From assembly GCA_030425645.1 (NCBI GenBank), contig JAUHZK010000003.1, forward strand, positions 1 to 64,000: 64,000 nucleotides of DNA. Reading direction: 5' to 3'. The position numbers were made by a program, and so were the translations under genes. A model generated the notes under the pieces. That model did not search any database. It was not told where the DNA came from and saw only the letters and a list, made by a program, of their open reading frames with translations. This document shows, piece after piece, positions 1-64,000 of the stretch. Position 1 is the stretch's first letter. Each line of letters starts with the position of its first letter. Origin of the DNA: Gammaproteobacteria bacterium. GTDB lineage: Bacteria; Pseudomonadota; Gammaproteobacteria; JAPPPA01.

Positions 1-122
1 CAACCAAGCAGAAGAAAACTGTTGTCGAGTATGGGGCACACATTCCAACCTTGGTGAAGATGGCAGAAGATGGGCTGTTAGATTAAGTTTTACTTAATTC
101 CCACCCTCAAATGCAAATAGCC
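1..122. mobile_element. Possible end of an insertion sequence (partial)
   Basis: Seen: the truncated DUF1302 gene matches its two paralogs up to the MYGISFN residues, and the match stops at about position 122/123. From there the DNA has no DUF1302 counterpart. A plus-strand reading frame runs in from the window edge and stops at 86, 36 bases short of the junction, as a transposase gene often does near an IS end. Read inward on the minus strand, the element would begin GGCTATTTGCATTTG. Inference: this is one terminus of an IS inserted into the DUF1302 gene. The partner inverted repeat and any target duplication lie outside the window, so a simple deletion junction remains possible. Confidence 0.42.
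3..86 (+). CDS. C-terminal tail of an unidentified protein, possibly a transposase (partial)
   Basis: An open frame enters from the left edge and ends with TAA at 84-86. It gives about 27 residues ending in the acidic tail KMAEDGLLD. I do not recognise the family from so short a tail. Its position just inside a break in the DUF1302 gene is why a transposase is suggested. It could also be the end of an unrelated gene brought next to DUF1302 by a rearrangement. Confidence 0.35.
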   Translation, partial: TKQKKTVVEYGAHIPTLVKMAEDGLLD

Positions 123-1718
123 GTTAAAAGAGATGCCGTACATATCAATGTCTTCAGGATATTCTAGGAATATCGCTGCCGTATCCACCTTAGATAACGC
201 GCCTAGAACAGCGGCGTCATCGGCTTCAATGTTTACGTCCGGATCTTCATTGGCACTAAACAAGGTCGAAAAAACGGTACTCAACACTACCTCTTCAAGA
301 GTGGCATTAGCGAGATTTCCGGGGATAGAAAGCACGGTACCGGCAACACCACCCAGCAAGGTCAAGAGGCCGTCTACCGCACCAATACCCGTATTAATTG
401 GTCCACCAGCCGGGATGGTTTGTACACTGGTTGCCTCAGAGGCGATAAATGACGCATAGGGCAAACGCGAATGGGTGCGGGTAAAGTGGAAACCAAACTC
501 GGTGTCGTTCAGCCACTCGGCGTAGTAGCCAAATTTAATACCAAACTGGCCATCGTCGCGCGCAAACTGCGTATTAGCACGACAAAGCGTACGACCATTT
601 GAGCCGTTACTTCCGCCAGAAACCACATTGGCTTTATACGGGCCAAACTGCTCTAGTAGAGCTTCATCATAAGTGTTGCCGTTTGAGTCCGTAGTGGCAG
701 AAGTGGCTACGCCACCACAAAGGCCACCGCGATCTCGGTAGGCCTGATGGGCTGTATCTTGGTCGACGTAGTCACCTAAATCTTGCAAGTTCGATGGATC
801 TTCAGGCTCTTTGCCAAACGACAGCATGGCGTAAGAAGCGCCCACACCAGCAACATCAGAAGTAGAGAAAAAGCTGCCCACCGGCGGCAAGGTCACTGGC
901 CGCCAATCCATTTGGTAAAAGCCATCAACCGACAGGTTGTCGGTCAAGTCCATGCTGACTCGTAGCAATTCAGTCGGCGTAAAGAGCTCTTTCAAATCAG
1001 AGCCGGGCGTGTTCAAGCGAATTAAGCTCGGCGCATTTACCGAGTTAATCGAGTTAACCACAAAGGTCAGGCTTTCGCCCCAAGAAATCAGTTGCTTGCC
1101 GTAAGAAATAGACAGGGTACGGTCAAGCACATCCCAATCGCTGGCGATATACAGGCTTTCTAAAGCGTTGGAAAAGCCAATTTCATCCTCGACGGCTTTA
1201 ATGCGCTGGGTGTTTTCAGGCTGAAAAACCGCATCCGGATGGCTTTCTTGATAATCAATCGCGGTAGGGTCATAGAAACTAATAGTACGCCCCGCCAAAC
1301 TCCAGTTTTCCCAGGTCAGACCAAAATCGATAGTGGACTTCAAGGCCGCATGAACCACATCACCTTTTTCGTAGTTCAAGTTGCCGTTGTCAGCATTCTG
1401 GGTAAAGGTGCCTTGCGCGTCGACAAAGGCTTGGTGTTCCGCCGCGTCAATCACACAGCCGCCTAATAAATCCGATATGGGATCACTAGGGCCGCCATTT
1501 TGCGCGTCTGGGCAGAGTTGCGTCTGGCCGCTGGAGGTAGGAATGTTACTGCGCTTAGCAACGAGATCGCGATCGATATTCTCGGCCCGCCAAGTGGCAC
1601 CCGCACTAAGCAATACGTCTACATTGCCTTCTATATCGCCCCATTCAAAGTTAAATGACAGGGCCGCTGTCGGACAAATAGCGGCCGCAACCGCGAACGC
1701 CAGAATGACTCTCCGCAC
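90..1718 (-). pseudogene. DUF1302 family protein, 3'-truncated
   Basis: This is the N-terminal ~530 residues of a DUF1302 protein, a large secreted family predicted to form outer-membrane barrels, of unknown function. It has a signal peptide (hydrophobic core about residues 4-20, mature start FNFEWGD) and the same blocks as the full copies downstream: GNLNYEKGDVVHAA, a SWGESLTFVVNSINS stretch, and SFGKEPEDPSN. The paralogs are about 870 aa. This copy leaves the shared sequence after MYGISFN and ends ten residues later, so about 330 residues and the C-terminal barrel-closing strand are missing. The likely start is the GTG at 1716-1718, seven bases after a GGAG, the same geometry as the next copy; a TTG twelve bases earlier is less likely. 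Probably a broken gene that can no longer assemble. Confidence 0.75.
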
Positions 1719-1811
1719 GATAGTCTCCAAAGGTAATTAGAATAAATTTGAGTTCAAATTCGGATTCTATCGCGGAACCTTTGACTAAATAAAATAGTCC
1801 TAAATTGTTGA

Positions 1812-4430
1812 CTAAAAGCTATACCGGATATCGATCGCATAGTGATCGCGATCATTTTCTTGGTTACGCTCACCAGCACCGGTGTACCAGGTGTACTTAA
1901 AGTTCATCGTCCAGTCACCGCGGGTAAACTCACTTCCCGAGATATAACGCTTCCGCCCTTCAACAAAATTGCCACCAGGGCCCGGCGAGTTGCCATTGAC
2001 GTCAACAAACACGCCAAACAGCTGCTTTAAGTTAGCGCCAAAAATAAGGTTGTTATATTCCAAGAAGGTCAACACACGGAAACCCCAAGAAAACGAAGTC
2101 GCGAAGGTACTTCCAGGCTCTGAGGTGGGTGGTTGGCGCAATAGACCAACGGCACAGTCGCCGTGAATACCGCCACCTTGAAGCAAGCCCAGAACACCGT
2201 TAACGAGCCCAAACGGGTTAGTAATCGGGTTATCGCCTAGACCCAACGCATCGTAAAGAACGTTGTTTACTTGGTTACAAGGCGTGGTGCCATCAGAGCC
2301 AGTATTACGCGCATCCAATTGCGCACGGCCTTCGCCGTACCAATTATCATCGCCGGGCGCTGAAAACTGCAGCTCGTCTAACGATGGCATATCAAACACC
2401 TGTGTCGCTGCCACGTCACCAATAATCACCCACTGGTCAGCACCAAAGGGGTTCTGCCCAGTTGAGTAAAGCAAGGTTGACGAATAATTAGCAACCGGCA
2501 AACGCTCGTAACCGCGAATAATGGAACCAGCCTCAATAACCGGCGTACCCACAAAGGTGTAACCAGCGTCGGCACCATTTTGACCATTGGTTGGATCCAA
2601 GGCATTGCGGTTAGTTTGGTAAATACCGTTCGGTCCGCGACCATTATTCTGCGCCCAATACTGGTCATAATTTAAGTCGCCACCGTGGCGATAAGCTTCT
2701 ACGTAGGTTGGCGCTGCTGCATCACGCGACTGACCAAACACCGGGCTTAGAGCAAACAAAGTGAGGTCGGTAGTACTAATTTGTAGCGGCATATCCGGAC
2801 GGTACGCCACCTCGCCGGAGACGGACACATCGCCCACCGTGGTGTTAAAAGAGATACCATACATTTCAATGTCCTCGGGGTAGTCCAAGAACAGCGCCAT
2901 GGTATCGGCACGCGTTAAGGCACCCAAAATATCAGCATCATCTTCTTCTAGCGCCGAACCGTCTGTGCCACCGGGTCCGCTATGGTCGGTGCCTAGCAAG
3001 AACAAAGTACTGAAGACGGTATGCAGCTGATGGTCACCCGCATCGTCATTAATATCGGCGGCAATAAAGCTAGCGTAAGGCAGGCGCGAGTGCGTATTGC
3101 TGTAGTAAAAACCAAACTCGGTATCATTTAGCCATTCTGCGTAATAGCTAAACTTCACACCCCACTGCCCTTCGTCAGGTGCGGCGTTATCAGCTAGCCG
3201 GCAAAAAGTACGGCCGGCCGTTTCGTTAGCGTCTTCACCCAGTAGCTGCCGCTCGGCTTGGTACGGCCCGTACTCCGCAAAGCGGTCATCCACCTGACCA
3301 TCAGGGTTATTAACATTGCCAAACGCAGCATCGGCGGCCTCGTTCTCAACGCCATTGGCGTTACGATCAGAAATCTGGCGGCGATAAATTTCTAAGTCAT
3401 TATTAATACAGCCGCGAGTCGACGCCGCCAAGTTACCTGGCAAATCATCTTGGATATTGCTTGGGTCTTCTGGCTCTTTACCGAACGACAACATGGCATA
3501 GCTACCACTCAAGCCGGCCACATCAGTGGTCGAAAAGAAGTCACCACGAGGAGAGATATTAATCGGCTGCCATTCCAGCTGATAGAAAGCTTCCATGGCC
3601 ACGTTATCGGTTAAATCAATACCGGCCTTGATAAGCGAGGTAGGTTCAAACAATTCTTTAAGGTCTAGACCCGGGGTATTCAACCGCACTAGGTTAGGCA
3701 CATTCACCGAGTTAATGGAATTAACCACAAAGGTCAGACTTTCACCCCAGCCTATCGTTTGATTACCGACTTTGACGGAGAGTTCACGGTCCCAAAGGTC
3801 CCAGCTGCCGTAGGCATAAAAGTCTTCTAAGCGCGCACTAAAGCCGATCTCGTCTTCTACCGACTTAGGCCGTGCGGTGCGCTCTGCCTGATGGATATGA
3901 TCTACATGGCGCTCTTCATAATCCACTGCAGTTGGGTCGTAGAAGGTAATCGCTCGCGCGAATAGACCGTAATCTTCCCAAGTCATATCAAAGTCGATGG
4001 TGGTTTTAAATGCGGCATGCACCACATCGCCTTTGTCGTAGTTCAAATTACCCTGATCGGTGTTTTGCGAGAAGTACCCGGGAGAATCAACAAAACGCTG
4101 GTGCTCGGCGGCGTTTAACACGCAGCCACCCAAAATATCTTCGTCTACATTAGTTCCGGTAGGAAGCGCGATCGACAAGCTCTCTTGGTTGGGGTCACCG
4201 CCGGTTTGATGGTCGGCGCAAAGTACCTCTTGCCCGGCCCCTACATTGTTAAACAGTGGATTACTGCGTTTGGAAATAATGCTGTAGTCGCGGTTCTCGG
4301 CGCGTACGGCTACGCCAGCTGACATCAGCACATTGACGCTACCCTCAACGTCACCCCATTCAAAATTAAAAGCTTGTGCGGCATTGCTATAACAAAGCGG
4401 TAACAACAATAAAGGGGCAAAGCGGCGCAT
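1812..4430 (-). CDS. DUF1302 domain-containing outer-membrane protein
   Basis: Full-length DUF1302 family protein of 872 aa. The signal peptide covers about residues 1-20, with a likely cut before FNFEWGDVEG. The chain is rich in aromatic and acidic residues in alternating patterns and ends HYAIDIRYSF. A terminal Phe after an alternating strand is the usual signal by which the BAM complex recognises outer-membrane barrels. The family is often found with DUF1329 lipoproteins, YCF48-like proteins and RND/MMPL exporters; its substrate is not established. Start: ATG at 4428-4430 with GGAG seven bases upstream; the in-frame TTG at 4442 overlaps that ribosome binding site. It is transcribed away from smpB. 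The 3' third is almost identical in residues to the copy at 7884-10514, pointing to duplication or gene conversion. Confidence 0.85.
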   Translation of the reverse strand: MRRFAPLLLLPLCYSNAAQAFNFEWGDVEGSVNVLMSAGVAVRAENRDYSIISKRSNPLFNNVGAGQEVLCADHQTGGDPNQESLSIALPTGTNVDEDILGGCVLNAAEHQRFVDSPGYFSQNTDQGNLNYDKGDVVHAAFKTTIDFDMTWEDYGLFARAITFYDPTAVDYEERHVDHIHQAERTARPKSVEDEIGFSARLEDFYAYGSWDLWDRELSVKVGNQTIGWGESLTFVVNSINSVNVPNLVRLNTPGLDLKELFEPTSLIKAGIDLTDNVAMEAFYQLEWQPINISPRGDFFSTTDVAGLSGSYAMLSFGKEPEDPSNIQDDLPGNLAASTRGCINNDLEIYRRQISDRNANGVENEAADAAFGNVNNPDGQVDDRFAEYGPYQAERQLLGEDANETAGRTFCRLADNAAPDEGQWGVKFSYYAEWLNDTEFGFYYSNTHSRLPYASFIAADINDDAGDHQLHTVFSTLFLLGTDHSGPGGTDGSALEEDDADILGALTRADTMALFLDYPEDIEMYGISFNTTVGDVSVSGEVAYRPDMPLQISTTDLTLFALSPVFGQSRDAAAPTYVEAYRHGGDLNYDQYWAQNNGRGPNGIYQTNRNALDPTNGQNGADAGYTFVGTPVIEAGSIIRGYERLPVANYSSTLLYSTGQNPFGADQWVIIGDVAATQVFDMPSLDELQFSAPGDDNWYGEGRAQLDARNTGSDGTTPCNQVNNVLYDALGLGDNPITNPFGLVNGVLGLLQGGGIHGDCAVGLLRQPPTSEPGSTFATSFSWGFRVLTFLEYNNLIFGANLKQLFGVFVDVNGNSPGPGGNFVEGRKRYISGSEFTRGDWTMNFKYTWYTGAGERNQENDRDHYAIDIRYSF

Positions 4431-4581
4431 GGCTTTCTCCAAAAGGCAATTTTTTAGGTTATAGATAGAGCAAGCCTAGTATATCGACTTGCTCTAGCAA
4501 GCGCGTTGACAATAGCGGCCAAATTATAGACAGCATCTGCCAAAACGCCGCGCAACTAGCCGCAGTCCGTAGCAGCGCAGG

Positions 4582-4587
4582 TATAAT
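4582..4587 (+). promoter_or_regulatory. Candidate -10 element of smpB
   Basis: A perfect TATAAT lies 38 bases before the smpB start codon. No good -35 box is visible at 16-18 bases upstream, so the assignment rests on the -10 hexamer and its position alone. Confidence 0.4.
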
Positions 4588-4625
4588 CGTGCGCCTAACA
4601 ATTACCGATCAAAGCTAACAAACCC

Positions 4626-5105
4626 ATGGCCAAAGCCAAATCTCAGGACAATAGCGGCACCGTAGCCGTGAACCGCAAAGCCCGCCACGATTACCTAATC
4701 GACAGCGAGTTTGAAGCCGGGATGGAGCTACTTGGCTGGGAGGTTAAATCCCTACGCGCAAAAAAGGTCAACCTGACCGACGGCTATGTCGCTATTCAGA
4801 AAGGTCAAGCCTGGCTAACAGCGTGCAACATTAGTCCCCTCGCCACTGTCTCTACTCACTTTAAACCGGAGCCAATGCGAGCTCGGCGGTTACTACTACA
4901 CCGCGAAGAACTTAATAAACTGATCGGCGCAGTCGAGCGCAAGGGGTACACCGTGGTGCCGCTTAAAATTTACTTCACCCGGGGCCTGGCGAAGCTAAAA
5001 ATCGGACTCGGCAAAGGTAAAAAACAGCATGACAAACGCGCCACCGAAAAAGATCGCGACTGGAAACGCGAGCAGTCAAGAATCATGAAGTCGGTGAACC
5101 GTTAA
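4626..5105 (+). CDS. smpB: SsrA-binding protein SmpB
   Basis: SmpB binds the tRNA-like domain of tmRNA and, with it, rescues stalled ribosomes in trans-translation. The 159-residue protein has the family hallmarks: NRKARHDY near residue 17, LGWEVKSLRAKK in the OB-fold core, and the basic tail GKKQHDKR followed by RDWKREQSRIMK, which folds in the mRNA channel of the ribosome. Length is normal. The start ATG lies within an upstream ccATGG context and is the only sensible one. The gene converges on ssrA across a shared bidirectional terminator, so the protein and RNA partners are neighbours. It is flanked by DUF1302 and a flavin enzyme, which have no known link to trans-translation. Confidence 0.97.
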   Translation: MAKAKSQDNSGTVAVNRKARHDYLIDSEFEAGMELLGWEVKSLRAKKVNLTDGYVAIQKGQAWLTACNISPLATVSTHFKPEPMRARRLLLHREELNKLIGAVERKGYTVVPLKIYFTRGLAKLKIGLGKGKKQHDKRATEKDRDWKREQSRIMKSVNR

Positions 5106-5252
5106 ACCACCGGCGGCCGGCGAACCAGCGCCGTCCATAGAGCTCGCCCTTGGGGCCCGTTGCGCGGTCCAAAGTCAGGCGGGCATTAACAGATAATCTG
5201 GCCGCTTTTGTAAGGCCTTCGGGGCATCTCAGCCACCCGGCCAAACCGACAT

Positions 5253-5289
5253 AAAAAAGGCCCCTGCCTAAACGGCAAGGGCCTTTTTA
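5253..5289. terminator. Bidirectional rho-independent terminator between smpB and ssrA
   Basis: Arms 5254-5263 (AAAAAGGCCC) and 5279-5288 (GGGCCTTTTT), with inner TGCC/GGCA and a five-base loop. The A-run on one side and T-run on the other make it work in both directions, serving smpB on plus and ssrA on minus. It ends only 4 bases from the tmRNA 3' end. Confidence 0.85.
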
Positions 5290-5292
5290 TGT

Positions 5293-5656
5293 TGGTGGAG
5301 GCGGGGGGAGTCGAACCCCCGTCCGCAAGCCCTCCATCTTAGGCTCTACATGCTTATCTCGTTATTAGTCTTACTACTGGCAACCCAACGAGCGGGGCAA
5401 ACCGGCAGCCAGCCCGTAAATTTTTAGCAGCTCAAAGCCGGGCTCAGATCACTGCGATTCTGTGTGGGATGAGTCCTGCTACCCGAGCGCACAGACACAC
5501 GTCGGACAGAACCTCTACAACAGGTTATTAAGCTGCTAGAGCGAAGTTTTCGTCGTTGGCAGTTAAATTGCCGTGTTACTGGATTTACGAGGTATGTAAC
5601 ATCCTCGACATGCACCTAGAGACTTTGCAACCCACGTCGAAGCCAAATACGCCCCC
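5293..5656 (-). ncRNA. ssrA: Transfer-messenger RNA (tmRNA)
   Basis: This is a one-piece tmRNA of about 364 nt, which enters stalled ribosomes as a tRNA-Ala mimic and then as a template for a degradation tag. The 5' end GGGGGCG (from 5656) pairs with CGCCTCC before the encoded CCA at 5293-5295. The T-arm GTTCGACTCCCC is next to the 3' end, and GGCTTCGACGTGG near the 5' end matches the D-like region. The tag frame at 5560-5528 reads ANDENFALAA and stops at TAA; it ends in the ALAA recognised by ClpX, and the AANDENxAL portion is what SspB binds. It lies convergent with smpB. Confidence 0.97.
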
Positions 5657-5666
5657 AGTGGCGCGT

Positions 5667-5672
5667 AGTATA
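5667..5672 (-). promoter_or_regulatory. Candidate -10 element of ssrA
   Basis: TATACT on the minus strand, about ten bases before the first nucleotide of mature tmRNA. The -35 region is poorly conserved. The short space to the next gene leaves this as the best -10 candidate. Confidence 0.45.
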
Positions 5673-5767
5673 GCGGATGCCAAGCCGTAAAAATGGCGGA
5701 ACTGCCAATCACAAGCTTCGACGCAATTCCTATAGTGCTTCGCATTCACCAGAGAGCCCATAAATCC

Positions 5768-6802
5768 ATGAAAACGCGCATTACCGAATTACTCGGCATT
5801 AAATACCCTATCCTTTTGCCCGGCATGAGCTGGATATCCAAACCCGAGTTGGTCGCTGCGGTGAGCAATGCGGGCGGCTTGGGAATTTTGGCGCTTGGCC
5901 CTCTGAACCCAGACCAAACAAGAGCCTCCATTCGGCGCATTCGCGAACTCACTGATAAGCCATTTGGAGTCGGCTGCACCCTGCTAATGCCCGGCGCAAA
6001 AGAGAACGCCGAAGTCTGCTTAGAAGAGCAAGTGCCGGTTATTAACTACTCACTTGGCAAAGGCGATTGGCTTTCGCAACGAGCGCATGAGTACGGCGGC
6101 AAAGTCATCGCCACCATCACCACAGTCAAACATGCAAAATCAGCTGTCGACTGTGGCGCCGATGCACTACTAGTGACTGGCCATGAAGCAGCAGCACACG
6201 GCGGCGAAGTGACATCCATGGTACTTATTCCAGCCATCGCTGACGCAGTTGATGTACCCGTGATTGGTTGTGGCGGTTTTGGTGACGGCCGCGGCCTTGT
6301 GGCGGCCTTAGCCTTAGGTGCCGACGGTATCGCCATGGGCTCGCGCTTTGCCACTTCAAGCGACAGCCCGCTACATCAAAACGTCAAAGAAACCGTGGTC
6401 GCAAAAGATCAACACGCCACCGTCTACTCAAAGAACTTTGACGGCATTCCAGCGCGTTACTTAAAAACACCCAATGCCGTTAAGTTAACCCGCAAACCTA
6501 TGAATTTCTTTGTCACCGCTATTAGGGCAACACAAGCCGCTAAATACGTTGGCCAGCCAATCTGGAAAATTCTAATTGGCCTATTAGCGGCGTTAGACAA
6601 AGTACGACTATTAGCCTATTTCGGCGCCGCCACGCCGAAGCTACAAAATGCTACCGAAAACGGTGATCTAGCAAGCGGCATGCAGTTTATTGGTCAAAGC
6701 CAAGGCTTAATCAAAGACATCAAGTCTGTTGAGGAAATCATGCAACGCGTGATCGATGAGGCTAAAGCCGCGCAAACAACCGCAGCCAACAAGCTAGGCT
6801 AA
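5768..6802 (+). CDS. Nitronate monooxygenase-family FMN oxidoreductase
   Basis: TIM-barrel flavoprotein of the nitronate monooxygenase / 2-nitropropane dioxygenase family (YrpB-like), 344 aa. The family oxidises alkyl nitronates, although many members have other or unknown substrates. Visible marks are the N-terminal GIKYPILLPGMSW strand, GHEAAAHGG with the candidate catalytic His, and the FMN phosphate-binding region GGFGDGRG followed by LGADGIAMGSRF. The C-terminal 90 residues are more divergent. The ATG at 5768 fits the family N-terminus; an in-frame ATG at 5693 would add 25 unconserved residues that overlap the ssrA promoter. The gene stops three bases before the convergent YCF48-like gene. 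Substrate cannot be told from sequence. Confidence 0.85.
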   Translation: MKTRITELLGIKYPILLPGMSWISKPELVAAVSNAGGLGILALGPLNPDQTRASIRRIRELTDKPFGVGCTLLMPGAKENAEVCLEEQVPVINYSLGKGDWLSQRAHEYGGKVIATITTVKHAKSAVDCGADALLVTGHEAAAHGGEVTSMVLIPAIADAVDVPVIGCGGFGDGRGLVAALALGADGIAMGSRFATSSDSPLHQNVKETVVAKDQHATVYSKNFDGIPARYLKTPNAVKLTRKPMNFFVTAIRATQAAKYVGQPIWKILIGLLAALDKVRLLAYFGAATPKLQNATENGDLASGMQFIGQSQGLIKDIKSVEEIMQRVIDEAKAAQTTAANKLG

Positions 6803-6805
6803 AAC

Positions 6806-7789
6806 CTACCACAGTGACGCAGCATCATTGAAGGGTACCGATCGCAACCCACGATCGGTACTCATCAATAGACGGCCCTCGTGAATTAGCAAGCCAGTAA
6901 TGGTTGCGTCAGTACCACTAGTTAGTTGCCTAAGCGATAAGGCTGCCTTATCTAAAGCTAACAAGGCACCATTGGCACCAGCTAACAACCAAGCCTGCTC
7001 AGTTTCTACGGAGGCAAAAAGCGAGTCGCTTACAGGCGCTTCAAGCAACCTCCAAGGCTCGCGGTAACCTTCGCTATAGGCAACTTTGCCGCCAAAACCA
7101 AACAACAGCACCGCGCCATCGTTCAAGGCTAAGGCACCGAACCAGGTGGACTCGAGCTCGGCATCGTCCTTATGCCAATCATCGCCATCATCAGACCAAT
7201 AAATACTGCCTAACTCACCGGCAACAACGAGCTCTCCGGTACTCAACTGGGCAATAGCATTTAAGGAAAAGTCTTCCGGCTCATCCCACTCTGGATCAAT
7301 ATAAAGGTCTTGGGGCAACCAGCGCCGGCCGCCATCATCACTCACCAAGTAGAGTCCGCCGCTGCCAACGGCATAGTGCCGATCACCAGCCACGGCTAAC
7401 AGATCCATAACCACTTGCGAGGACAAGCTCTGTCGGTGGCGTGGCGTCAACTCAGTAGAGTTAGATAGTTGATATATGGATTGCTGGTGACCAAGCAACC
7501 AAAGTCCTTCGTTAACCCGCCGCAGCCCGGTCCATGCGGGCAGCGACGATGAGCCAAGGCGCTTCCAACCTCTAGCGTCACATTGCGCAGTTGATGGTGG
7601 GCCCAATTGTGTTAGCGGCCGTTGCAGCACATCACCGCGCGTAGACGCCAGCAACAATTCACCGTCATGAATGGTGACACCCGTTAGTACTTCACAAGCC
7701 GCCAAACGGTCAGCAGCACTGGCTGCCATGCTTAATATCAGTCCTAACAGCAGGCCCGGCAGTGCCAGCGCATTACAGCAACCTTTCAT
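6806..7789 (-). CDS. YCF48-like / BNR-repeat exported protein
   Basis: Predicted secreted or periplasmic beta-propeller of 327 aa. A signal peptide covers residues 1-25 (hydrophobic core LLLGLILSMAASA). Asp-box/BNR-type repeats are visible as SDDGGRRW at 150-157 and SDDGDDWH at 199-206, the pattern of YCF48-like proteins. The start ATG has GGGGA six bases upstream. It lies downstream of a DUF1302 gene on the same strand, an association common for this family, where a DUF1329 protein and an RND/MMPL exporter usually complete the set; neither is here. A terminator between the two genes suggests separate or attenuated expression. Function unknown; a role in envelope export or assembly is inference from neighbours elsewhere. 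Confidence 0.75.
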   Translation of the reverse strand: MKGCCNALALPGLLLGLILSMAASAADRLAACEVLTGVTIHDGELLLASTRGDVLQRPLTQLGPPSTAQCDARGWKRLGSSSLPAWTGLRRVNEGLWLLGHQQSIYQLSNSTELTPRHRQSLSSQVVMDLLAVAGDRHYAVGSGGLYLVSDDGGRRWLPQDLYIDPEWDEPEDFSLNAIAQLSTGELVVAGELGSIYWSDDGDDWHKDDAELESTWFGALALNDGAVLLFGFGGKVAYSEGYREPWRLLEAPVSDSLFASVETEQAWLLAGANGALLALDKAALSLRQLTSGTDATITGLLIHEGRLLMSTDRGLRSVPFNDAASLW

Positions 7790-7837
7790 GACATTTCCCC
7801 GTTAATACACTCTTATCGCTAGGCAGCATACAGAAAC

Positions 7838-7869
7838 AAAAACGGGCCGCGAAAGCGACCCGTTTTTTT
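7838..7869 (-). terminator. Rho-independent terminator after the third DUF1302 gene
   Basis: Outer arms AAAAACGGG (7838-7846) and CCCGTTTTT (7859-7867) surround a small CGC-GAAA-GCG hairpin with a GNRA tetraloop. It starts 15 bases after the DUF1302 stop codon. It sits in front of the YCF48-like gene, so readthrough would be needed for co-transcription. The A-run on the other side makes it potentially bidirectional. Confidence 0.8.
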
Positions 7870-7883
7870 AGTCATCTTAAACT

Positions 7884-10514
7884 CTAGAAAGAGTACTTAA
7901 TATCAATACTGTAATGGTCACGGTCATTCTCAAGGTTACGATCAGCCGCGCCGGTGAACCAGTTGTATTTCAGGTTAAGCGTCCAGTCACCACGAGTAAA
8001 TTCACTACCCCATAAGAAACGCTTGCGACCTTCTACAAAGTTGCCACCAGGTCCAGGAGAGTTACCATTTACATCAACAAACACACCAAATAGCTGGTTC
8101 AAATTCGCACCAAAGATCAGGTTGTTGTATTTCAGGAATGACAAGATGCGGAAGCCCCAAGAGAACGGAGTCGCAAAGGTGCTGCCTGGCTCAGAAACCG
8201 GCGTCTGACGGAGCAAACCAATGGCACAGTCGGTGTGTAAAATACCCGCACCGCCACCACCAAGGAGAGCGCCCAAAATGCCCTGCGCCGTATCCAGCGG
8301 CGTCGCCCCGGTAATACCAATCGCGTTGGTTAAAACGTTAGTCGTGTCGGTACAAGATCCGCCACCATTGGCCTCAAACTGGGCGTCAATCTCAGCACGA
8401 CCAAGGCCGTACCAGTTATCGTCTCCAGGCGCACCGTATTGCAGCTCATCTAAACTCGGAAGGTCAAACACTTGAGTCGCACCAATATCACCAATAATAA
8501 TCCACTGGTCAGCGGCAAATGGGTTCGCACTGGTGGCGTATAGTAAGGTGCTCGAGTAGTTCGCCACTTTATGACGCTCATAGCCGTGAATAATTGAACC
8601 AGCCGCAATTTGTGAGGTGCCCACGGTATCCGAGCCACCTAAACGGTTACTGGCATAAATACCATTTGGACCACGGTTGTCATTTAAGCCCCAGTAAGCG
8701 TCATAGCGGCTTGCACCGTTAGCTACAGCGGCATCGAAAGCGGCTTTATCAGCACCGGTCAGCCCAGGTGCGTGACGATAAGCCTCAATATAAGACGGGC
8801 CCGCGGCATCCTTGGCTTGGCCGAATGCCGGGCTTAGAGCAAACAAGGTCGCGTCTACGGTACTAATCTGTAACGGCAGGTTAGGTCGGTAAGCGACCTC
8901 ACCAGAAACCGACAAATCACCCAAGGTGGTGTTAAATGAAATACCGAACATCTCGATATCTTCTGGGTATTCCAGGAATACGGCCGCGGTATCGACTCGG
9001 GTCAACGCACCAAGTACATCGGCGTCGTCTTCTTCAATACCAGCACCCACTTCATCACTGTGCTGAGTACCCGCAGAGAACAAAGTACTAATAGCGGTAT
9101 GCAGCGCGATATCAGCAGGATCACCAGACGACAATCCATTAGCGGTGTCGTTAATGTCAGTAGCGATAAAGCTCGCATACGGTAGACGTGAATGGTAGCG
9201 CGAGTAATAGAAACCAAATTCGGTGTCGTTTAACCAACCGGCATAGTAGTTAAACTTAACACCAAACTGACCATCATCCTTAGCGGTACGATCTTTGGTA
9301 CGACAGATCGTACGGCCAGCTGTCTCTTCACCCTCACGCTCCGCTTGGTAAAGACCAAACTCTTCTAGGCGGTCATCAATCTGAGTCTCGGGGTTGCCGG
9401 CATCACCAAAGGCAACATGATTACTCCGATAAAGCGCATCCGATGGGTTAATACAACCCTCCGCATAACGCGCCACGCTGGCCGCTGAGTTAGGGTCATA
9501 AACCGGCAAATCGTCTTGAATATTCGACGGATCTTCTGGCTCTTTACCAAACGCCAACATGGCGTAACCCTGGCCAGCACCAGCCACATCAGAAGTCGAG
9601 AAGAAATCACCAATAGGCGGCAGGATAATCGGCTTCCATTTCAGCTGATAAAACGCTTCCATCGAAACGTTATCAGTTAGGTCGATACCCGCCGTAATCA
9701 TCTCGGTGGGTGTGAACAGCTCTTTCAGGTCCAGACCCGGCGTGTTCAAGCGAATAACGTTCGGCGCGTTGGCCGAGTTAATAGAGTTCACCACGAAGGT
9801 TAAGCTCTCACCCCAAGACACAACCTGCTTACCAACGTTAACTGACAAGGTGCGGTCAAACACATCCCAGCTACCGTAGACATAAAAGTCTTCCAAGCGG
9901 CTGCTGAAGCCAATTTCATCTTCAACCGCCTTTGAACGGGGCGTGAGTCCTGGCTGATGGACTGCATCAATATGACGCTCTTCATAATCAACCGCGGTAG
10001 GATCGTAGAAAGTAATAACCCGCGCAAACAAGCCGTAGTCTTCCCAGGTCATATCTAGATCAACAGTGGTCTTAAACGCCGCTTTTACTACATCACCCTT
10101 GTCGTAGTTCAAGTTGCCTTGGTCAGCGTTCTGGGTAAAAGAACCCGTGGCATCAACAAAGCGCTGGTGTTCTGCGGCATTTAATACGCAACCACCAAGC
10201 AGATCTTCGTCCACGGTAATAATACCCAGTGGTACCGCGACCGACTCTAAATTTTGGTCACCGCCTGTCTGCTGGTCAGCACAGAGCACTTCTCCATGCT
10301 CATCTAGGCGGTCAGGGCCGCTGCGCTTAGACACAATACTGTAATCAACGCTTGAAGCACGAAACGTTGCGCCAGCCGACATCAAGACATTGACACTGCC
10401 TTCAATATCGCCCCACTCAAATCCAAACGCTTGTACATTTGAAGATGCCAGAGCCATAACGCCAGCAATACTGGTTACGGCGGCTTTTCGACCGACTAAG
10501 TTAATGATATTCAC
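7884..10514 (-). CDS. DUF1302 domain-containing outer-membrane protein
   Basis: Second intact DUF1302 copy, 876 aa. It has an N-terminal signal sequence (hydrophobic residues 10-28, mature region from FGFEWGDIEG), the shared GNLNYDKGDVV and SWGESLTFVVNSINS blocks, and a C-terminus HYSIDIKYSF with the terminal Phe typical of BAM-assembled barrels. It starts at GTG (10512-10514), supported by GAGGAG seven to eight bases upstream. It differs from the 1812-4430 copy mostly in loop-like regions (residues about 50-85, 350-430, 600-660), while the last 130 residues are nearly the same. Family function is unestablished. It has its own terminator and a 299-base upstream region, so it is probably a single-gene unit. 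Confidence 0.85.
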   Translation of the reverse strand: MNIINLVGRKAAVTSIAGVMALASSNVQAFGFEWGDIEGSVNVLMSAGATFRASSVDYSIVSKRSGPDRLDEHGEVLCADQQTGGDQNLESVAVPLGIITVDEDLLGGCVLNAAEHQRFVDATGSFTQNADQGNLNYDKGDVVKAAFKTTVDLDMTWEDYGLFARVITFYDPTAVDYEERHIDAVHQPGLTPRSKAVEDEIGFSSRLEDFYVYGSWDVFDRTLSVNVGKQVVSWGESLTFVVNSINSANAPNVIRLNTPGLDLKELFTPTEMITAGIDLTDNVSMEAFYQLKWKPIILPPIGDFFSTSDVAGAGQGYAMLAFGKEPEDPSNIQDDLPVYDPNSAASVARYAEGCINPSDALYRSNHVAFGDAGNPETQIDDRLEEFGLYQAEREGEETAGRTICRTKDRTAKDDGQFGVKFNYYAGWLNDTEFGFYYSRYHSRLPYASFIATDINDTANGLSSGDPADIALHTAISTLFSAGTQHSDEVGAGIEEDDADVLGALTRVDTAAVFLEYPEDIEMFGISFNTTLGDLSVSGEVAYRPNLPLQISTVDATLFALSPAFGQAKDAAGPSYIEAYRHAPGLTGADKAAFDAAVANGASRYDAYWGLNDNRGPNGIYASNRLGGSDTVGTSQIAAGSIIHGYERHKVANYSSTLLYATSANPFAADQWIIIGDIGATQVFDLPSLDELQYGAPGDDNWYGLGRAEIDAQFEANGGGSCTDTTNVLTNAIGITGATPLDTAQGILGALLGGGGAGILHTDCAIGLLRQTPVSEPGSTFATPFSWGFRILSFLKYNNLIFGANLNQLFGVFVDVNGNSPGPGGNFVEGRKRFLWGSEFTRGDWTLNLKYNWFTGAADRNLENDRDHYSIDIKYSF

Positions 10515-10813
10515 GCAGCTAACTCCTCAGGAAGCCATAGACCTATAGCTGTCTCTTTCGAGACCACCGGTATTCGGTTTTGCGAAAAAACAAAGGAGGA
10601 AGCTCGGAACTTGCCGAAAAAATATAGAGACACGAGTGCCGGTCTCCCCCACCGATTTTACGCAGTATTTTGTTATTTAATTACGACCCTAAAACCGTAA
10701 TGCATGCGCATCACAAATTTTTTGGTCTTTATAGGGAACTTTTTATCACAGCCGTGCCAGACAAGCAAGCAAAAACAACGCTTTAAGCTTTTTTAGCGGA
10801 AAAAACGAAGATA
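10515..10813 (-). promoter_or_regulatory. Upstream region of the third DUF1302 gene
   Basis: A gene-free stretch of 299 bases, AT-rich between 10660 and 10800, lies between the DUF1302 start and the pgeF stop. It must hold the DUF1302 promoter. The GTCTC-TTTC-GAGAC hairpin at 10551-10564 falls in the likely 5' leader. I could not fix a convincing -35/-10 pair or a sigma-54 box. No convincing terminator for pgeF is visible here. Confidence 0.4.
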
Positions 10814-11575
10814 TCAATCGCTACTCAACCAAATCATCGAAATTTGACGACCACAAGGATTGGCTTGCCCCTCCGAGCTACTTCCGGCGCGACGATAGGA
10901 ATAAAAGCGCGGCTCACTGACGGTACAAAAGTCGCCGCCAACAATCTGCGGCACACCGGCTGCGCGCAAACGCAAACGCGCCAATTCGTAGATGTCCGCT
11001 AAATACTTACCCTGGCCGTTCTCTATGAATGCTGATTGCGCTGCTGCGTCGCAAGAGACAAATGCTTGGCGCACCTCCTCTCCTACTTCGAAGGCCAATG
11101 GGCCGATCGCCGGCCCCAACCAGCACTGCACATCGGCGGCGTTCACCGCCATCGCCAACAACGTTTGTTCCAACACACCAGCACAAAGGCCACGCCAGCC
11201 TGCGTGCGCCGCTGCCACCACCGGTGCCGAGCCTGGGCAATAAAACAAAACAGGTAAACAGTCTGCCGTTAATATGGCCGCGGGGCGCCCGATCTGCCGG
11301 GACACCACAGCATCAGCGCGCATATCGGGCCCATCGCGGCCGACTTCAGCAACCACAGTGCCATGCACCTGCTGCAACCATAGCGGTTCATGAATACCAA
11401 GCGCCATTTGCAGCCGCTGCCGATTTTCTCTGACCGCGGCGACATCATCACCCACATGCGTGGCGAGGTTAAAGGCACCGTAAGCGGCCGATGATTGCTG
11501 GTTATAACCATAAGAATAAGCCGCGTGAACGGATGACGGCAGCTCCCAATCAGGCACCAACAGCGGCAACGACAT
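10814..11575 (-). CDS. pgeF: Purine nucleoside phosphorylase PgeF (YfiH, laccase-like domain)
   Basis: YfiH/PgeF family protein of 253 aa. Known roles of the family are zinc-dependent purine nucleoside phosphorylase/adenosine deaminase activity and, in E. coli, correcting misincorporated L-Ser in peptidoglycan precursors. The metal ligands are present: His71 in LQQVHG, Cys106 in TADCLP and His124 in HAGWRG, very near the E. coli positions. It lies three bases downstream of rluD on the same strand, the common rluD-yfiH pair, so the two are probably co-transcribed. Older annotations call it polyphenol oxidase. Confidence 0.92.
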   Translation of the reverse strand: MSLPLLVPDWELPSSVHAAYSYGYNQQSSAAYGAFNLATHVGDDVAAVRENRQRLQMALGIHEPLWLQQVHGTVVAEVGRDGPDMRADAVVSRQIGRPAAILTADCLPVLFYCPGSAPVVAAAHAGWRGLCAGVLEQTLLAMAVNAADVQCWLGPAIGPLAFEVGEEVRQAFVSCDAAAQSAFIENGQGKYLADIYELARLRLRAAGVPQIVGGDFCTVSEPRFYSYRRAGSSSEGQANPCGRQISMIWLSSD

Positions 11576-11578
11576 GAG

Positions 11579-12541
11579 CTACTCGGCGCTCTCTGTGTCA
11601 ACTCGCAAGGCCGCGATTAAGGCCTGCATATCCGCCGGCGGCGGCACCTGCCAATCCATCACCTCTCCCGTTGCTGGGTGAACTAACCCCAACCGTCGCG
11701 CATGCAAAGCCTGGCGATTAAAACCACGCAACATTGCTTCTAGCGCCGGCGTAGTGCCAGCAGGAATAGCCAAACGCCCTCCATAAACAGGGTCGCCAAC
11801 GAGTGCGTGTTTTTCACTCGCCATATGAATACGAATTTGGTGAGTACGCCCAGTTTCCAGTTTCAAGCGTAAGCGTGTGTGCGACTTAAACCGCTCCAAT
11901 ACGCGGTAATGTGTTACCGATTCACGCCCACCCTGGCGAATAGCCATGCGAGTACGATCATTTGGATCACGCTCAATGGGTTTATCAATTGTGCCGCCAG
12001 CTACCAAATGGCCGCGCACAACAGCCTCATACTCACGATTAATTTCGCGCTGCTGCAACGCCTCCACCAATACCGCATGGGCCTCTAAGGTGCGTGCAAC
12101 CACCAATAAACCGGTGGTGTCTTTATCGATTCGGTGTACCAAGCCAGCACGAGGCAAAGCATCTAGCTCTGGTGCATGGTGCAATAGTGCATTCACCAAG
12201 GTGCCACTGGTATTGCCAGCACCCGGGTGCACCACTAAACCGGCTGACTTGTTAACAATAATGAGATGCTCGTCCTCATAAACGATGTCGAGCGGAATCG
12301 CCTCAGCGCGAACACCCGGATCCAGCACCAAGTTAGCCTGCAAGTTGAGCTGGTCACGATGCTTTACCACATCACGCTGATTAGCTAATTCGTCATTAAG
12401 CTTCAGCTGCCCAGCAGCAATCCAAGCCTGCAAACGGCTACGCGAAAACTCAGCAAACAACTGAGCCGCCGCCTGGTCCAAGCGCAAACCTTTACTAGGT
12501 AAATAGACGGATGCGGATTTTTCTACATTTATGCTGGTCAC
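11579..12541 (-). CDS. rluD: 23S rRNA pseudouridine(1911/1915/1917) synthase RluD
   Basis: Converts three uridines in helix 69 of 23S rRNA to pseudouridine. The 320-residue protein has an N-terminal S4 RNA-binding domain (about residues 15-80) and a catalytic RluA-type domain with HRIDKDTTGLLVVA, placing the catalytic aspartate at residue 139 as in E. coli RluD. It is divergent from bamD, an arrangement widely kept in gammaproteobacteria, with the 151-base gap holding both promoters. It is followed at once by pgeF. Confidence 0.95.
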   Translation of the reverse strand: MTSINVEKSASVYLPSKGLRLDQAAAQLFAEFSRSRLQAWIAAGQLKLNDELANQRDVVKHRDQLNLQANLVLDPGVRAEAIPLDIVYEDEHLIIVNKSAGLVVHPGAGNTSGTLVNALLHHAPELDALPRAGLVHRIDKDTTGLLVVARTLEAHAVLVEALQQREINREYEAVVRGHLVAGGTIDKPIERDPNDRTRMAIRQGGRESVTHYRVLERFKSHTRLRLKLETGRTHQIRIHMASEKHALVGDPVYGGRLAIPAGTTPALEAMLRGFNRQALHARRLGLVHPATGEVMDWQVPPPADMQALIAALRVDTESAE

Positions 12542-12692
12542 AAAGTTACAACTCGAAACAAGTAGTGATAAATAAACTCAACAATTGCGGCTAGCACGCA
12601 GCGGCTAGTGACCGCTATACTGCGGCACTAAATTAGCTGGGCCGCTTAAACCGCCCTTTTTGTTAATCCAGCGCTTGCGCTAAAGAATCAAC

Positions 12693-13580
12693 ATGTCAAA
12701 CCAAACACCGCGTCACTCATTCTACCTACGTCACATAGGCCGCCATATTGGCTTGATTGCTGTTATCGCGCTAAGCGCTTTTGTCAGCGCCTGCAGCAGC
12801 AACAACTCGGCCGGGCCTATTCAAAACATTACCGAACGTGACGAACGACGCATTGCCAAACTCAAAGAAGAGCAATTGTACCAGCGCGCGCGCCAAGCAT
12901 TGGATAGCAGCGCATGGGATTCTGCATTACAGCTGTATAACGACATTGAATTGCGCTATCCCTTCTCTGAAACCGCACGCCAAGCTCAGCTTGAATCGCT
13001 ATTCGCGCACTATCGGCTTTTCCAAGAAGACTTAGTAGTCTCGCTAGCCAATCAGTTTATTAACCAATATCCACGCCACCCGCATGTCGACTACGCCCAC
13101 TATATGAAGGGCCTAGCCAATTTTCGCCGCGCCACTCCTGACGTTGGCTCTTGGTTCCGCAGCGACAACTCAGTACGCGATCCCGGCTATGCACGGGAAG
13201 CATTTTTTGCCTTTTCACGGCTGGTGAATAGCCTCCCTAACAGCGACTACGCACATGACGCACGATTGCGGATGCTGTTTTTGCGTGAACGCCTAGCCAA
13301 ACACCAGTGGCACATTGTTCAGTACTACCAACGCAAAAATGCCTGGGTAGCAGTAGTTAATCGCGCCAAGTTATTGCTAGAAGATTATTCTGGCAGCAGC
13401 TTCACCCAGCCGGCCTTGCTGGCGATGGCTGAAGCCTATGACAACTTAGGCATGACTGCTTTAGCGGAAGACGCCAATACTCTGGCTCAGCTAAACACCG
13501 CCAGCCAGCCAAACCCGGGTACCGACACCTTTACTGATTCCGAGCTGGAGCAGCTAATCCCGGCGCTTAAACAGCCTTAA
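12693..13580 (+). CDS. bamD: Outer-membrane assembly lipoprotein BamD
   Basis: Lipoprotein of the BAM complex, which folds beta-barrels into the outer membrane. The signal peptide ends in a lipobox VSAC with Cys34 as the lipidated residue. The mature part is made of TPR repeats, for example the stretch around ARQALDSSAWDSALQLYNDI and the YPRHPHVDYAHYMKG block typical of BamD. At 295 aa it is a little longer than E. coli BamD (245) because of an extended tail. It is divergent from rluD and convergent with nadE, whose stop lies nine bases away. The DUF1302 proteins of this window are likely clients. Confidence 0.94.
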   Translation: MSNQTPRHSFYLRHIGRHIGLIAVIALSAFVSACSSNNSAGPIQNITERDERRIAKLKEEQLYQRARQALDSSAWDSALQLYNDIELRYPFSETARQAQLESLFAHYRLFQEDLVVSLANQFINQYPRHPHVDYAHYMKGLANFRRATPDVGSWFRSDNSVRDPGYAREAFFAFSRLVNSLPNSDYAHDARLRMLFLRERLAKHQWHIVQYYQRKNAWVAVVNRAKLLLEDYSGSSFTQPALLAMAEAYDNLGMTALAEDANTLAQLNTASQPNPGTDTFTDSELEQLIPALKQP

Positions 13581-13589
13581 AACCCGGCG

Positions 13590-15236
13590 TTAACCCAACT
13601 GAGGTCCGGGCTGGTATCCGGACGTAATCGGATAACGCCGGTCACGACCGAAGGCCCGGCGCGTGATTTTGACACCGGGCGAGGCCTGTTGGCGCTTGTA
13701 TTCATTACGTTTAACCATGGCCACAACCCGGCGCACGAGGTCTTCATCAAAGCCCATTTCAGCAATCGAAGTAATGCTTTGATCAGCCTCAATACTAAAT
13801 TCCAAAATCGGATCTAACACCTCGTAAGGCGGCAAACTATCTGTGTCTTTTTGATCAGGTCGCAGCTCAGCTGAAGGCGGCCGGTCAATGACGCGCTGAG
13901 GCACAACCTCACTACCCGCCACTTTATTGCGGTAGCGCGCTAGCTCATACACCAAGGTTTTAAACACATCTTTAAGCGGTCCGTAACCGCCAGCCATATC
14001 ACCGTATAAAGTGGCGTAACCAATCGCAGTCTCACTTTTGTTGCTGGTGGTTAGCACCATCTTGCCGGTTTTGTTGGAAATGGCCATCAATAACAGGCCA
14101 CGAATACGAGCCTGAATATTCTCTTCGGTGGTATCTACTGGCAGCCCTGAAAAGCGCTCGGCTAGCAGGGACTCAAAAGTGTCGACGGCACTCTCAATTG
14201 CAATACTGTGCCATTTCACACCCAGCCCTTGTGCCTGTTTGGCCGCATCTTCGTTGCTCATGTCAGCGGTATAACGCGACGGCATTAACACCGCCTCAAC
14301 CCGCTCAGCACCCAGAGCATCTACCGCAATCGCCAACACCAGCGCTGAATCAATGCCTCCGGACAAGCCCAAAACCACGCCGGGGAAACCATTTTTCTCG
14401 ACGTAATCGCGTACTGCCAGCACGATGGCGTCATAAATTTCAGCCAGCTCTTCAATTTCGGCCGGTACAGGCTCTGCCAAGGGGTGTTCTAAAGCCTTAG
14501 CGTCAGCCGCTAATGACAATACCGCCAAATCCTGTTGGCAGGCCGGCGCCAAATATTGGCACTGGCCATCAGCGGAAAACACCATTGAGCGACCGTCAAA
14601 AACCAACTCATCTTGGCCGCCAACCAAGTTGCAATAAAACATCGCCAAACCGGTATCAGCAACTCGCTTTTTAGCCACTGCCATGCGCTCAGCCAATTTC
14701 GCTTCGTGAAATGGCGAGGCATTTAAATTTAACAACAGCTCGGCACCCGCTTCTTTTGCCTGCAAACAAGGCCCGGCATGCCAAATGTCTTCACAAACCG
14801 TAATTCCTACCGCGACACCACCAACCGACAACACCAAGGCTTGGCTACCAGCATCGAAATAACGCTGCTCATCAAAAACACCGTAATTAGGCAAACACTG
14901 TTTAAAGTAGCGGCCGCGGATCTGCCCCTGCTGAATCACCACAGCGGCATTGTAGATTTGGCCTGCCTCATAAAACGGCGTGCCAATCACCAAGCAAAGC
15001 TCGCCCAGATCAGACGCTGAAACTTCACATAAACGCGCTAAGGCCTGCTCAATCTGAAGCTGGAATGCTGGGCGAAACAGTAAGTCTTCAGGCGGGTAAC
15101 CACAGAGTACCAGCTCAGGAAACAAGATCAGGTCAGCTGACTGTGCACGGGCTTCGCGCGCTTGCGCCAAAATTAACTCAGTGTTTCCAGCAACGTCGCC
15201 CATCAATGGGTTGCATTGCGCCATCGCAATATTCAT
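13590..15236 (-). CDS. nadE: Glutamine-dependent NAD+ synthetase
   Basis: Last step of NAD biosynthesis: amidation of nicotinate adenine dinucleotide using glutamine and ATP. The protein (548 aa) is a two-domain form. The N-terminal nitrilase-like glutaminase has the triad Glu41 (LFPELVLCGY), Lys112 (RYFKQCLPN) and Cys148 (ITVCEDIW). The C-terminal synthetase has the ATP-binding SGGIDSALVLA loop near residue 290. This differs from the short ammonia-dependent NadE of E. coli. It converges on bamD and is followed upstream on the same strand by sucCD after a 61-base gap. Confidence 0.95.
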   Translation of the reverse strand: MNIAMAQCNPLMGDVAGNTELILAQAREARAQSADLILFPELVLCGYPPEDLLFRPAFQLQIEQALARLCEVSASDLGELCLVIGTPFYEAGQIYNAAVVIQQGQIRGRYFKQCLPNYGVFDEQRYFDAGSQALVLSVGGVAVGITVCEDIWHAGPCLQAKEAGAELLLNLNASPFHEAKLAERMAVAKKRVADTGLAMFYCNLVGGQDELVFDGRSMVFSADGQCQYLAPACQQDLAVLSLAADAKALEHPLAEPVPAEIEELAEIYDAIVLAVRDYVEKNGFPGVVLGLSGGIDSALVLAIAVDALGAERVEAVLMPSRYTADMSNEDAAKQAQGLGVKWHSIAIESAVDTFESLLAERFSGLPVDTTEENIQARIRGLLLMAISNKTGKMVLTTSNKSETAIGYATLYGDMAGGYGPLKDVFKTLVYELARYRNKVAGSEVVPQRVIDRPPSAELRPDQKDTDSLPPYEVLDPILEFSIEADQSITSIAEMGFDEDLVRRVVAMVKRNEYKRQQASPGVKITRRAFGRDRRYPITSGYQPGPQLG

Positions 15237-15297
15237 GGCTGTTTTACTTGATATTTGGTTAGCTTAATTGAGCAACAAGGCTTTAAGAGCGCAACGC

Positions 15298-16167
15298 TTA
15301 TGACAACGCGGCCAGCATCGCGGCACCGAGCTCAGCCGGTGAATCTACTGTATGCACACCCGCCGCCTTCAATGCCGCAAATTTACCTTCCGCCGTACCT
15401 TTGCCGCCTGACACAATCGCCCCGGCATGCCCCATACGCTTGCCTTTTGGCGCGGTGACTCCAGCGATATAACCGACCACAGGCTTGCTGACATTGGCTT
15501 CTATATAAGCGGCTGCGTCTTCTTCGTCACTACCACCAATCTCACCAATCATAATGATGCCTTGGGTGGCTGGGTCGTTTTCGAACATTTCCAAGCATTC
15601 GATAAACCCTAGACCATGCACAGGGTCCCCCCCCATGCCAACACAAGTGCTTTGACCCAACCCAACGGCCGTAGTCTGATGCACTGCTTCATAGGTCAAA
15701 GTGCCCGAACGAGACACAATCCCAATGCTACCCGGCAAGTGAATATGGCCCGGCATAATGCCCATTTTGCATTCACCCGGGGTGATAATGCCGGGGCAGT
15801 TAGGACCGATTAGCTGGGTGTCAGTTGCCGCCAGGCCGAGCTTCACACGCATCATGTCCTGCACTGGAATATGCTCGGTAATACAAACAACCAATTTGAT
15901 GCCAGCATCAGCCGCTTCCAAGATCGCGTCAGCAGCGAACGGAGCAGGCACTAAAATCACTGACGCATTGGCGGCTTCAGCAGCCACCGCCTCATGCACG
16001 GTATTAAAAACCGGCTTACCTAGATGCGTTTGCCCGCCTTTTCCTGGCGCCACACCACCCACCACTTGGGTACCGTAAGCCATGCACTGCTCGGCATGGA
16101 AACTACCTTGTTTGCCAGTAAACCCTTGAAAGATCACGCGAGTTTCGGCGTTGACCAAAATGCTCAT
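15298..16167 (-). CDS. sucD: Succinyl-CoA synthetase alpha subunit
   Basis: With SucC, interconverts succinyl-CoA and succinate with ADP or GDP phosphorylation in the TCA cycle. The 289-residue protein has the N-terminal CoA-binding Rossmann fold ([14 protein letters not shown] near residue 12) and the phosphorylated active-site histidine, His247 in [13 protein letters not shown]. Length matches the family. It lies 43 bases downstream of sucC, so the two form an operon. Here sucCD stands apart from the other TCA genes. Confidence 0.97.
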
Positions 16168-16210
16168 TAATTCTTACTCTTATGCAATGCCAAACAGCGA
16201 CACCAAATAA

Positions 16211-17374
16211 TTAGGCTTTTGCCGCCGACACGGCTTTCTGTGCCGCATCGGTCAAACCGTCGGCCGTTACAATATCGAGACCGCTGTCCGCTAATAACTC
16301 GCGGCCACGATCTACGTTAGTACCTTCTAAGCGCACAATCACGGGCACCGTGACACCAACTTCTTTAATAGCGGCGATAATGCCTTCTGCAATCAGGTCG
16401 CAACGAACAATGCCGCCAAAAATATTTACCAACACGGCGCGAATAGAACCGCCAGCCAAAATCAATTTAAAGGCTTCTGCTACGCGCTCTGCCGTGGTGC
16501 CGCCACCAACATCTAAAAAGTTAGCCGGCTTACCGCCGTGCAGCTGGATAAGATCCATAGTCGCCATCGCAAGGCCGGCACCATTCACCATGCAGCCGAT
16601 ATCGCCGTCTAAAGAAATATAGTTCAGGCCATGCTCGCTAGCTTCGGCTTCTTTGGCGTCTTCTTGTGTCAAGTCACGTAATGCCGCCAGTTCAGACTGC
16701 CGATAGAGAGCGTTGTCGTCGAGGTTTAATTTTGCATCCAAGGCCAGGAGTTTTTCTTCCGCTGTCACGATTAGCGGATTAATCTCAACTTGGCTGGCAT
16801 CTTTCTCCAAGACCAAGCGAACCATGCCCGCAATAATGCTCGAAAAATCTTTATGCATGCTCTTAGGCAGCTCTAAGGCATAAGCCAAACGTCGCGCCTG
16901 CCAGGCCTGCAAGCCAGCACCCAACGATACCGGCACCTGAATGATTTTTTCCGGTGTTTCTTCTGCAACCGCCTCAATATCCATGCCGCCCTCGGTTGAC
17001 GCCACGATCATCAGGCCTTCTGACGCGCGATCCATCACCACCGAAAGATACAGCTCACGGGCGATATCCAAACCCGATTCAACCAGCAGCAAATTAATGG
17101 GCAAGCCGTCGGCTGCGGTTTGATGCGTATGCAAACGATTACCTAGCATGGCTTCGGCACTGCTTTTTACCGCATCAATATCTCGGCAAAATTTAACGCC
17201 ACCGGCCTTACCGCGGCCACCGGCATGCACTTGAGCTTTAACAACCCAACCTTGACCACCCAGCTGCTGGGCAGCCTCAGCAGCCTCATCTACGGTACCG
17301 GCAACCTGTGCTGGCGGCACTGGTATTCCGTATTCGGCAAACACGGCCTTAGCCTGAAACTCATGCAAATTCAT
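16211..17374 (-). CDS. sucC: Succinyl-CoA synthetase beta subunit
   Basis: Beta subunit that carries the nucleotide-binding ATP-grasp domain and the specificity for ADP or GDP. Length (387 aa) is standard. Marks are MNLHEFQAKAVFAEYGIPVP at the N-terminus, VKAQVHAGGRGKAGGVK in the ATP-grasp region, and GCMVNGAGLAMATMD and VNIFGGIVRCDLIA in the C-terminal ligase domain. The first gene of the sucCD unit; the 133-base gap to the divergent PP0621-like gene should hold its promoter. Confidence 0.97.
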   Translation of the reverse strand: MNLHEFQAKAVFAEYGIPVPPAQVAGTVDEAAEAAQQLGGQGWVVKAQVHAGGRGKAGGVKFCRDIDAVKSSAEAMLGNRLHTHQTAADGLPINLLLVESGLDIARELYLSVVMDRASEGLMIVASTEGGMDIEAVAEETPEKIIQVPVSLGAGLQAWQARRLAYALELPKSMHKDFSSIIAGMVRLVLEKDASQVEINPLIVTAEEKLLALDAKLNLDDNALYRQSELAALRDLTQEDAKEAEASEHGLNYISLDGDIGCMVNGAGLAMATMDLIQLHGGKPANFLDVGGGTTAERVAEAFKLILAGGSIRAVLVNIFGGIVRCDLIAEGIIAAIKEVGVTVPVIVRLEGTNVDRGRELLADSGLDIVTADGLTDAAQKAVSAAKA

Positions 17375-17507
17375 CGCTACGTAACTATCGCTTTAAATTT
17401 TTATCTTCTATCAACCGCATATTGTCGTATAAAGCCGTCAGCACTGATACCCTGTAGGCCAGTTTTATCGGTGCTTTTAGCGAAATAATAAGAAGGGAAA
17501 CAATGAC

Positions 17508-17735
17508 ATGGGGCGAATAATCGCAATCGCACTAGTCTCCGGTGCCATTTGGTGGTTGTGGCGACGCTGGCAAAACCCAACTAGCCAGATAAAAAGCGAT
17601 GGCAAACAAGCATCGCAGAAACTCCTCCAATGCCAGCGCTGCGACGCCATGCTGCCAAGCAACAGTGCCGACCGCCGAGCCATCGCCAGCGGTTGCGAAC
17701 ACGGCGAACGCTGCCCATTACATCAGGAACACTAG
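17508..17735 (+). CDS. PP0621-family small membrane-anchored protein with paired cysteines
   Basis: Small protein of 75 aa: one N-terminal membrane segment (residues 4-19), a polar linker, and a cysteine-rich end, LLQCQRCDAMLPSN then GCEHGERCPLH. The CxxC and the later Cys/His residues could bind zinc or pair as disulfides. It resembles the PP0621 family, short proteins of unknown function found in front of pilS in Pseudomonas. Its stop is ten bases before the pilS start, so co-transcription with pilSR is likely. Too short for firm assignment. Confidence 0.7.
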   Translation: MGRIIAIALVSGAIWWLWRRWQNPTSQIKSDGKQASQKLLQCQRCDAMLPSNSADRRAIASGCEHGERCPLHQEH

Positions 17736-17745
17736 CGCTGACAGC

Positions 17746-19329
17746 ATGATTGGCAACGGCAACATCAGCGAGGACAACCGCTGGCAAACGCTGCGGCTGC
17801 TAAATGGCATCCGCATGGCCTTGGCCATCGTGCTCATCACCCTATCGGCATTGAGTGTTAACAGCGGCAGCGACAAAAATGGCACCTTACTAGCGCTATT
17901 AGCTGGCCTTTTTGCGCTGCATGGCCTCATTAGTGCTCGTCAACTGCGGCTGCGCAGCCCGGCCATTAACCGCCAAATTCGCGTCCAGTTAAGTGTCGAC
18001 TTTGGTTTGTTGCTGGTTCTCGTTTTCCTTGGCAACACCGACAGCAATTACGCCAGCCTTCTCTTTGTACCCACCGTAGCCGGCAGCTTGTTACTGAAAG
18101 AGATGAAGGCATACACCTTTGCGGCCCTGTCGTCGCTGGCATTACTGGCCATTGAAACCGAGCGGGTATGGTTGTCTGGTATCGAGCATGGCCATTACAG
18201 CCAAGCCGGCATGCTTGGCGTGGTCTTTTTTAGCATTGCCGTCATTGGGCGCATGATTTCCAGCCGTTTGGCGGCATCACAAACCCAGCTTGAACAAACC
18301 GACATTAACCTTGCCAACTTAGAAGCCGCTTCTAGCTTGGTTATCCAAAACTTAGATTCTGGCGTAGTGGTTATTGATGGCGACAACCGCATTCGGCTGA
18401 TCAACTCCGCCGCAGTACAAATGTTGAACGTCAACTTACCGGTACACGGCCGCCCAGCAAGAGACTCAGCACCCTTGTTGAGCGAACAAATCGCGCTTTG
18501 GAAAATGGACCAGCGGCGCCAAATTCCTAGCTTTACTAGCAACGGCCGAGACCTAGTACCCAGATTTGTGCCAGTTGGCCAAATGGGCCGCTCTGGCATA
18601 TTAGTGTTCCTAGACGATGCTGAGCAGCTGTCGACAGAAGCTCAACAAAATAAATTGGCATCACTGGGGCAACTCACCGCCAGTATCGCGCATGAGATTC
18701 GCAACCCGCTGAGCGCCATTAGCCACGCCTCGCAATTACTAGCCGAGTCCCCCACGCTAGACGAAGCCGACGTTCACCTAACCGAGATCATTAAAGAACA
18801 GGTTGTGCGAGTCGACAGCGTCATCTCAAGCGTACTAAAGCTTTCGAGAAGAGAAAAACCACAACCGGTAATCGTAAAATTAGCACCGTGGCTGGAGCAG
18901 TTTCGATCCTGCTTTATTCTTGAACATCAGTTACAAATTTCTGACTTCGAGATTGAAAGCAACAATACCGACGCAGAAGTCCGTATGGACGAAAGCCAGC
19001 TGGATCAGATCGTCTCGAATTTATGCAAGAACGCTCTGCACTATAGCCAACAGAACAATGCCGCCGCGCCACTAGTCAGCGTTCACTTTAGCTACGATGC
19101 CAAGGCCTCTTGCTGGTATCTAGATGTTAGCGACCGCGGGCCCGGCATACCTGAAGCCATACAGACCGACATCTTTGTGCCATTCTTTACCACTCGCCAC
19201 GAAGGTACCGGGCTCGGGCTATATTTGGCGCGCTCCCTATGCGAAACCAACGGCGCGCGGCTAGTACTAAATGACAGCCATAGCGGCGGCACCACCTTCC
19301 GAGTAATCTTTACCTCACCACTCCACTAA
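17746..19329 (+). CDS. pilS: Type IV pilus sensor histidine kinase PilS
   Basis: Membrane sensor kinase of the PilS-PilR two-component system, which sets pilin levels. Several transmembrane segments lie in residues ~20-180, followed by a PAS-like region (~205-290), the HisKA dimerisation domain with phospho-acceptor His316 in ASIAHEIRNPLSA, and a HATPase_c domain with NLCKNALHYS, DRGPGIPE and GTGLGLYLA. The ATG at 17746 gives 527 aa, in the family range. An in-frame ATG at 17599 would overlap the small gene upstream and add 49 residues of no family character. It is followed by pilR after 19 bases. Confidence 0.93.
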   Translation: MIGNGNISEDNRWQTLRLLNGIRMALAIVLITLSALSVNSGSDKNGTLLALLAGLFALHGLISARQLRLRSPAINRQIRVQLSVDFGLLLVLVFLGNTDSNYASLLFVPTVAGSLLLKEMKAYTFAALSSLALLAIETERVWLSGIEHGHYSQAGMLGVVFFSIAVIGRMISSRLAASQTQLEQTDINLANLEAASSLVIQNLDSGVVVIDGDNRIRLINSAAVQMLNVNLPVHGRPARDSAPLLSEQIALWKMDQRRQIPSFTSNGRDLVPRFVPVGQMGRSGILVFLDDAEQLSTEAQQNKLASLGQLTASIAHEIRNPLSAISHASQLLAESPTLDEADVHLTEIIKEQVVRVDSVISSVLKLSRREKPQPVIVKLAPWLEQFRSCFILEHQLQISDFEIESNNTDAEVRMDESQLDQIVSNLCKNALHYSQQNNAAAPLVSVHFSYDAKASCWYLDVSDRGPGIPEAIQTDIFVPFFTTRHEGTGLGLYLARSLCETNGARLVLNDSHSGGTTFRVIFTSPLH

Positions 19330-19348
19330 GCCACGATTAAGGCACACC

Positions 19349-20710
19349 ATGTCAGATAGCCTCACTGAAAACGCCACCGCCTTAGTAGTTGACGATGAGC
19401 CGCGAATCGTTGAGTTGCATAGCCTGACGCTAAAGCGCATGGGCATTAATGTGCTTAGCGCTCAAACGGTTGCCGACGCTGCTGCCCGTGTTCAGGAGCA
19501 AAACATCGACTTCTGCCTTACCGACTTAAAGCTACCCGATGGTACTGGCCTAGAGGTACTGACAGCGGTCCAAGAGGCACAACCCGAAACTCCGGTCGCG
19601 GTTATCACTGCTTTTGGCGACATTGACACTGCCACCGAGGCGCTGAAGCTGGGTGCCTTCGATTTTGTTTCCAAGCCGGTTGACCTCAACCAGTTAAGGA
19701 CACTGGCCACTACTGCCCTGCGTCTAAGGCCAGCCGAGCCCAAAGTTGCCCGCCGTCAATCACCGCTAGACCAGCTATATGGGGTTTCAGAACCCATGCT
19801 GGCGCTAAAGAAAATGATTGAAAAAGTCGCCCGTAGCCAAGCCCCTCTGCACATCACCGGCGAAAGCGGCACCGGTAAAGAACGCGTTGCCCGCACCATC
19901 CATGAAATTAGCCCGCGGCAGGCTGAGCCTTTTATCGCCGTAAACTGCGGCGCCATTCCAGCTGAATTAATGGAAAGCGAGTTTTTTGGAGACCAGAAAG
20001 GTAGCTTTACTGGTGCCACTTCACATAAAGAAGGACTCTTTCGCGCCGCCAACGGCGGCACCCTATTCCTAGACGAAGTCGCCGATTTGCCCGCACATAT
20101 GCAGGTCAAACTACTACGCGCCTTACAAGAGAAGGCCGTTCGCCCCATTGGCGCCCATGACGAAGTCCAAGTCGACGTCCGCATTATCTCTGCCACACAT
20201 AAAAACCTAGCCGAGCTAATAGAACGCAACAGCTTTCGCGAAGACCTTTACTACCGAATTAACGTTATTCAAGTTGATGTACCCGCGCTCAGCGACCGGC
20301 GCGAAGACATCCCCGGCTTGGTCAACTTTCTTTGCCAGCGCTATCAAGAGCGAACCGGCACGGCCCTTGCCGTTGCCGATGACGCCATTGCCTGGCTTGC
20401 CGAACAAACATTTCCCGGCAATATCCGCGAACTAGAAAACAGCCTCGAAAGAGCCGCCGCGCTCTGCGACAATCAAACCATCGCCCTAAGCGACCTTCAA
20501 CACACCCCTCAACGACGTGGCGGCAATCGCAATGCACAAGAACTCACACTACCGCCAGGTGTTGACCTCGACAGCTGGCTAGAATCGATTGAGCTCAAAA
20601 TCATTGCCCAACACCTCGCTCAAAACGACGGCAATAAAACCGCCACCGCCGAATCACTCGGCATCAGCTTCCGACAGCTACGTTATAAGCTGAAAAAGCT
20701 CGAACTCTAG
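19349..20710 (+). CDS. pilR: Sigma-54 dependent response regulator PilR
   Basis: NtrC-type activator that switches on pilA with RpoN. The 453-residue protein has three parts: a receiver domain with phospho-acceptor Asp59 (FCLTDLKLPD), an AAA+ domain with Walker A GESGTGKE at 171-178, the sigma-54 contact loop as GSFTGA, and Walker B GGTLFLDEVADLP, and a C-terminal Fis-type helix-turn-helix (KTATAESLGISFRQLRYK). The sigma-54 promoter of pilA lies 120 bases downstream of its stop, so the target is adjacent. Confidence 0.96.
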   Translation: MSDSLTENATALVVDDEPRIVELHSLTLKRMGINVLSAQTVADAAARVQEQNIDFCLTDLKLPDGTGLEVLTAVQEAQPETPVAVITAFGDIDTATEALKLGAFDFVSKPVDLNQLRTLATTALRLRPAEPKVARRQSPLDQLYGVSEPMLALKKMIEKVARSQAPLHITGESGTGKERVARTIHEISPRQAEPFIAVNCGAIPAELMESEFFGDQKGSFTGATSHKEGLFRAANGGTLFLDEVADLPAHMQVKLLRALQEKAVRPIGAHDEVQVDVRIISATHKNLAELIERNSFREDLYYRINVIQVDVPALSDRREDIPGLVNFLCQRYQERTGTALAVADDAIAWLAEQTFPGNIRELENSLERAAALCDNQTIALSDLQHTPQRRGGNRNAQELTLPPGVDLDSWLESIELKIIAQHLAQNDGNKTATAESLGISFRQLRYKLKKLEL

Positions 20711-20729
20711 TTACAAAAATCGTCCAAAC

Positions 20730-20744
20730 TGACAAATTTTGTCA
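20730..20744. promoter_or_regulatory. Candidate PilR operator (palindrome) upstream of pilA
   Basis: TGACAAATTTTGTCA is a perfect 15-base inverted repeat centred about 97 bases upstream of the sigma-54 -24 element. TGTC half-sites are known components of PilR sites in Pseudomonas. Its position fits an enhancer for a sigma-54 activator. Binding is inferred. Confidence 0.55.
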
Positions 20745-20830
20745 CAAGCCGAATATTGATTCATAAATTTATTGTTTATTTTCAAATACTTAAACATACC
20801 ATTTGGTCATTAAAGCCGGTTTTTTAAAGC

Positions 20831-20845
20831 TGGCACAGGCGTTGC
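20831..20845 (+). promoter_or_regulatory. Sigma-54 promoter of pilA
   Basis: TGGCAC-N5-TTGC matches the -24/-12 consensus at every position (TGGCAC 20831-20836, TTGC 20842-20845). Transcription should start near 20857, leaving a leader of about 60 bases before the pilA ATG. This promoter type needs a bacterial enhancer-binding protein, here most likely PilR. Confidence 0.9.
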
Positions 20846-20915
20846 AAACAACTTATCGAAGGGCATCAACGGCCCCGATTTTTTACAAGCAAGGTTTTAT
20901 GACTGGAGATTGAAA

Positions 20916-21404
20916 ATGAACGTTAAAGCAAACATCCAAAAAGGTTTTACCCTTATCGAATTGATGATCGTAGTTGCGATTATCGGTATCTTGGCAGCGA
21001 TTGCCATTCCTCAGTATCAAGACTATGTGGCTCGCTCACAAGTGTCTGAAGCTGTACAACTAATGGGCGGCGCTAAAACTGCGATCGAAGAGTATGTTTC
21101 TCAAGAAGGCAAGTTCCCTGTTGATGGCGACTTCACCAGCAGCACCGTAGCCGACTCTTTGGGCATCAAGACCTCAGGTTCTTATGTTGCTAGCATTACC
21201 TTTGACGACGGCAGCAACAACGATGCCGCAGGTCGAATGACTGCAACTATGGCTTCGAGCGGCGTTTCTGGCGAAGTTACCAGCAAAACCGTTTCTTTTG
21301 AACGCTCTGCTACTGGCGAGTGGAACTGCCGTCGCGGCTCTACATCTCCTATTGCAGATGAGCATCTACCTAATAGCTGCGAGTCTGACCAGCAGTCTAT
21401 CTAA
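20916..21404 (+). CDS. pilA: Type IV major pilin PilA
   Basis: Structural subunit of type IV pili. The leader is short (residues 1-10, [10 protein letters not shown]); PilD cuts before [18 protein letters not shown], whose Glu5 and hydrophobic helix are those of type IVa pilins. The mature chain is 152 aa. Near the C-terminus a pair of cysteines (WNC ... NSC, 17 residues between them) makes the disulfide loop seen in these pilins. A serine lies next to last. The ATG at 20916 follows GGAG by seven bases; a TTG six bases earlier is in frame but overlaps the spacing. Preceded by a sigma-54 promoter and followed by a strong terminator, so it is expressed mainly alone. Confidence 0.96.
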
Positions 21405-21433
21405 ATGACCCGGGGCACTCACAGCAAAGGGGC

Positions 21434-21462
21434 AAAGGCGGCGCACTAGCGCCGCCTTTTTT
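21434..21462 (+). terminator. Rho-independent terminator of pilA
   Basis: Stem AAAGGCGGCGC (21434-21444) with GCGCCGCCTTT after the loop ACTA, followed by a T-run. It lies 30 bases after the pilA stop and directly before the ligase-like gene, so most pilA transcripts should stop here. Confidence 0.9.
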
Positions 21463-21478
21463 GTAAGTGAAACCGCAC

Positions 21479-22837
21479 ATGATAAAAAGCAAGACGATAT
21501 GGCTTATATGCCTGGGCATCATCACTACAGCCCTACCGCTGCTTAACAACGGCAGCTTTGGCATTCATCTTTTCGATGGCAAGCGCCTAGCCATTATCGC
21601 CACCGTCATAGGCGCTATGTATTGCCTCTTCCGCTACCCCATTACGCTATCTGACAAACAGCAGCTCCACTACTGCCTTGTTCTAGGAACCCTACTGACT
21701 ATTAGCATTGGCTTAGCCGAAAAGCCACTAATGGCGAGTTTAGAAACGGCCTCAATGGTCGGGTTAACACTTTCTGCAATAGTATTCTCGAGACTCGCCA
21801 ATGCGCCTTTACAGGCACTCAGAATTGCCACTGTAGCCGCTGCATTGTATTTACTCATGGCTACCGCACATTTAGGCAATAGCTACGTCTTACAACTTTC
21901 GGAGCAGGTCGTCGCCCGTTTACCCGGTTTCAACAACATTCGAGAATTCAGTCATTGGCTAACTTGGACCCTTCCGCTCGTCGGCGCACTACCTTTTTAT
22001 CGGCGTTTCCTCACCAAGGTACCTGGTTATTGGTTGTGGATGATCGCTATTGGATGGTGGTTTCTATTTTATATCGCTGCCGGCCGCGGCAGCGCCGTCG
22101 CAACCTTGCTAGCGGTTGCAATAGTGACTTGTCTCTATCAACGACGCGCCCTAACCTGGCTAAAAACACTAGTGACTGCCGCCATCATTGGTAACACAAT
22201 GGGCTACCTATGGATCGGCTTGGAAGCACAATACGCGCCAAGTATCCTGCACATAGATGGGGGCTTACTATCTAACCAGAGTTCAGACAGGCTAAGTCTC
22301 TGGACCGAGACCTGGGATATGTTTGTAGCCCACCCTTGGTTTGGCGTTGGCCCTATGCATTTTGCCCATCACACGACCAGCGAATTCGCCAGCCCGCACA
22401 ACATAGTCTTACTGCAACTTGCCGAAACCGGCATTTTCGCGACGCTGTTGGTCTTTTCAGGCTTGGCTTATGCTTACTTGAAACTGCTCTTCCAAGCGCG
22501 CCAGCAGCCAGACAATATTTTACTCATGGGGTTCTCAACCGCCGTGATCGCTGCCGGTATACATAGCCTATTTAGCGGCGTACAGCTGGCACCCTATAGT
22601 CAGTTCTGGTTGATTATTATTGTAGGCGCGACAATACACTTATGCAGAGCCCGACAAACTAACCCAACCGGACCAGAAACACATACACTAACAGGCACTA
22701 GGATACTCGCCTGTGGGGTTGCCGCTATGTTATTGATAGGCTTAGCGCTGGTTGTTATCGATCCAAACCTCCCGGATCCTTGGGCTAATATTATTGGCGG
22801 GCGCCAGCCTCGGTTTTGGTCACATGGTCAGTTTTAA
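21479..22837 (+). CDS. O-antigen ligase-family membrane protein, possible pilin glycosyltransferase
   Basis: Polytopic membrane protein of about 452 aa with ten or more hydrophobic segments and a Wzy_C-type loop in the second half: GRGSAVATLL, then SDRLSLWTETWDMF and HPWFGVGPMHF, with a conserved-type histidine in SPHNIVLLQLAETG. The family covers O-antigen ligases WaaL and pilin O-glycosyl ligases such as PglL and TfpO. In some Pseudomonas strains tfpO is next to pilA and modifies the pilin, so the position favours a pilin ligase. No glycan biosynthesis genes accompany it. Start is uncertain: ATG 21479 is chosen; a GTG at 21467 falls in the T-run side of the pilA terminator. Neither has a good ribosome binding site. 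Confidence 0.72.
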   Translation: MIKSKTIWLICLGIITTALPLLNNGSFGIHLFDGKRLAIIATVIGAMYCLFRYPITLSDKQQLHYCLVLGTLLTISIGLAEKPLMASLETASMVGLTLSAIVFSRLANAPLQALRIATVAAALYLLMATAHLGNSYVLQLSEQVVARLPGFNNIREFSHWLTWTLPLVGALPFYRRFLTKVPGYWLWMIAIGWWFLFYIAAGRGSAVATLLAVAIVTCLYQRRALTWLKTLVTAAIIGNTMGYLWIGLEAQYAPSILHIDGGLLSNQSSDRLSLWTETWDMFVAHPWFGVGPMHFAHHTTSEFASPHNIVLLQLAETGIFATLLVFSGLAYAYLKLLFQARQQPDNILLMGFSTAVIAAGIHSLFSGVQLAPYSQFWLIIIVGATIHLCRARQTNPTGPETHTLTGTRILACGVAAMLLIGLALVVIDPNLPDPWANIIGGRQPRFWSHGQF

Positions 22838-22852
22838 ATAAGCAGAGCAGCA

Positions 22853-24568
22853 ATGGGGAAAGACGAAGTACATTTAGTGGGTTTAGCAAGGCGTCTAGCG
22901 ATGGACGGCTTACTTAGCGAGTCGCAAGCAGCAGAAGCGGCAACCAAAGCTAAGTCTCGCAAACAACCTGTAGTCTCCTACCTCGTAGAAGAGAGAATTC
23001 TCGAGGCTAGCGCTATTGCAGCAGCCGCGGCCGATGAATTTGGCGTGCCGCTACTTGACCTCAGCCAATTTGAGCTAGAGCTCGCCCCAATTGACTTGGT
23101 TAACCAAAAGCTAATCCAACGTCACCATGCACTACCTTTGTGGCAGCGCGGCAACACCTTATTCATTGGTTTATCGGACCCAACCAATATTGCCGCCGCA
23201 GATGAAATCAAGTTCCAAACCGGACTCAACACTGACATTGTCGTCGTCGAAGAAGACAAACTAAGCCGCGTTATTAACGACATTATTGAGCGGTCTGAGG
23301 CCAGCGCTTTCGACAACCTTGGCGACGAAGATCTAGACAATCTTGAGGTGGCCGACGAAGAGGACGAGCTGGAAGACCCTAACGCCGACAGTTCAACCGT
23401 AGACGATGCTCCCGTTGTACGCTTCGTAAACAAAATTCTATTAGACGCGATCAATAAGAGCGCCTCTGATATCCACTTCGAACCCTACGAAAAAAGCTAC
23501 CGCGTGCGTTACCGCCTAGACGGCATTTTGCGTGAAGTCGCGACGCCGCCGGCGGCAATGGCACCGCGCTTGTCGGCCCGGATTAAAGTCATGGCGAGAC
23601 TCGATATTGCCGAACGCCGCATACCGCAAGACGGCCGTATCAAACTCAATATTTCACGTAATCGTTCAATCGACTTCCGTGTTTCGACCTGCCCGATGGT
23701 GCACGGCGAAAAAATCGTGATCCGGGTGTTAGATCCCAGCAACACCCAAATGGGTATTGAACAGCTCGGCATGGAACCGGCGCAGCAAGAAGCCTTTAAA
23801 CACGCCATTAGCCAGCCCTGGGGCCTCATCCTCGTGACCGGCCCCACGGGATCAGGCAAAACCGTATCGCTGTACACAGCACTGAATATGCTGAACACAT
23901 CAGACCGCAACATTTCCACTGCTGAAGATCCGGTTGAGATCCAGGTACCCGGCATCAACCAAGTTAACGTGATTTCTAAGGTCGGCTTCGACTTTGCCGC
24001 CGCTCTGCGCTCGTTTTTACGTCAAGACCCAGACATCATCATGGTCGGTGAGATTCGGGATCTAGAGACTGCTGAAATTTCAGTAAAGGCAGCACAAACT
24101 GGTCACTTGGTGCTTTCCACGCTGCATACCAATGACGCCCCACAGACAATATCCCGCCTGATGAATATGGGCATACCACCGTTCAATATCGCCTCTAGCG
24201 TATCTTTAATTTTGGCGCAGCGACTGGCTAGAAAACTGTGTCAAAGCTGTCGCGTGGAGGAGAAAATTAGTCGCGAAGACCTCCTAAAAGCCGGTTTTAA
24301 TGAAGACGAATTAGCTGACCTAACCACCTACAAAGCAGGCGGCTGCGACGAATGCGGCCATAGCGGCTACAAGGGCCGTCAAGGCCTCTATCAAGCCATG
24401 ACGATTTCAGCAGAAATGCAAAAGCTCATCTTGGCCAATGCCAATGCTGGCGAACTCAGCGAACAGGCGAAAAAAGAAGGCATTGGCGACCTGCGTAGAG
24501 CCGGACTTAACAAGGTTAAGGAAGGCATTACCAGCCTCGAAGAAGTTTACCGCGTGACCACAGAATAG
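22853..24568 (+). CDS. pilB: Type IV pilus assembly ATPase PilB
   Basis: Hexameric ATPase that powers pilus extension at the inner membrane. N-terminal MshEN-type region (~1-150), an acidic linker around residues 145-180, then the secretion ATPase core with Walker A GPTGSGKT near residue 330, an Asp box, GEIRDLETAEISVKAAQTGH and the tetracysteine zinc motif (CQSCRVEE ... CDECGHSGYKGR). Length 571 is normal. First gene of pilBCD, 14 to 15 bases upstream of pilC. Confidence 0.96.
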   Translation: MGKDEVHLVGLARRLAMDGLLSESQAAEAATKAKSRKQPVVSYLVEERILEASAIAAAAADEFGVPLLDLSQFELELAPIDLVNQKLIQRHHALPLWQRGNTLFIGLSDPTNIAAADEIKFQTGLNTDIVVVEEDKLSRVINDIIERSEASAFDNLGDEDLDNLEVADEEDELEDPNADSSTVDDAPVVRFVNKILLDAINKSASDIHFEPYEKSYRVRYRLDGILREVATPPAAMAPRLSARIKVMARLDIAERRIPQDGRIKLNISRNRSIDFRVSTCPMVHGEKIVIRVLDPSNTQMGIEQLGMEPAQQEAFKHAISQPWGLILVTGPTGSGKTVSLYTALNMLNTSDRNISTAEDPVEIQVPGINQVNVISKVGFDFAAALRSFLRQDPDIIMVGEIRDLETAEISVKAAQTGHLVLSTLHTNDAPQTISRLMNMGIPPFNIASSVSLILAQRLARKLCQSCRVEEKISREDLLKAGFNEDELADLTTYKAGGCDECGHSGYKGRQGLYQAMTISAEMQKLILANANAGELSEQAKKEGIGDLRRAGLNKVKEGITSLEEVYRVTTE

Positions 24569-24582
24569 ACGGCAATCGGATT

Positions 24583-25803
24583 ATGGCTAAACAGCAAACA
24601 GATACCCGCTATACCTGGGAAGGCACCGACCGCAAAGGCCGGCGTATGAAAGGCGAGATGGCGGCCGCCAATGAAACGGCCGTGCGCAGCGTGCTGCGTG
24701 GCCAAGGCGTTGCCGTGCTACGCGTGCGTAAAAAGTCTGAGCTGTTTTCCTTTGGCAAAGGTAAAGCCATCACCCCTAAAGACATCGCCATCCTGTCTCG
24801 CCAAATGGCGACCATGATGCAAGCTGGCGTGCCGTTAGTGCAGTCGCTGGACATTATTGGCCGCGGCGACGCCAACCCTAAAATGCAGGATTTGGTCAGC
24901 GCCATTAAAAACGAAGTCGAGTCAGGCACCTCACTCAGCGAGTCACTGGCTAAACATCCTAAATACTTCGATGACCTCTACATTAACTTAGTAGAAGCCG
25001 GCGAACGTTCCGGCGCATTGGAAGCTTTGCTCGATAAGGTTGCTACCTACCAAGAAAAAACCGAAGCACTCAAAGCCAAGATCAAAAAAGCCTTGGTCTA
25101 TCCAGCCTCGATTATCGTTGTTGCCTTTGCGGTAACGGCGATCTTATTGGTCTTTGTAGTACCTCAGTTCCAATCCTTGTTCCAAGGTTTTGGCGCCGAC
25201 TTACCCGCTTTCACCCTATTTGTGATTAACCTTTCAGAATGGGCGCAAAGCAACTGGTGGCTGGTGCTTGGAGTTTTAGCGCTCGCCATATGGGGCCATA
25301 AACAAGGGCGGCAACGCTCACAAAAATACGTATTACTGACCGACAAACTGATGTTGCGCCTACCGGTAGTTGGCGAAATTTTGGTGAAATCTGCCATCGC
25401 CCGCTACGCACGCACCTTGTCGACCATGTTTTCTGCCGGCGTACCCCTCGTTGATGCGCTAGATTCGGTCGCCGGCGCCACCGGCAATAAGGTTTATGAG
25501 AACGCCGTGCGGCAGATGAAGGACGATGTCTCTACCGGCCAGCCCTTGCATCTAAGCATGGGGCAGACAGAGATTTTCACTAACCTTGCCATTCAAATGA
25601 TCGCTATTGGTGAAGAATCCGGCGCACTCGACGACATGTCTGGCAAAGTCGCCGATTTCTATGAGCGTGAGGTAGACGACGCCGTCGACGCGCTAACCAG
25701 CTTACTCGAGCCACTCATTATTTCGGTGATTGGTGTCATTGTTGGCGGCCTAATCGTTGCCATGTACCTTCCAATCTTCAAACTAGGCGCTGTAGTGGGT
25801 TAA
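24583..25803 (+). CDS. pilC: Type IV pilus inner-membrane platform protein PilC
   Basis: Integral membrane platform between PilB and the pilus. It has two T2SSF domains (about residues 70-195 and 275-395), each with the conserved Gly-rich GVPLVQSLDII / GVPLVDALDSVAG loop, and three transmembrane helices including VYPASIIVVAFAVTAILLVF. Length 406 is normal. It is followed four bases later by pilD. Confidence 0.96.
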   Translation: MAKQQTDTRYTWEGTDRKGRRMKGEMAAANETAVRSVLRGQGVAVLRVRKKSELFSFGKGKAITPKDIAILSRQMATMMQAGVPLVQSLDIIGRGDANPKMQDLVSAIKNEVESGTSLSESLAKHPKYFDDLYINLVEAGERSGALEALLDKVATYQEKTEALKAKIKKALVYPASIIVVAFAVTAILLVFVVPQFQSLFQGFGADLPAFTLFVINLSEWAQSNWWLVLGVLALAIWGHKQGRQRSQKYVLLTDKLMLRLPVVGEILVKSAIARYARTLSTMFSAGVPLVDALDSVAGATGNKVYENAVRQMKDDVSTGQPLHLSMGQTEIFTNLAIQMIAIGEESGALDDMSGKVADFYEREVDDAVDALTSLLEPLIISVIGVIVGGLIVAMYLPIFKLGAVVG

Positions 25804-25807
25804 CACA

Positions 25808-26674
25808 TTGCCAAATATAGAACTGTTCACGGATACGCTAAACGCCAGCCCCATCTTATGGTGGGCATTCGCGTTTGTCATCGGCAGCTGTATTGCCAGC
25901 TTTATCAACGTCGTGGTTTGGCGACTACCGATGATGTTAAACGACGAATGGAATCAAGCCGCAGCGCAGCAACTCAAGCTAGACGCGCCAGCTCCAAGCG
26001 GCTACACCCTTTCAACCCCGGGGTCGCACTGCCCTAGCTGCAAACACAGCATCGCCTGGTACTTCAATTTACCCATAGTCGGCTGGCTATTACTGCGGGG
26101 ACGCTGTGCCAACTGCGGCACCACCATCAGTAAACGTTATCCAGCAGTGGAGTTGATCGGCGGCCTAATGGCGGCCATAACTGCCTACTACGTCCCTGCT
26201 GGCCTAGAAGCGGTTTTTGCAATCGGCCTAGTGCTAACGTTACTCACCATTGCATTAATTGACTGGGATACCCAACTCATTCCCGACAACATTGCTTTGC
26301 CACTTTTATGGCTGGGTCTGTTAATTAATATTAACGGCCGTTTCATCCCCATCGAAGAAGCTGTCATAGGTGCCGCCGCCGGCTATCTGATGCTATGGAG
26401 TTGTTTCAAAGCATTCCTGCTCATTACTGGCAAGGAAGGCATGGGTTATGGAGACTTCAAATTACTCGCCGCCCTAGGCGCTTGGTTTGGCTGGCAAGCC
26501 TTGCCAGCGATGATTTTGGTAGCGTCTGTGAGCGGCGCTTGCTTTGGCATTGGACAACGACTTAGTGGCAAGCTCGCCGCTCAACAAGCCATGCCATTTG
26601 GCCCATGGCTTGCATTGGCCGGGATTGTGCAACTATGGTGGGGCCAACCACTCTCGCAACTCCTCTCGCTATGA
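25808..26674 (+). CDS. pilD: Prepilin peptidase / N-methyltransferase PilD
   Basis: Membrane aspartic protease that cleaves prepilin leaders and methylates the new N-terminal Phe. It has the cytoplasmic tetracysteine zinc site (HCPSCKHS ... GRCANCGT) and two catalytic aspartates, in LIDWDTQLIPD and GMGYGDFKLLAALG. Seven or eight hydrophobic segments fill the rest. The start is a TTG (25808-25810), since no ATG occurs before the first membrane helix; its N-terminal length then matches Pseudomonas PilD. The stop overlaps the coaE start as ATGA. Confidence 0.94.
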   Translation: MPNIELFTDTLNASPILWWAFAFVIGSCIASFINVVVWRLPMMLNDEWNQAAAQQLKLDAPAPSGYTLSTPGSHCPSCKHSIAWYFNLPIVGWLLLRGRCANCGTTISKRYPAVELIGGLMAAITAYYVPAGLEAVFAIGLVLTLLTIALIDWDTQLIPDNIALPLLWLGLLININGRFIPIEEAVIGAAAGYLMLWSCFKAFLLITGKEGMGYGDFKLLAALGAWFGWQALPAMILVASVSGACFGIGQRLSGKLAAQQAMPFGPWLALAGIVQLWWGQPLSQLLSL

Positions 26675-27297
26675 CAGATCAATCTCCTCGGCCGCAATGG
26701 ATAGGACTCACCGGCGGCATCGCCTGTGGCAAATCAGCCGTCGGAGAAGTATTTTCTGAGCTTGGTGCCGCTGTTATTGATGCCGACCAAGTTGCTAGAG
26801 ATGTGGTTGCTCCAGGCCGGCCCGAACTGCAAGCGATAGCCGACACGTTTGGAAACGAATTCTTAACCGCCAAGGGCGAATTAGACCGGCCACGGATGCG
26901 CCAACATGTGTTTGCCCATCCAGAGGAACGACTAAAGCTCGAACAGCTACTGCATCCTGCGATCAAACAAGAATTGATTAGGCAATGCCAAGCGGCGACC
27001 AGCCAAGCACCCTACGTAATCGCCATGGTGCCGATCTTGGAAAAACTGGGGATAGAACAGCACCTGGCGCGGATAGTGGTTGTCGACGCCGCCGAAGATG
27101 TGCAGCTTATGCGCCTATGCCAACGTGACAACATGACCGAACAGGATGCTCAGGCCATGATTGATGCTCAGCAAGGCCGACGCCAGCGGCTAGCGCTCGC
27201 AGATGACATTGTCCGCAACAACAACTCGCTTTCCGATATGCGCCGCCAGGTAGAAACCTTGCATCAAAATTATCTCACGCTGCTACAGCCTATCTGA
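26671..27297 (+). CDS. coaE: Dephospho-CoA kinase
   Basis: Final step of coenzyme A synthesis, phosphorylating the 3'-hydroxyl of dephospho-CoA. The 208-residue P-loop kinase begins MTDQSPRPQWIGLTGG, with GGIACGKS at 15-22, the DADQVARDVV substrate strand, and the HPAIKQEL block near residue 95. The ATG at 26671 overlaps the pilD stop by four bases, showing translational coupling. A longer in-frame start at 26605 would sit wholly inside pilD and is not expected. Confidence 0.95.
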   Translation: MTDQSPRPQWIGLTGGIACGKSAVGEVFSELGAAVIDADQVARDVVAPGRPELQAIADTFGNEFLTAKGELDRPRMRQHVFAHPEERLKLEQLLHPAIKQELIRQCQAATSQAPYVIAMVPILEKLGIEQHLARIVVVDAAEDVQLMRLCQRDNMTEQDAQAMIDAQQGRRQRLALADDIVRNNNSLSDMRRQVETLHQNYLTLLQPI

Positions 27298-27410
27298 CCA
27301 TTCGTCTGATTAACCTGTACTTACATTTGCTAAGCACAGGTCAATGATTGACAATAGTTGTCGTCCACAGCAATTAGACCACAGCTAAATGTGGACGGAG
27401 GTCGACCGAT

Positions 27411-27464
27411 ATGGAAAAGGCATTATGGATGCACAAGGCGGCGTTGTTAGCCCACCGGAACTAA
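27411..27464 (+). CDS. Possible 17-residue leader ORF before zapD
   Basis: ATG at 27411 follows a perfect GGAGG (27397-27401) by nine bases and encodes MEKALWMHKAALLAHRN before TAA at 27462-27464. This is the best ribosome binding site in the region, and it does not serve the zapD frame. The stop lies 17 bases before a GTG (27482) that would give ZapD its usual length. A coupled leader peptide is one reading; a chance ORF within the real zapD 5' end is the other. Confidence 0.35.
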   Translation: MEKALWMHKAALLAHRN

Positions 27465-28249
27465 ACGCTAGCGATACGCTTGTGGAAAAAGTCTTATACG
27501 AACAACCGCTCAACGAAAAAGTGCGCAGTTTTCTACGCATGGAGTTTTTGTTCCAGACTGCTGAACACACCATGGCGGGCAAATCCGAATGGGACCGCCG
27601 CCAAACGCTCGCAACATTTATCGACATCCTGAATCTATTAGGACGCGGCGACCTGCGCGGCGAAATGACCAAAGAACTTGGCCACTACGCTGCCCAACTC
27701 GGCTCACTGCGGAACCGAGACGACCTAGACCAACAGCGCTTAGCCGCAACCAAACAAAAGGTTGACGAGGCCGTCATGCGCCTCAATGCCTACACCGGAC
27801 AACCCGGCCACCAATTACGCGACCATGAGCTGATCCATAGTATTCGCCAACGCAGCAGTATTACCGGTGGCACTTGCGTATTTGATATTCCGCAACTGCA
27901 CTTATGGTTGCAACAACCAGTGGAAACTCAACAAGCGAATTTGCGCCAATGGTTTTCCACCTTTGACGTACTCCGCGAAGGCCTCAACTTATATCTCAAA
28001 ATATTACGTGAAAGCGCGATTCCAAAGCCCGAACAGTCGCAACGGGGCGTTTTTCACCTAACATTTAATTTGCAGCGCGCACCGAAGTTGGTACAGGTTT
28101 ACTTACCCACCAACGTCGACATTTACCCTGAAATCAGCGGCGGCAGACACCGTTTATCGATTCGCTTTATGCGCCAATCTGAATGGGACAAACGTCCTAG
28201 TCAGGTACTCGAAGACGTGAACTTCGAACTAGCCTGCTTTAGTTTCTAG
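27425..28249 (+). CDS. zapD: Cell division protein ZapD
   Basis: ZapD (YacF/DUF1342) binds the C-terminal tail of FtsZ and cross-links filaments in the Z-ring. The family block starts with KVLYEQPLNEKVRSFLRMEF and continues through SEWDRRQTLATFIDILNLLG to the FELACF end. The start is uncertain: ATG 27425 gives 274 aa; GTG 27482 gives 255 aa and aligns best with E. coli ZapD (247 aa); ATG 27389 has no ribosome binding site. It follows coaE as in E. coli, but the small yacG gene usually next is missing. The last 21 bases overlap the convergent Nudix gene. Confidence 0.88.
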   Translation: MDAQGGVVSPPELNASDTLVEKVLYEQPLNEKVRSFLRMEFLFQTAEHTMAGKSEWDRRQTLATFIDILNLLGRGDLRGEMTKELGHYAAQLGSLRNRDDLDQQRLAATKQKVDEAVMRLNAYTGQPGHQLRDHELIHSIRQRSSITGGTCVFDIPQLHLWLQQPVETQQANLRQWFSTFDVLREGLNLYLKILRESAIPKPEQSQRGVFHLTFNLQRAPKLVQVYLPTNVDIYPEISGGRHRLSIRFMRQSEWDKRPSQVLEDVNFELACFSF

Positions 28250-29260
28250 CCATTCCGACGGCCAAAAGGCCGAAATACCGGCCACTCCTTGGCCACCTGC
28301 AGCCTTGGCAGTGGCGACATCATCTGCGCCGCAACCACCTATCGCATACACCGGCAACCCGGCAGCCGTTGCTCGTTCGGCAAAGCCAGACCAACCCAAC
28401 AGCTCTGCTTGCGGGTGCGACAGCGTGGGTAATACAGTGCCCAAAACGGCAAAATCGCAGCCAAAGTCCTTCGCCAACGATAAACTCTCAAGCCCATGAC
28501 AGGAGGCCGCGAGCCATTGCAGGCCTTGAGCCTCCAAATCCTCTTTACTGAGCCCTCTAGCTAGCGCATCACGCAAGGCTGACTCCGAAAAGTGAATACC
28601 ATCAAAGCCCAGGCGCATAGCCCACTCGATAGATTTCGCATCAGACCCGACATTCAACAGCGCGACCACGGCGTTGTTTCTTGCCCATGAAGCGACTCGC
28701 GTCGCTTGCTCTTGAGTCTGGTGGGAAGGGTCTCCTGGCCCGACAAAGCTAGGCTGACGCCACTGCAGCAGCCTAACGCCATGCTGCGCTATAGCCGTCA
28801 GCTGAGCCTCTAAATCAGGCCATGCCAAAGCCTCGGGCAACGACGGCGAAACCACATAGTTATCTGGTAGCAGCAACGCTTTCACAATCGGCGCATCGGC
28901 AGGCAGCAAGTCCCAGTCCGTTAATCGACTGGCCGGTGCCCACGCCAGCGCCTGCTGGTCTAGACTCTTGGGCTCACCCAGCCACTGCCTAACAATGCGC
29001 ACATGGAGGCGCACGCTACGCTCAGGGTAGTGGTGAACAAGCTCAATCAGCGGTTCGCTATTTTCAACCACTACGCCAAGCTCTTCTTCAAGCTCTCGAT
29101 ATAGGGCTTCCGAGGCGCTCTCGCCGGGCTCAAACTTACCACCAGGAAATTCCCAGTAACCAGCCATATGCTTACCCTCGGGGCGCTGAGCCAGCAAGAT
29201 ATCTCCAGAGGCATTGATCAATACGCCGGCGGCGACATTGATCACCGAACTGGCAGTCAT
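28229..29260 (-). CDS. Nudix (MutT-like) hydrolase fused to a ThiE-like domain
   Basis: Two-domain protein of 343 aa. The N-terminal half is a Nudix hydrolase with a full Nudix box at about residues 40-62 (GGKFEPGE ... YRELEEELG), like MutT, which hydrolyses 8-oxo-dGTP. The C-terminal half (about 150-340) resembles thiamine-phosphate synthase/TenI barrels, with IHFSESALRD and FAVLGTVLPTLSHP. Such fusions occur in other gammaproteobacteria; the role of the second domain is not established. The start codon overlaps the argJ stop by one base, so the two are coupled. The argJ/secA/mutT order is close to that of Pseudomonas. Confidence 0.88.
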   Translation of the reverse strand: MTASSVINVAAGVLINASGDILLAQRPEGKHMAGYWEFPGGKFEPGESASEALYRELEEELGVVVENSEPLIELVHHYPERSVRLHVRIVRQWLGEPKSLDQQALAWAPASRLTDWDLLPADAPIVKALLLPDNYVVSPSLPEALAWPDLEAQLTAIAQHGVRLLQWRQPSFVGPGDPSHQTQEQATRVASWARNNAVVALLNVGSDAKSIEWAMRLGFDGIHFSESALRDALARGLSKEDLEAQGLQWLAASCHGLESLSLAKDFGCDFAVLGTVLPTLSHPQAELLGWSGFAERATAAGLPVYAIGGCGADDVATAKAAGGQGVAGISAFWPSEWLETKAG

Positions 29261-30468
29261 TAACTACGGTATTCCGCGTTAATACGTACGTAATCGTGCG
29301 ATAGATCTGAGGTCCACATGGTAAAACCGGCATCGCCTCGGCCAAGCACGATCGAGATACTCAGTTCGGCTTGGTCGAATACCGCCTGCCCCGCGGCCTC
29401 GGTATAGCTGGCAGCAACACCGCCGGCTTCGACAATGGCGACATCATCAAGATAGATCGAAACCTTGTCGACATCCAACGCCTCAATTGGCGCACGGCCC
29501 ACCGCCGCCAGAATCCGCCCCCAATTGGGGTCACTGGCAAATAGGGCTGTTTTCACCAGTGGCGAGTGCGCCACGGTATAAGCAACCGATTTAGCTTCGG
29601 CTTCGTCTTTAGCGGCCAACACCTTAACGCTGACAAACTTTGTGGCACCTTCACCGTCACGAATAATGGCCTGCGCCAATTGCTGCATTAATGCCGTTAG
29701 TGCGGCCGTAAATACTTCCTTATCGGCGTCGCTAATTTCAACACCGGAAGCCGCGGTCGCGGTCAGAGTGCAAGCATCATTAGTGGAGGTGTCACCATCT
29801 ACCGTAATGGCATTAAAACTCTTCGCCGTTGCCTGCTGCAGCATCTGCTGTAGCGTTTCTGCATCGGCCTTAGCGTCAGTTGCAATAAAGCCGAGCATTG
29901 TTGCCATATTGGGGCAGATCATGCCAGAACCTTTAGCGATGCCGGTTAAAGACACCGACCCTGCTGCCAACTGCACGGTAGTGCTAAATGCTTTCGGCAC
30001 TGTGTCCGTGGTCATAATGGCCTTAGCCGCCGCTAACCATGACTGACTATCTAAACCATCAACCAACGCCTGAGAAGACTGTTCAAACGGCGCTACCGGC
30101 AACAACTCTCCAATCACGCCGGTTGAGAATGGCAGAACTTGATCAGCACTAATACCCGCAGCATTGGCAACTAGAGCGGTACTCTGCATGGCAGCGTCCA
30201 GCCCTGCAGCGCCTGTGCCGCAGTTGGCATTGCCAGAGTTGATAAGCAAGGCTAGTGGCGCATTGGCCTGTAAACGCTGTTTTGCCAACTGCACAGGCGC
30301 GGCACAAAACGCGTTTTGAGTAAAAACGGCAGCGGTCTGGCTGCCTTCAACAAAACGCAGCAACAGTACGTCGTCACGTCCGCTGTAGCGAATACCAGCG
30401 GCAACGGTCGCCAGCCCGACACCGTCAATTGCTAATAAATCTTGGGGTTCTGAAAGATTAACGGCCAC
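29260..30468 (-). CDS. argJ: Bifunctional ornithine acetyltransferase / N-acetylglutamate synthase
   Basis: Arginine biosynthesis: transfers acetyl from N-acetylornithine to glutamate and can also use acetyl-CoA. The precursor of 402 aa splits itself into alpha and beta chains at Ala-Thr; the site is visible in GMICPNMATMLGFIATD, where the new N-terminal Thr is the nucleophile. The N-terminal region GVGLATVAAGIRYSGRDD and the C-terminal DLSHDYVRINAEYR are typical. It lies downstream of secA, beyond a probable terminator, and is coupled to the Nudix gene. Confidence 0.95.
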   Translation of the reverse strand: MAVNLSEPQDLLAIDGVGLATVAAGIRYSGRDDVLLLRFVEGSQTAAVFTQNAFCAAPVQLAKQRLQANAPLALLINSGNANCGTGAAGLDAAMQSTALVANAAGISADQVLPFSTGVIGELLPVAPFEQSSQALVDGLDSQSWLAAAKAIMTTDTVPKAFSTTVQLAAGSVSLTGIAKGSGMICPNMATMLGFIATDAKADAETLQQMLQQATAKSFNAITVDGDTSTNDACTLTATAASGVEISDADKEVFTAALTALMQQLAQAIIRDGEGATKFVSVKVLAAKDEAEAKSVAYTVAHSPLVKTALFASDPNWGRILAAVGRAPIEALDVDKVSIYLDDVAIVEAGGVAASYTEAAGQAVFDQAELSISIVLGRGDAGFTMWTSDLSHDYVRINAEYRS

Positions 30469-30505
30469 GGCCTTGTCCTACTGTTATATCTGCCGGCTTA
30501 ATTGA

Positions 30506-30528
30506 AAAGAGCGCTATACGCGCCCTTT
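30506..30528 (-). terminator. Probable terminator of secA
   Basis: On the minus strand AAAGGGCGC (30528-30520), loop GTATA, then GCGCTCTTT with another T, giving a nine-pair stem with one G-U. It starts 27 bases after the secA stop and ends 38 bases before argJ. Confidence 0.65.
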
Positions 30529-30554
30529 CGTTCTGCCATTTAAATCACTGCCAG

Positions 30555-33341
30555 CTACTGCGGCTTACCATGACATTGTTTGTATTTTTTGCCGGAACCA
30601 CAAGGGCAAGGATCATTTCTACCCACTTTAGGCGCATTACGCACCTGTGTCGCAGGGCGCGCCGGCCGCTTGGCTCCCGCCTGCGCCGCTGGGCGCTGAG
30701 GTGCCGCTGGCATAGGCGGCGCGTTTTCTGCAGGCGCTTCTGAATCTAGCGCAGCCGCTTCCTCTGCAGACGCATGCTGCGCTTGTGCGGCTTTGGCTGC
30801 TTCTTCCGCCAGTTGCCGGCGACGCTCTTCCATTGCCTCAACTTCTTCTGGCGCTCGCACCTGTACACGAGCCAACACCTGTAATGTCTCTGACTTCAGA
30901 CCATCCAACATTTGTTGGAACATCACAAAGGCTTCGCGGCGATACTCCTGCTTCGGGTTCTTCTGCGCATAACCGCGCAAATGAATACCCTGACGCAAGT
31001 AATCCATTGCCGACAAATGCTCTTTCCAGTGCTTATCCAGCAGCTGCAACAGAATAGATTTCTCAAAATTACGCATGCCCTGCTGACCCACTAAGGCTTC
31101 TTTAGCCTGGTAAACCTCAACAAGGTGCTCCAACACGTAACTAACCAATGCTTGGGTATCCAACTGCGGCTGCTGTTCAACCCACTCAGCCACAGCCAGC
31201 TCAACACCTAGATTATCTTTTAGTTCAGCCTCCAGACCCTCAAGGTCCCACTGCTCAGGCAGACTACCAAGCGGCACAAACGCTACAACCATGCCTTCGG
31301 CAACATCATTACGGATCGACTGGATAATGTCTTCAACCGAGTCTTGCTCGAGAATGTCATGGCGCTGACCGTAAATAACTTTACGTTGGTCGTTAGCGAC
31401 ATCATCGTATTCCAGCAAGTTTTTACGAATATCGTAGTTATGCGATTCCACCTTACGCTGGGCGTTTTCAATCGCTCTAGTCACCCAGCGGTGCTCGATC
31501 GCTTCACCGCGCTCTAAGCCTAAACGTTGCATTAGCCCTGCCATGCGTGGCGAGGCGAAAATACGCATTAAGGTATCTTCTAGGGATAGGTAAAAACGTG
31601 TTTTACCTGGGTCACCCTGACGACCTGAGCGCCCACGCAACTGGTTGTCTACGCGGCGAGATTCGTGGCGCTCAGTACCAATGACATACAAACCGCCAGC
31701 GTCCAACACTTGCTGGTGGCGCTGCTTCCATTCATTACGAACTTGTCCTTGTTGCGACTCGTCCTCGCAATCACGCAGTTCTGCTTCAAGGTTGCCACCC
31801 AGAACAATATCGGTACCACGGCCGGCCATATTGGTGGCAATGGTAACCGCTAGCGGACGGCCCGCCTGCTCAATAATTTCAGCCTCACGCGCATGATTCT
31901 TAGCGTTCAGCACTTCGTGCTTGATACCGGCTTTGTTTAGCTCAGCCGCGATCAGTTCGGAGACCTCAATTGAAGCGGTGCCGACTAAAATCGGTTGTTG
32001 AGTAGTACTTTGTACCTCACGAATATCCTCAACAATGGCTTCAAATTTTTCCTGCGCACTGAGGTATACCTTGTCGCCGCAATCTTCCCGTGCCACTGGC
32101 ACGTTAGTCGGAATAACAACTACTTCAAGGCCGTAGATATCTTCGAATTCGTAAGCTTCGGTATCCGCCGTACCGGTCATACCGCTGAGCTTGTTATAAA
32201 GCCGGAAGTAGTTTTGGAACGTAATCGACGCCAAGGTTTGGTTCTCGCGCTGAACCTCCAAACCCTCTTTCGCTTCTAAAGCTTGATGCAAACCATCAGA
32301 CCAACGACGCCCAGCCAATACACGGCCGGTAAACTCATCAACAATCATGATCTGTGCGTCACGCACAATATAGTCGACGTTGATACGGAATAGATGGTGC
32401 GCACGCAAGGCCGCGTTAGCATGGTGCAGCAACACAATGTTGGAAGGGTCGTAAAGGCTAGCGCCCGCTTCCAACACGCCGATGGCGGCCATCTCACGCT
32501 CCAGCACTTCATGGCCGGCTTCGGTGATATGAACTTGCTTGCCCTTCTCATCAACGGTGAAGTGACCTGTGTCATGGCCTTCTTCATCTTTTTCACCGCG
32601 CTCTAACCGCGGTACCAACTGATTAACTTTGGCGTAAAGATTAACGTCATCATCAGACGGGCCAGAAATAATCAACGGTGTACGCGCTTCATCAATCAAG
32701 ATCGAATCGACTTCATCGACAATCGCGTAATTCAAACCACGTTGTACTTGCTGCTCTTTGCTAAAGGCCATGTTGTCGCGCAAGTAATCAAAACCTAGCT
32801 CATTGTTAGTGGCATAGGTAATGTCGGCTGCATAGGCGGCTTTCTTCTCTTCAAAGCCTTGACCCGGCACAACCACGCCGACACTCAAACCTAAGAATTC
32901 GTACAGCTGCCCCATCCATTCGGCGTCACGACGAGCTAGGTAGTCATTCACGGTTACTACATGCACGCCCGCACCTGTGAGAGCATTTAGGTAGGCCGCA
33001 GCAGTAGCCACCAAGGTTTTACCTTCACCGGTACGCATCTCCGATATGCGACCTTGATTCAGCACCATGGCACCGATTAGCTGCACGTCAAAATGGCGCA
33101 TACCGAGCACACGCTTACCAGCCTCACGCACTGTCGCAAAAGCTTCCGGGATCAGCGCTTCTAGCTTGGCCCCGTCATCAAGACGCTTTTTAAACTCATC
33201 CGTTTTTGCCCGAAGTTGCTCGTCGCTAAGTGACTCGTAATCACTTTCTAGCGCAGTGATTTGGTCCACCACCTTACGCATACGACGAACCAATCGCTGA
33301 TTACGACTGCCAATAAAGAATTTGATAATGCGGGCTAGCAT
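30555..33341 (-). CDS. secA: Preprotein translocase ATPase SecA
   Basis: Motor of the Sec pathway, pushing unfolded proteins through SecYEG. The 928-residue protein has nucleotide-binding fold 1 with [11 protein letters not shown] and the DEAD-type [16 protein letters not shown], the preprotein cross-linking domain, fold 2 with [14 protein letters not shown], and a C-terminal zinc site [14 protein letters not shown] that binds SecB and phospholipids. Start: ATG at 33341, with GAGG five bases upstream, giving [14 protein letters not shown]; a more upstream start would add 16 residues. The gene before it is an M23 peptidase where E. coli has secM. Confidence 0.97.
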
Positions 33342-33520
33342 AGTTGCCTCAGTAATACAGAAAAACCCATGCGACCCAATCGCGCACATCGCGACGGTCT
33401 ACATAGGTTGATATGGGGATTATTATGCCAGAGCCAAGTGCTGGCCAAAATAAAAAGAGAGGCGCTTTCGGCTGAATATTAGCGATCGCCCCGAGGTCTG
33501 CTCAGCTCGAGCACTAGCTG

Positions 33521-34471
33521 CTACTGGCGACGGCTAGCAACGACCTTCCAAGGGTTCACTTTCTTGCCGTTTTTTAGCAGCTCAAAATGCACATGCGGGC
33601 CGGTAGAACGCCCGGTCATACCCATTCTTGCGATCACCTCGCCTGCTACTACTTGCGCACCAACTGCGACTAAGTTTTCGCGGTTGTGCGCGTAGCGAGT
33701 GGCATAGCCATCAGCATGTGTCACTTCTACCATCAAACCGTAGCCGTGACGTCGGCCTGCATAGGTCACAATGCCGTCGGCTACAGAAATGATGTCGCCA
33801 CCTTCTGCGCCGGCAAAATCGATGCCGTTATGCCAAGCGGCTTTACCGGTAAACGGATCTGTGCGCTTACCAAACGGCGACGACAACCAACCTTCAACAA
33901 TCGGCCGCCCTTTCGGCGACAGACGCGCCGCGACATCATCACCAATAAGCAAGTTTTCTAACACGCCCAATTGGCGCTCACGGTCGGTCAAACGGGCTTC
34001 CAACAAACTGAGCTGATTTACCACGTCAGTCATTACCACGTCGTCAGCTAATCCCGGGCCACCCAGCGCCACCGGAGAGGAAAAATCGACCGCCACGGCC
34101 ATATCAGGCTGTGTGCCGGCTAAATTTCTGGCGATTGTCTCCATACGCGCCAGCCGAGCTTGCAACTCGGCGACCCGACCAGACATTACGCGTAGCTGTG
34201 CGTCGGCATTTTGGCTAGCTAGCTCAACCGCCGCCTTGGCGTCACTTAATTGCAACTCAAGATCACCACTCAACTCAACCAAGGCTTGCTCGTATTCGGT
34301 GTTTTGCTGTGCTAGTTCAGCCGCGGCTTGCGCAGGAGGGTTCATTACGTTCACCAACAACGCACCCAGCATCACGCCTAAGGCAGAAACAGGCAGCACA
34401 GCAGCCAGCACCCACAATGTAGGAACTTGCTTGAAACCACCTTCAGTGCGTTTGAATAAGATAAACTTCAT
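33521..34471 (-). CDS. LytM/M23-family peptidoglycan endopeptidase
   Basis: Predicted inner-membrane-anchored murein hydrolase or activator of 316 aa. A membrane helix lies at about residues 18-45, then a coiled-coil (about 50-170, rich in Ala, Glu and Leu), and a C-terminal M23 domain (about 205-305). The zinc ligands look complete: WHNGIDFAG gives His and Asp, and GPHVHFELL the HxH pair, so it should be an active endopeptidase rather than an EnvC/NlpD-type degenerate activator. GGAGAGG precedes the ATG. It is 179 bases upstream of secA and divergent from dciA. P. aeruginosa has the same neighbour set. Confidence 0.9.
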   Translation of the reverse strand: MKFILFKRTEGGFKQVPTLWVLAAVLPVSALGVMLGALLVNVMNPPAQAAAELAQQNTEYEQALVELSGDLELQLSDAKAAVELASQNADAQLRVMSGRVAELQARLARMETIARNLAGTQPDMAVAVDFSSPVALGGPGLADDVVMTDVVNQLSLLEARLTDRERQLGVLENLLIGDDVAARLSPKGRPIVEGWLSSPFGKRTDPFTGKAAWHNGIDFAGAEGGDIISVADGIVTYAGRRHGYGLMVEVTHADGYATRYAHNRENLVAVGAQVVAGEVIARMGMTGRSTGPHVHFELLKNGKKVNPWKVVASRRQ

Positions 34472-34528
34472 TTTCCTCTCCTTGCTTTCACCACCTGAAT
34501 TAGTGGTAAAAACGGATCCGAATTAATT

Positions 34529-34972
34529 ATGGCGCGCGCAGTTTCGGGCTTACTACAAAGCAACAATAAAACCCGCCTCTTGGTCAGCAAGGCTTGGTCT
34601 TTAGCCAAACTGCAAGACGCCATCACCGACGCTCTACCTCTTGAGATTCGAGCGCTCGGCAGCATTCAACCAGGCAATTTAGTAGATGGGGAATTAACCC
34701 TACTTGTTTCCAGTCCGGCGCTGGCAACGCGCTTACGCTTTGCTAGCAACACCGTATTGGCCGCCATCCGTAAAGAAGGCCGACTCAAGGTTAGTAGGAT
34801 TAAAGTCAGGGTGGCACCGCCACGTCCTCAACTACGCAAACCTGTAAAAAAATCTAATCGAAAGCTGTCAGAGGCCGATCAAACCGCACTACTGCGGGCC
34901 GCTAAAACGGCAACAGATCCAGCGCTTGCTGCAGCTTTTCGCCGCCTAGCCAGCCGCACAGCGGGTAACTAG
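34529..34972 (+). CDS. dciA: DUF721 / DciA-family protein (helicase-loading factor)
   Basis: DciA is the ancestral loader of the DnaB replicative helicase in bacteria that lack DnaC. The 147-residue protein has the DUF721 domain in its first ~95 residues, including LQDAITDALP and DGELTLLVSSPALATRLRF, and a basic, disordered tail. Its place between lpxC and the M23/secA genes is the usual one in Pseudomonas and relatives. It is divergent from the M23 gene (57-base gap) and converges on lpxC with 20 bases between stops. Confidence 0.85.
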   Translation: MARAVSGLLQSNNKTRLLVSKAWSLAKLQDAITDALPLEIRALGSIQPGNLVDGELTLLVSSPALATRLRFASNTVLAAIRKEGRLKVSRIKVRVAPPRPQLRKPVKKSNRKLSEADQTALLRAAKTATDPALAAAFRRLASRTAGN

Positions 34973-34992
34973 GCGATTTTATTATTTGTTTT

Positions 34993-35910
34993 CTAAGCGG
35001 CCGCTGGTGCGGCGTTGGTACCAAACGACACAGGTGACGCTTCAGCGTCGTCAAAGGTCACTTCTTCCCACGCATCTACTTCAGCAATCAGCGCACGCAG
35101 CAGGCGGTTATTCAATTCATGGCCTGACTTAAAGCCATGGTAGTAACCGACTAGGTTACGGCCCAATAAGTACAAGTCGCCAATCGCGTCTAACACCTTA
35201 TGCTTTACGAATTCGTCTTCGTAACGCAAACCATCATCATTCAATACGCGATAGTCATCTAGAACAATGGCGTTTTCCATGCTGCCACCTAGGGCTAGCT
35301 GGCGCTCACGTAACATTTCGATATCACGCATAAAGCCGAAGGTACGCGCACGGGCGACTTCTTTTACGAAAGTCGTAGCAGAAAAGTCGAGCTCAGCGGT
35401 TTGGGTTTCCGGGGTAAATACCGGGTGATCAAACTCAATGTCGAACTTAACCTTGAAACCATCATAAGGCTCGAAACGGGCAAATTTATCGCCGTCACGC
35501 ACTTCAATAGGTTTGCGAATACGAACAAAACGCTTCGGAGCATTCTGCTCCTCAACACCTGCAGACTGCAGTAGGAATACGAAAGGTGCTGCACTGCCGT
35601 CCATAATTGGCACTTCTGGCGCACTCAAGTCGATATAAGCGTTATCAATACCTAAACCAGCCATTGCTGAAAGTAGGTGTTCAATAGTGCCAATACGCAA
35701 ATCGCCATCCACCAAGGTGGTCGACAGGCGGGTATCACCCACCAAGTGCGCATCAGCTTTAATAGTTGGCAGACCTTCTAGGTCCGTACGGCAAAATGTA
35801 ATGCCGCTATCAACAGGGGCAGGACGCAAAGTCATATAAACCTTGTCGCCGGTGTGTAAGCCAACACCTGTCGCTTTAATTGTGTTTTTCAACGTACGCT
35901 GTTTAACCAT
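34993..35910 (-). CDS. lpxC: UDP-3-O-acyl-N-acetylglucosamine deacetylase LpxC
   Basis: Zinc amidase for the committed step of lipid A synthesis. The metal ligands are at His78 ([13 protein letters not shown]), His237 and Asp241 ([15 protein letters not shown]), with the general acid His264 in FKSGHELNN, the canonical numbering. Length 305 is standard. It ends the dcw block, downstream of ftsZ, as in E. coli and Pseudomonas, but an intergenic gap of 274 bases carries a promoter-like element and a hairpin, so it can be expressed independently. Confidence 0.97.
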
Positions 35911-36030
35911 GACAGCTTTACCTCATGTGGGTGGCCATGCCATCCCGATGTAATTTGTTTGTGGTAGCTCGCTAGGCGAATACTTTCCACTTTATATTTG
36001 TTGCAACGCACAATGCGTTTAATTGGGCCG

Positions 36031-36059
36031 AATCTATCACGGTTTGCGTAAAAAATCAA
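36031..36059 (-). promoter_or_regulatory. Candidate sigma-70 promoter of lpxC
   Basis: On the minus strand, TTGATT (36059-36054) and TAGATT (36036-36031) are separated by exactly 17 bases. Transcription would start near 36024, giving a leader of about 114 bases before the lpxC ATG. Pattern match only. Confidence 0.45.
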
Positions 36060-36120
36060 TCACTTGCAGTACCACTCTGTGTGTTTATTAGACAAATCAA
36101 ACACATACGGTAACTGACGG

Positions 36121-36166
36121 TTGGGGCCAATAAACTTGCCGGCCCAAGCCCCAAAGGGCCGGCAAG
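36121..36166 (-). terminator. Stem-loop (possible pseudoknot) downstream of ftsZ
   Basis: An 11-base perfect inverted repeat, CTTGCCGGCCC/GGGCCGGCAAG (arms 36156-36166 and 36135-36145), starts 19 bases after the ftsZ stop. The loop holds TTGGGGC (36154-36148 on minus), which is exactly complementary to GCCCCAA at 36127-36121 just past the stem. It may act as a terminator or 3' stabiliser of the dcw transcript, although the T-run is weak (TTTATT). Confidence 0.6.
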
Positions 36167-36184
36167 TGAGGACATTTTGCTAGC

Positions 36185-37369
36185 TTAGTCGTTCATACGA
36201 CGAAGGAAAGCAGGCGCATCGAAGTACTGATCATCGTAGCCCTGCACACCTTCTGGCACTGTCACTCGTACATTACGCTGTGGGCGCAACATAGGCGTTG
36301 CCACACCGTCTGTACCGGTACCCTGTAAAGACACCTCTGGTTCAGAATGGTTCGCTACTGCTGCCGCTTCTACAGCTTGCAGTGGTGGGCGCTGCTGGCC
36401 GGTGTGACCACCAATGCCGGTTGCTACCACGGTCACGCGGAATTCATCACCCATCTCAGGGTCAATTACGGTACCAGCAATGATGTTGGCGTCCGGCGCG
36501 GCAATGCCACGCACAATTTCGCCCACTTCTTGGAATTCACCCATAGTGATGCTTGGGCCTGAGGTCACATTAACCAAGATACCCTTAGCACCGGATAGAT
36601 CGATATCTTCCAACAGCGGGCTAGCAATCGCCTGCTCTGCCGCTTCACGAGCACGCTGACCTGCGGTAGAGGAAACACCTCCACCCATCATTGCAGTGCC
36701 CATTTCAGACATGACGGTACGTACGTCAGCAAAGTCGACGTTGATTAGGCCTGACTTGGTAATCAAATCCGAAATGCCTTGTACCGCGTTGTGCAAGATC
36801 TCATTACCTGCAGCAAAGGCATCCAACATCGGGAAGTCATTACCTAGTACTTGCGGCAGCTTGTCGTTAGGGATGGTGATCATGCTATCTACAAAGCGTA
36901 GTAGCTCTTCACGGCCCTCATTGGCCAAGCCCATGCGGTTGCCACCTTCAAAGCCAAATGGCTTGGTCACTACCGCTACGGTCAGAATGCCCAACTCTTT
37001 CGCAATACGGGCAACTACTGGAGCCGCTCCGGTGCCGGTACCACCGCCTAAACCAGCAGCGATAAAGAGCATATTGGCACCGCGAATAGTGTCGGCAATT
37101 TCTTGCTCAACCTGCTCCGCGGCCTCTGCGCCTTTTTCAGGACGCATACCCGCACCCAGTCCCTCGGTCACAGCTTCAGAAAGCTGCACTACCGAATCAA
37201 CACGGCGCGCTTGTAAGTTTTGGTTGTCGGTATCGGCGCAAATAAATTCAACGCCATCAATTCCTGCTTTGACCATATGCGAGATCGCGTTACCGCCACC
37301 GCCGCCTACGCCAATTACTTTAATAACAGGTCCGTTACTCGCTGTTTCTGGTAAATCAAATTTAGGCAT
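36185..37369 (-). CDS. ftsZ: Cell division protein FtsZ
   Basis: Tubulin-like GTPase that forms the Z-ring. The 394-residue protein has the GTP-binding GGGTGTGAAPVVA loop near residue 108, the T7-loop region with NVDFADVRTVMSEMGTAMM, a variable linker, and the C-terminal tail FDAPAFLRRMND, where FtsA, ZipA, MinC and ZapD bind. GAGGA lies upstream of the ATG. It is 88 bases downstream of ftsA. Confidence 0.98.
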   Translation of the reverse strand: MPKFDLPETASNGPVIKVIGVGGGGGNAISHMVKAGIDGVEFICADTDNQNLQARRVDSVVQLSEAVTEGLGAGMRPEKGAEAAEQVEQEIADTIRGANMLFIAAGLGGGTGTGAAPVVARIAKELGILTVAVVTKPFGFEGGNRMGLANEGREELLRFVDSMITIPNDKLPQVLGNDFPMLDAFAAGNEILHNAVQGISDLITKSGLINVDFADVRTVMSEMGTAMMGGGVSSTAGQRAREAAEQAIASPLLEDIDLSGAKGILVNVTSGPSITMGEFQEVGEIVRGIAAPDANIIAGTVIDPEMGDEFRVTVVATGIGGHTGQQRPPLQAVEAAAVANHSEPEVSLQGTGTDGVATPMLRPQRNVRVTVPEGVQGYDDQYFDAPAFLRRMND

Positions 37370-37457
37370 GGTTATGTCCTCTTTTCTTTTGGGGTTTTCT
37401 GTTTGGGGTCAGAAAGTAGTAAAAAACTAAATAGGTAAACGTTAGCTTCGTGGCTAT

Positions 37458-38687
37458 TTAGAAGCCGCCCTTGAACCAGCGCAAAAGCCGGCTCATTAAG
37501 CTGTCTTCTCGATAACGCCCGGTGCTACCGTGCTCAAGCAAATCTTTGGCGGCCTGCATTAGCAAGCCAACGCCAGTGGCATAAATTGGATTGGCAGTTT
37601 TCTCTTCCAGGCCATATACGTTTCGGGGGCTACCGATACGCACAGGTTTCTGGAAAACCTCCTCGGCCAACTCACGGGCACCGTGAATCTTGGAGCTACC
37701 ACCGGTCAGTACAATGCCGGCACCAAGGCTGTCTTCAAATTTGGCGCGACGTAGCTCTTCCAAAATGAACGCGAACAGCTCTTCGTAACGCTTTTCAACC
37801 ACCTCAGATAAGGTCGCACGTTTAACAGTGGCCGGTGCCCGCCCACCAACACCAGGAATTTCAACGACTTCGTCTTCATTCACTAACGTCGGCAAAGCGC
37901 AGCCATAGCGCTCTTTAATCTGGATGGTGGCTTGACGGGTTGTGCAGAACGCCGTGGCGATATCTTTAGTGACTTGGTCGCCAGCAATTGGGATCACCGC
38001 GGTATGGCGAATAGCGCCTTCGCGGAATACCGCGATATCGGTAGTACCGCCGCCGATATCAACCAAGCAAACACCGAGCTCTTTTTCATCTTCTGTGAGT
38101 ACGCTGTAGCTAGATGCCAGCTGCTCTAAGACCAAATCATCAACTTGTAGGCCAGCGCGTTTAATACAGGTTTCGATATTACGAATGGCGTTAATTGCAC
38201 CAGTAATAATATGTGCGTGCGCTTCTAGACTTACGCCCGCCATACCAATCGGCTCGCGAATACCGTCGTGGTTATCAATCACGTACTCTTGCGGCAATAC
38301 ATGAAGAATCTTTTCATTCTCAGAAAGATTAAAGGTGCGTGCTGACTGCATCACGCGGTCAACATCTTCCTTGGTGACTTCACCACCATGAATCGCCACC
38401 TTGCCATAGGCGTTGTGGCTTCGAATGTGGCTACCGGCAACGCCAACGTATACGCCTTCAATGTCACACACCGCCATCTGGCTGGCTTTAGCGACGGCCG
38501 CTTTAATTGATTCCACAGTGAGATCAACGTTAGTCACAACGCCTTTGCTTAGGCCCGTGCAGGGGTGAATGCCCTCGCCGATAATCGTGACATTGCCATC
38601 ATCGGCCACTTCACCAACCAATACCGCTACCTTAGAGGTACCAATATCAACGGCCGCAACCAGTTTTCTTAAGGCATTGTCTGCCAT
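37458..38687 (-). CDS. ftsA: Cell division protein FtsA
   Basis: Actin-fold ATPase that tethers FtsZ to the membrane and recruits later divisome proteins. It begins MADNALRKLVAAVDIGTSKV, with phosphate loops VDIGGGTTDIAVF and GIVLTGGSSKIHGARELA, and ends in the amphipathic anchor SRLLRWFKGGF. The chosen ATG (38687) has GGGAG eight bases upstream and gives 409 aa; a longer in-frame start at 38717 overlaps ftsQ. The gap to ftsQ is two bases, so the genes are tightly linked. Confidence 0.97.
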   Translation of the reverse strand: MADNALRKLVAAVDIGTSKVAVLVGEVADDGNVTIIGEGIHPCTGLSKGVVTNVDLTVESIKAAVAKASQMAVCDIEGVYVGVAGSHIRSHNAYGKVAIHGGEVTKEDVDRVMQSARTFNLSENEKILHVLPQEYVIDNHDGIREPIGMAGVSLEAHAHIITGAINAIRNIETCIKRAGLQVDDLVLEQLASSYSVLTEDEKELGVCLVDIGGGTTDIAVFREGAIRHTAVIPIAGDQVTKDIATAFCTTRQATIQIKERYGCALPTLVNEDEVVEIPGVGGRAPATVKRATLSEVVEKRYEELFAFILEELRRAKFEDSLGAGIVLTGGSSKIHGARELAEEVFQKPVRIGSPRNVYGLEEKTANPIYATGVGLLMQAAKDLLEHGSTGRYREDSLMSRLLRWFKGGF

Positions 38688-38689
38688 TG

Positions 38690-39511
38690 TTATACTCCCT
38701 GTGGGGCCTTCGCCCACATGCTCAAATCAAAATTACTATCTTCGGCTTGGCTCACCTGCCGGTGCCAACCAACCGCCAAGCCACCGCCATAACGCAGATC
38801 CACGTAGGCAATATTGGCTTTATGTTCTACCAGGCCCGCATCCCAGGCCTTTTCAAATCGTGACCACAGGGCTTCGTCCCAGCGGGCACCAAAACGCAGC
38901 TGCAACGGCTGCTGCTGCGCATCTGTAACGGTTACTCGCCACTGGCCATAATCACTACGCGAGAGCTGCTGCAACTGCCAGGCCTTACCCTCTAGCGCAG
39001 CAACAACCTCAGCTTGCCAGCGTAAAAACTCTTCAACGTGATCCGCGCCACCTTGGTAAACCAAGCTCAAACTCGGCGTACCGTCAGCCTCTAAGGCAAC
39101 ACCAGTCTCGGTTACAAAACCCACTTCGCCACGCAAGCCCTGCCAGTGCGCAAATGGCTCGGGCTCGGTTACATCAACAACCAAGGTATGCGGCCACACT
39201 CGACGCAGCTTGACGCTGTCAATCCAAGGGTGCTGCTGCAAACGATCGGCGAGCGCTGACAAATCGACCGCCAGCAAGTCTTCGCCAAACACTTCTTCTA
39301 AATACGGCCATAAGTCACTCGCGGATAGCCCGGTGTAGGTCGCATCAACACGGATCTCTTCAACCGGATCACTAGGTCCCCAACGCAAAAGTCCGATCAA
39401 GCCCAGCAAACAACATCCAAGCCCGATAGCAAACACCCACCGCTCCATTGCACTGGTGTTGGCTGTATTCGCAGCAAGTAAACGAGAAAAGTTAGGCATT
39501 GAGAATTTCAC
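38690..39511 (-). CDS. ftsQ: Cell division protein FtsQ
   Basis: Bitopic divisome protein that links early and late proteins through FtsB/FtsL. 273 aa: short cytoplasmic N-terminus, one membrane helix (about 25-43), a POTRA domain beginning IRVDATYTGLSASDLWPYL, and a periplasmic beta domain with VTEPEPFAHWQG. It starts at GTG (39509-39511), backed by GGAGG seven bases upstream and overlapping the ddlB stop by one base. Confidence 0.94.
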   Translation of the reverse strand: MKFSMPNFSRLLAANTANTSAMERWVFAIGLGCCLLGLIGLLRWGPSDPVEEIRVDATYTGLSASDLWPYLEEVFGEDLLAVDLSALADRLQQHPWIDSVKLRRVWPHTLVVDVTEPEPFAHWQGLRGEVGFVTETGVALEADGTPSLSLVYQGGADHVEEFLRWQAEVVAALEGKAWQLQQLSRSDYGQWRVTVTDAQQQPLQLRFGARWDEALWSRFEKAWDAGLVEHKANIAYVDLRYGGGLAVGWHRQVSQAEDSNFDLSMWAKAPQGV

Positions 39512-40485
39512 TACAACACCTCCGCCTTAGCCGGCGTCATGCTGGTTTCCAAGATGCGCCACACCAGCTCTTCAAAGCTGACACCAACGGCCTTCGCCGC
39601 CATTGGTACCAAGCTGTGACTGGTCATTCCTGGCACACCATTAGCCTCCAGCAACCAAACCTCACCGTCTTTATCAATCATGAAATCAATACGGCCCCAG
39701 CCGCTGCAGCCGAGCGCTTCAAAGGCTTCTAGAGCCAAGTTCCGGCAACGCATTTCTTGCGCGTCACTGAGCCCGCTTGGGCAGTGGTAACCCGTGTTGT
39801 TTTGCTCGTATTTCGCGTGGTAGTCGTAGAACTCATTTGGCGTTTCAAGCCGAATGGTAGGCAACACTTGGCCTTGCAGAATAACTGCGGTGTATTCGGC
39901 ACCGGTAACCCATTGCTCAACCACGACACGCGGGTCAAAGTCCGCCGCGGTCTGCCATGCCGTCGCCAACTCTGCCGCGTTCTGCACTCGTGCCATGCCG
40001 ATACTAGAACCTTCGCGAGCCGGCTTAACCATCAGCGGCGCACCTAGCTCAGCAACCACCGCCTCGGCATCCGCCGCCGAGGTCATGTGGCGATAACCCG
40101 GTGTCGGTAGCTGCATTGCTTGCCACACCGCTTTGGTTGTTAGTTTGTCCATACTCAGGGCGGCAGCCGCCTGCCCCATTCCGGTGTAAGGGATTGCCGC
40201 CAAATCTAGGGCACCTTGCAAGGCACCATCTTCGCCACCACGGCCATGCACAATATTGAAAACACGGTCGTAACCGCCGCTAATCAACTCCGCAATCGAA
40301 CGACGTCCCAGATCGAAGGCCTCGGCATTGACGCCAGCGCTTTGCAAAGCAACCAATACCGCAGCACCGCTGTTTAGCGACACTTCACGTTCCGCCGCAG
40401 TACCACCAAGCACAACAGCGACCCGGCCAAAGTCTTGCGCCTGCGTCACTTGCATTGCCGGTAACGGGTTAGACAGCATATTCAT
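39511..40485 (-). CDS. ddlB: D-alanine--D-alanine ligase
   Basis: ATP-grasp enzyme making D-Ala-D-Ala for the pentapeptide. 324 aa with VAVVLGGTAAEREVSLNSG at the N-terminus, the FNIVHGRGGEDGALQGALDL block, KPAREGSSIGMARV in the ATP site, and VWLLEANGVPGMTSHSL near the end. The ATG overlaps the murB stop by one base and has GGGGAGG upstream. The N-terminus has about 20 residues before the first strand, slightly long. Confidence 0.96.
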   Translation of the reverse strand: MNMLSNPLPAMQVTQAQDFGRVAVVLGGTAAEREVSLNSGAAVLVALQSAGVNAEAFDLGRRSIAELISGGYDRVFNIVHGRGGEDGALQGALDLAAIPYTGMGQAAAALSMDKLTTKAVWQAMQLPTPGYRHMTSAADAEAVVAELGAPLMVKPAREGSSIGMARVQNAAELATAWQTAADFDPRVVVEQWVTGAEYTAVILQGQVLPTIRLETPNEFYDYHAKYEQNNTGYHCPSGLSDAQEMRCRNLALEAFEALGCSGWGRIDFMIDKDGEVWLLEANGVPGMTSHSLVPMAAKAVGVSFEELVWRILETSMTPAKAEVL

Positions 40486-41423
40486 TAAGCGGCCTCCCCA
40501 ATAATGCGGACTTCTGGGTGCAGCTCAACACCACACTGTTGGGCAACGGTTTCGCGCACCTCTAAAATTAGGGCTTCGATGTCTGCCGCACTGGCTTTAT
40601 CGGCATTGACAATAAAGTTGGCGTGCTTGCTGCTAACCTCAGCACCACCACGGCGCTGGCCCTTAAGGCCACAGCTTTCAATTAAACGCGCTGAGTAATC
40701 AGACTCAGGGTTGCGGAATACGGAACCGCAACTACGCTGGTCTAGTGGCTGCGTAGCAGCACGATGGGCCTGCAGATCGCGGATGGCTGCCATGCTCGCT
40801 TCCGCGTCGCCCTTAGCAAAACGCAAACGCGCGGCCACAAACCAGCAATCCTGTGCACTCGACTTCAGCTGAGCATGTCGATAGCCAATATCCCACTCAT
40901 CAGGGGATGACCAACGTAACTCACCCTGGCGACTCATTAACTGTACCGCCTCGACCTGCTGCCAAGTCTCACCACCGTGGGCTCCGGCATTCATGGCTAA
41001 GGCTCCACCCAAAGTGCCCGGAATACCGGCAAAGAATGCAGAGTCGGCATAGCCCCAATCTGCAACCTGCCTGGCAAGCTTGGTGCAGGTCACACCAGCA
41101 CCAGCTTCGACCACACCATCCTCAAGATGTTTAAATTCCTGCATCGTGGCTTTCAGCAGCACCACGACACCACGCACACCGGCGTCTCGAACCAACAAGT
41201 TGCTGCCAAGACCAACCCAATGAACCTGGGTCTCTAGCGGCAACAGCGCCATAAATCGCGCTAAATCTTCTACATCCGACGGGCGATACAAAACGTCGGC
41301 GGGACCACCTACTGCCCAAGAGGTATAGCGCGCCATTGGCTCATTCAAAAGCAAACGCCCATGCAAGGCCTTGCCTCCGTTGGCAACCAATTGCGATTCA
41401 AGTTGTGCTTGTAAAGCCTTCAC
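40485..41423 (-). CDS. murB: UDP-N-acetylenolpyruvoylglucosamine reductase (type II MurB)
   Basis: FAD enzyme that reduces UDP-GlcNAc-enolpyruvate to UDP-MurNAc. It has PMARYTSWAVGGPADVLYRP, FAGIPGTLGGALAMNAGAHGG in the FAD domain, and the catalytic serine region CGSVFRNPE followed by LIESCGLKGQRRGGAEVS and KHANFIVN. That C-terminal pattern and the length (312 aa) are those of type II MurB, as in Gram-positives and many others, not the longer type I form of E. coli and Pseudomonas. Start GTG 41423 has GAGG eight bases upstream. It lies inside the dcw cluster between murC and ddlB. Confidence 0.95.
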   Translation of the reverse strand: MKALQAQLESQLVANGGKALHGRLLLNEPMARYTSWAVGGPADVLYRPSDVEDLARFMALLPLETQVHWVGLGSNLLVRDAGVRGVVVLLKATMQEFKHLEDGVVEAGAGVTCTKLARQVADWGYADSAFFAGIPGTLGGALAMNAGAHGGETWQQVEAVQLMSRQGELRWSSPDEWDIGYRHAQLKSSAQDCWFVAARLRFAKGDAEASMAAIRDLQAHRAATQPLDQRSCGSVFRNPESDYSARLIESCGLKGQRRGGAEVSSKHANFIVNADKASAADIEALILEVRETVAQQCGVELHPEVRIIGEAA

Positions 41424-41435
41424 TTGCCGAACCTC

Positions 41436-42860
41436 TTATAGAGCCTCCAACTGTTGTGGCAACGCTGCCGACGCTGCACCAATGCTGCCAGCGCCTAAGG
41501 TCAGCACCACATCGCCGTCTTGCAACAGGCCATCTAGCACGGGTGCTAACGCATCTAAGTCATGCACAAAAACGGGGTTAACCTGTCCACGTGCTCGAAT
41601 CGCCGCGGCCAAGGAGCGCCCATCAGCACCCGCAATTGGCTCTTCACCGGCAGCAAAAACTTCACACAACAGCAGCACATCGGTTTCCGACAGAACCGCC
41701 GCAAAGTCTTCAAATAAATCTTGAGTACGGCTGTAGCGATGCGGTTGAAACACCGTCACTAAGCGTTTTTCTGGCCAACTATTACGCGCCGCAGCCAAAG
41801 TTGCCGCGACCTCTGTTGGGTGGTGGCCATAATCGTCTACTAATAGCGCTTGACCGCCGTTAGCAGGAATATTGCCGCGTAGCGAGAAGCGCCGGCCAAT
41901 ACCCTCGAACTTAGCCAGTGCCGCCTGTACCGCCTTCGCGTCGGCGCCTAGTTCCATTGCCACACCCATTGCCGCCAACGCATTCTGCACATTGTGACGA
42001 CCGGGCATATTCAGCGTCATTGGCCAGCTTTGGCCATTGTGACTAGCGACAAACGAGCAGGTCGCACCGTCTTGGCTAAATTCGCTAGCCTGCAAGTCAG
42101 CTGTCTCGTGGAAACCGTAGGTTAGTACTGGGCGACTAATACGCGGTAGCAGCTCGCGCACTTCATCATCATCAACACAAACCACCGCACGGCCGTAAAA
42201 CGGCAAGTGATGCAGGAATTCAATAAAGCTATCGCGCAAACGGTCAAAGTCGCCGCCGTAAGTACTGAGGTGGTCGGCTTCAATATTGGTAATCACGGCC
42301 ATCATTGGCTGCAACAGCAAGAACGATGCATCGCTTTCGTCGGCTTCAGCGACTAGGTACTGGCTGTCACCTAAACGGGCATTAGTACCAGCACTATTTA
42401 ATTTGCCGCCAATAACAAAGGTCGGGTCCATGCCCGCTTCCGCCAAAATACTGGCAGTTAGACTGGTTGTTGTGGTTTTTCCGTGAGTACCGGCAATAGC
42501 GATGCCGTAACGGAAACGCATGAGCTCAGCCAACATCTCAGCCCGCGGGATAACGGGCACATTGGCGGCATGAGCTGCTACCACCTCGGGGTTGTCATCA
42601 CCAACCGCAGAGGAGATCACAACCACTGAAACGTCCTTAACATTCTCAGCCCGGTGACCGATTTGCACAGCGATACCTTGTTGCTGCAACCGTTCAGTCA
42701 CTTTGCTGGCTTTAATATCAGAGCCACTAACCGTAAAACCAAGGTTGGCAACCACTTCAGCAATGCCACTCATACCGGCACCGCCAATACCGACAAAATG
42801 CACGCCGTTAACACGGTGCATTGCTGCCTGTTGTAAAGCGTTTAGCGTGGTCGCACTCAT
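41436..42860 (-). CDS. murC: UDP-N-acetylmuramate--L-alanine ligase
   Basis: Adds the first amino acid, L-Ala, to UDP-MurNAc. The 474-residue Mur ligase has the N-terminal [16 protein letters not shown] fold, the ATP-binding [12 protein letters not shown] loop near residue 120, and the C-terminal [17 protein letters not shown] block. AAGGAG precedes the ATG, which overlaps the murG stop by four bases. Confidence 0.97.
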
Positions 42861-43999
42861 TGGTTCCGCTCCTTGTCAGTCGCTGAATTCGTCATTGCCG
42901 CCAACTGCGGCAAACATAGGCCAGCCAATCGTTCTGCTGTGCGTGGTTCGGCCACAGACCTTGCCGCTTCAGCCATTAGCAATAGCCGGCTAGGGTCTTC
43001 GCAAAACTGATCTAATAAACTTGCCAAGGCATCGGCGGTCAGGTCGGCTTGCTGGCATACCAACGCAGCACCCGCTCGTTGAAGCACCTGAGCATTTAAT
43101 GTTTGATGATCGTCTACCGCGTGTGGGAATGGCACCAGAATACTGGCAACGCCCGCGGCAGCGAGCTCGGCCACGGTTAACGCGCCGGAACGACAAATGA
43201 CTAAATCAGCCCAGCTATAAGCAGCGGCCATATCGTCAATAAAGTCTTTTACATCGGCTTGCACGCGCACAGCATCGCTAAGCACTGAGTAGGCTTCTTT
43301 GGCTGCTTCAATATTGCGAGCACCCGCCTGATGACGGACCCGGATCCGCTCAATATGGCGAACTTGTAACAGGGCCTTGGGTAACACTTCATTAAGCGCC
43401 TGCGCACCCAAGCTGCCACCCAAAACTAAGACATTAAGCTGGTCGCTAGTCTTAGCTTCAAAACGCTGGCGCGGCGCCACCATTGATTCAATCTCGGCCC
43501 GTACAGGGTTCCCCACCCGGACACTATTGGCCACTTCAGGGAAAGCACCCTCAAAGGCATAAGCTGTTTGTTGGGCAAGCTTGGACAAATATCGATTGGT
43601 CATACCCGCGATTGCATTTTGCTCATGAATCACAAGGCGTTTACCCATTAAGCGCGCAGCCAGACCACCCGGACCAGACGCGAAACCACCCATACCCAAC
43701 ACTGCATCGGGTTGAAAATCACGAATCACTTTGCGTGCCTGCAATACCGCCGACAGCAAGCGAAATGGCGCCATCAACAACGTCGCCGCCGACTTGCCAC
43801 GCAAGCCAGTAATGTTGAGCCAATGAATGGGAATATTCACCGCTGGCACCAGTCGTGCTTCAATGCCTGCCTTAGTACCGAGCCATTCAACTTGAACACC
43901 ATGGCTCTTTAACACCTGCGCAACGCTAAGCGCCGGAATCACATGGCCACCGGTACCGCCGGCCATAATCAAGACTTTTAGAGGAGCGGCACTATGCAT
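42857..43999 (-). CDS. murG: Undecaprenyl-PP-MurNAc-pentapeptide GlcNAc transferase MurG
   Basis: Peripheral membrane glycosyltransferase (GT28) that adds GlcNAc to lipid I, making lipid II. 380 aa: the N-terminal domain opens [16 protein letters not shown] with the glycine-rich loop, and the C-terminal domain holds [15 protein letters not shown] and the UDP-GlcNAc site [15 protein letters not shown]. The ATG at 43999 has GGAGG six bases upstream and overlaps the ftsW stop by eight bases; a start 96 bases upstream would extend deep into ftsW. Confidence 0.96.
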
Positions 44000-45248
44000 G
44001 ACGCACCTCCTGCAGCTGGCCATCATGCGCACCGCCGCGCTGTTGCTGGCGACGCTGTTCAGCAGACAAGCTTTGCTGTGCATTATTTTCTGCACTAACC
44101 CGTAGCAATAGCCCGCTCATAACGCCGGTTGCTAACAACGCGCTGCCGCCGTAAGACATATACGGCAACACCACCCCAGTAGAAGGGGCCAAGCCAACAT
44201 TAACTAACACGTGAACAACCACCTGTAGCAGCAGGGCCACGGAAACGCCCCAAGCCATGTAGGCAGCGAACCAGTCATCACGTAGCGCGGCCTTACGACC
44301 AACGCCGAAGCCCTTAAGCAGCAGCCAGGCAAAAATACTGAGCAAGCTCACAACCGCTAGCAAACCAAACTCTTCGGCAAACACCGCAAACACGTAGTCG
44401 GTGTGCACTTCTGGCAAATAAAGGAATTTCTGCAGGCTATTGCCCAAACCAACGCCAAACCATCCACCACGCGCAATCGCTGTCATGGACTGCCAAGCCT
44501 GATAACCGCTACCTTGGATATCTGGGTTTTCGGCGAGGAAGGTCAACAAACGCGCCGCACGGTAATCGGCACTGAAAATTAGCGCCACCACCACTAGCAA
44601 CATCATGATGCCCATGGTTAGCACCCAGCCAATTGGCAGGCCGCCCAAAAACAACAAGGTGAAACAAGCGGCAGCCAACAAGATAGTGCTACCCAAGTCG
44701 GGCTGCAGGCCAATCAGACAACCGTAGCTTGCCAACACAATGCCCGGGATCAAAATTCCGCGGAATTCATTGGCCAAATTACTGCGACGACGCACCAAGT
44801 AATCAGCGAAGTAAACCAAAGCACAAATCCGCGCAATCTCAGTGGCTTGTAGATTCATCACGCCCAAATTAATCCAACGGCGCGCACCTTTAATCTCAAC
44901 CCCAATACCCGGAATTAAAACCGCCACTAGCAAAACAGCGCCGGCAACCAATAGCAAAATACTGGACTGCTGCCACCAACGCATAGGCGCACAGCAACAG
45001 AACAATGCCGCTGCCAATGCCAAACTTAGGTTTACCAAGTGACGTTTCAGGAAGTAATGCGCGTCGCTGGTATAACTCTCGCCTAAGGCAATAGAGCTTG
45101 TCGCCACCATCACCACGCCCAACACGGTCAGCCCCGCCAGCAGCATCAGTAGGCTGCGGTCAATCTGTCGCAAAGACAACAATGCACTCTGCAATGGCGC
45201 CATAGCGGCCATTGTTAGCGATTGTGGATTGAGTGCGGCGGTTGTCAT
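43992..45248 (-). CDS. ftsW: Lipid II polymerase FtsW
   Basis: SEDS-family glycosyltransferase that polymerises glycan strands at the septum with FtsI. 418 aa and about ten membrane segments. The family blocks QATEIARICALVYFADYL and LQPDLGST are present, with the PSTGVVLPYMSYGGSALLA loop near the C-terminus. It lies 15 bases downstream of murD. AGGAG is about 13 bases before the chosen ATG, so the exact start could differ. Confidence 0.96.
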   Translation of the reverse strand: MTTAALNPQSLTMAAMAPLQSALLSLRQIDRSLLMLLAGLTVLGVVMVATSSIALGESYTSDAHYFLKRHLVNLSLALAAALFCCCAPMRWWQQSSILLLVAGAVLLVAVLIPGIGVEIKGARRWINLGVMNLQATEIARICALVYFADYLVRRRSNLANEFRGILIPGIVLASYGCLIGLQPDLGSTILLAAACFTLLFLGGLPIGWVLTMGIMMLLVVVALIFSADYRAARLLTFLAENPDIQGSGYQAWQSMTAIARGGWFGVGLGNSLQKFLYLPEVHTDYVFAVFAEEFGLLAVVSLLSIFAWLLLKGFGVGRKAALRDDWFAAYMAWGVSVALLLQVVVHVLVNVGLAPSTGVVLPYMSYGGSALLATGVMSGLLLRVSAENNAQQSLSAEQRRQQQRGGAHDGQLQEVRHA

Positions 45249-45263
45249 CAGGCTATCTAGCTC

Positions 45264-46604
45264 CTAGTCCGCCAACTGCTTAACCGCGGCCGCAAAAGCG
45301 TCGCCTCGGTCTTCAAAGCTTTTGAACATGTCGAAACTGGCACAGGCTGGTGACAGCAATACGGTGTCGCCTGCTTCACTATTTTCTGCGGCCAGCGCCA
45401 CAGCGGCTTCCATGCTATCGGCTCGCACAACCGGAACAGAATTACCTAATGCGGATTCAATCTCATCGGCCGACTCACCAATCAAAACCACTACACGACA
45501 TTTTTGGGCAACGATGTCTTTTAGCGGTGCAAAGTCTTGGCCTTTACCAACACCGCCCGCAATCAGCACCAACGGCGGCGAGAACCCTTCAACCGCGGCA
45601 ATCGTGGCACCAACATTGGTGCCTTTTGAATCGTTGTACCAACGGCGGCCTTGCGCGTCGGCTACATACTGAGTGCGATGAGGTAAACCGCCAAAACTAC
45701 GCAGCGTTTCCAGCATCGCAGCCATCGGGATGCCAACGGCATCGCCTAACGCCAATGCTGCCAAGGCATTAGAAATATTGTGCAAGCCGGGCATACGCAA
45801 TTCATTGCAACGAATCAGGCGCTTGCCTCGGTGCGCTAGCCAGCTCTCGTCTTGATACAGTTCTAAGTGGTAATCATTGTCCAATGGGTCCATCAGGCCA
45901 TAACGACGAACATTACTAGCGCCAAGCTGTGCTAGCACACGATCATCATCGGCATTAACAATGGCTACTTCAGCGTTTTGGTAGATCGACAACTTCGAGT
46001 GACTGTAATCCTCAAAGCTCGGATAACGGTCCATATGATCTGGCGATATATTCAATACCACTGCCGCTGCCGGCTTAAGTGAATGCGTGGTGTCTAGCTG
46101 AAAACTAGACAACTCCAAGACATACAAATCGGGCGCCGAGGTTTGCAAAACATCTAACGCCGGAACGCCGATATTGCCGCCCAACTGAACACGCTTGCCA
46201 GCAGTTTTAGCCATTTCAGTCACTAGGCTCACCACGGTGCTTTTACCGTTTGATCCTGTCACTGCAATCACCGGCGCATTAGCCTCACGCGCAAACAGTT
46301 CAATATCACCAATCACCGGCACGCCCATGTAACGAGCTTGCTGTACAAACGGGTCACTCAGCGGGATACCAGGCGAAACTACTAGCTCGGCGGCGTCACG
46401 CAACAAACTCACCTCAAACTCACCGGTAAACACCGGCACTTCAGGGTACATTGCCTGCAACTTTGCCAACGCAGGCGGCGCTTCACGCGAGTCGGTAATG
46501 GCAACTGAAACGCCACGCTTTAACAGGTACAGCGCAACCGAAAACCCGGTTTGGCTAAGACCCGCGATTACCGTTGTTTTGGCATTTTTCTGTTGTGGTG
46601 ACAT
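45264..46604 (-). CDS. murD: UDP-N-acetylmuramoylalanine--D-glutamate ligase
   Basis: Adds D-Glu to UDP-MurNAc-L-Ala. Mur ligase with the N-terminal TTVIAGLSQTGFSVALYLL fold, the ATP loop VTGSNGKSTVVSLV near residue 115, and the C-terminal LLSPACASFDMFKSFEDRG block. The start is uncertain: ATG 46604 gives 446 aa, the family length; ATG 46637 adds 11 residues, is nine bases from the mraY stop and has only a weak ribosome binding site. Confidence 0.95.
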   Translation of the reverse strand: MSPQQKNAKTTVIAGLSQTGFSVALYLLKRGVSVAITDSREAPPALAKLQAMYPEVPVFTGEFEVSLLRDAAELVVSPGIPLSDPFVQQARYMGVPVIGDIELFAREANAPVIAVTGSNGKSTVVSLVTEMAKTAGKRVQLGGNIGVPALDVLQTSAPDLYVLELSSFQLDTTHSLKPAAAVVLNISPDHMDRYPSFEDYSHSKLSIYQNAEVAIVNADDDRVLAQLGASNVRRYGLMDPLDNDYHLELYQDESWLAHRGKRLIRCNELRMPGLHNISNALAALALGDAVGIPMAAMLETLRSFGGLPHRTQYVADAQGRRWYNDSKGTNVGATIAAVEGFSPPLVLIAGGVGKGQDFAPLKDIVAQKCRVVVLIGESADEIESALGNSVPVVRADSMEAAVALAAENSEAGDTVLLSPACASFDMFKSFEDRGDAFAAAVKQLAD

Positions 46605-46646
46605 ACGTCTTGAATCCAGTGAATATCCGTACTGCATGTTCCGGCC

Positions 46647-47729
46647 CTAGCGAATTTTCAGCGTTGCCACTCCTACCAGAACCAGCATTAACGTAATAAT
46701 CCAGAAGCGCACAATCACGCGTGGCTCTGGCCAGCCTTTTAGCTCGAAATGATGGTGAATTGGCGCCATGCGAAAAATCCGTTTACCCGTTAGCTTGAAC
46801 GACGCCACTTGCAACATGACCGAGACGGTTTCGAGCACGAAAATACCGCCCATAATCACCAACACGATTTCCTGCCGCACAATCACTGCCATCGTGCCCA
46901 AGGCGGCACCCAGCGCTAATGCGCCGATGTCGCCCATAAAGATCATTGCTGGGTAAGTGTTGAACCAAAGAAAGCCTAGGCCAGCACCGACAATCGCTGC
47001 ACCGAATACAACCAACTCACCGGTGCCCGGTAAAAACGGAAAACCAAGGTAATTAGCGAAACCAGCATGCCCCACCACGTAGGCAAAAACGCCCAACGCG
47101 GCCGCTACCATCACCGTTGGCATAATCGCTAGACCATCCAAACCATCAGTCAGGTTCACCGCATTACTAGTGCCCACGATGACGAAATAGGTCAATACGG
47201 GAAACATCCACCCCATTGGGATAGCGACATCTTTAAGCAGCGGAATCAATAATTCAGTCTGCGCCGGCAAGGTTGCGGTGTTATACAAATAAGCCGCCAC
47301 CAGAATCGCCGCTAGACTTTGCGCCCCATACTTAGCCTTAGCACTAAGGCCTTTAGAGTTTCCGTATTTCAGTTTCAGGAAATCATCCATAAAACCAATC
47401 GCGCCGTAGGCCAAGGTGACTAGCAACACTGTCCACATATAGCCGTTATCTAAGCGCGCCCATAACAAAGTGGACACGGTCACGGCGACAAGGATCAACA
47501 TGCCACCCATCGTTGGCGTACCAGCCTTAGAAAAATGCGACTCAGGACCGTCGTCACGAATCGGCTGACCGATTTGACGCACCACCATATGGCGAATCAA
47601 CCAAGGCCCCCACCACAACGAAATCAGTAGCGCCGTTAACGTTCCCAGAATGGCTCGTAAGGTTAAATATTGAAAAACAGCGAATCCGCCGTAGTACTGG
47701 CTAAGCCATTCTGCTAATTCAACTAACAT
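46647..47729 (-). CDS. mraY: Phospho-MurNAc-pentapeptide translocase MraY
   Basis: Membrane enzyme that moves phospho-MurNAc-pentapeptide to undecaprenyl phosphate, forming lipid I. 360 aa with about ten helices and the family loops [18 protein letters not shown] (catalytic aspartates), [13 protein letters not shown] and [15 protein letters not shown], ending with the cytoplasmic HHHFELKGW. It lies four bases downstream of murF. Confidence 0.98.
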
Positions 47730-47733
47730 GGCT

Positions 47734-49176
47734 CTACGCTCCTGATGACTCTGACAACTGCGCCGCCGTTTGGCCGGCCATAACAGCGGTAAGTTGATGC
47801 GCGACTTGCTCCATGGCAGCCGAGCGCGACCCTTTTACCAAAACTACGTCGTCAGCCTGCAATTCAGCCGCCAACGACGTCACTAATAAATTTCGATCTT
47901 CGAAATAACTCGAGACCTGCCCAAATCCTTCTGCTAGCGCCTGGGCACCGGCACCGCCGGTAGTTCTTAACTCAGCTAGCCCAGCGGCAGCCAAATCACT
48001 ACCGAGTTGACGATGCATCGTTTCGCTTTCCGCACCCAACTCAGCCATTTCACCCAGTACCAGTAACTGGCGGCCCTGACTGCCGTCAGCACCATCAATA
48101 CTCAGCAACCACTCTGCCGCTGCTTTAATTGAGGCTGGGTTGGCGTTATAGCTGTCGTCGACTAAGGCTGCGCCGTTTGCTAAACGCTGAATATCTAAAC
48201 GCCCGGAAACGTTCTCAGCAGTTTCCAAACCAGCCACGATTTTTTCCGCAGGCACAGTTAATGCTGTGGCGACAGCCGCTGCCGCCGCCGCATTCATAAC
48301 GTTATGCCAGCCTGGAATCGGCAAGTTGATAGCCACCGCGCCTTGCGGCAAATTCAGCTGAAAACGGCTACCGGCAGCACTTTCACCCAACCAGGTCTGG
48401 CAGTGCTGCTGACTAACCGACACATCGGCCAAAGCACCACCACCAAAACTTAAAACTAAACCGGCATTGGAAAGCTGGTGCCAAAGCGCGCCATAAGGTT
48501 CATCACCATTCACTACAGCAACGCCATCGGCTGTCAATGCGCTATAGATTTCGCCCTTAGCTTCGGCAACACCCTGCAAGCTACCAAATCCCTCTAAATG
48601 GGCCTCAGCAACCATCGTGATTAGGCCAACATTGGGCGCCGCCATCGCGCATAGCTCTTCGATATCGCCGGCCTTACTGGCACCCATCTCAATCACCGCA
48701 TAATCGTGTTCTGGAGTAAGGCTTAACAAGGTTAGTGGCACACCTAACTGGTTATTCAAGTTACCAACTGTTGCCAAGGTATTACCTTGCTCGGCAAGGA
48801 TCGCCGCCAACATTTGTTTGACAGTAGTTTTGCCACAGCTGCCAGTGATCGCGGCAACACGCACGTCCAAAACTTGGCGCCATGCAGTCGCCGCCTGTTG
48901 TAGGGCTAGCTCAACGTTCTCAACCACCAGCTGCGGTATATCAACATCAAGCTGGCGCTGCACCAAGGCAGCTGCAGCACCCATATCAGCAGCCTTGGCA
49001 ACGTAATCATGGCCATCAGCATGCGCACCCGGCAATGCTACAAATAGCTGCCCCGCAGACACTTTTCGGCTGTCTTGAGTGGCGCCACAAATATCTACGT
49101 CAACACCATGAACAGCACCGCCAGTCCATTCAGCCATGGCGCTCAGGCACAAACGAGGTAGCTGTTGATTACTCAT
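47734..49176 (-). CDS. murF: UDP-MurNAc-tripeptide--D-Ala-D-Ala ligase
   Basis: Adds D-Ala-D-Ala to complete the pentapeptide. ATP loop [15 protein letters not shown] near residue 110; also [18 protein letters not shown] and [15 protein letters not shown] in the C-terminal half. The chosen ATG (49176) has GGAGG seven bases upstream, overlaps the murE stop by eight bases and gives 480 aa; an extended reading to 49272 would lie inside murE. Confidence 0.96.
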
Positions 49177-50656
49177 AAAGCACCTCCGGAGCGGCAAGGC
49201 CCAATAGTTCAGCAACTTGTTCACGGTCTGAAAAATGACGGCGCTGACTACCAATAAGCTGATAGTCTTCATGGCCTTTGCCAGCCACTAACAACAGGTC
49301 GCCATCTTCTAGGCTGGCCACCGCAGCGGAGATCGCTTGGGCGCGGTCATGTACAAAATTCACTAAGCCCGCGGCGTTAAAACCAGCGCGGACATCATCA
49401 AAAATTTGGCTAGGCAATTCGGTTCTAGGGTTGTCATCCGTTACCCAAATGCCATCAGCATATTGCTCAGCGGCTTTAGCCATTAGCGCGCGCTTGCCTC
49501 GGTCGCGATCGCCACCACAGCCAAAGACACACAACAAACGACCACGAGTCACACTACGCAAGCTGGTTAACGCAGACGCTAAAGCGCCAGGCGTATGGGC
49601 GTAATCCACCACCACTTGCAGACTTTCGTTTTGTAACAATTCCAACCGACCGGGAGGCGCTTTAATTTGCGCCAATGCCGATATTACAGCGCCAATTTCA
49701 ACGCCCTGAGCAAGCAACACAGCCGCCACAGCAAGGGCATTATCAAGGTTAAAGTCACCGAGTAACGGGGTTTTAACCAAGTAGTCTTGGTCTTGATAAT
49801 GAAGGTCAAATGTCAAACCGCCGTCATAACGCAAATTGGAAGCCTGCAATGTCGCAGTCTGCGTGCCATAACTAAACAGCTCAACGCTCTCTGGCGCAGT
49901 AGCGATTAACTCACGACCGAACGCGTCGTCTGCATTTACAACCCAAGCACGGGGCTGGTAGTCAGTAAAGAGGCGACGCTTAGCATCCGCATAAGCCGCT
50001 TCCGTACCGTGATAATCCAGATGATCACGGCTCAAATTAGTTAGCACCGCCACGTCGAACTCGGTTTCAGCCACGCGCGCTTGGTCCAAAGCGTGCGACG
50101 AAACCTCCATGGCAACATGAGAAACATTACGCGCCTTAAAGTCCGCCAAGCTCGCTTGCAGCTCTATCGGAAATGGCGTGGTAAAGGCGCCGCGCTGCAA
50201 CGCACCCAACGAGCCTTTGCCCAAGGTTCCTACCATGGCAGCAGAAGTCGCTAAGCAACTCCAAGCCTGTAACAACAGCCATGCGCAGGATGTTTTACCG
50301 TCCGTACCTGTAATCCCAACAATCGCTAATGACTGACTTGGGCTACCGTAAAAACGTGCCGCAATTAGGCCCAAACGCTGCTGCAAACCCGGCACCGCGA
50401 ATACAAAAGCACAGTCCAATGCCGGTAGTTCTGGCGCGTTATCGGCAGGCTCCCAAAGCACCGCTACAGCACCCGCCTGAACGGCTTGCTGCGCAAATGC
50501 CAAACCATGCTCACCACCAAAACCAGCCAAGGCAATAAACAAAGCACCCGGACGCACGTCTCGGCTGTCGCTAGTCACGGCGACAATGGCCAACTCTGGC
50601 ACCGACATTTCAACAATGCCATCGAGCAACTGGGACAAACATACAGACTGTTGCAT
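49169..50656 (-). CDS. murE: UDP-MurNAc-L-Ala-D-Glu--meso-diaminopimelate ligase
   Basis: Adds the third residue of the stem peptide. The ATP loop is GITGTDGKTSCAWLLLQ near residue 117, and VWVTDDNPRTELPSQI carries the DNPR motif that marks preference for meso-diaminopimelate over lysine. Length 495 is standard. One base overlaps the ftsI stop. Confidence 0.97.
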   Translation of the reverse strand: MQQSVCLSQLLDGIVEMSVPELAIVAVTSDSRDVRPGALFIALAGFGGEHGLAFAQQAVQAGAVAVLWEPADNAPELPALDCAFVFAVPGLQQRLGLIAARFYGSPSQSLAIVGITGTDGKTSCAWLLLQAWSCLATSAAMVGTLGKGSLGALQRGAFTTPFPIELQASLADFKARNVSHVAMEVSSHALDQARVAETEFDVAVLTNLSRDHLDYHGTEAAYADAKRRLFTDYQPRAWVVNADDAFGRELIATAPESVELFSYGTQTATLQASNLRYDGGLTFDLHYQDQDYLVKTPLLGDFNLDNALAVAAVLLAQGVEIGAVISALAQIKAPPGRLELLQNESLQVVVDYAHTPGALASALTSLRSVTRGRLLCVFGCGGDRDRGKRALMAKAAEQYADGIWVTDDNPRTELPSQIFDDVRAGFNAAGLVNFVHDRAQAISAAVASLEDGDLLLVAGKGHEDYQLIGSQRRHFSDREQVAELLGLAAPEVLYE

Positions 50657-52425
50657 TAGCCCGCCCCTCCATTCGCACGCAAAGCCGCCACCGGCAGGTG
50701 GCGTGGCGCTGAATCAGCATCGGCCGGCACATCTAGCAGCCGCAACGCATCTGCCATCACCGCCGAGAACACTGGAGCGGCAACGGTACCACCGTAATAA
50801 TGCTCTCCACCGGGATCATCAACCATCACGACAGCAGCGAAACGCGGCTGCGAAGCGGGCACAACGCCAGCAAATAATGCTCGATAACTATCTTGGGTAT
50901 AACCGCCTTTGCGAGAACTCTTACGCGCGGTACCGGTTTTACCAGCCACGCGATAACCTGGAATAGCGGCCAACGGCGCAGTGCCCTCAGCTTGAGTAAC
51001 CGCTTCCATCATTGTTAGCACGGCATTGGCAGCGTTCGCCGAGACAACGCGATCCTCCAATGGCTCCGCGTCATATTGCACAATCGTCGGCAAACGACGC
51101 ACACCTTCGGCGCCCAAGGTTGCATAAGCCTGAGCAAGCTGCAGCGTTGACACCGACAGGCCATAGCCAAACGACAAGGTGGCCTGCTCAATTGGCTGCC
51201 AGTCAATAAAATGCGGCAAACGTCCAGATTCCTCATTCGGTAAACCGGTGGAAATTGGCGCTCCAAAACCATAGCGACTCAACGCCATCCACATATCCGC
51301 ACTGTCGAAACGCAAAGCCACTTTGCTGATGCCCACGTTTGAGGAGTGACGAATAATCTCTGCCGGTGTCAGACCGCCACGACGACGACCATCTCGCACC
51401 CAGTGACCACCAAGCTTCCAGCGGCCATTATGTGTGTCAATTACATCCGCTTCAGTCACCAAACCTGCATCTAGAGCAGCCGCCATCACCAATGGCTTCA
51501 TGGTAGAACCGGGCTCATAGGCGTCGCTAATCACATGGTTACGCACCGCATCCCAATTGAGCTTATTGCGCACATGTGGGTTATATGAAGGCAAGCTCAC
51601 CATTGCCAACACTTCGCTGCTAGCAATGTCCAAAATCACCATATGGCCGCCAGCGGCATCATGCTCTTGCACCGCACGCTTAAGCTCACGGTATGCCACA
51701 TACTGCAAACGCCTATCCAAGGTCAGCTCAAACGGCGCATCTACATCAACCTGCCAAGCAGCCTTATCCATTTCCAAAACGCGACCATCACGGGCGCGCT
51801 TACCAATTTCTTGATAACGGCTACCCGCCAGTGCTTGATCAAAGCTCCGCTCTAGGCCTTCTTGGCCCTTATCATCAACATTGGTAAAGCCCAATAGCGA
51901 GGCAGCCACTTCGCCTAACGGGTAGTAACGGCGCCAAGCTGGCTCAATACCAATACCCGGTAGCTTCATCGCTTTGATTTCGTCAGCCTGCTGAGGCACA
52001 AGGTGGCGCTTAAGCACCACGAAACGGCGATCTGATTGCTGCAAACGTTTTAACAACGACTTCTCAGACACCCCTACCATTGGACCCAAGCGCTTTGCCA
52101 CTTCAGCCGGGTTAGCACCCACCTGATGCAACTGCCAAGGGTTGGCATATAGTGTCGGCCGTGGCGCACTTACCGCCAAAGGCTCACCGTTTCGATCAAC
52201 CACCTTTCGACGCGGCTGATAGTGCTGCTGGCGATATCGGTATTGCTTATCCGCCCAGCTCGCATAACCATCGCTGGCGACCGTCTGCAGATGAGCGGCG
52301 CCAAACACACCCAGAGCCAGACCCAACAACAGCCCAGCCACCACCAAACGCTCGCGCCACAACATACGCTGCGTTTGCGCCTTGCTGTCGCGCGGCACTA
52401 CGGCTGCTGGTCTAACCGCCGGCAT
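50656..52425 (-). CDS. ftsI: Septal transpeptidase FtsI (PBP3)
   Basis: Class B penicillin-binding protein that cross-links septal peptidoglycan with FtsW. 589 aa: one membrane helix at about 28-46, a dimerisation/pedestal domain, and the transpeptidase domain with active Ser307 in STMK (307-310), SSN at 361-363 and KTG at 496-498. All catalytic motifs are intact. The ATG has GGAGG ten bases upstream within the end of ftsL and overlaps its stop by one base. Confidence 0.97.
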   Translation of the reverse strand: MPAVRPAAVVPRDSKAQTQRMLWRERLVVAGLLLGLALGVFGAAHLQTVASDGYASWADKQYRYRQQHYQPRRKVVDRNGEPLAVSAPRPTLYANPWQLHQVGANPAEVAKRLGPMVGVSEKSLLKRLQQSDRRFVVLKRHLVPQQADEIKAMKLPGIGIEPAWRRYYPLGEVAASLLGFTNVDDKGQEGLERSFDQALAGSRYQEIGKRARDGRVLEMDKAAWQVDVDAPFELTLDRRLQYVAYRELKRAVQEHDAAGGHMVILDIASSEVLAMVSLPSYNPHVRNKLNWDAVRNHVISDAYEPGSTMKPLVMAAALDAGLVTEADVIDTHNGRWKLGGHWVRDGRRRGGLTPAEIIRHSSNVGISKVALRFDSADMWMALSRYGFGAPISTGLPNEESGRLPHFIDWQPIEQATLSFGYGLSVSTLQLAQAYATLGAEGVRRLPTIVQYDAEPLEDRVVSANAANAVLTMMEAVTQAEGTAPLAAIPGYRVAGKTGTARKSSRKGGYTQDSYRALFAGVVPASQPRFAAVVMVDDPGGEHYYGGTVAAPVFSAVMADALRLLDVPADADSAPRHLPVAALRANGGAG

Positions 52426-52712
52426 TATCGAGCAACCTCCGCAACATAGTGCAGCGCTCGCACCTTAGTCACCGGCACCATGCCCAACAATTTTCGCGCA
52501 TCGCGATCAATACGGGTCTGCCCTGACCACCACGCATAGTCCAGCTCAAGACGTTCATGCTGCGCCGCCAACAGGTCTCCCTGGGCGCGCAAATGGCGCA
52601 AGTCATTAACCAAGGCTCGACTTTGGTAAGCACTGTTAATAACCATCAAGGCTGACAGCATTACCGCAACCGACAAACCCAAAAACAAGAAGCGCGAAAG
52701 CCCTGTACTCAT
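52425..52712 (-). CDS. ftsL: Cell division protein FtsL
   Basis: Small bitopic divisome protein that pairs with FtsB and binds FtsQ and FtsWI. 95 aa: a short cytoplasmic start, a membrane helix at about 7-27, and a periplasmic leucine/heptad coiled-coil ([20 protein letters not shown]). GGAGG before the ATG. It overlaps the rsmH stop by four bases. Sequence is poorly conserved; the call rests on size, topology and position. Confidence 0.92.
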
Positions 52713-53635
52713 GTCAGCACCTCCAAGCGTTCAGCAACACGCAGCACCGCACTGCGAGCGCGATTGTTTTGAGCTAATTCTTCAGCGCCAGCCTTATGCG
52801 CCTTCCCTAACAAACGTAGGCGCGGCAACACCGCCTCAGAACGGCCGAAGCCCGCTGGTTCGCCGCGGGCTTCGTCTCGCATAAAGCGCTTCACAATTCG
52901 GTCTTCCAGACTGTGAAAACTAATAATGGACAACCGCCCTCCGCCCCTAAGAACGGTCACGGCTTGCTGGAGTCCGCGCTCCAAATCAAGCAACTCTTGA
53001 TTAATATGTATACGAATAGCCTGAAAACTGCGCGTAGCAGGATGCTTATTCTTTTCACGCGTTGGCACAGCCGAATCAATCAAACTAGCCAATTCGGCAG
53101 TGGTCGTTAACGGTGCAAGCTGACGTCGCTCCACAATCGCCCTCGCAATACGGCCACGAAAGCGCTCCTCACCGTGCTTCCACAGCACATCGGCAATTTC
53201 ATCTTGTCGCGCGCTATTCAGCCAATCCGCTGCCGACTGGCCACGCGTGGTATCCATACGCATATCAAGCGGACCATCGCGCAGAAAGCTAAATCCACGC
53301 TCCGCTTCGTCCAGTTGCGGCGAAGACACCCCTAGATCCAGCAAAACACCATCAACCGCGCCACTCTGGTCACGCGCTTCCAGCAATGGCGCCAAGGTCG
53401 CAAAACTGTCATGTACGATTTCAAAGCGCACATCATCAGCAAACTCACGCTGCGCACAGGCAATGGCTTCTGGGTCCTTATCAAAGGCAAGCAAGCGACC
53501 CTCCGCGCCCAAACGCTCAAGAATCGCGCGACTATGCCCACCACGCCCAAAAGTACCATCAACATAAAAGCCATTGGCCTTGATCGCTAACGCATCAACC
53601 GACTCATTTAATAACACTGAAATATGGGCGGTCAT
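52709..53635 (-). CDS. rsmH: 16S rRNA (cytosine1402-N4)-methyltransferase RsmH (MraW)
   Basis: Methylates N4 of C1402 in 16S rRNA in the P site; RsmI, encoded at 57422, methylates the ribose of the same nucleotide. 308 aa with [13 protein letters not shown] at the N-terminus, the SAM-binding [36 protein letters not shown], and [16 protein letters not shown]. Fits the family length. Coupled to mraZ by one-base overlap. Confidence 0.97.
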
Positions 53636-54114
53636 TAACGAACGCCCCGCAACGCCTCAGACGGCTGAGCACCCATTTCTTTGGCCAATCGACGCGTATT
53701 CGCGAAGTACTCGTCATAAATAGCCGCGTCCCAAATTTGAATTTGAGAACCACGACCCAACATAACAATCTCTTCGCCAATATCCGCGCACTCTCGCAAG
53801 TCTTGCGGAATCAGCATTCGCCACTGTCGATCAATACTAATATCTGCGCAGTGATCGACCGCCCGGAACTGAGTAATCTCAACATGCTCGTCAAAAGCAC
53901 CACGATCTTCGAGATCAGATGCAAAGGCATCATGCTCATCCGGCAACCACAGCACCAAACAATCCAACTTGTAATGCAGCGCGCAGACCAACTGGCGATC
54001 CCAGTCCTCACCCAAGGCAGCAGCAAAAGACGCACGATAGCGGCTAGGCAGAGCTAGTCGCTTTTTGTCGTCTTGTTTTACACGGGTTAAACCGCGCTGC
54101 CTCAGTGAAGTCAT
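53635..54114 (-). CDS. mraZ: Transcriptional regulator MraZ
   Basis: First gene of the dcw cluster; MraZ forms rings of AbrB-like domains, binds repeats in its own promoter and represses the cluster. 159 aa with two tandem SpoVT/AbrB-type repeats, each carrying the DxKxRxxxP-type signature: [13 protein letters not shown] and [14 protein letters not shown]. Slightly longer at the C-terminus than E. coli MraZ. A 352-base region upstream holds repeats that may be its operator. Confidence 0.94.
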
Positions 54115-54466
54115 GTTTCGCCGTAAAGTTGCTTATAAACACTAGTGGGAATTTATTACTAATTTATTCCACTTATGGTTTAGCTTATAACCTCAAGGCA
54201 AGATTTCAACCACTTTTGTTATTAAATAAACCACTTTTAAGCCTAATAGCGCGCAAACAAGCCATACAAGCAAGCAAAATCAAACACTTACGGAGTGGTT
54301 AAAAGTGGAGTATTTTTTAAGAAAACGCCGAAAAAGCGCTTTTTTAGGGCGTTAAAGAGAAAATTAGCGCCCGTTTTGACCCTGATATTGCAGCAAGATC
54401 AGGCCGCTTCAGCGGCCATATAACCAACACAGAAGCCAGCCCAACAGCGGCGCCAGCCTTAACAAC
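54115..54466 (-). promoter_or_regulatory. dcw promoter region with AAAAGTGG repeats
   Basis: A gene-free region of 352 bases between gmhA and mraZ. Minus-strand AAAAGTGG occurs at 54231-54238 and 54210-54217, 21 bases apart, and ATAAGTGG at 54169-54176. AAAAGTGG also appears on the plus strand at 54301-54308. AAAGTG-type repeats are MraZ targets in mollicutes; the E. coli box is TGGGN. The leader is AT-rich and I could not fix a single -35/-10 pair. The right-hand part holds a hairpin and a 14-base palindrome. Confidence 0.5.
54331..54372 (-). terminator. Probable terminator region after gmhA
   Basis: Inverted repeat GGGCGTTAA (54347-54355) / TTAGCGCCC (54364-54372), nine pairs with one G-U, then the perfect palindrome AAAAAGCGCTTTTT at 54331-54344. 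On the minus strand the second stem is followed by a short A/T-rich tract. Located about 95 bases beyond the gmhA stop, so it would separate gmhA from mraZ. Confidence 0.45.
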
Positions 54467-55081
<615 letters not shown>

Positions 55082-55088
55082 CTATAAC

Positions 55089-55487
55089 TTACTCGCCGAG
55101 CAGCTCAAACGCAGCTGGCACCCATTGCACTTCCGGCGACGCCATATCACCCGCCACCGCCAACACATCAAAACGCCACTCTAGCGACTGCCACTGCGGG
55201 CGTTGCGAATACAACCAACTTGCCGCCAAAGAAAGCTTCTTTTGCTTCACAGGTGACACGCTAAGAATCGCAGCGGACAAATCCTTAGCACGATACTTAA
55301 CCTCAACCAGCGCCAAAACACGCTTGCGCCGCATGACTAGGTCGATTTCGCCAAATCGACAAGAGACCTGTCGTTCCAGCAGCTCAAAGCCCTTGGCTCG
55401 CAACCAGCTTTCGGCAAATCGTTCAGCTGCATCACCAGACTCCCGCGCCGAACCAGACAGGGGCTTAGTCGCGCTACGACCCAGCAT
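55089..55487 (-). CDS. yraN: UPF0102 / YraN family protein
   Basis: Small conserved protein of 132 aa with a predicted endonuclease-like fold. Visible pattern: AERFAESWLRAKGFELLERQ, then CRFGEIDLVMR and VLALVEVKYRA, where Glu, Asp and the ExK fit the active-site layout of restriction-endonuclease-like folds. Function is not established. It overlaps the end of lpoA by 14 bases and is upstream of gmhA, the normal lpoA-yraN-diaA order. Confidence 0.92.
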   Translation of the reverse strand: MLGRSATKPLSGSARESGDAAERFAESWLRAKGFELLERQVSCRFGEIDLVMRRKRVLALVEVKYRAKDLSAAILSVSPVKQKKLSLAASWLYSQRPQWQSLEWRFDVLAVAGDMASPEVQWVPAAFELLGE

Positions 55488-57357
55488 CCCACTGAGCGGC
55501 AGGTATTAATACGGGCCGCCCTTTTTTAAACTCTGCCCACATCAGGCGGCGCTCAACGAGGCCGTCATTCCCAGGCTGCAGCAAGCCGGTACCACCCGGA
55601 AAAACCCACGGGAAACCGCCGTCGCCACCGGCTAATAGCGGCAACACTCGAATCGCATCAGCGCCCAGCGCATGGAAGCGGCCATGCGTATCACGACCAC
55701 CAGCGCGGCTAATCGCCTTTCTTAACGCTTTGTCGGTCGTCGACGGCCCTAAGTGCCATGGCATATCCGCAAACCTAACGCCATTCAGATCGAGGTCCGC
55801 TGACGGATTCACCTTGCCCTGCCAAACATGCGAAGTCGCATATACCGGCACACCACCAGCACGGTAAAACTTCAGCTGAGGGCGCAGCGCGCGTAAAGCC
55901 CGTGGTTTACCTGGGGCAAAAACCGCATCCACATCATTTCTACGACGCGGCTCAAAATTAACATTGCGACCAAGCACACGCTCCATCCGCGCGCGGCGCT
56001 GCTCACTCTGATTAAGTAACAAAGCGCGCTGAATGGTATCGCCATGATCCGCCTGTCCGCCATCGTAACGCTCAAGACCTACGACCTTACCGCCAGTAGC
56101 CGTAAAGCGCTCTGCAAAAGCATCGGCAACTCGCTGGCCCCAGTCGCCATGGGCAGCAATCACAAGCGCGCGACGATAACCATCGCGCCCCATGCGCTCA
56201 GCAGCCAACGCCGCCTCCTGCTCAGGAGACAAGGCCAAGGCCAACTGGGCAGCTGCGCCTTCAGGTGCCGATTGGTTAAGCGGCAACCACGACAGGGATT
56301 GCATCACTTTTGCCTTCGCCAACTCTTGAACCTTTTCCTTGCGCAAGGGCCCCACAACCGCCCACTCACCAAGGGGCTGCTGACGTAACCACTGCAAAGG
56401 CAATTCTGCCTCGGTATCAAAGAACTTGAGACCACCAGCCCGATCACCCGGCAGCGCAAACCAAGCCGCCAACAAACCATCTCTTACCGCCTCGCCAATC
56501 GCCGCATAACGACCAGACAGCGGTAGCAATACGGCAACGCTATTGGGATAGAACTGCCTCAGTCGGTGCGATTCACGCAAGGCCGGCACCAAATCGGCAT
56601 TGGCCGCATGCAAGCGGAATCTCGATTCCCAACCATCTAATTGCTGTTCAAAACGTTCTGGCTGCAACCATTCTTGCTGCCCAATCAAGCCCAAGCGCAG
56701 CCAACCCTCTACTGCCACACTAGAATGGCGACGCAAAGCTTTGCGCAAGACTTGTTCATCAGCCCCGACCAAAACAGGCCAGAGCGTGCGCTGCCAATCA
56801 CGCCCCTCACCAGGAGCTAACCACTGATCACTCGCGGTAAAATCCTCGATCGCAGACACCAGCGCGCCTTGCTCAGCAAAAGCCACGCCGCGAACCAATA
56901 AGAATCGTGCCTGCAAATCGGATGGAGCCGAAGCAGACAACGACAGCGGCAACACCACCAAGGCTTCAGCCGGGCGCCCTTCCTGCACCAGCAAGTCGCC
57001 ATGCAACACAGCCAACAGCTCAGTTTGCGACGCCGATAACAGCTCAGTTGGGATATCGTCGTGAATCACTCGCGCACGCAAAACGTCATTCGCGTTTAGC
57101 AAGGCCGACAGAGCGCTCAGCCTAAAGCCTGCAGCCTCAGCTTCGCCAGCCTTAGCCGCCAACGCCAGCCATTCCGCCGCCGCCTTCGGCCAATCTTGAC
57201 GAGCCTCGGCAGACTGAGCAGCAACCGTATTACCGCGGGCAGTTGGCAATCGATCACCCGTCGTCGGCAAACCCGCACATCCGGCCACAACGGTTAGCGC
57301 CAAAACGGCGCTCAAAAACTGCGCTAAACGGCGTGTTTTCATCAGCAGCGTCAGCAT
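55474..57357 (-). CDS. lpoA: Penicillin-binding protein activator LpoA
   Basis: Outer-membrane lipoprotein that activates the bifunctional synthase PBP1a. 627 aa: a signal peptide ending in the lipobox VVAGC near residue 27, an N-terminal TPR-like helical domain (about 40-265), and a C-terminal periplasmic-binding-like domain starting near VAVLLPLSGRYAAIGEAV. The ATG at 57357 has GGGGTGA seven bases upstream; a later ATG lacks one. Divergent from rsmI, the normal arrangement. Confidence 0.93.
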   Translation of the reverse strand: MLTLLMKTRRLAQFLSAVLALTVVAGCAGLPTTGDRLPTARGNTVAAQSAEARQDWPKAAAEWLALAAKAGEAEAAGFRLSALSALLNANDVLRARVIHDDIPTELLSASQTELLAVLHGDLLVQEGRPAEALVVLPLSLSASAPSDLQARFLLVRGVAFAEQGALVSAIEDFTASDQWLAPGEGRDWQRTLWPVLVGADEQVLRKALRRHSSVAVEGWLRLGLIGQQEWLQPERFEQQLDGWESRFRLHAANADLVPALRESHRLRQFYPNSVAVLLPLSGRYAAIGEAVRDGLLAAWFALPGDRAGGLKFFDTEAELPLQWLRQQPLGEWAVVGPLRKEKVQELAKAKVMQSLSWLPLNQSAPEGAAAQLALALSPEQEAALAAERMGRDGYRRALVIAAHGDWGQRVADAFAERFTATGGKVVGLERYDGGQADHGDTIQRALLLNQSEQRRARMERVLGRNVNFEPRRRNDVDAVFAPGKPRALRALRPQLKFYRAGGVPVYATSHVWQGKVNPSADLDLNGVRFADMPWHLGPSTTDKALRKAISRAGGRDTHGRFHALGADAIRVLPLLAGGDGGFPWVFPGGTGLLQPGNDGLVERRLMWAEFKKGRPVLIPAAQWDAGS

Positions 57358-57421
57358 TTCATCACCCCAATATCAATTAACACTTATCATACTCGCAGCG
57401 AACAAAAGGCGCAGCGCAAAA

Positions 57422-58276
57422 ATGGCAGACAGCGACAGCAAATTTGGCACCCTTTATGTGGTGGCCACCCCAATAGGCAACCTAAACGACTTCAGCCCTA
57501 GGGCAGTCGAATGCTTAAAGTCGGTCGACCTCATCGCCGCCGAAGACACCCGCCATAGCCGTAAGCTACTCGACGCCTGGGGAATTAGCTCGCCGCTTGT
57601 CGCATTACACGAACATAACGAGCAGACTGCCAGCGGGCGCTTACTAGAGAAGCTGCAAGGCGGATCTAACATCGCGCTGATTTCAGATGCTGGCACGCCA
57701 CTTATTTCCGACCCGGGGCAGAAACTACTGCCGCGTTTAATCGAACACGACATCACCATTTGCCCAATACCTGGCGCTTGCGCAATTACTACCGCATTAA
57801 GTGCCGCCGGCCTGCCCACTCAACCTTATTGGTTTGAGGGCTTCCTCCCTTCAAAATCTGGCGATCGTCAACGGCGCTTAGAAACCCTCCGCAACACGGA
57901 GGCGACCTTAGTTTTTTATGAAGCGCCACACCGCATCCATGCCTGCCTTAAGGCCATGCAAGAAACGCTCGGGGCCGAGCGACAAGCCTGCGTGGCACGC
58001 GAACTCACAAAAAAGTTCGAGGAGTTCCAACGTGGAACAGTTACCGAGTTATGTGAGCACTTTGCTGACCGGGATAAATGTCGCGGCGAAATGGTGGTCT
58101 TGGTTGAAGGCAACACAGATAGTTCTCCCCAGCAACAAATTGATAGCGACCTACTACTTAGCAAACTGTTGCAAGCCCTACCCGTTAAGGCAGCCAGCAA
58201 ATTGGCAAGCGAACTCACTGGGGAGAACAAGAACGCGCTATATCAACGCGCCCTACAAATAAAGGAAAGCGAGTAA
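57422..58276 (+). CDS. rsmI: 16S rRNA (cytidine1402-2'-O)-methyltransferase RsmI
   Basis: SAM-dependent 2'-O-methylation of C1402 in 16S rRNA, partner modification to RsmH. 284 aa with LYVVATPIGNLNDFSPRAVE at the N-terminus, LIAAEDTRHSRKLL, ALISDAGTPLISDPGQKL, and IPGACAITTALSAAGLPT, all tetrapyrrole-methylase-family motifs. Divergent from lpoA, and its stop is 40 bases before the RNase P RNA. Confidence 0.97.
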   Translation: MADSDSKFGTLYVVATPIGNLNDFSPRAVECLKSVDLIAAEDTRHSRKLLDAWGISSPLVALHEHNEQTASGRLLEKLQGGSNIALISDAGTPLISDPGQKLLPRLIEHDITICPIPGACAITTALSAAGLPTQPYWFEGFLPSKSGDRQRRLETLRNTEATLVFYEAPHRIHACLKAMQETLGAERQACVARELTKKFEEFQRGTVTELCEHFADRDKCRGEMVVLVEGNTDSSPQQQIDSDLLLSKLLQALPVKAASKLASELTGENKNALYQRALQIKESE

Positions 58277-58303
58277 AAACACCAACGCGATCATAGGGTC
58301 AGC

Positions 58304-58309
58304 TAGAAT
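58304..58309 (+). promoter_or_regulatory. Candidate -10 element of rnpB
   Basis: TAGAAT lies seven bases before the predicted RNA start at 58317. A good -35 is not obvious upstream. Confidence 0.45.
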
Positions 58310-58316
58310 AGCCGCC

Positions 58317-58695
58317 GAGCTGACTTAGTAATCGCTGCGCGCTGGCACCTCGATGCCAACGTGTGGAGGAAAGTCCGGGCTCCGCAGGACAGGACGCCAG
58401 ATAACGTCTGGGCGGCGCAAGCCGATGGAAAGTGCAACAGAGAGCTGAACCGCCGATGGCTACTTCGGTAGCACAGGTAAGGGTGAAAAGGTGGGGTAAG
58501 AGCCCACCGCGCAAGTGGCAACACGAGCGGCAGGGTAAACCCCGTCCGGAGCAAGACCAAATAGGGAAACACCGCAGCCTAGCTGCAACGCGTGGTCCGC
58601 GTGAGTTTCCGGGTAGGTTGCTTGAGGTGTTTGGCGACAAACATCCCAGATGAATGATTACTCTCGACAGAACCCGGCTTATTGTCGGCTCATCC
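58317..58695 (+). ncRNA. rnpB: RNase P RNA (type A)
   Basis: Catalytic RNA that removes 5' leaders from precursor tRNAs. About 379 nt, against 377 in E. coli. The landmark stretches are GAGGAAAGTCCGGGCTCC near 58366, GTGCAACAGAGAG near 58432, GGTAAGGGTGAAA near 58478, the AGAGCCCACCGCGC region, and the 3' CGACAGAACCCGGCTTAT. The ends pair: GAGCTGAC at 58317-58324 with GTCGGCTC at 58684-58691. Located downstream of rsmI, as is common in this group. Confidence 0.98.
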
Positions 58696-58717
58696 TTTTC
58701 TTCGGAGCCAAGCCCGG

Positions 58718-58755
58718 AAAAACAAAAAGCCCGCATTAGCGGGCTTTTTGTTTTT
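58718..58755. terminator. Bidirectional terminator between rnpB and sspB
   Basis: Perfect stem AACAAAAAGCCCGC (58721-58734), loop ATTA, then GCGGGCTTTTTGTT (58739-58752), with flanking A- and T-runs extending it by three pairs. It should stop rnpB on plus and sspB on minus. Confidence 0.93.
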
Positions 58756-58776
58756 CAGCGCGGATCACCGCCCTGT

Positions 58777-59193
58777 TTATTTCACCAAGCGCAAACCCGG
58801 CTTTACCGGATCAATACGGGATGGGTCAGCGCCTACCGGCACAACTGGATTACCACCCTCAGTTTCCGCAGGCACATCATCGTTATCGGGGTTAAAGGCT
58901 AAACCAACGCCATTTTCACGTGCATAGATCGCCAAAATCGCTTTAATGGGCACGTGGATATTTTCTACCCGCCCTGCAAAACGCGCATCAAAAGTGATTT
59001 CTTGATTTCCAAGCTGCAGCTGATCGACCGCCTGAACACTAATGTTCAACACGATGCGGTCATTCTGCACCGCATGGCGGGGCACAAAGACCCCATCCAT
59101 AGCCGTATCTACTAGCAGATACGGCGTTAAGTCATTATCGGCGATCCACTCGTAAATGGCCCGCACAAGATATGGTCTTCTGGATGTCAACAT
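58777..59193 (-). CDS. sspB: ClpXP specificity-enhancing factor SspB
   Basis: Adaptor that delivers ssrA-tagged proteins to ClpXP. 138 aa: structured N-terminal domain starting SRRPYLVRAIYEWIADNDL, with VNTAxDG-type TAMDGVFVPRHAV and the tag-binding LNISVQAVDQLQLGN region, a flexible acidic linker, and a C-terminal ClpX-binding tail PGLRLVK. The local tmRNA tag keeps the AANDEN residues SspB recognises. GGGGG precedes the ATG. Downstream of sspA by 112 bases. Confidence 0.95.
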   Translation of the reverse strand: MLTSRRPYLVRAIYEWIADNDLTPYLLVDTAMDGVFVPRHAVQNDRIVLNISVQAVDQLQLGNQEITFDARFAGRVENIHVPIKAILAIYARENGVGLAFNPDNDDVPAETEGGNPVVPVGADPSRIDPVKPGLRLVK

Positions 59194-59305
59194 GCCCCTA
59201 CCCCCTTAGGCAAAACTCCGATTTGCTACCGTCCGCAGTCCCTGCGACACGTCAAATCATAGCCGGAAACAATAAAAATGCCAAAGCAACTCCGCAGAGG
59301 AGCGC

Positions 59306-59947
59306 TTAACACATCTCCAGTTCTTGCTCGGTCAAGCTGCTACGGAAAGCCTCTAAAGCAAATAGGCGCTTGCTATACGCTTGTACGTTCTTAGCGTCTT
59401 CGCCCAACTCAATGCCCCATGACTTCAAGCGCCACAAAATAGGCGCGATAGTGCAGTCAACCAAAGAAAGCTCATCACTCAAGAAGAACGGCTTAACCGA
59501 GAAAATCTCATCCGTAGAGACCACGCTTTCTGCCAACTGGCGACGTGCTGCATTCATGGTCTTGCCTGGCTTACCAGTCAAATCTGCCAACAAGCCATAC
59601 CAGTCAGTTTCGATACGGTGCAAAGCCAAACGGTAAGTTGCACGGGTAACCGGGTCGACTGGCATCAACGGCGGATGCGGGAAACGCTCATCTAAATATT
59701 CCGTCACTACGCGTGACTCGTACAGCACAAGGTCGCGATCAACCAAGGTTGGCACACTGTTGTAAGGGTTTAGCTGTATCAAGTCTTCAGGCAGGTCATC
59801 ACCTTCAACTTCTTGCACGTCTACATTAATGCCTTTAACCGCCAACACTAGGCGCACACGGTGGCTTAAAGCACACTCCGGGCGCGAGTACAGGGTCATC
59901 GCGACATCAATTTCACTACGCTCACTTGCTTTGCTTGTGCGTTTCAA
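59306..59947 (-). CDS. sspA: Stringent starvation protein A
   Basis: RNA polymerase-associated protein with a glutathione-transferase fold but no usual GST activity; it helps transcription during stress. 213 aa: the thioredoxin-like domain starts MTLYSRPECALSHRVRLV with the typical SHRVR motif, then PYNSVPTLVDRDLVLYESRV, and a helical C-terminal half. The start is TTG at 59947, with GAGG about eight bases upstream; E. coli SspA has a comparable N-terminal extension. First gene of the sspA-sspB pair. Confidence 0.93.
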   Translation of the reverse strand: MKRTSKASERSEIDVAMTLYSRPECALSHRVRLVLAVKGINVDVQEVEGDDLPEDLIQLNPYNSVPTLVDRDLVLYESRVVTEYLDERFPHPPLMPVDPVTRATYRLALHRIETDWYGLLADLTGKPGKTMNAARRQLAESVVSTDEIFSVKPFFLSDELSLVDCTIAPILWRLKSWGIELGEDAKNVQAYSKRLFALEAFRSSLTEQELEMC

Positions 59948-60010
59948 TGCATTCGCCTCTTTATCTTAACTATACGGCCACGCAGGCCAAAAACTGTCTA
60001 GGGATTAAAC

Positions 60011-60048
60011 GCACAAACCCCGCGAACCTAACGGCGCGGGGTTTGTGC
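60011..60048 (-). terminator. Strong stem-loop between petC and sspA
   Basis: GCACAAACCCCGCG (60011-60024) and its exact complement CGCGGGGTTTGTGC (60035-60048) form a 14-pair hairpin with a ten-base loop. It starts 26 bases past the petC stop. On the minus strand the run after the stem is only GTTTAATC, so termination may be partial or depend on the stem. Confidence 0.65.
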
Positions 60049-60073
60049 AGCCTTGGGCTTGTGTGCCTAGGGC

Positions 60074-60817
60074 TTAATGTACGTCTTTCCAGAATTCACG
60101 CTTGAGGAAAATACTCAAAATGAATAGTAGAAGTAGATACGCAATGACCTTAAGGCCAATCGCAACACGCTCTTGCTTAATCGGCTCACCTACGTAATGC
60201 AGGAAGTTGGTTAGATCAAGCATTGCAGACTTAAACTCTTCTGGTGACATTTCACCTTCGGTAATCTGCTCGTAACCCACAATCTTAGTAACGGTTTTGC
60301 CGTGGTCATCCACTTCTTTGTAGATCGGCTTCTTCCAGCCTTCCAACTTCCACATTACCCAAGGCATAGAAGCATTAGGAAACGCGTAGTTATTCACGCC
60401 AGTTTCTTTACTTTCGTCAACGTAGAAAGTGGTGAGGTAGGTGTAAAGGTAATCAATACCCTTCTCACGAGTGATCAAAGACAAGTCCGGCGGAGTCTGA
60501 CCAAACCAAGTGGCCGCCTCACGCTCAGGCATGGCGATATCCATGGTTTCAGCCACTTTGTTGGTGGTGAACATCAAATGCTCTTTCACCAGCTCGTCAT
60601 CCATACCTAGGTCATCACCCATACGGTTGTAACGCTGGAACTTAAGACCGTGACAACCCAAGCAGTAGTTAGCGTACAAACGCGCACCGCGCTGCAAAGA
60701 CGCTTTGTTATCAGCATCGATATTGGCGTCAGCCATTGGAACGCTAGGGCCACCAGCCGCAAACGCACCGGTTACTACAGAGGCCGAAAGCAGAACAGCA
60801 GTCAGTAATTTCTTCAT
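60074..60817 (-). CDS. petC: Ubiquinol-cytochrome c reductase, cytochrome c1
   Basis: Heme-c subunit of the bc1 complex. The signal peptide covers residues 1-20 and the mature chain holds the heme site CLGCH at 52-56. A C-terminal membrane helix (about 220-238, KVIAYLLLLFILSIFL) anchors it. Length 247 matches proteobacterial cytochrome c1. Met ligand candidates lie in ASMPWVMW. GGAG before the ATG. Last gene of petABC. Confidence 0.96.
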   Translation of the reverse strand: MKKLLTAVLLSASVVTGAFAAGGPSVPMADANIDADNKASLQRGARLYANYCLGCHGLKFQRYNRMGDDLGMDDELVKEHLMFTTNKVAETMDIAMPEREAATWFGQTPPDLSLITREKGIDYLYTYLTTFYVDESKETGVNNYAFPNASMPWVMWKLEGWKKPIYKEVDDHGKTVTKIVGYEQITEGEMSPEEFKSAMLDLTNFLHYVGEPIKQERVAIGLKVIAYLLLLFILSIFLKREFWKDVH

Positions 60818-60837
60818 TGCTTTACTCCTAATCCTAC

Positions 60838-62103
60838 TTAGTGATCCATCGTGACCCGTTCGGGCACTGGTTTGGTTTTATCTATCTTGGTGTACCAAGG
60901 CATCAACAAGAAGAATGCGAAGTAAATAACCGACGCCACCTGAGCAATTCGAGTATTAACCGGAGTAGCTGGCTCAAAGCCCATGTAACCCAAGACAACG
61001 AAAGCAACTACAAAGATAGCTAGCGCCGCCTTAAAGATTGGGCCCTTGTAACGAATAGACTTCACAGGACTGCGATCTAGCCAAGGCAAGAAGGCAATAA
61101 TGACTACCGATGCACCCATGCCAATTACACCCCAGAACTTGGCATCAATACCAAATAGCGGGTAGGTAATCGCACGCAATACAGAGTAGAACGGCGTGAA
61201 GTACCAAACCGGCGCAATATGCGGCGGCGTTACCAGCGGGTTAGCTGGTGTGAAGTTCGGCTTCTCTAGGAAGTAACCGCCCATTTCTGGCGCAAAGAAC
61301 AACACTGAGCAGAAGATAATCGCAAAGCCAACCACACCCATAATGTCTTTTACGGTGTAGTAAGGGTGGAACGGAATACCGTCTTTAGGGATACCGTTTT
61401 CGTCTTTGTTTTTCTTGATGTCTACGCCGTCTGGGTTGTTAGAACCTACTTCGTGTAGCGCCATCAAGTGAGCCACAACCAAACCAACCAATACCAACGG
61501 CACAGCAATTACGTGCAAGGCGAAGAAGCGGTTTAGGGTCGCATCAGAGATCAGGTAGTCACCACGAATCCACTGAACCAAGTCTGGGCCAATACCAGGA
61601 ATCGCGCCAAATAGCGAGATAATTACCTGCGCACCCCAGTAAGACATGTTGCCCCAAGGTAGCACGTAGCCCATAAAGGCTTCTGCCATCAGCGCTAGGA
61701 AGATCATCATGCCGAAGATCCACACCAATTCACGTGGCTTACGGTATGAACCATAAAGCAGACCACGGAACATATGCAGATAGACCACTACGAAGAACGC
61801 CGAGGCGCCGGTGGAGTGCATATAACGAATTAACCAGCCCCATGGCACATCACGCATGATGTATTCCACAGAACCAAATGCCTCAAGCGCAGACGGCTTG
61901 TAGTGCATGGTCAAGAAAATACCGGTAATCAGCTGGTTCGCTAGAACCAACATGGCTAATGAGCCAAAGAAGTACCAGAAGTTAAAGTTTTTCGGCGCAA
62001 AGTATTCCGAAACGTGGTCGCGCCACATTTTGGTCAGCGGGAAGCGGTCATCAATCCAGCCCAAGAAGCCAGTTGTGCCATGCGGGTTAGGTACGATAGC
62101 CAT
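60838..62103 (-). CDS. petB: Ubiquinol-cytochrome c reductase, cytochrome b
   Basis: Membrane core of the bc1 complex with two b hemes and the Qo/Qi quinone sites. 421 aa with eight helices. Heme-ligand histidines lie in MHSTGASAFFVVVYLHMFRG and the LHVIAVPLVLVGLVVAHL helix; the PEWY-type Qo motif is replaced by a nearby PVWYF region. Its ATG overlaps the petA stop by one base and has GGAGG upstream. Confidence 0.96.
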   Translation of the reverse strand: MAIVPNPHGTTGFLGWIDDRFPLTKMWRDHVSEYFAPKNFNFWYFFGSLAMLVLANQLITGIFLTMHYKPSALEAFGSVEYIMRDVPWGWLIRYMHSTGASAFFVVVYLHMFRGLLYGSYRKPRELVWIFGMMIFLALMAEAFMGYVLPWGNMSYWGAQVIISLFGAIPGIGPDLVQWIRGDYLISDATLNRFFALHVIAVPLVLVGLVVAHLMALHEVGSNNPDGVDIKKNKDENGIPKDGIPFHPYYTVKDIMGVVGFAIIFCSVLFFAPEMGGYFLEKPNFTPANPLVTPPHIAPVWYFTPFYSVLRAITYPLFGIDAKFWGVIGMGASVVIIAFLPWLDRSPVKSIRYKGPIFKAALAIFVVAFVVLGYMGFEPATPVNTRIAQVASVIYFAFFLLMPWYTKIDKTKPVPERVTMDH

Positions 62104-62684
62104 TACGCGGCACCTCCGTCTAGACCAATAAGCAAGCGATTGTCCGCCACGAAGTGGTACGGAGGCACTTCCAAGTTAAGCGGCGCCGGTACGCTCTTAT
62201 AAACACGGCCAGCTAAGTCGAAACGCGAACCATGGCATGGGCAGTAAAAACCACCATTCCAGTCTGCAGTCACTTCTGGCTGGTAAACAGGCACACAACC
62301 TAGGTGAGTACACAGACCAACTAGCACCAAGAACTCAGGGTTAATTGAGCGGTGTTGGTTCTGAGCATACTCAGGCTGCATAGGCTCGGCTGACTCAGGG
62401 TCCAACACTTTCGCGTCATCCTGATTCAGGGCGCTTAAGGTTTCCGGAGTACGGCGCAAAACCCATACCGGCTTACCACGCCATTCGATGGTGATACGCT
62501 CACCTGGCTGCAGTTTAGAAAGATCTACTTCCACGGGTGCACCAGCCGCTTCTGCGCGGGCACTGGGTTTCCATGAGGCTAGAAAAGGCACTGCCGCGGC
62601 TGCGGCCCCGATACCACCAATAACGGCGGTTGAGTTGGTTAGAAATCGACGCTTGTCGAGATCTACCGCACCGGTATCACTCAT
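62103..62684 (-). CDS. petA: Ubiquinol-cytochrome c reductase, Rieske iron-sulfur subunit
   Basis: High-potential [2Fe-2S] subunit of the bc1 complex. 193 aa: a Tat-type twin-arginine start (KRRFLTN, residues 11-17) plus a membrane anchor to about residue 36, then the cluster-binding boxes CTHLGC at 125-130 and CPCHGS at 148-153. All ligands are present. The ATG at 62684 has AGGAG eight bases upstream; a longer frame to 62747 would lie in the leader. The promoter-like TATAAT is upstream. Confidence 0.96.
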   Translation of the reverse strand: MSDTGAVDLDKRRFLTNSTAVIGGIGAAAAAVPFLASWKPSARAEAAGAPVEVDLSKLQPGERITIEWRGKPVWVLRRTPETLSALNQDDAKVLDPESAEPMQPEYAQNQHRSINPEFLVLVGLCTHLGCVPVYQPEVTADWNGGFYCPCHGSRFDLAGRVYKSVPAPLNLEVPPYHFVADNRLLIGLDGGAA

Positions 62685-62809
62685 TTTGGCTACTCCTGAA
62701 GGGTCGAAACGTACGGCTATTAGGGCCAATCTAATAACCGAACCCACAGAACACGGCGCTCACACTCGCGAGACGACCGCGTGGCTCTGCATAATTTTTT
62801 GTAGCGCGC

Positions 62810-62815
62810 ATTATA
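62810..62815 (-). promoter_or_regulatory. Candidate -10 element of petABC
   Basis: TATAAT on the minus strand, about 125 bases before the petA ATG. A matching -35 is weak. The rest of the 209-base gap to hisC shows no other gene. Confidence 0.45.
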
Positions 62816-62893
62816 GCCCGCAGCGTTTCCGTATTGCGAGAGCCCCAGCAAGAAATTCGCTGAAGAAATTAGTCGCCGCTATCGCTAGCCGAC

Positions 62894-64000
62894 TTAAGAA
62901 GACCTTAAGGCGACAGCCAAGGCCTCTAGAAAACGCTCATTTTCGGCCGCCGTGCCCACGGTGACCCGCAAACACTGCCGCAATTGCGGATGCGCACCAT
63001 GCAGCTTCTTAATCAACACACCCTGCTCCGCTAAGGACTGATGAACCAAAGCCGCATCAGCCGACTCAAGCCGGAATAGCAAGAAATTGGCTTCACTCGG
63101 CCAAACCGTTAGCGCATCGATAGCCGCCAAAGCCTCACTCAACGCAGAGCGCTGAGCCTTTAGCTCTTCCGCCTGCGCCGTCAATGGCTGCATATGCTGC
63201 AAAGCGAAACTGGCACTGTATTGCGTCAAGCTATTAATGTTGTAAGGCAGGCGAATTTTATTAATTTCATGCAGCCACTTTTTCTGCCCTGCCAACATGC
63301 CCAGCCGCAAACCCGCCAAGCCAACCTTAGACAAGGTACGCATCACCAATAATTGCGGATATTGCGCCAACCACGGCACGCGACTATCAGCAGCGAACGC
63401 CGTATATGCCTCATCAATCACAACCAAACCGGGCGCGGCCTCTACAACGGCCTGCAAATCCTCTTGACTCCACAGATTACCGGTGGGGTTATTGGGATAA
63501 GCCAGAAAAATTAAGGCCGGTTGATGCGTCTCGATCGCCGCCAACATCGCTGGCAAATCAAGCTCAAAGCCTTCAGCCAAGGGCACGCCAACATAATCTG
63601 CGTTGACGAACTTGGCGATCATGCCGTACATCACAAAGCCCGGCTCAGGCGCCAAGATGCAAGCTCGTGCACCGCTCTGCGGATGCTTGACCGCCATCGC
63701 TAGCAGCTGAATCAACTCATCGGAGCCATTGCCCAAAACAATGTCGAGATCATCCGCATTAGCTAATACCGGCAGGCCCATCCATTCTGCCAATGCCTGA
63801 CTCAACGCCGATGCAGCCGGGTCGGGATAGCGATTCAAAGCCTGCGTCTGCAAACCTTCCGCCCATAACTCGGCCAAATTACCGGGTAAAGCGGCGGGCC
63901 AAGCATAGGGGTTTTCCATCGCATCCAGCTTAATGGCATCACCCGGGTTGGGTACGTGATAAGCCGACAGCTCGCGCACTTCGTCGCGAATTAACTGAGA
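62894..64000 (-). CDS. hisC: Histidinol-phosphate aminotransferase (5' end outside window)
   Basis: PLP enzyme of histidine biosynthesis, converting imidazole-acetol phosphate to histidinol phosphate. The frame stays open to the right edge (LIRDEVRELSAYHVP), so the true start lies beyond it; a GTG at 63979 is only an internal candidate. Typical blocks are AMENPYAWP, LNRYPDPAA, IVLGNGSDELIQLLAMA, LAYPNNPTGNLW and the PLP-lysine site RTLSKVGLAGLRLGML. Partial at the N-terminus by about ten residues; other his genes are expected upstream. Confidence 0.95.
   Translation of the reverse strand, partial: SQLIRDEVRELSAYHVPNPGDAIKLDAMENPYAWPAALPGNLAELWAEGLQTQALNRYPDPAASALSQALAEWMGLPVLANADDLDIVLGNGSDELIQLLAMAVKHPQSGARACILAPEPGFVMYGMIAKFVNADYVGVPLAEGFELDLPAMLAAIETHQPALIFLAYPNNPTGNLWSQEDLQAVVEAAPGLVVIDEAYTAFAADSRVPWLAQYPQLLVMRTLSKVGLAGLRLGMLAGQKKWLHEINKIRLPYNINSLTQYSASFALQHMQPLTAQAEELKAQRSALSEALAAIDALTVWPSEANFLLFRLESADAALVHQSLAEQGVLIKKLHGAHPQLRQCLRVTVGTAAENERFLEALAVALRSS

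Follow-up and report, generated by a model that had tools for sequence, protein, structure and literature searches.

Predicted AmeA-type outer-membrane barrels around smpB-ssrA in a gammaproteobacterium, one of them cut by an ISL3-family transposon

The window analysed here, a stretch of 64,000 nucleotides from the start of contig JAUHZK010000003.1 (C9) of a gammaproteobacterium, carries three DUF1302 genes that are predicted outer-membrane barrels of an already known pump-associated family, DUF1302/AmeA. The explanation that best accounts for the data as a whole, and which we consider probable, is that these genes encode AmeA-type barrels and are old duplicates under purifying selection, that copy 3 and the adjacent YCF48-like gene form the rump of a cassette, and that copy 1 was inactivated by a transposon. 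Its computed parts are gene content, homology, synteny, the tree, the insertion and silent-site saturation. An earlier sequence-only reading of the same DNA is partly confirmed in its observations and partly supported in its interpretation. It had named three related DUF1302 genes around smpB-ssrA, all of which match PF06980 at the places given, two of them being full length as claimed (Table 1).

Table 1. Features of the window discussed in the text
Feature	Position	Strand	Evidence
ISL3-family transposon, right end	1..122	+	identical to end of contig C13, transposase intact there
8-bp target-site duplication GTTAAAAG	123..130	.	same octamer found at the second junction, on contig C3
DUF1302 copy 1, N-terminal part only	90..1730	-	PF06980 profile 4-350, E 4.5e-92
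DUF1302 copy 2, 876 aa, predicted outer-membrane barrel	1812..4442	-	PF06980 E 2e-142; N-terminal signal sequence; terminal YSF
smpB (flanking)	4626..5105	+	PF01668 1.7e-58
ssrA, tmRNA (flanking, convergent with smpB)	5293..5656	-	Rfam RF00023 1.6e-88; ARAGORN tag ANDENFALAA
Nitronate monooxygenase / FabK-like flavoprotein (flanking)	5693..6802	+	PF03060 2.2e-60
YCF48-like beta-propeller, divergent AmeC-type periplasmic protein	6806..7789	-	PSII_BNR E 0.0035; phmmer matches YCF48 chains
13-bp GC-rich hairpin then T run, between copy 3 and YCF48 gene	7838..7867	-	possible terminator or attenuator; z -2.7
DUF1302 copy 3, 876 aa, predicted 18-stranded outer-membrane barrel	7884..10514	-	PF06980 E 1.9e-147; AF2 model; AlgE top PDB match
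yfiH and rluD, conserved anchor of the copy-3 site	10814..12541	-	same order in G001 and G026 L085

Family and predicted structure

The whole PF06980 domain is covered by copies 2 and 3 (positions 5-541 and 2-541 of 541), and only its N-terminal part by copy 1. Genome-wide there are at least seven DUF1302 genes, against the three originally named; a scan of viral contigs found no further DUF1302 sequences. NCBIfam gave no name for the DUF1302 or the YCF48 protein.

The outer-membrane barrel proposed earlier is upheld as a prediction of low overall confidence. An AF2 model of copy 3 consists of a signal helix and an even number of strands, 18, with all nine long loops (12-126 residues) pointing to one side and the short turns (2-8 residues) to the other, although the mean pLDDT is 49, reaching 70-90 only in the strands, with an alignment of 10 sequences. 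The C-terminus of each intact copy shows a beta-signal-like pattern, as had been noticed, with a terminal Phe and hydrophobic residues at -3, -5, -7 and -9. When the model was searched with Foldseek, the top PDB match was AlgE (1.4e-8), the alginate exporter of Pseudomonas aeruginosa, and porins were also matched. AlgE is 18-stranded, like the model, whereas sequence identity is 6% and the TM-score 0.29/0.50, a resemblance of fold only. A sequence search of the PDB returned no match, leaving DUF1302 with no solved structure by that route and with few functional hints (monoterpene tolerance, Tween 20 use and laminin binding).

Old duplicates and a transposon insertion

Copies 1-3 and their orthologues from the sister species G001 form one clade in the tree (support 100/99), in which copy 3 groups with its orthologue (c3/o3, 99/97) and copy 1 with its own (c1/o1, 100/100). 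The paralogs make up a clade that is confined to the genus and predates the two species, in agreement with the duplication proposed by the sequence-only reading, and old duplications would have expanded the DUF1302 family in this genus.

The last 130 or so residues of copies 2 and 3, described as nearly identical, agree at 99 of 130 positions (76%). At the nucleotide level this part is about 70-78% identical, with silent sites saturated just as elsewhere (identity at 4-fold sites 0.36 overall and 0.33-0.44 in C-terminal windows), and recent gene conversion is excluded for this reason. Run tests found no excess of identical runs between the copies (p 0.45 and 0.72), nor were there tracts of high identity that included silent sites. 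Divergence is uneven, as had been noticed: loops are 66-73% identical, whereas strands are 80-90% identical, no gap falls among the 227 strand residues in the comparison of copies 2 and 3, and the indels sit in loops. The suggested selection on surface loops is reduced to relaxed constraint, with dN/dS about 0.05 (0.04-0.06) and dS saturated.

It could still be argued that gene conversion homogenised the paralogs while selection diversified their surface loops, as in antigenically variable outer-membrane proteins, given that barrel parts resemble each other more than loops, that indels are confined to the latter, and that each lineage's copies cluster in the tree, a pattern that very old conversion could also give. 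This account is highly improbable in view of the equal saturation of silent sites in the C-terminus and elsewhere, the lack of long identical tracts, the low dN/dS, and the grouping of the orthologue pairs c3/o3 and c1/o1 against the paralogs. The similar C-terminal ends are due to constraint, not conversion, which corrects the mechanism proposed earlier; as part of the overall explanation that we favour, purifying selection probably accounts for the similarity of the barrel parts, and the long outer loops diverge more quickly.

An ISL3-family transposon has inserted into copy 1, cutting the gene in two and inactivating it. The native coding sequence of copy 1 stops at the transposon junction, the final codons being transposon-derived, and the C-terminal half of the gene (PF06980 profile 346-541) lies at the end of contig C3 (C3:114636-115592). 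The right end of the transposon in the window includes the last 27 codons of the transposase (3-83) and a terminal inverted repeat (at about 107-122); the intact transposase on C13 matches DDE_Tnp_ISL3 (5.9e-56) and NF033550 (9.2e-89). At the two junctions the inverted repeat agrees in 16/16 bp and the target duplication in 8/8, and the empty site is in frame. In G001 an intact copy 1 orthologue, 77% identical and with the same NSS neighbour, is found on contig C247. The element resembles ISL3-family insertion sequences in its DDE_Tnp_ISL3, zinc ribbon and HTH domains and in the 8-bp target duplication; unlike them, the complete copy on C13, an element of 8 kb, holds type I restriction genes (hsdM, hsdS-like and hsdR) between the left end and the transposase.

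Two other views of copy 1 were ruled out: a diverged short paralog, as the rest of the gene is on C3, and a simple degenerate pseudogene, as an open frame runs through each half and the gene is interrupted exactly where the transposon joins it. A mere assembly break, with no insertion in the cell, would fit the start of the window at a contig end and the exactly 127 bases common to C13 and C9, which correspond to a k-mer overlap. We regard it as very unlikely, since a break alone would not leave the two halves of copy 1 with the two ends of a single transposon type, oppositely oriented, nor would it give a duplication of 8 bp and flanks that join exactly in frame.

The copy 3 site and the pump partners

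Copies 1 and 2 stand in tandem, flanked by an NSS symporter gene and smpB, and neither has an AmeC-type neighbour. Directly after copy 3, on the same strand, lies a gene left unnamed by the sequence-only reading, which encodes a YCF48-like protein that matches AmeC of RND cassettes; its AF2 model (pLDDT 80.6) has YCF48 (5ojr, E 3.8e-11) as the top Foldseek match. The hairpin between the two genes may split their transcription; G001 (z -3.0) and the relative G026 (z -3.1, without a T run) also have hairpins at this junction.

In locus L085 of G026 the gene order is sucC, sucD, nadE, bamD, rluD, yfiH, DUF1302, YCF48 and RND, and the window matches it up to YCF48. Since a DUF1302-YCF48-RND pump array occupies the same rluD-yfiH site in G026, copy 3 and its neighbour look like what is left of an AmeABCD-type cassette, with AmeA, AmeC and AmeD as its original members and a pump gene that would no longer adjoin. 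Outside the genus this arrangement was seen in one relative only, G026; other DUF1302 genes inspected, in G346 and G144, had no yfiH, rluD or pump beside them. Despite the common site, the copy-3 clade and the DUF1302 gene of G026 do not group, simple orthology being rejected by the AU test (p 0.001); the common site may therefore reflect turnover there.

The sequence-only reading held that DUF1329 and exporters were absent, which is correct for the immediate surroundings, apart from the AmeC-like partner of copy 3; DUF1329/RND cassettes do occur in other parts of the genome. No DUF1329 gene adjoins any DUF1302 gene of this genome (the nearest is at 25 kb), whereas elsewhere 21 of 25 DUF1302 genes have one as a neighbour. 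For the window copies, the nearest AmeB (DUF1329) gene is 180 kb off on the contig, and no AmeD (HAE3 RND) is adjacent and no MMPL match occurs within the window, in contrast to the same site of G026. The genome has four DUF1329 genes, and an AmeB-AmeC-AmeD cassette with no DUF1302 of its own is located on contig C2. Other DUF1302 paralogs are found near MMPL pumps with sterol-sensing domains, fatty-acid hydroxylases, flavin monooxygenases, SDRs and an acyl-CoA dehydrogenase.

As AmeA-type proteins, the three barrels most likely would provide the outer-membrane step of HAE3-type RND export or of a lipid/hydrophobe transfer route. With less certainty, we infer that they transport hydrophobic compounds and use unlinked pump parts, for example the cassette on C2. 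Alternatively, they could be stand-alone porins for uptake or efflux of hydrophobic or lipid compounds, similar to FadL-type channels and with no DUF1329/RND partner. The separation from DUF1329 throughout the genome agrees with this, as does the DUF1302 gene at C2:63296, which has no pump match nearby and whose G001 counterpart is followed by a gene for a lipase-like lipoprotein. We find such porins unlikely, because four DUF1329 genes and the cassette without AmeA are kept in the genome, the YCF48 partner still stands beside copy 3, and in Pseudomonas putida unlinked barrel/DUF1329 and pump pairs have a common phenotype (PMC10866462). A more speculative and rather doubtful extension of the pump-linked reading is that the genus uncoupled its AmeABCD-type barrels from the cassettes and multiplied them, so that one or a few AmeB-AmeC-AmeD chassis would be common to several interchangeable barrels, which are dispersed over housekeeping loci and would each handle a different hydrophobic cargo. 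At least seven DUF1302 genes, none adjoining DUF1329, together with a barrel-less cassette make this genome a natural test of specific versus shared parts.

Comparison with known systems

The AmeABCD system of Castellaniella defragrans confers monoterpene tolerance (PMC6394551). Its AmeA is a DUF1302 outer-membrane protein and its AmeC a COG4447/YCF48-like periplasmic protein, and a gene for such a protein comes after copy 3; the differences are that no AmeB or AmeD adjoins any of the three copies, that B-C-D occur without A on C2, and that the intact copies have 876 aa versus 605 for AmeA. For another DUF1302 protein, PA3923, a role as a laminin receptor in the outer membrane has been described (PMC6890786). 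Finally, Tween 20 use by P. putida requires PP_0765 (DUF1302) and PP_0766 (DUF1329), which have consecutive locus tags, whereas barrel and DUF1329 genes are unlinked here; in both cases, however, the barrel genes are unlinked from the pump genes, PP_2018/PP_2019 in P. putida (PMC10866462).

Age and constraint of the DUF1302 copies

The DUF1302 genes (PF06980, the predicted AmeA-type outer-membrane barrel) of this gammaproteobacterial genome (2.75 Mb in 16 contigs, the window being the opening 64 kb of C9) are a lineage-specific expansion of an already known kind of protein. Eight matches were found genome-wide, namely six full-length genes and two halves of a seventh; beyond the window, three full-length genes lie on C2 and one on C11. 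In the maximum-likelihood tree, the three window copies and their orthologs from the sister species G001 form a single clade (100/99), where copies 3 and 1 each pair with their orthologs, and thus the duplications predate the divergence of the two species. No copy 2 ortholog turned up in G001; the contigs of that genome break at exactly this place.

Features of the DUF1302 region (window coordinates)
Feature	Position	Strand	Remark
DUF1302 copy 1	90-1730	minus	
DUF1302 copy 2	1812-4442	minus	
smpB	4626-5105	plus	
ssrA	5293-5656	minus	
YCF48-like gene	6806-7789		AmeC-like partner adjoining copy 3
DUF1302 copy 3	7884-10514	minus	

The ssrA and smpB genes are convergent, on opposite strands (4626-5656).

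The sequence-only reading, which described related genes with a conserved frame and variable loops, was mostly right; the gene conversion that it proposed as the mechanism was wrong. Codon alignment gives an overall identity of 70% between copies 2 and 3; for the last 130 residues the value is 76%. Recent conversion is rejected since silent sites are saturated, C-terminus included (identity at four-fold degenerate sites is 0.36 overall and 0.33-0.44 in C-terminal windows), and identical runs are not in excess, the longest being within the permutation range (p 0.45 at the nucleotide level and 0.72 for silent codons). The dN/dS ratio is 0.04-0.06, considering only pairs with estimable dS.

The AlphaFold2 model, built from a ten-sequence alignment, has low overall confidence (pLDDT 49; 70-90 in the strands) and contains a signal helix and 18 strands, with loops of 12-126 residues on one side and turns of 2-8 on the other; the top Foldseek matches are AlgE and other porins. 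In the comparison of copies 2 and 3, the strands align without gaps at 80% identity, whereas loops are 66% identical and carry the indels; for copy 3 and its ortholog the values are 90% and 73%. This difference reflects constraint, as silent-site identity is about equal in both classes. Loops 231-269 and 817-830 rank with the best conserved segments of the protein, as would be expected for constriction loops.

Transposon insertion in copy 1

Copy 1 is an insertion mutant disrupted by an ISL3-family transposon. Window bases 1-122 are a transposon terminus, an intact transposase being present on C13, and the C-terminal half of copy 1 lies at the extreme end of C3, followed by the opposite terminus of the same transposon type. 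The two termini are inverted relative to each other, with 16 of 16 terminal bases matching; the 8-base duplicate GTTAAAAG is present in both flanks, and joining the short flanks gives YPEDIDMYGISFNTTVGDLSLSGEVAYR in frame, like the paralogs. The G001 ortholog is intact (862 aa), and its neighbor is the NSS symporter gene that also adjoins the C3 half. C3 and C9 are either still linked via one transposon copy or were parted later by recombination between copies.

The C13 element (32473-40501; loci L123 and L026) is an ISL3-family transposon, about 8.0 kb long, whose cargo is a defense system of the type I restriction-modification kind: hsdM, two hsdS-like frames and hsdR lie between the left end and the transposase. 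Its termini are identical to those of the copy 1 insertion over the stretch available for comparison. Termini of further diverged copies (86-94%) were observed at C5:19703-19836, C14:1-130 and C10:1408-1531. Because such termini sit at or near contig ends, this transposon type is probably responsible for several breaks in the assembly.

Gene neighborhoods and the copy 3 site

In a class-wide sample, with linkage defined as a DUF1329 gene within 1 kb, 21 of the 25 full-length DUF1302 genes from other genomes are linked, with at least one such pair in each of 18 genomes. In this genome none of seven DUF1302 genes is linked, the nearest DUF1329 gene being 25 kb off, and C2 carries a DUF1329-YCF48-RND cassette without DUF1302. 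In G001, the three strong DUF1329 genes and the DUF1302 genes are on different contigs, those with DUF1329 being short. A DUF1329 gene on C11 (222500-225200; L078:6586-9202) and its counterpart in the C2 cassette are 81% identical across the C-terminal 350 residues of the C11 gene; the N-terminal part of the C11 gene is diverged and displaced by about 1.2 kb, and this gene is possibly broken or interrupted.

Other DUF1302 paralogs have a lipid or hydrophobe metabolism setting, with MMPL pumps, fatty-acid hydroxylases, flavin monooxygenases and dehydrogenases as neighbors. A 563-aa DUF1302 gene is common to both species (L076:7273-8964, L083:6135-7826); in G001, where it is found between genes resembling mnmE and mnmG, the gene after it encodes a lipase-like lipoprotein. 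This is a second DUF1302 placement within a housekeeping cluster.

The product of the YCF48-like gene has a weak Pfam match to YCF48, matches PDB YCF48 chains by sequence as well as AmeC genes of RND cassettes, and is predicted with good confidence to be a propeller, its best structural match being YCF48. It shares a long tree branch with its G001 ortholog, the two being only about 40% identical, compared with about 90% for the neighboring nitronate monooxygenase/FabK-like protein; rates are thus strongly uneven inside one locus (5693-7789). A 13-bp hairpin followed by a T run separates copy 3 from this gene. The corresponding junctions of G001 and of G026, a relative from another family of the class, have hairpins too, the one in G026 lacking a T run. 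This arrangement would fit attenuation, yielding more barrel than downstream product.

In G026, sucC, sucD, nadE, bamD, rluD and yfiH occur in the window's order, with DUF1302, YCF48 and RND pump genes next, all three on one strand; after this stretch the window has DUF1302 and YCF48 without the pump. The DUF1302 proteins encoded at these two sites do not group in the tree, and therefore the copy 3 site may have undergone turnover; one relative is a thin basis for this comparison.

Proposed role

The sequence-only reading probably placed these genes in the correct broad class, outer-membrane proteins for hydrophobic compounds. The separation of barrels and pumps suggests a putative chassis common to several barrels. 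By comparison with the AmeABCD system (PMC6394551) and with the P. putida genes for Tween 20 use (PMC10866462), the barrels would most likely act at the outer membrane as one step in a pathway handling hydrophobic molecules, powered by HAE3-type pumps encoded elsewhere.
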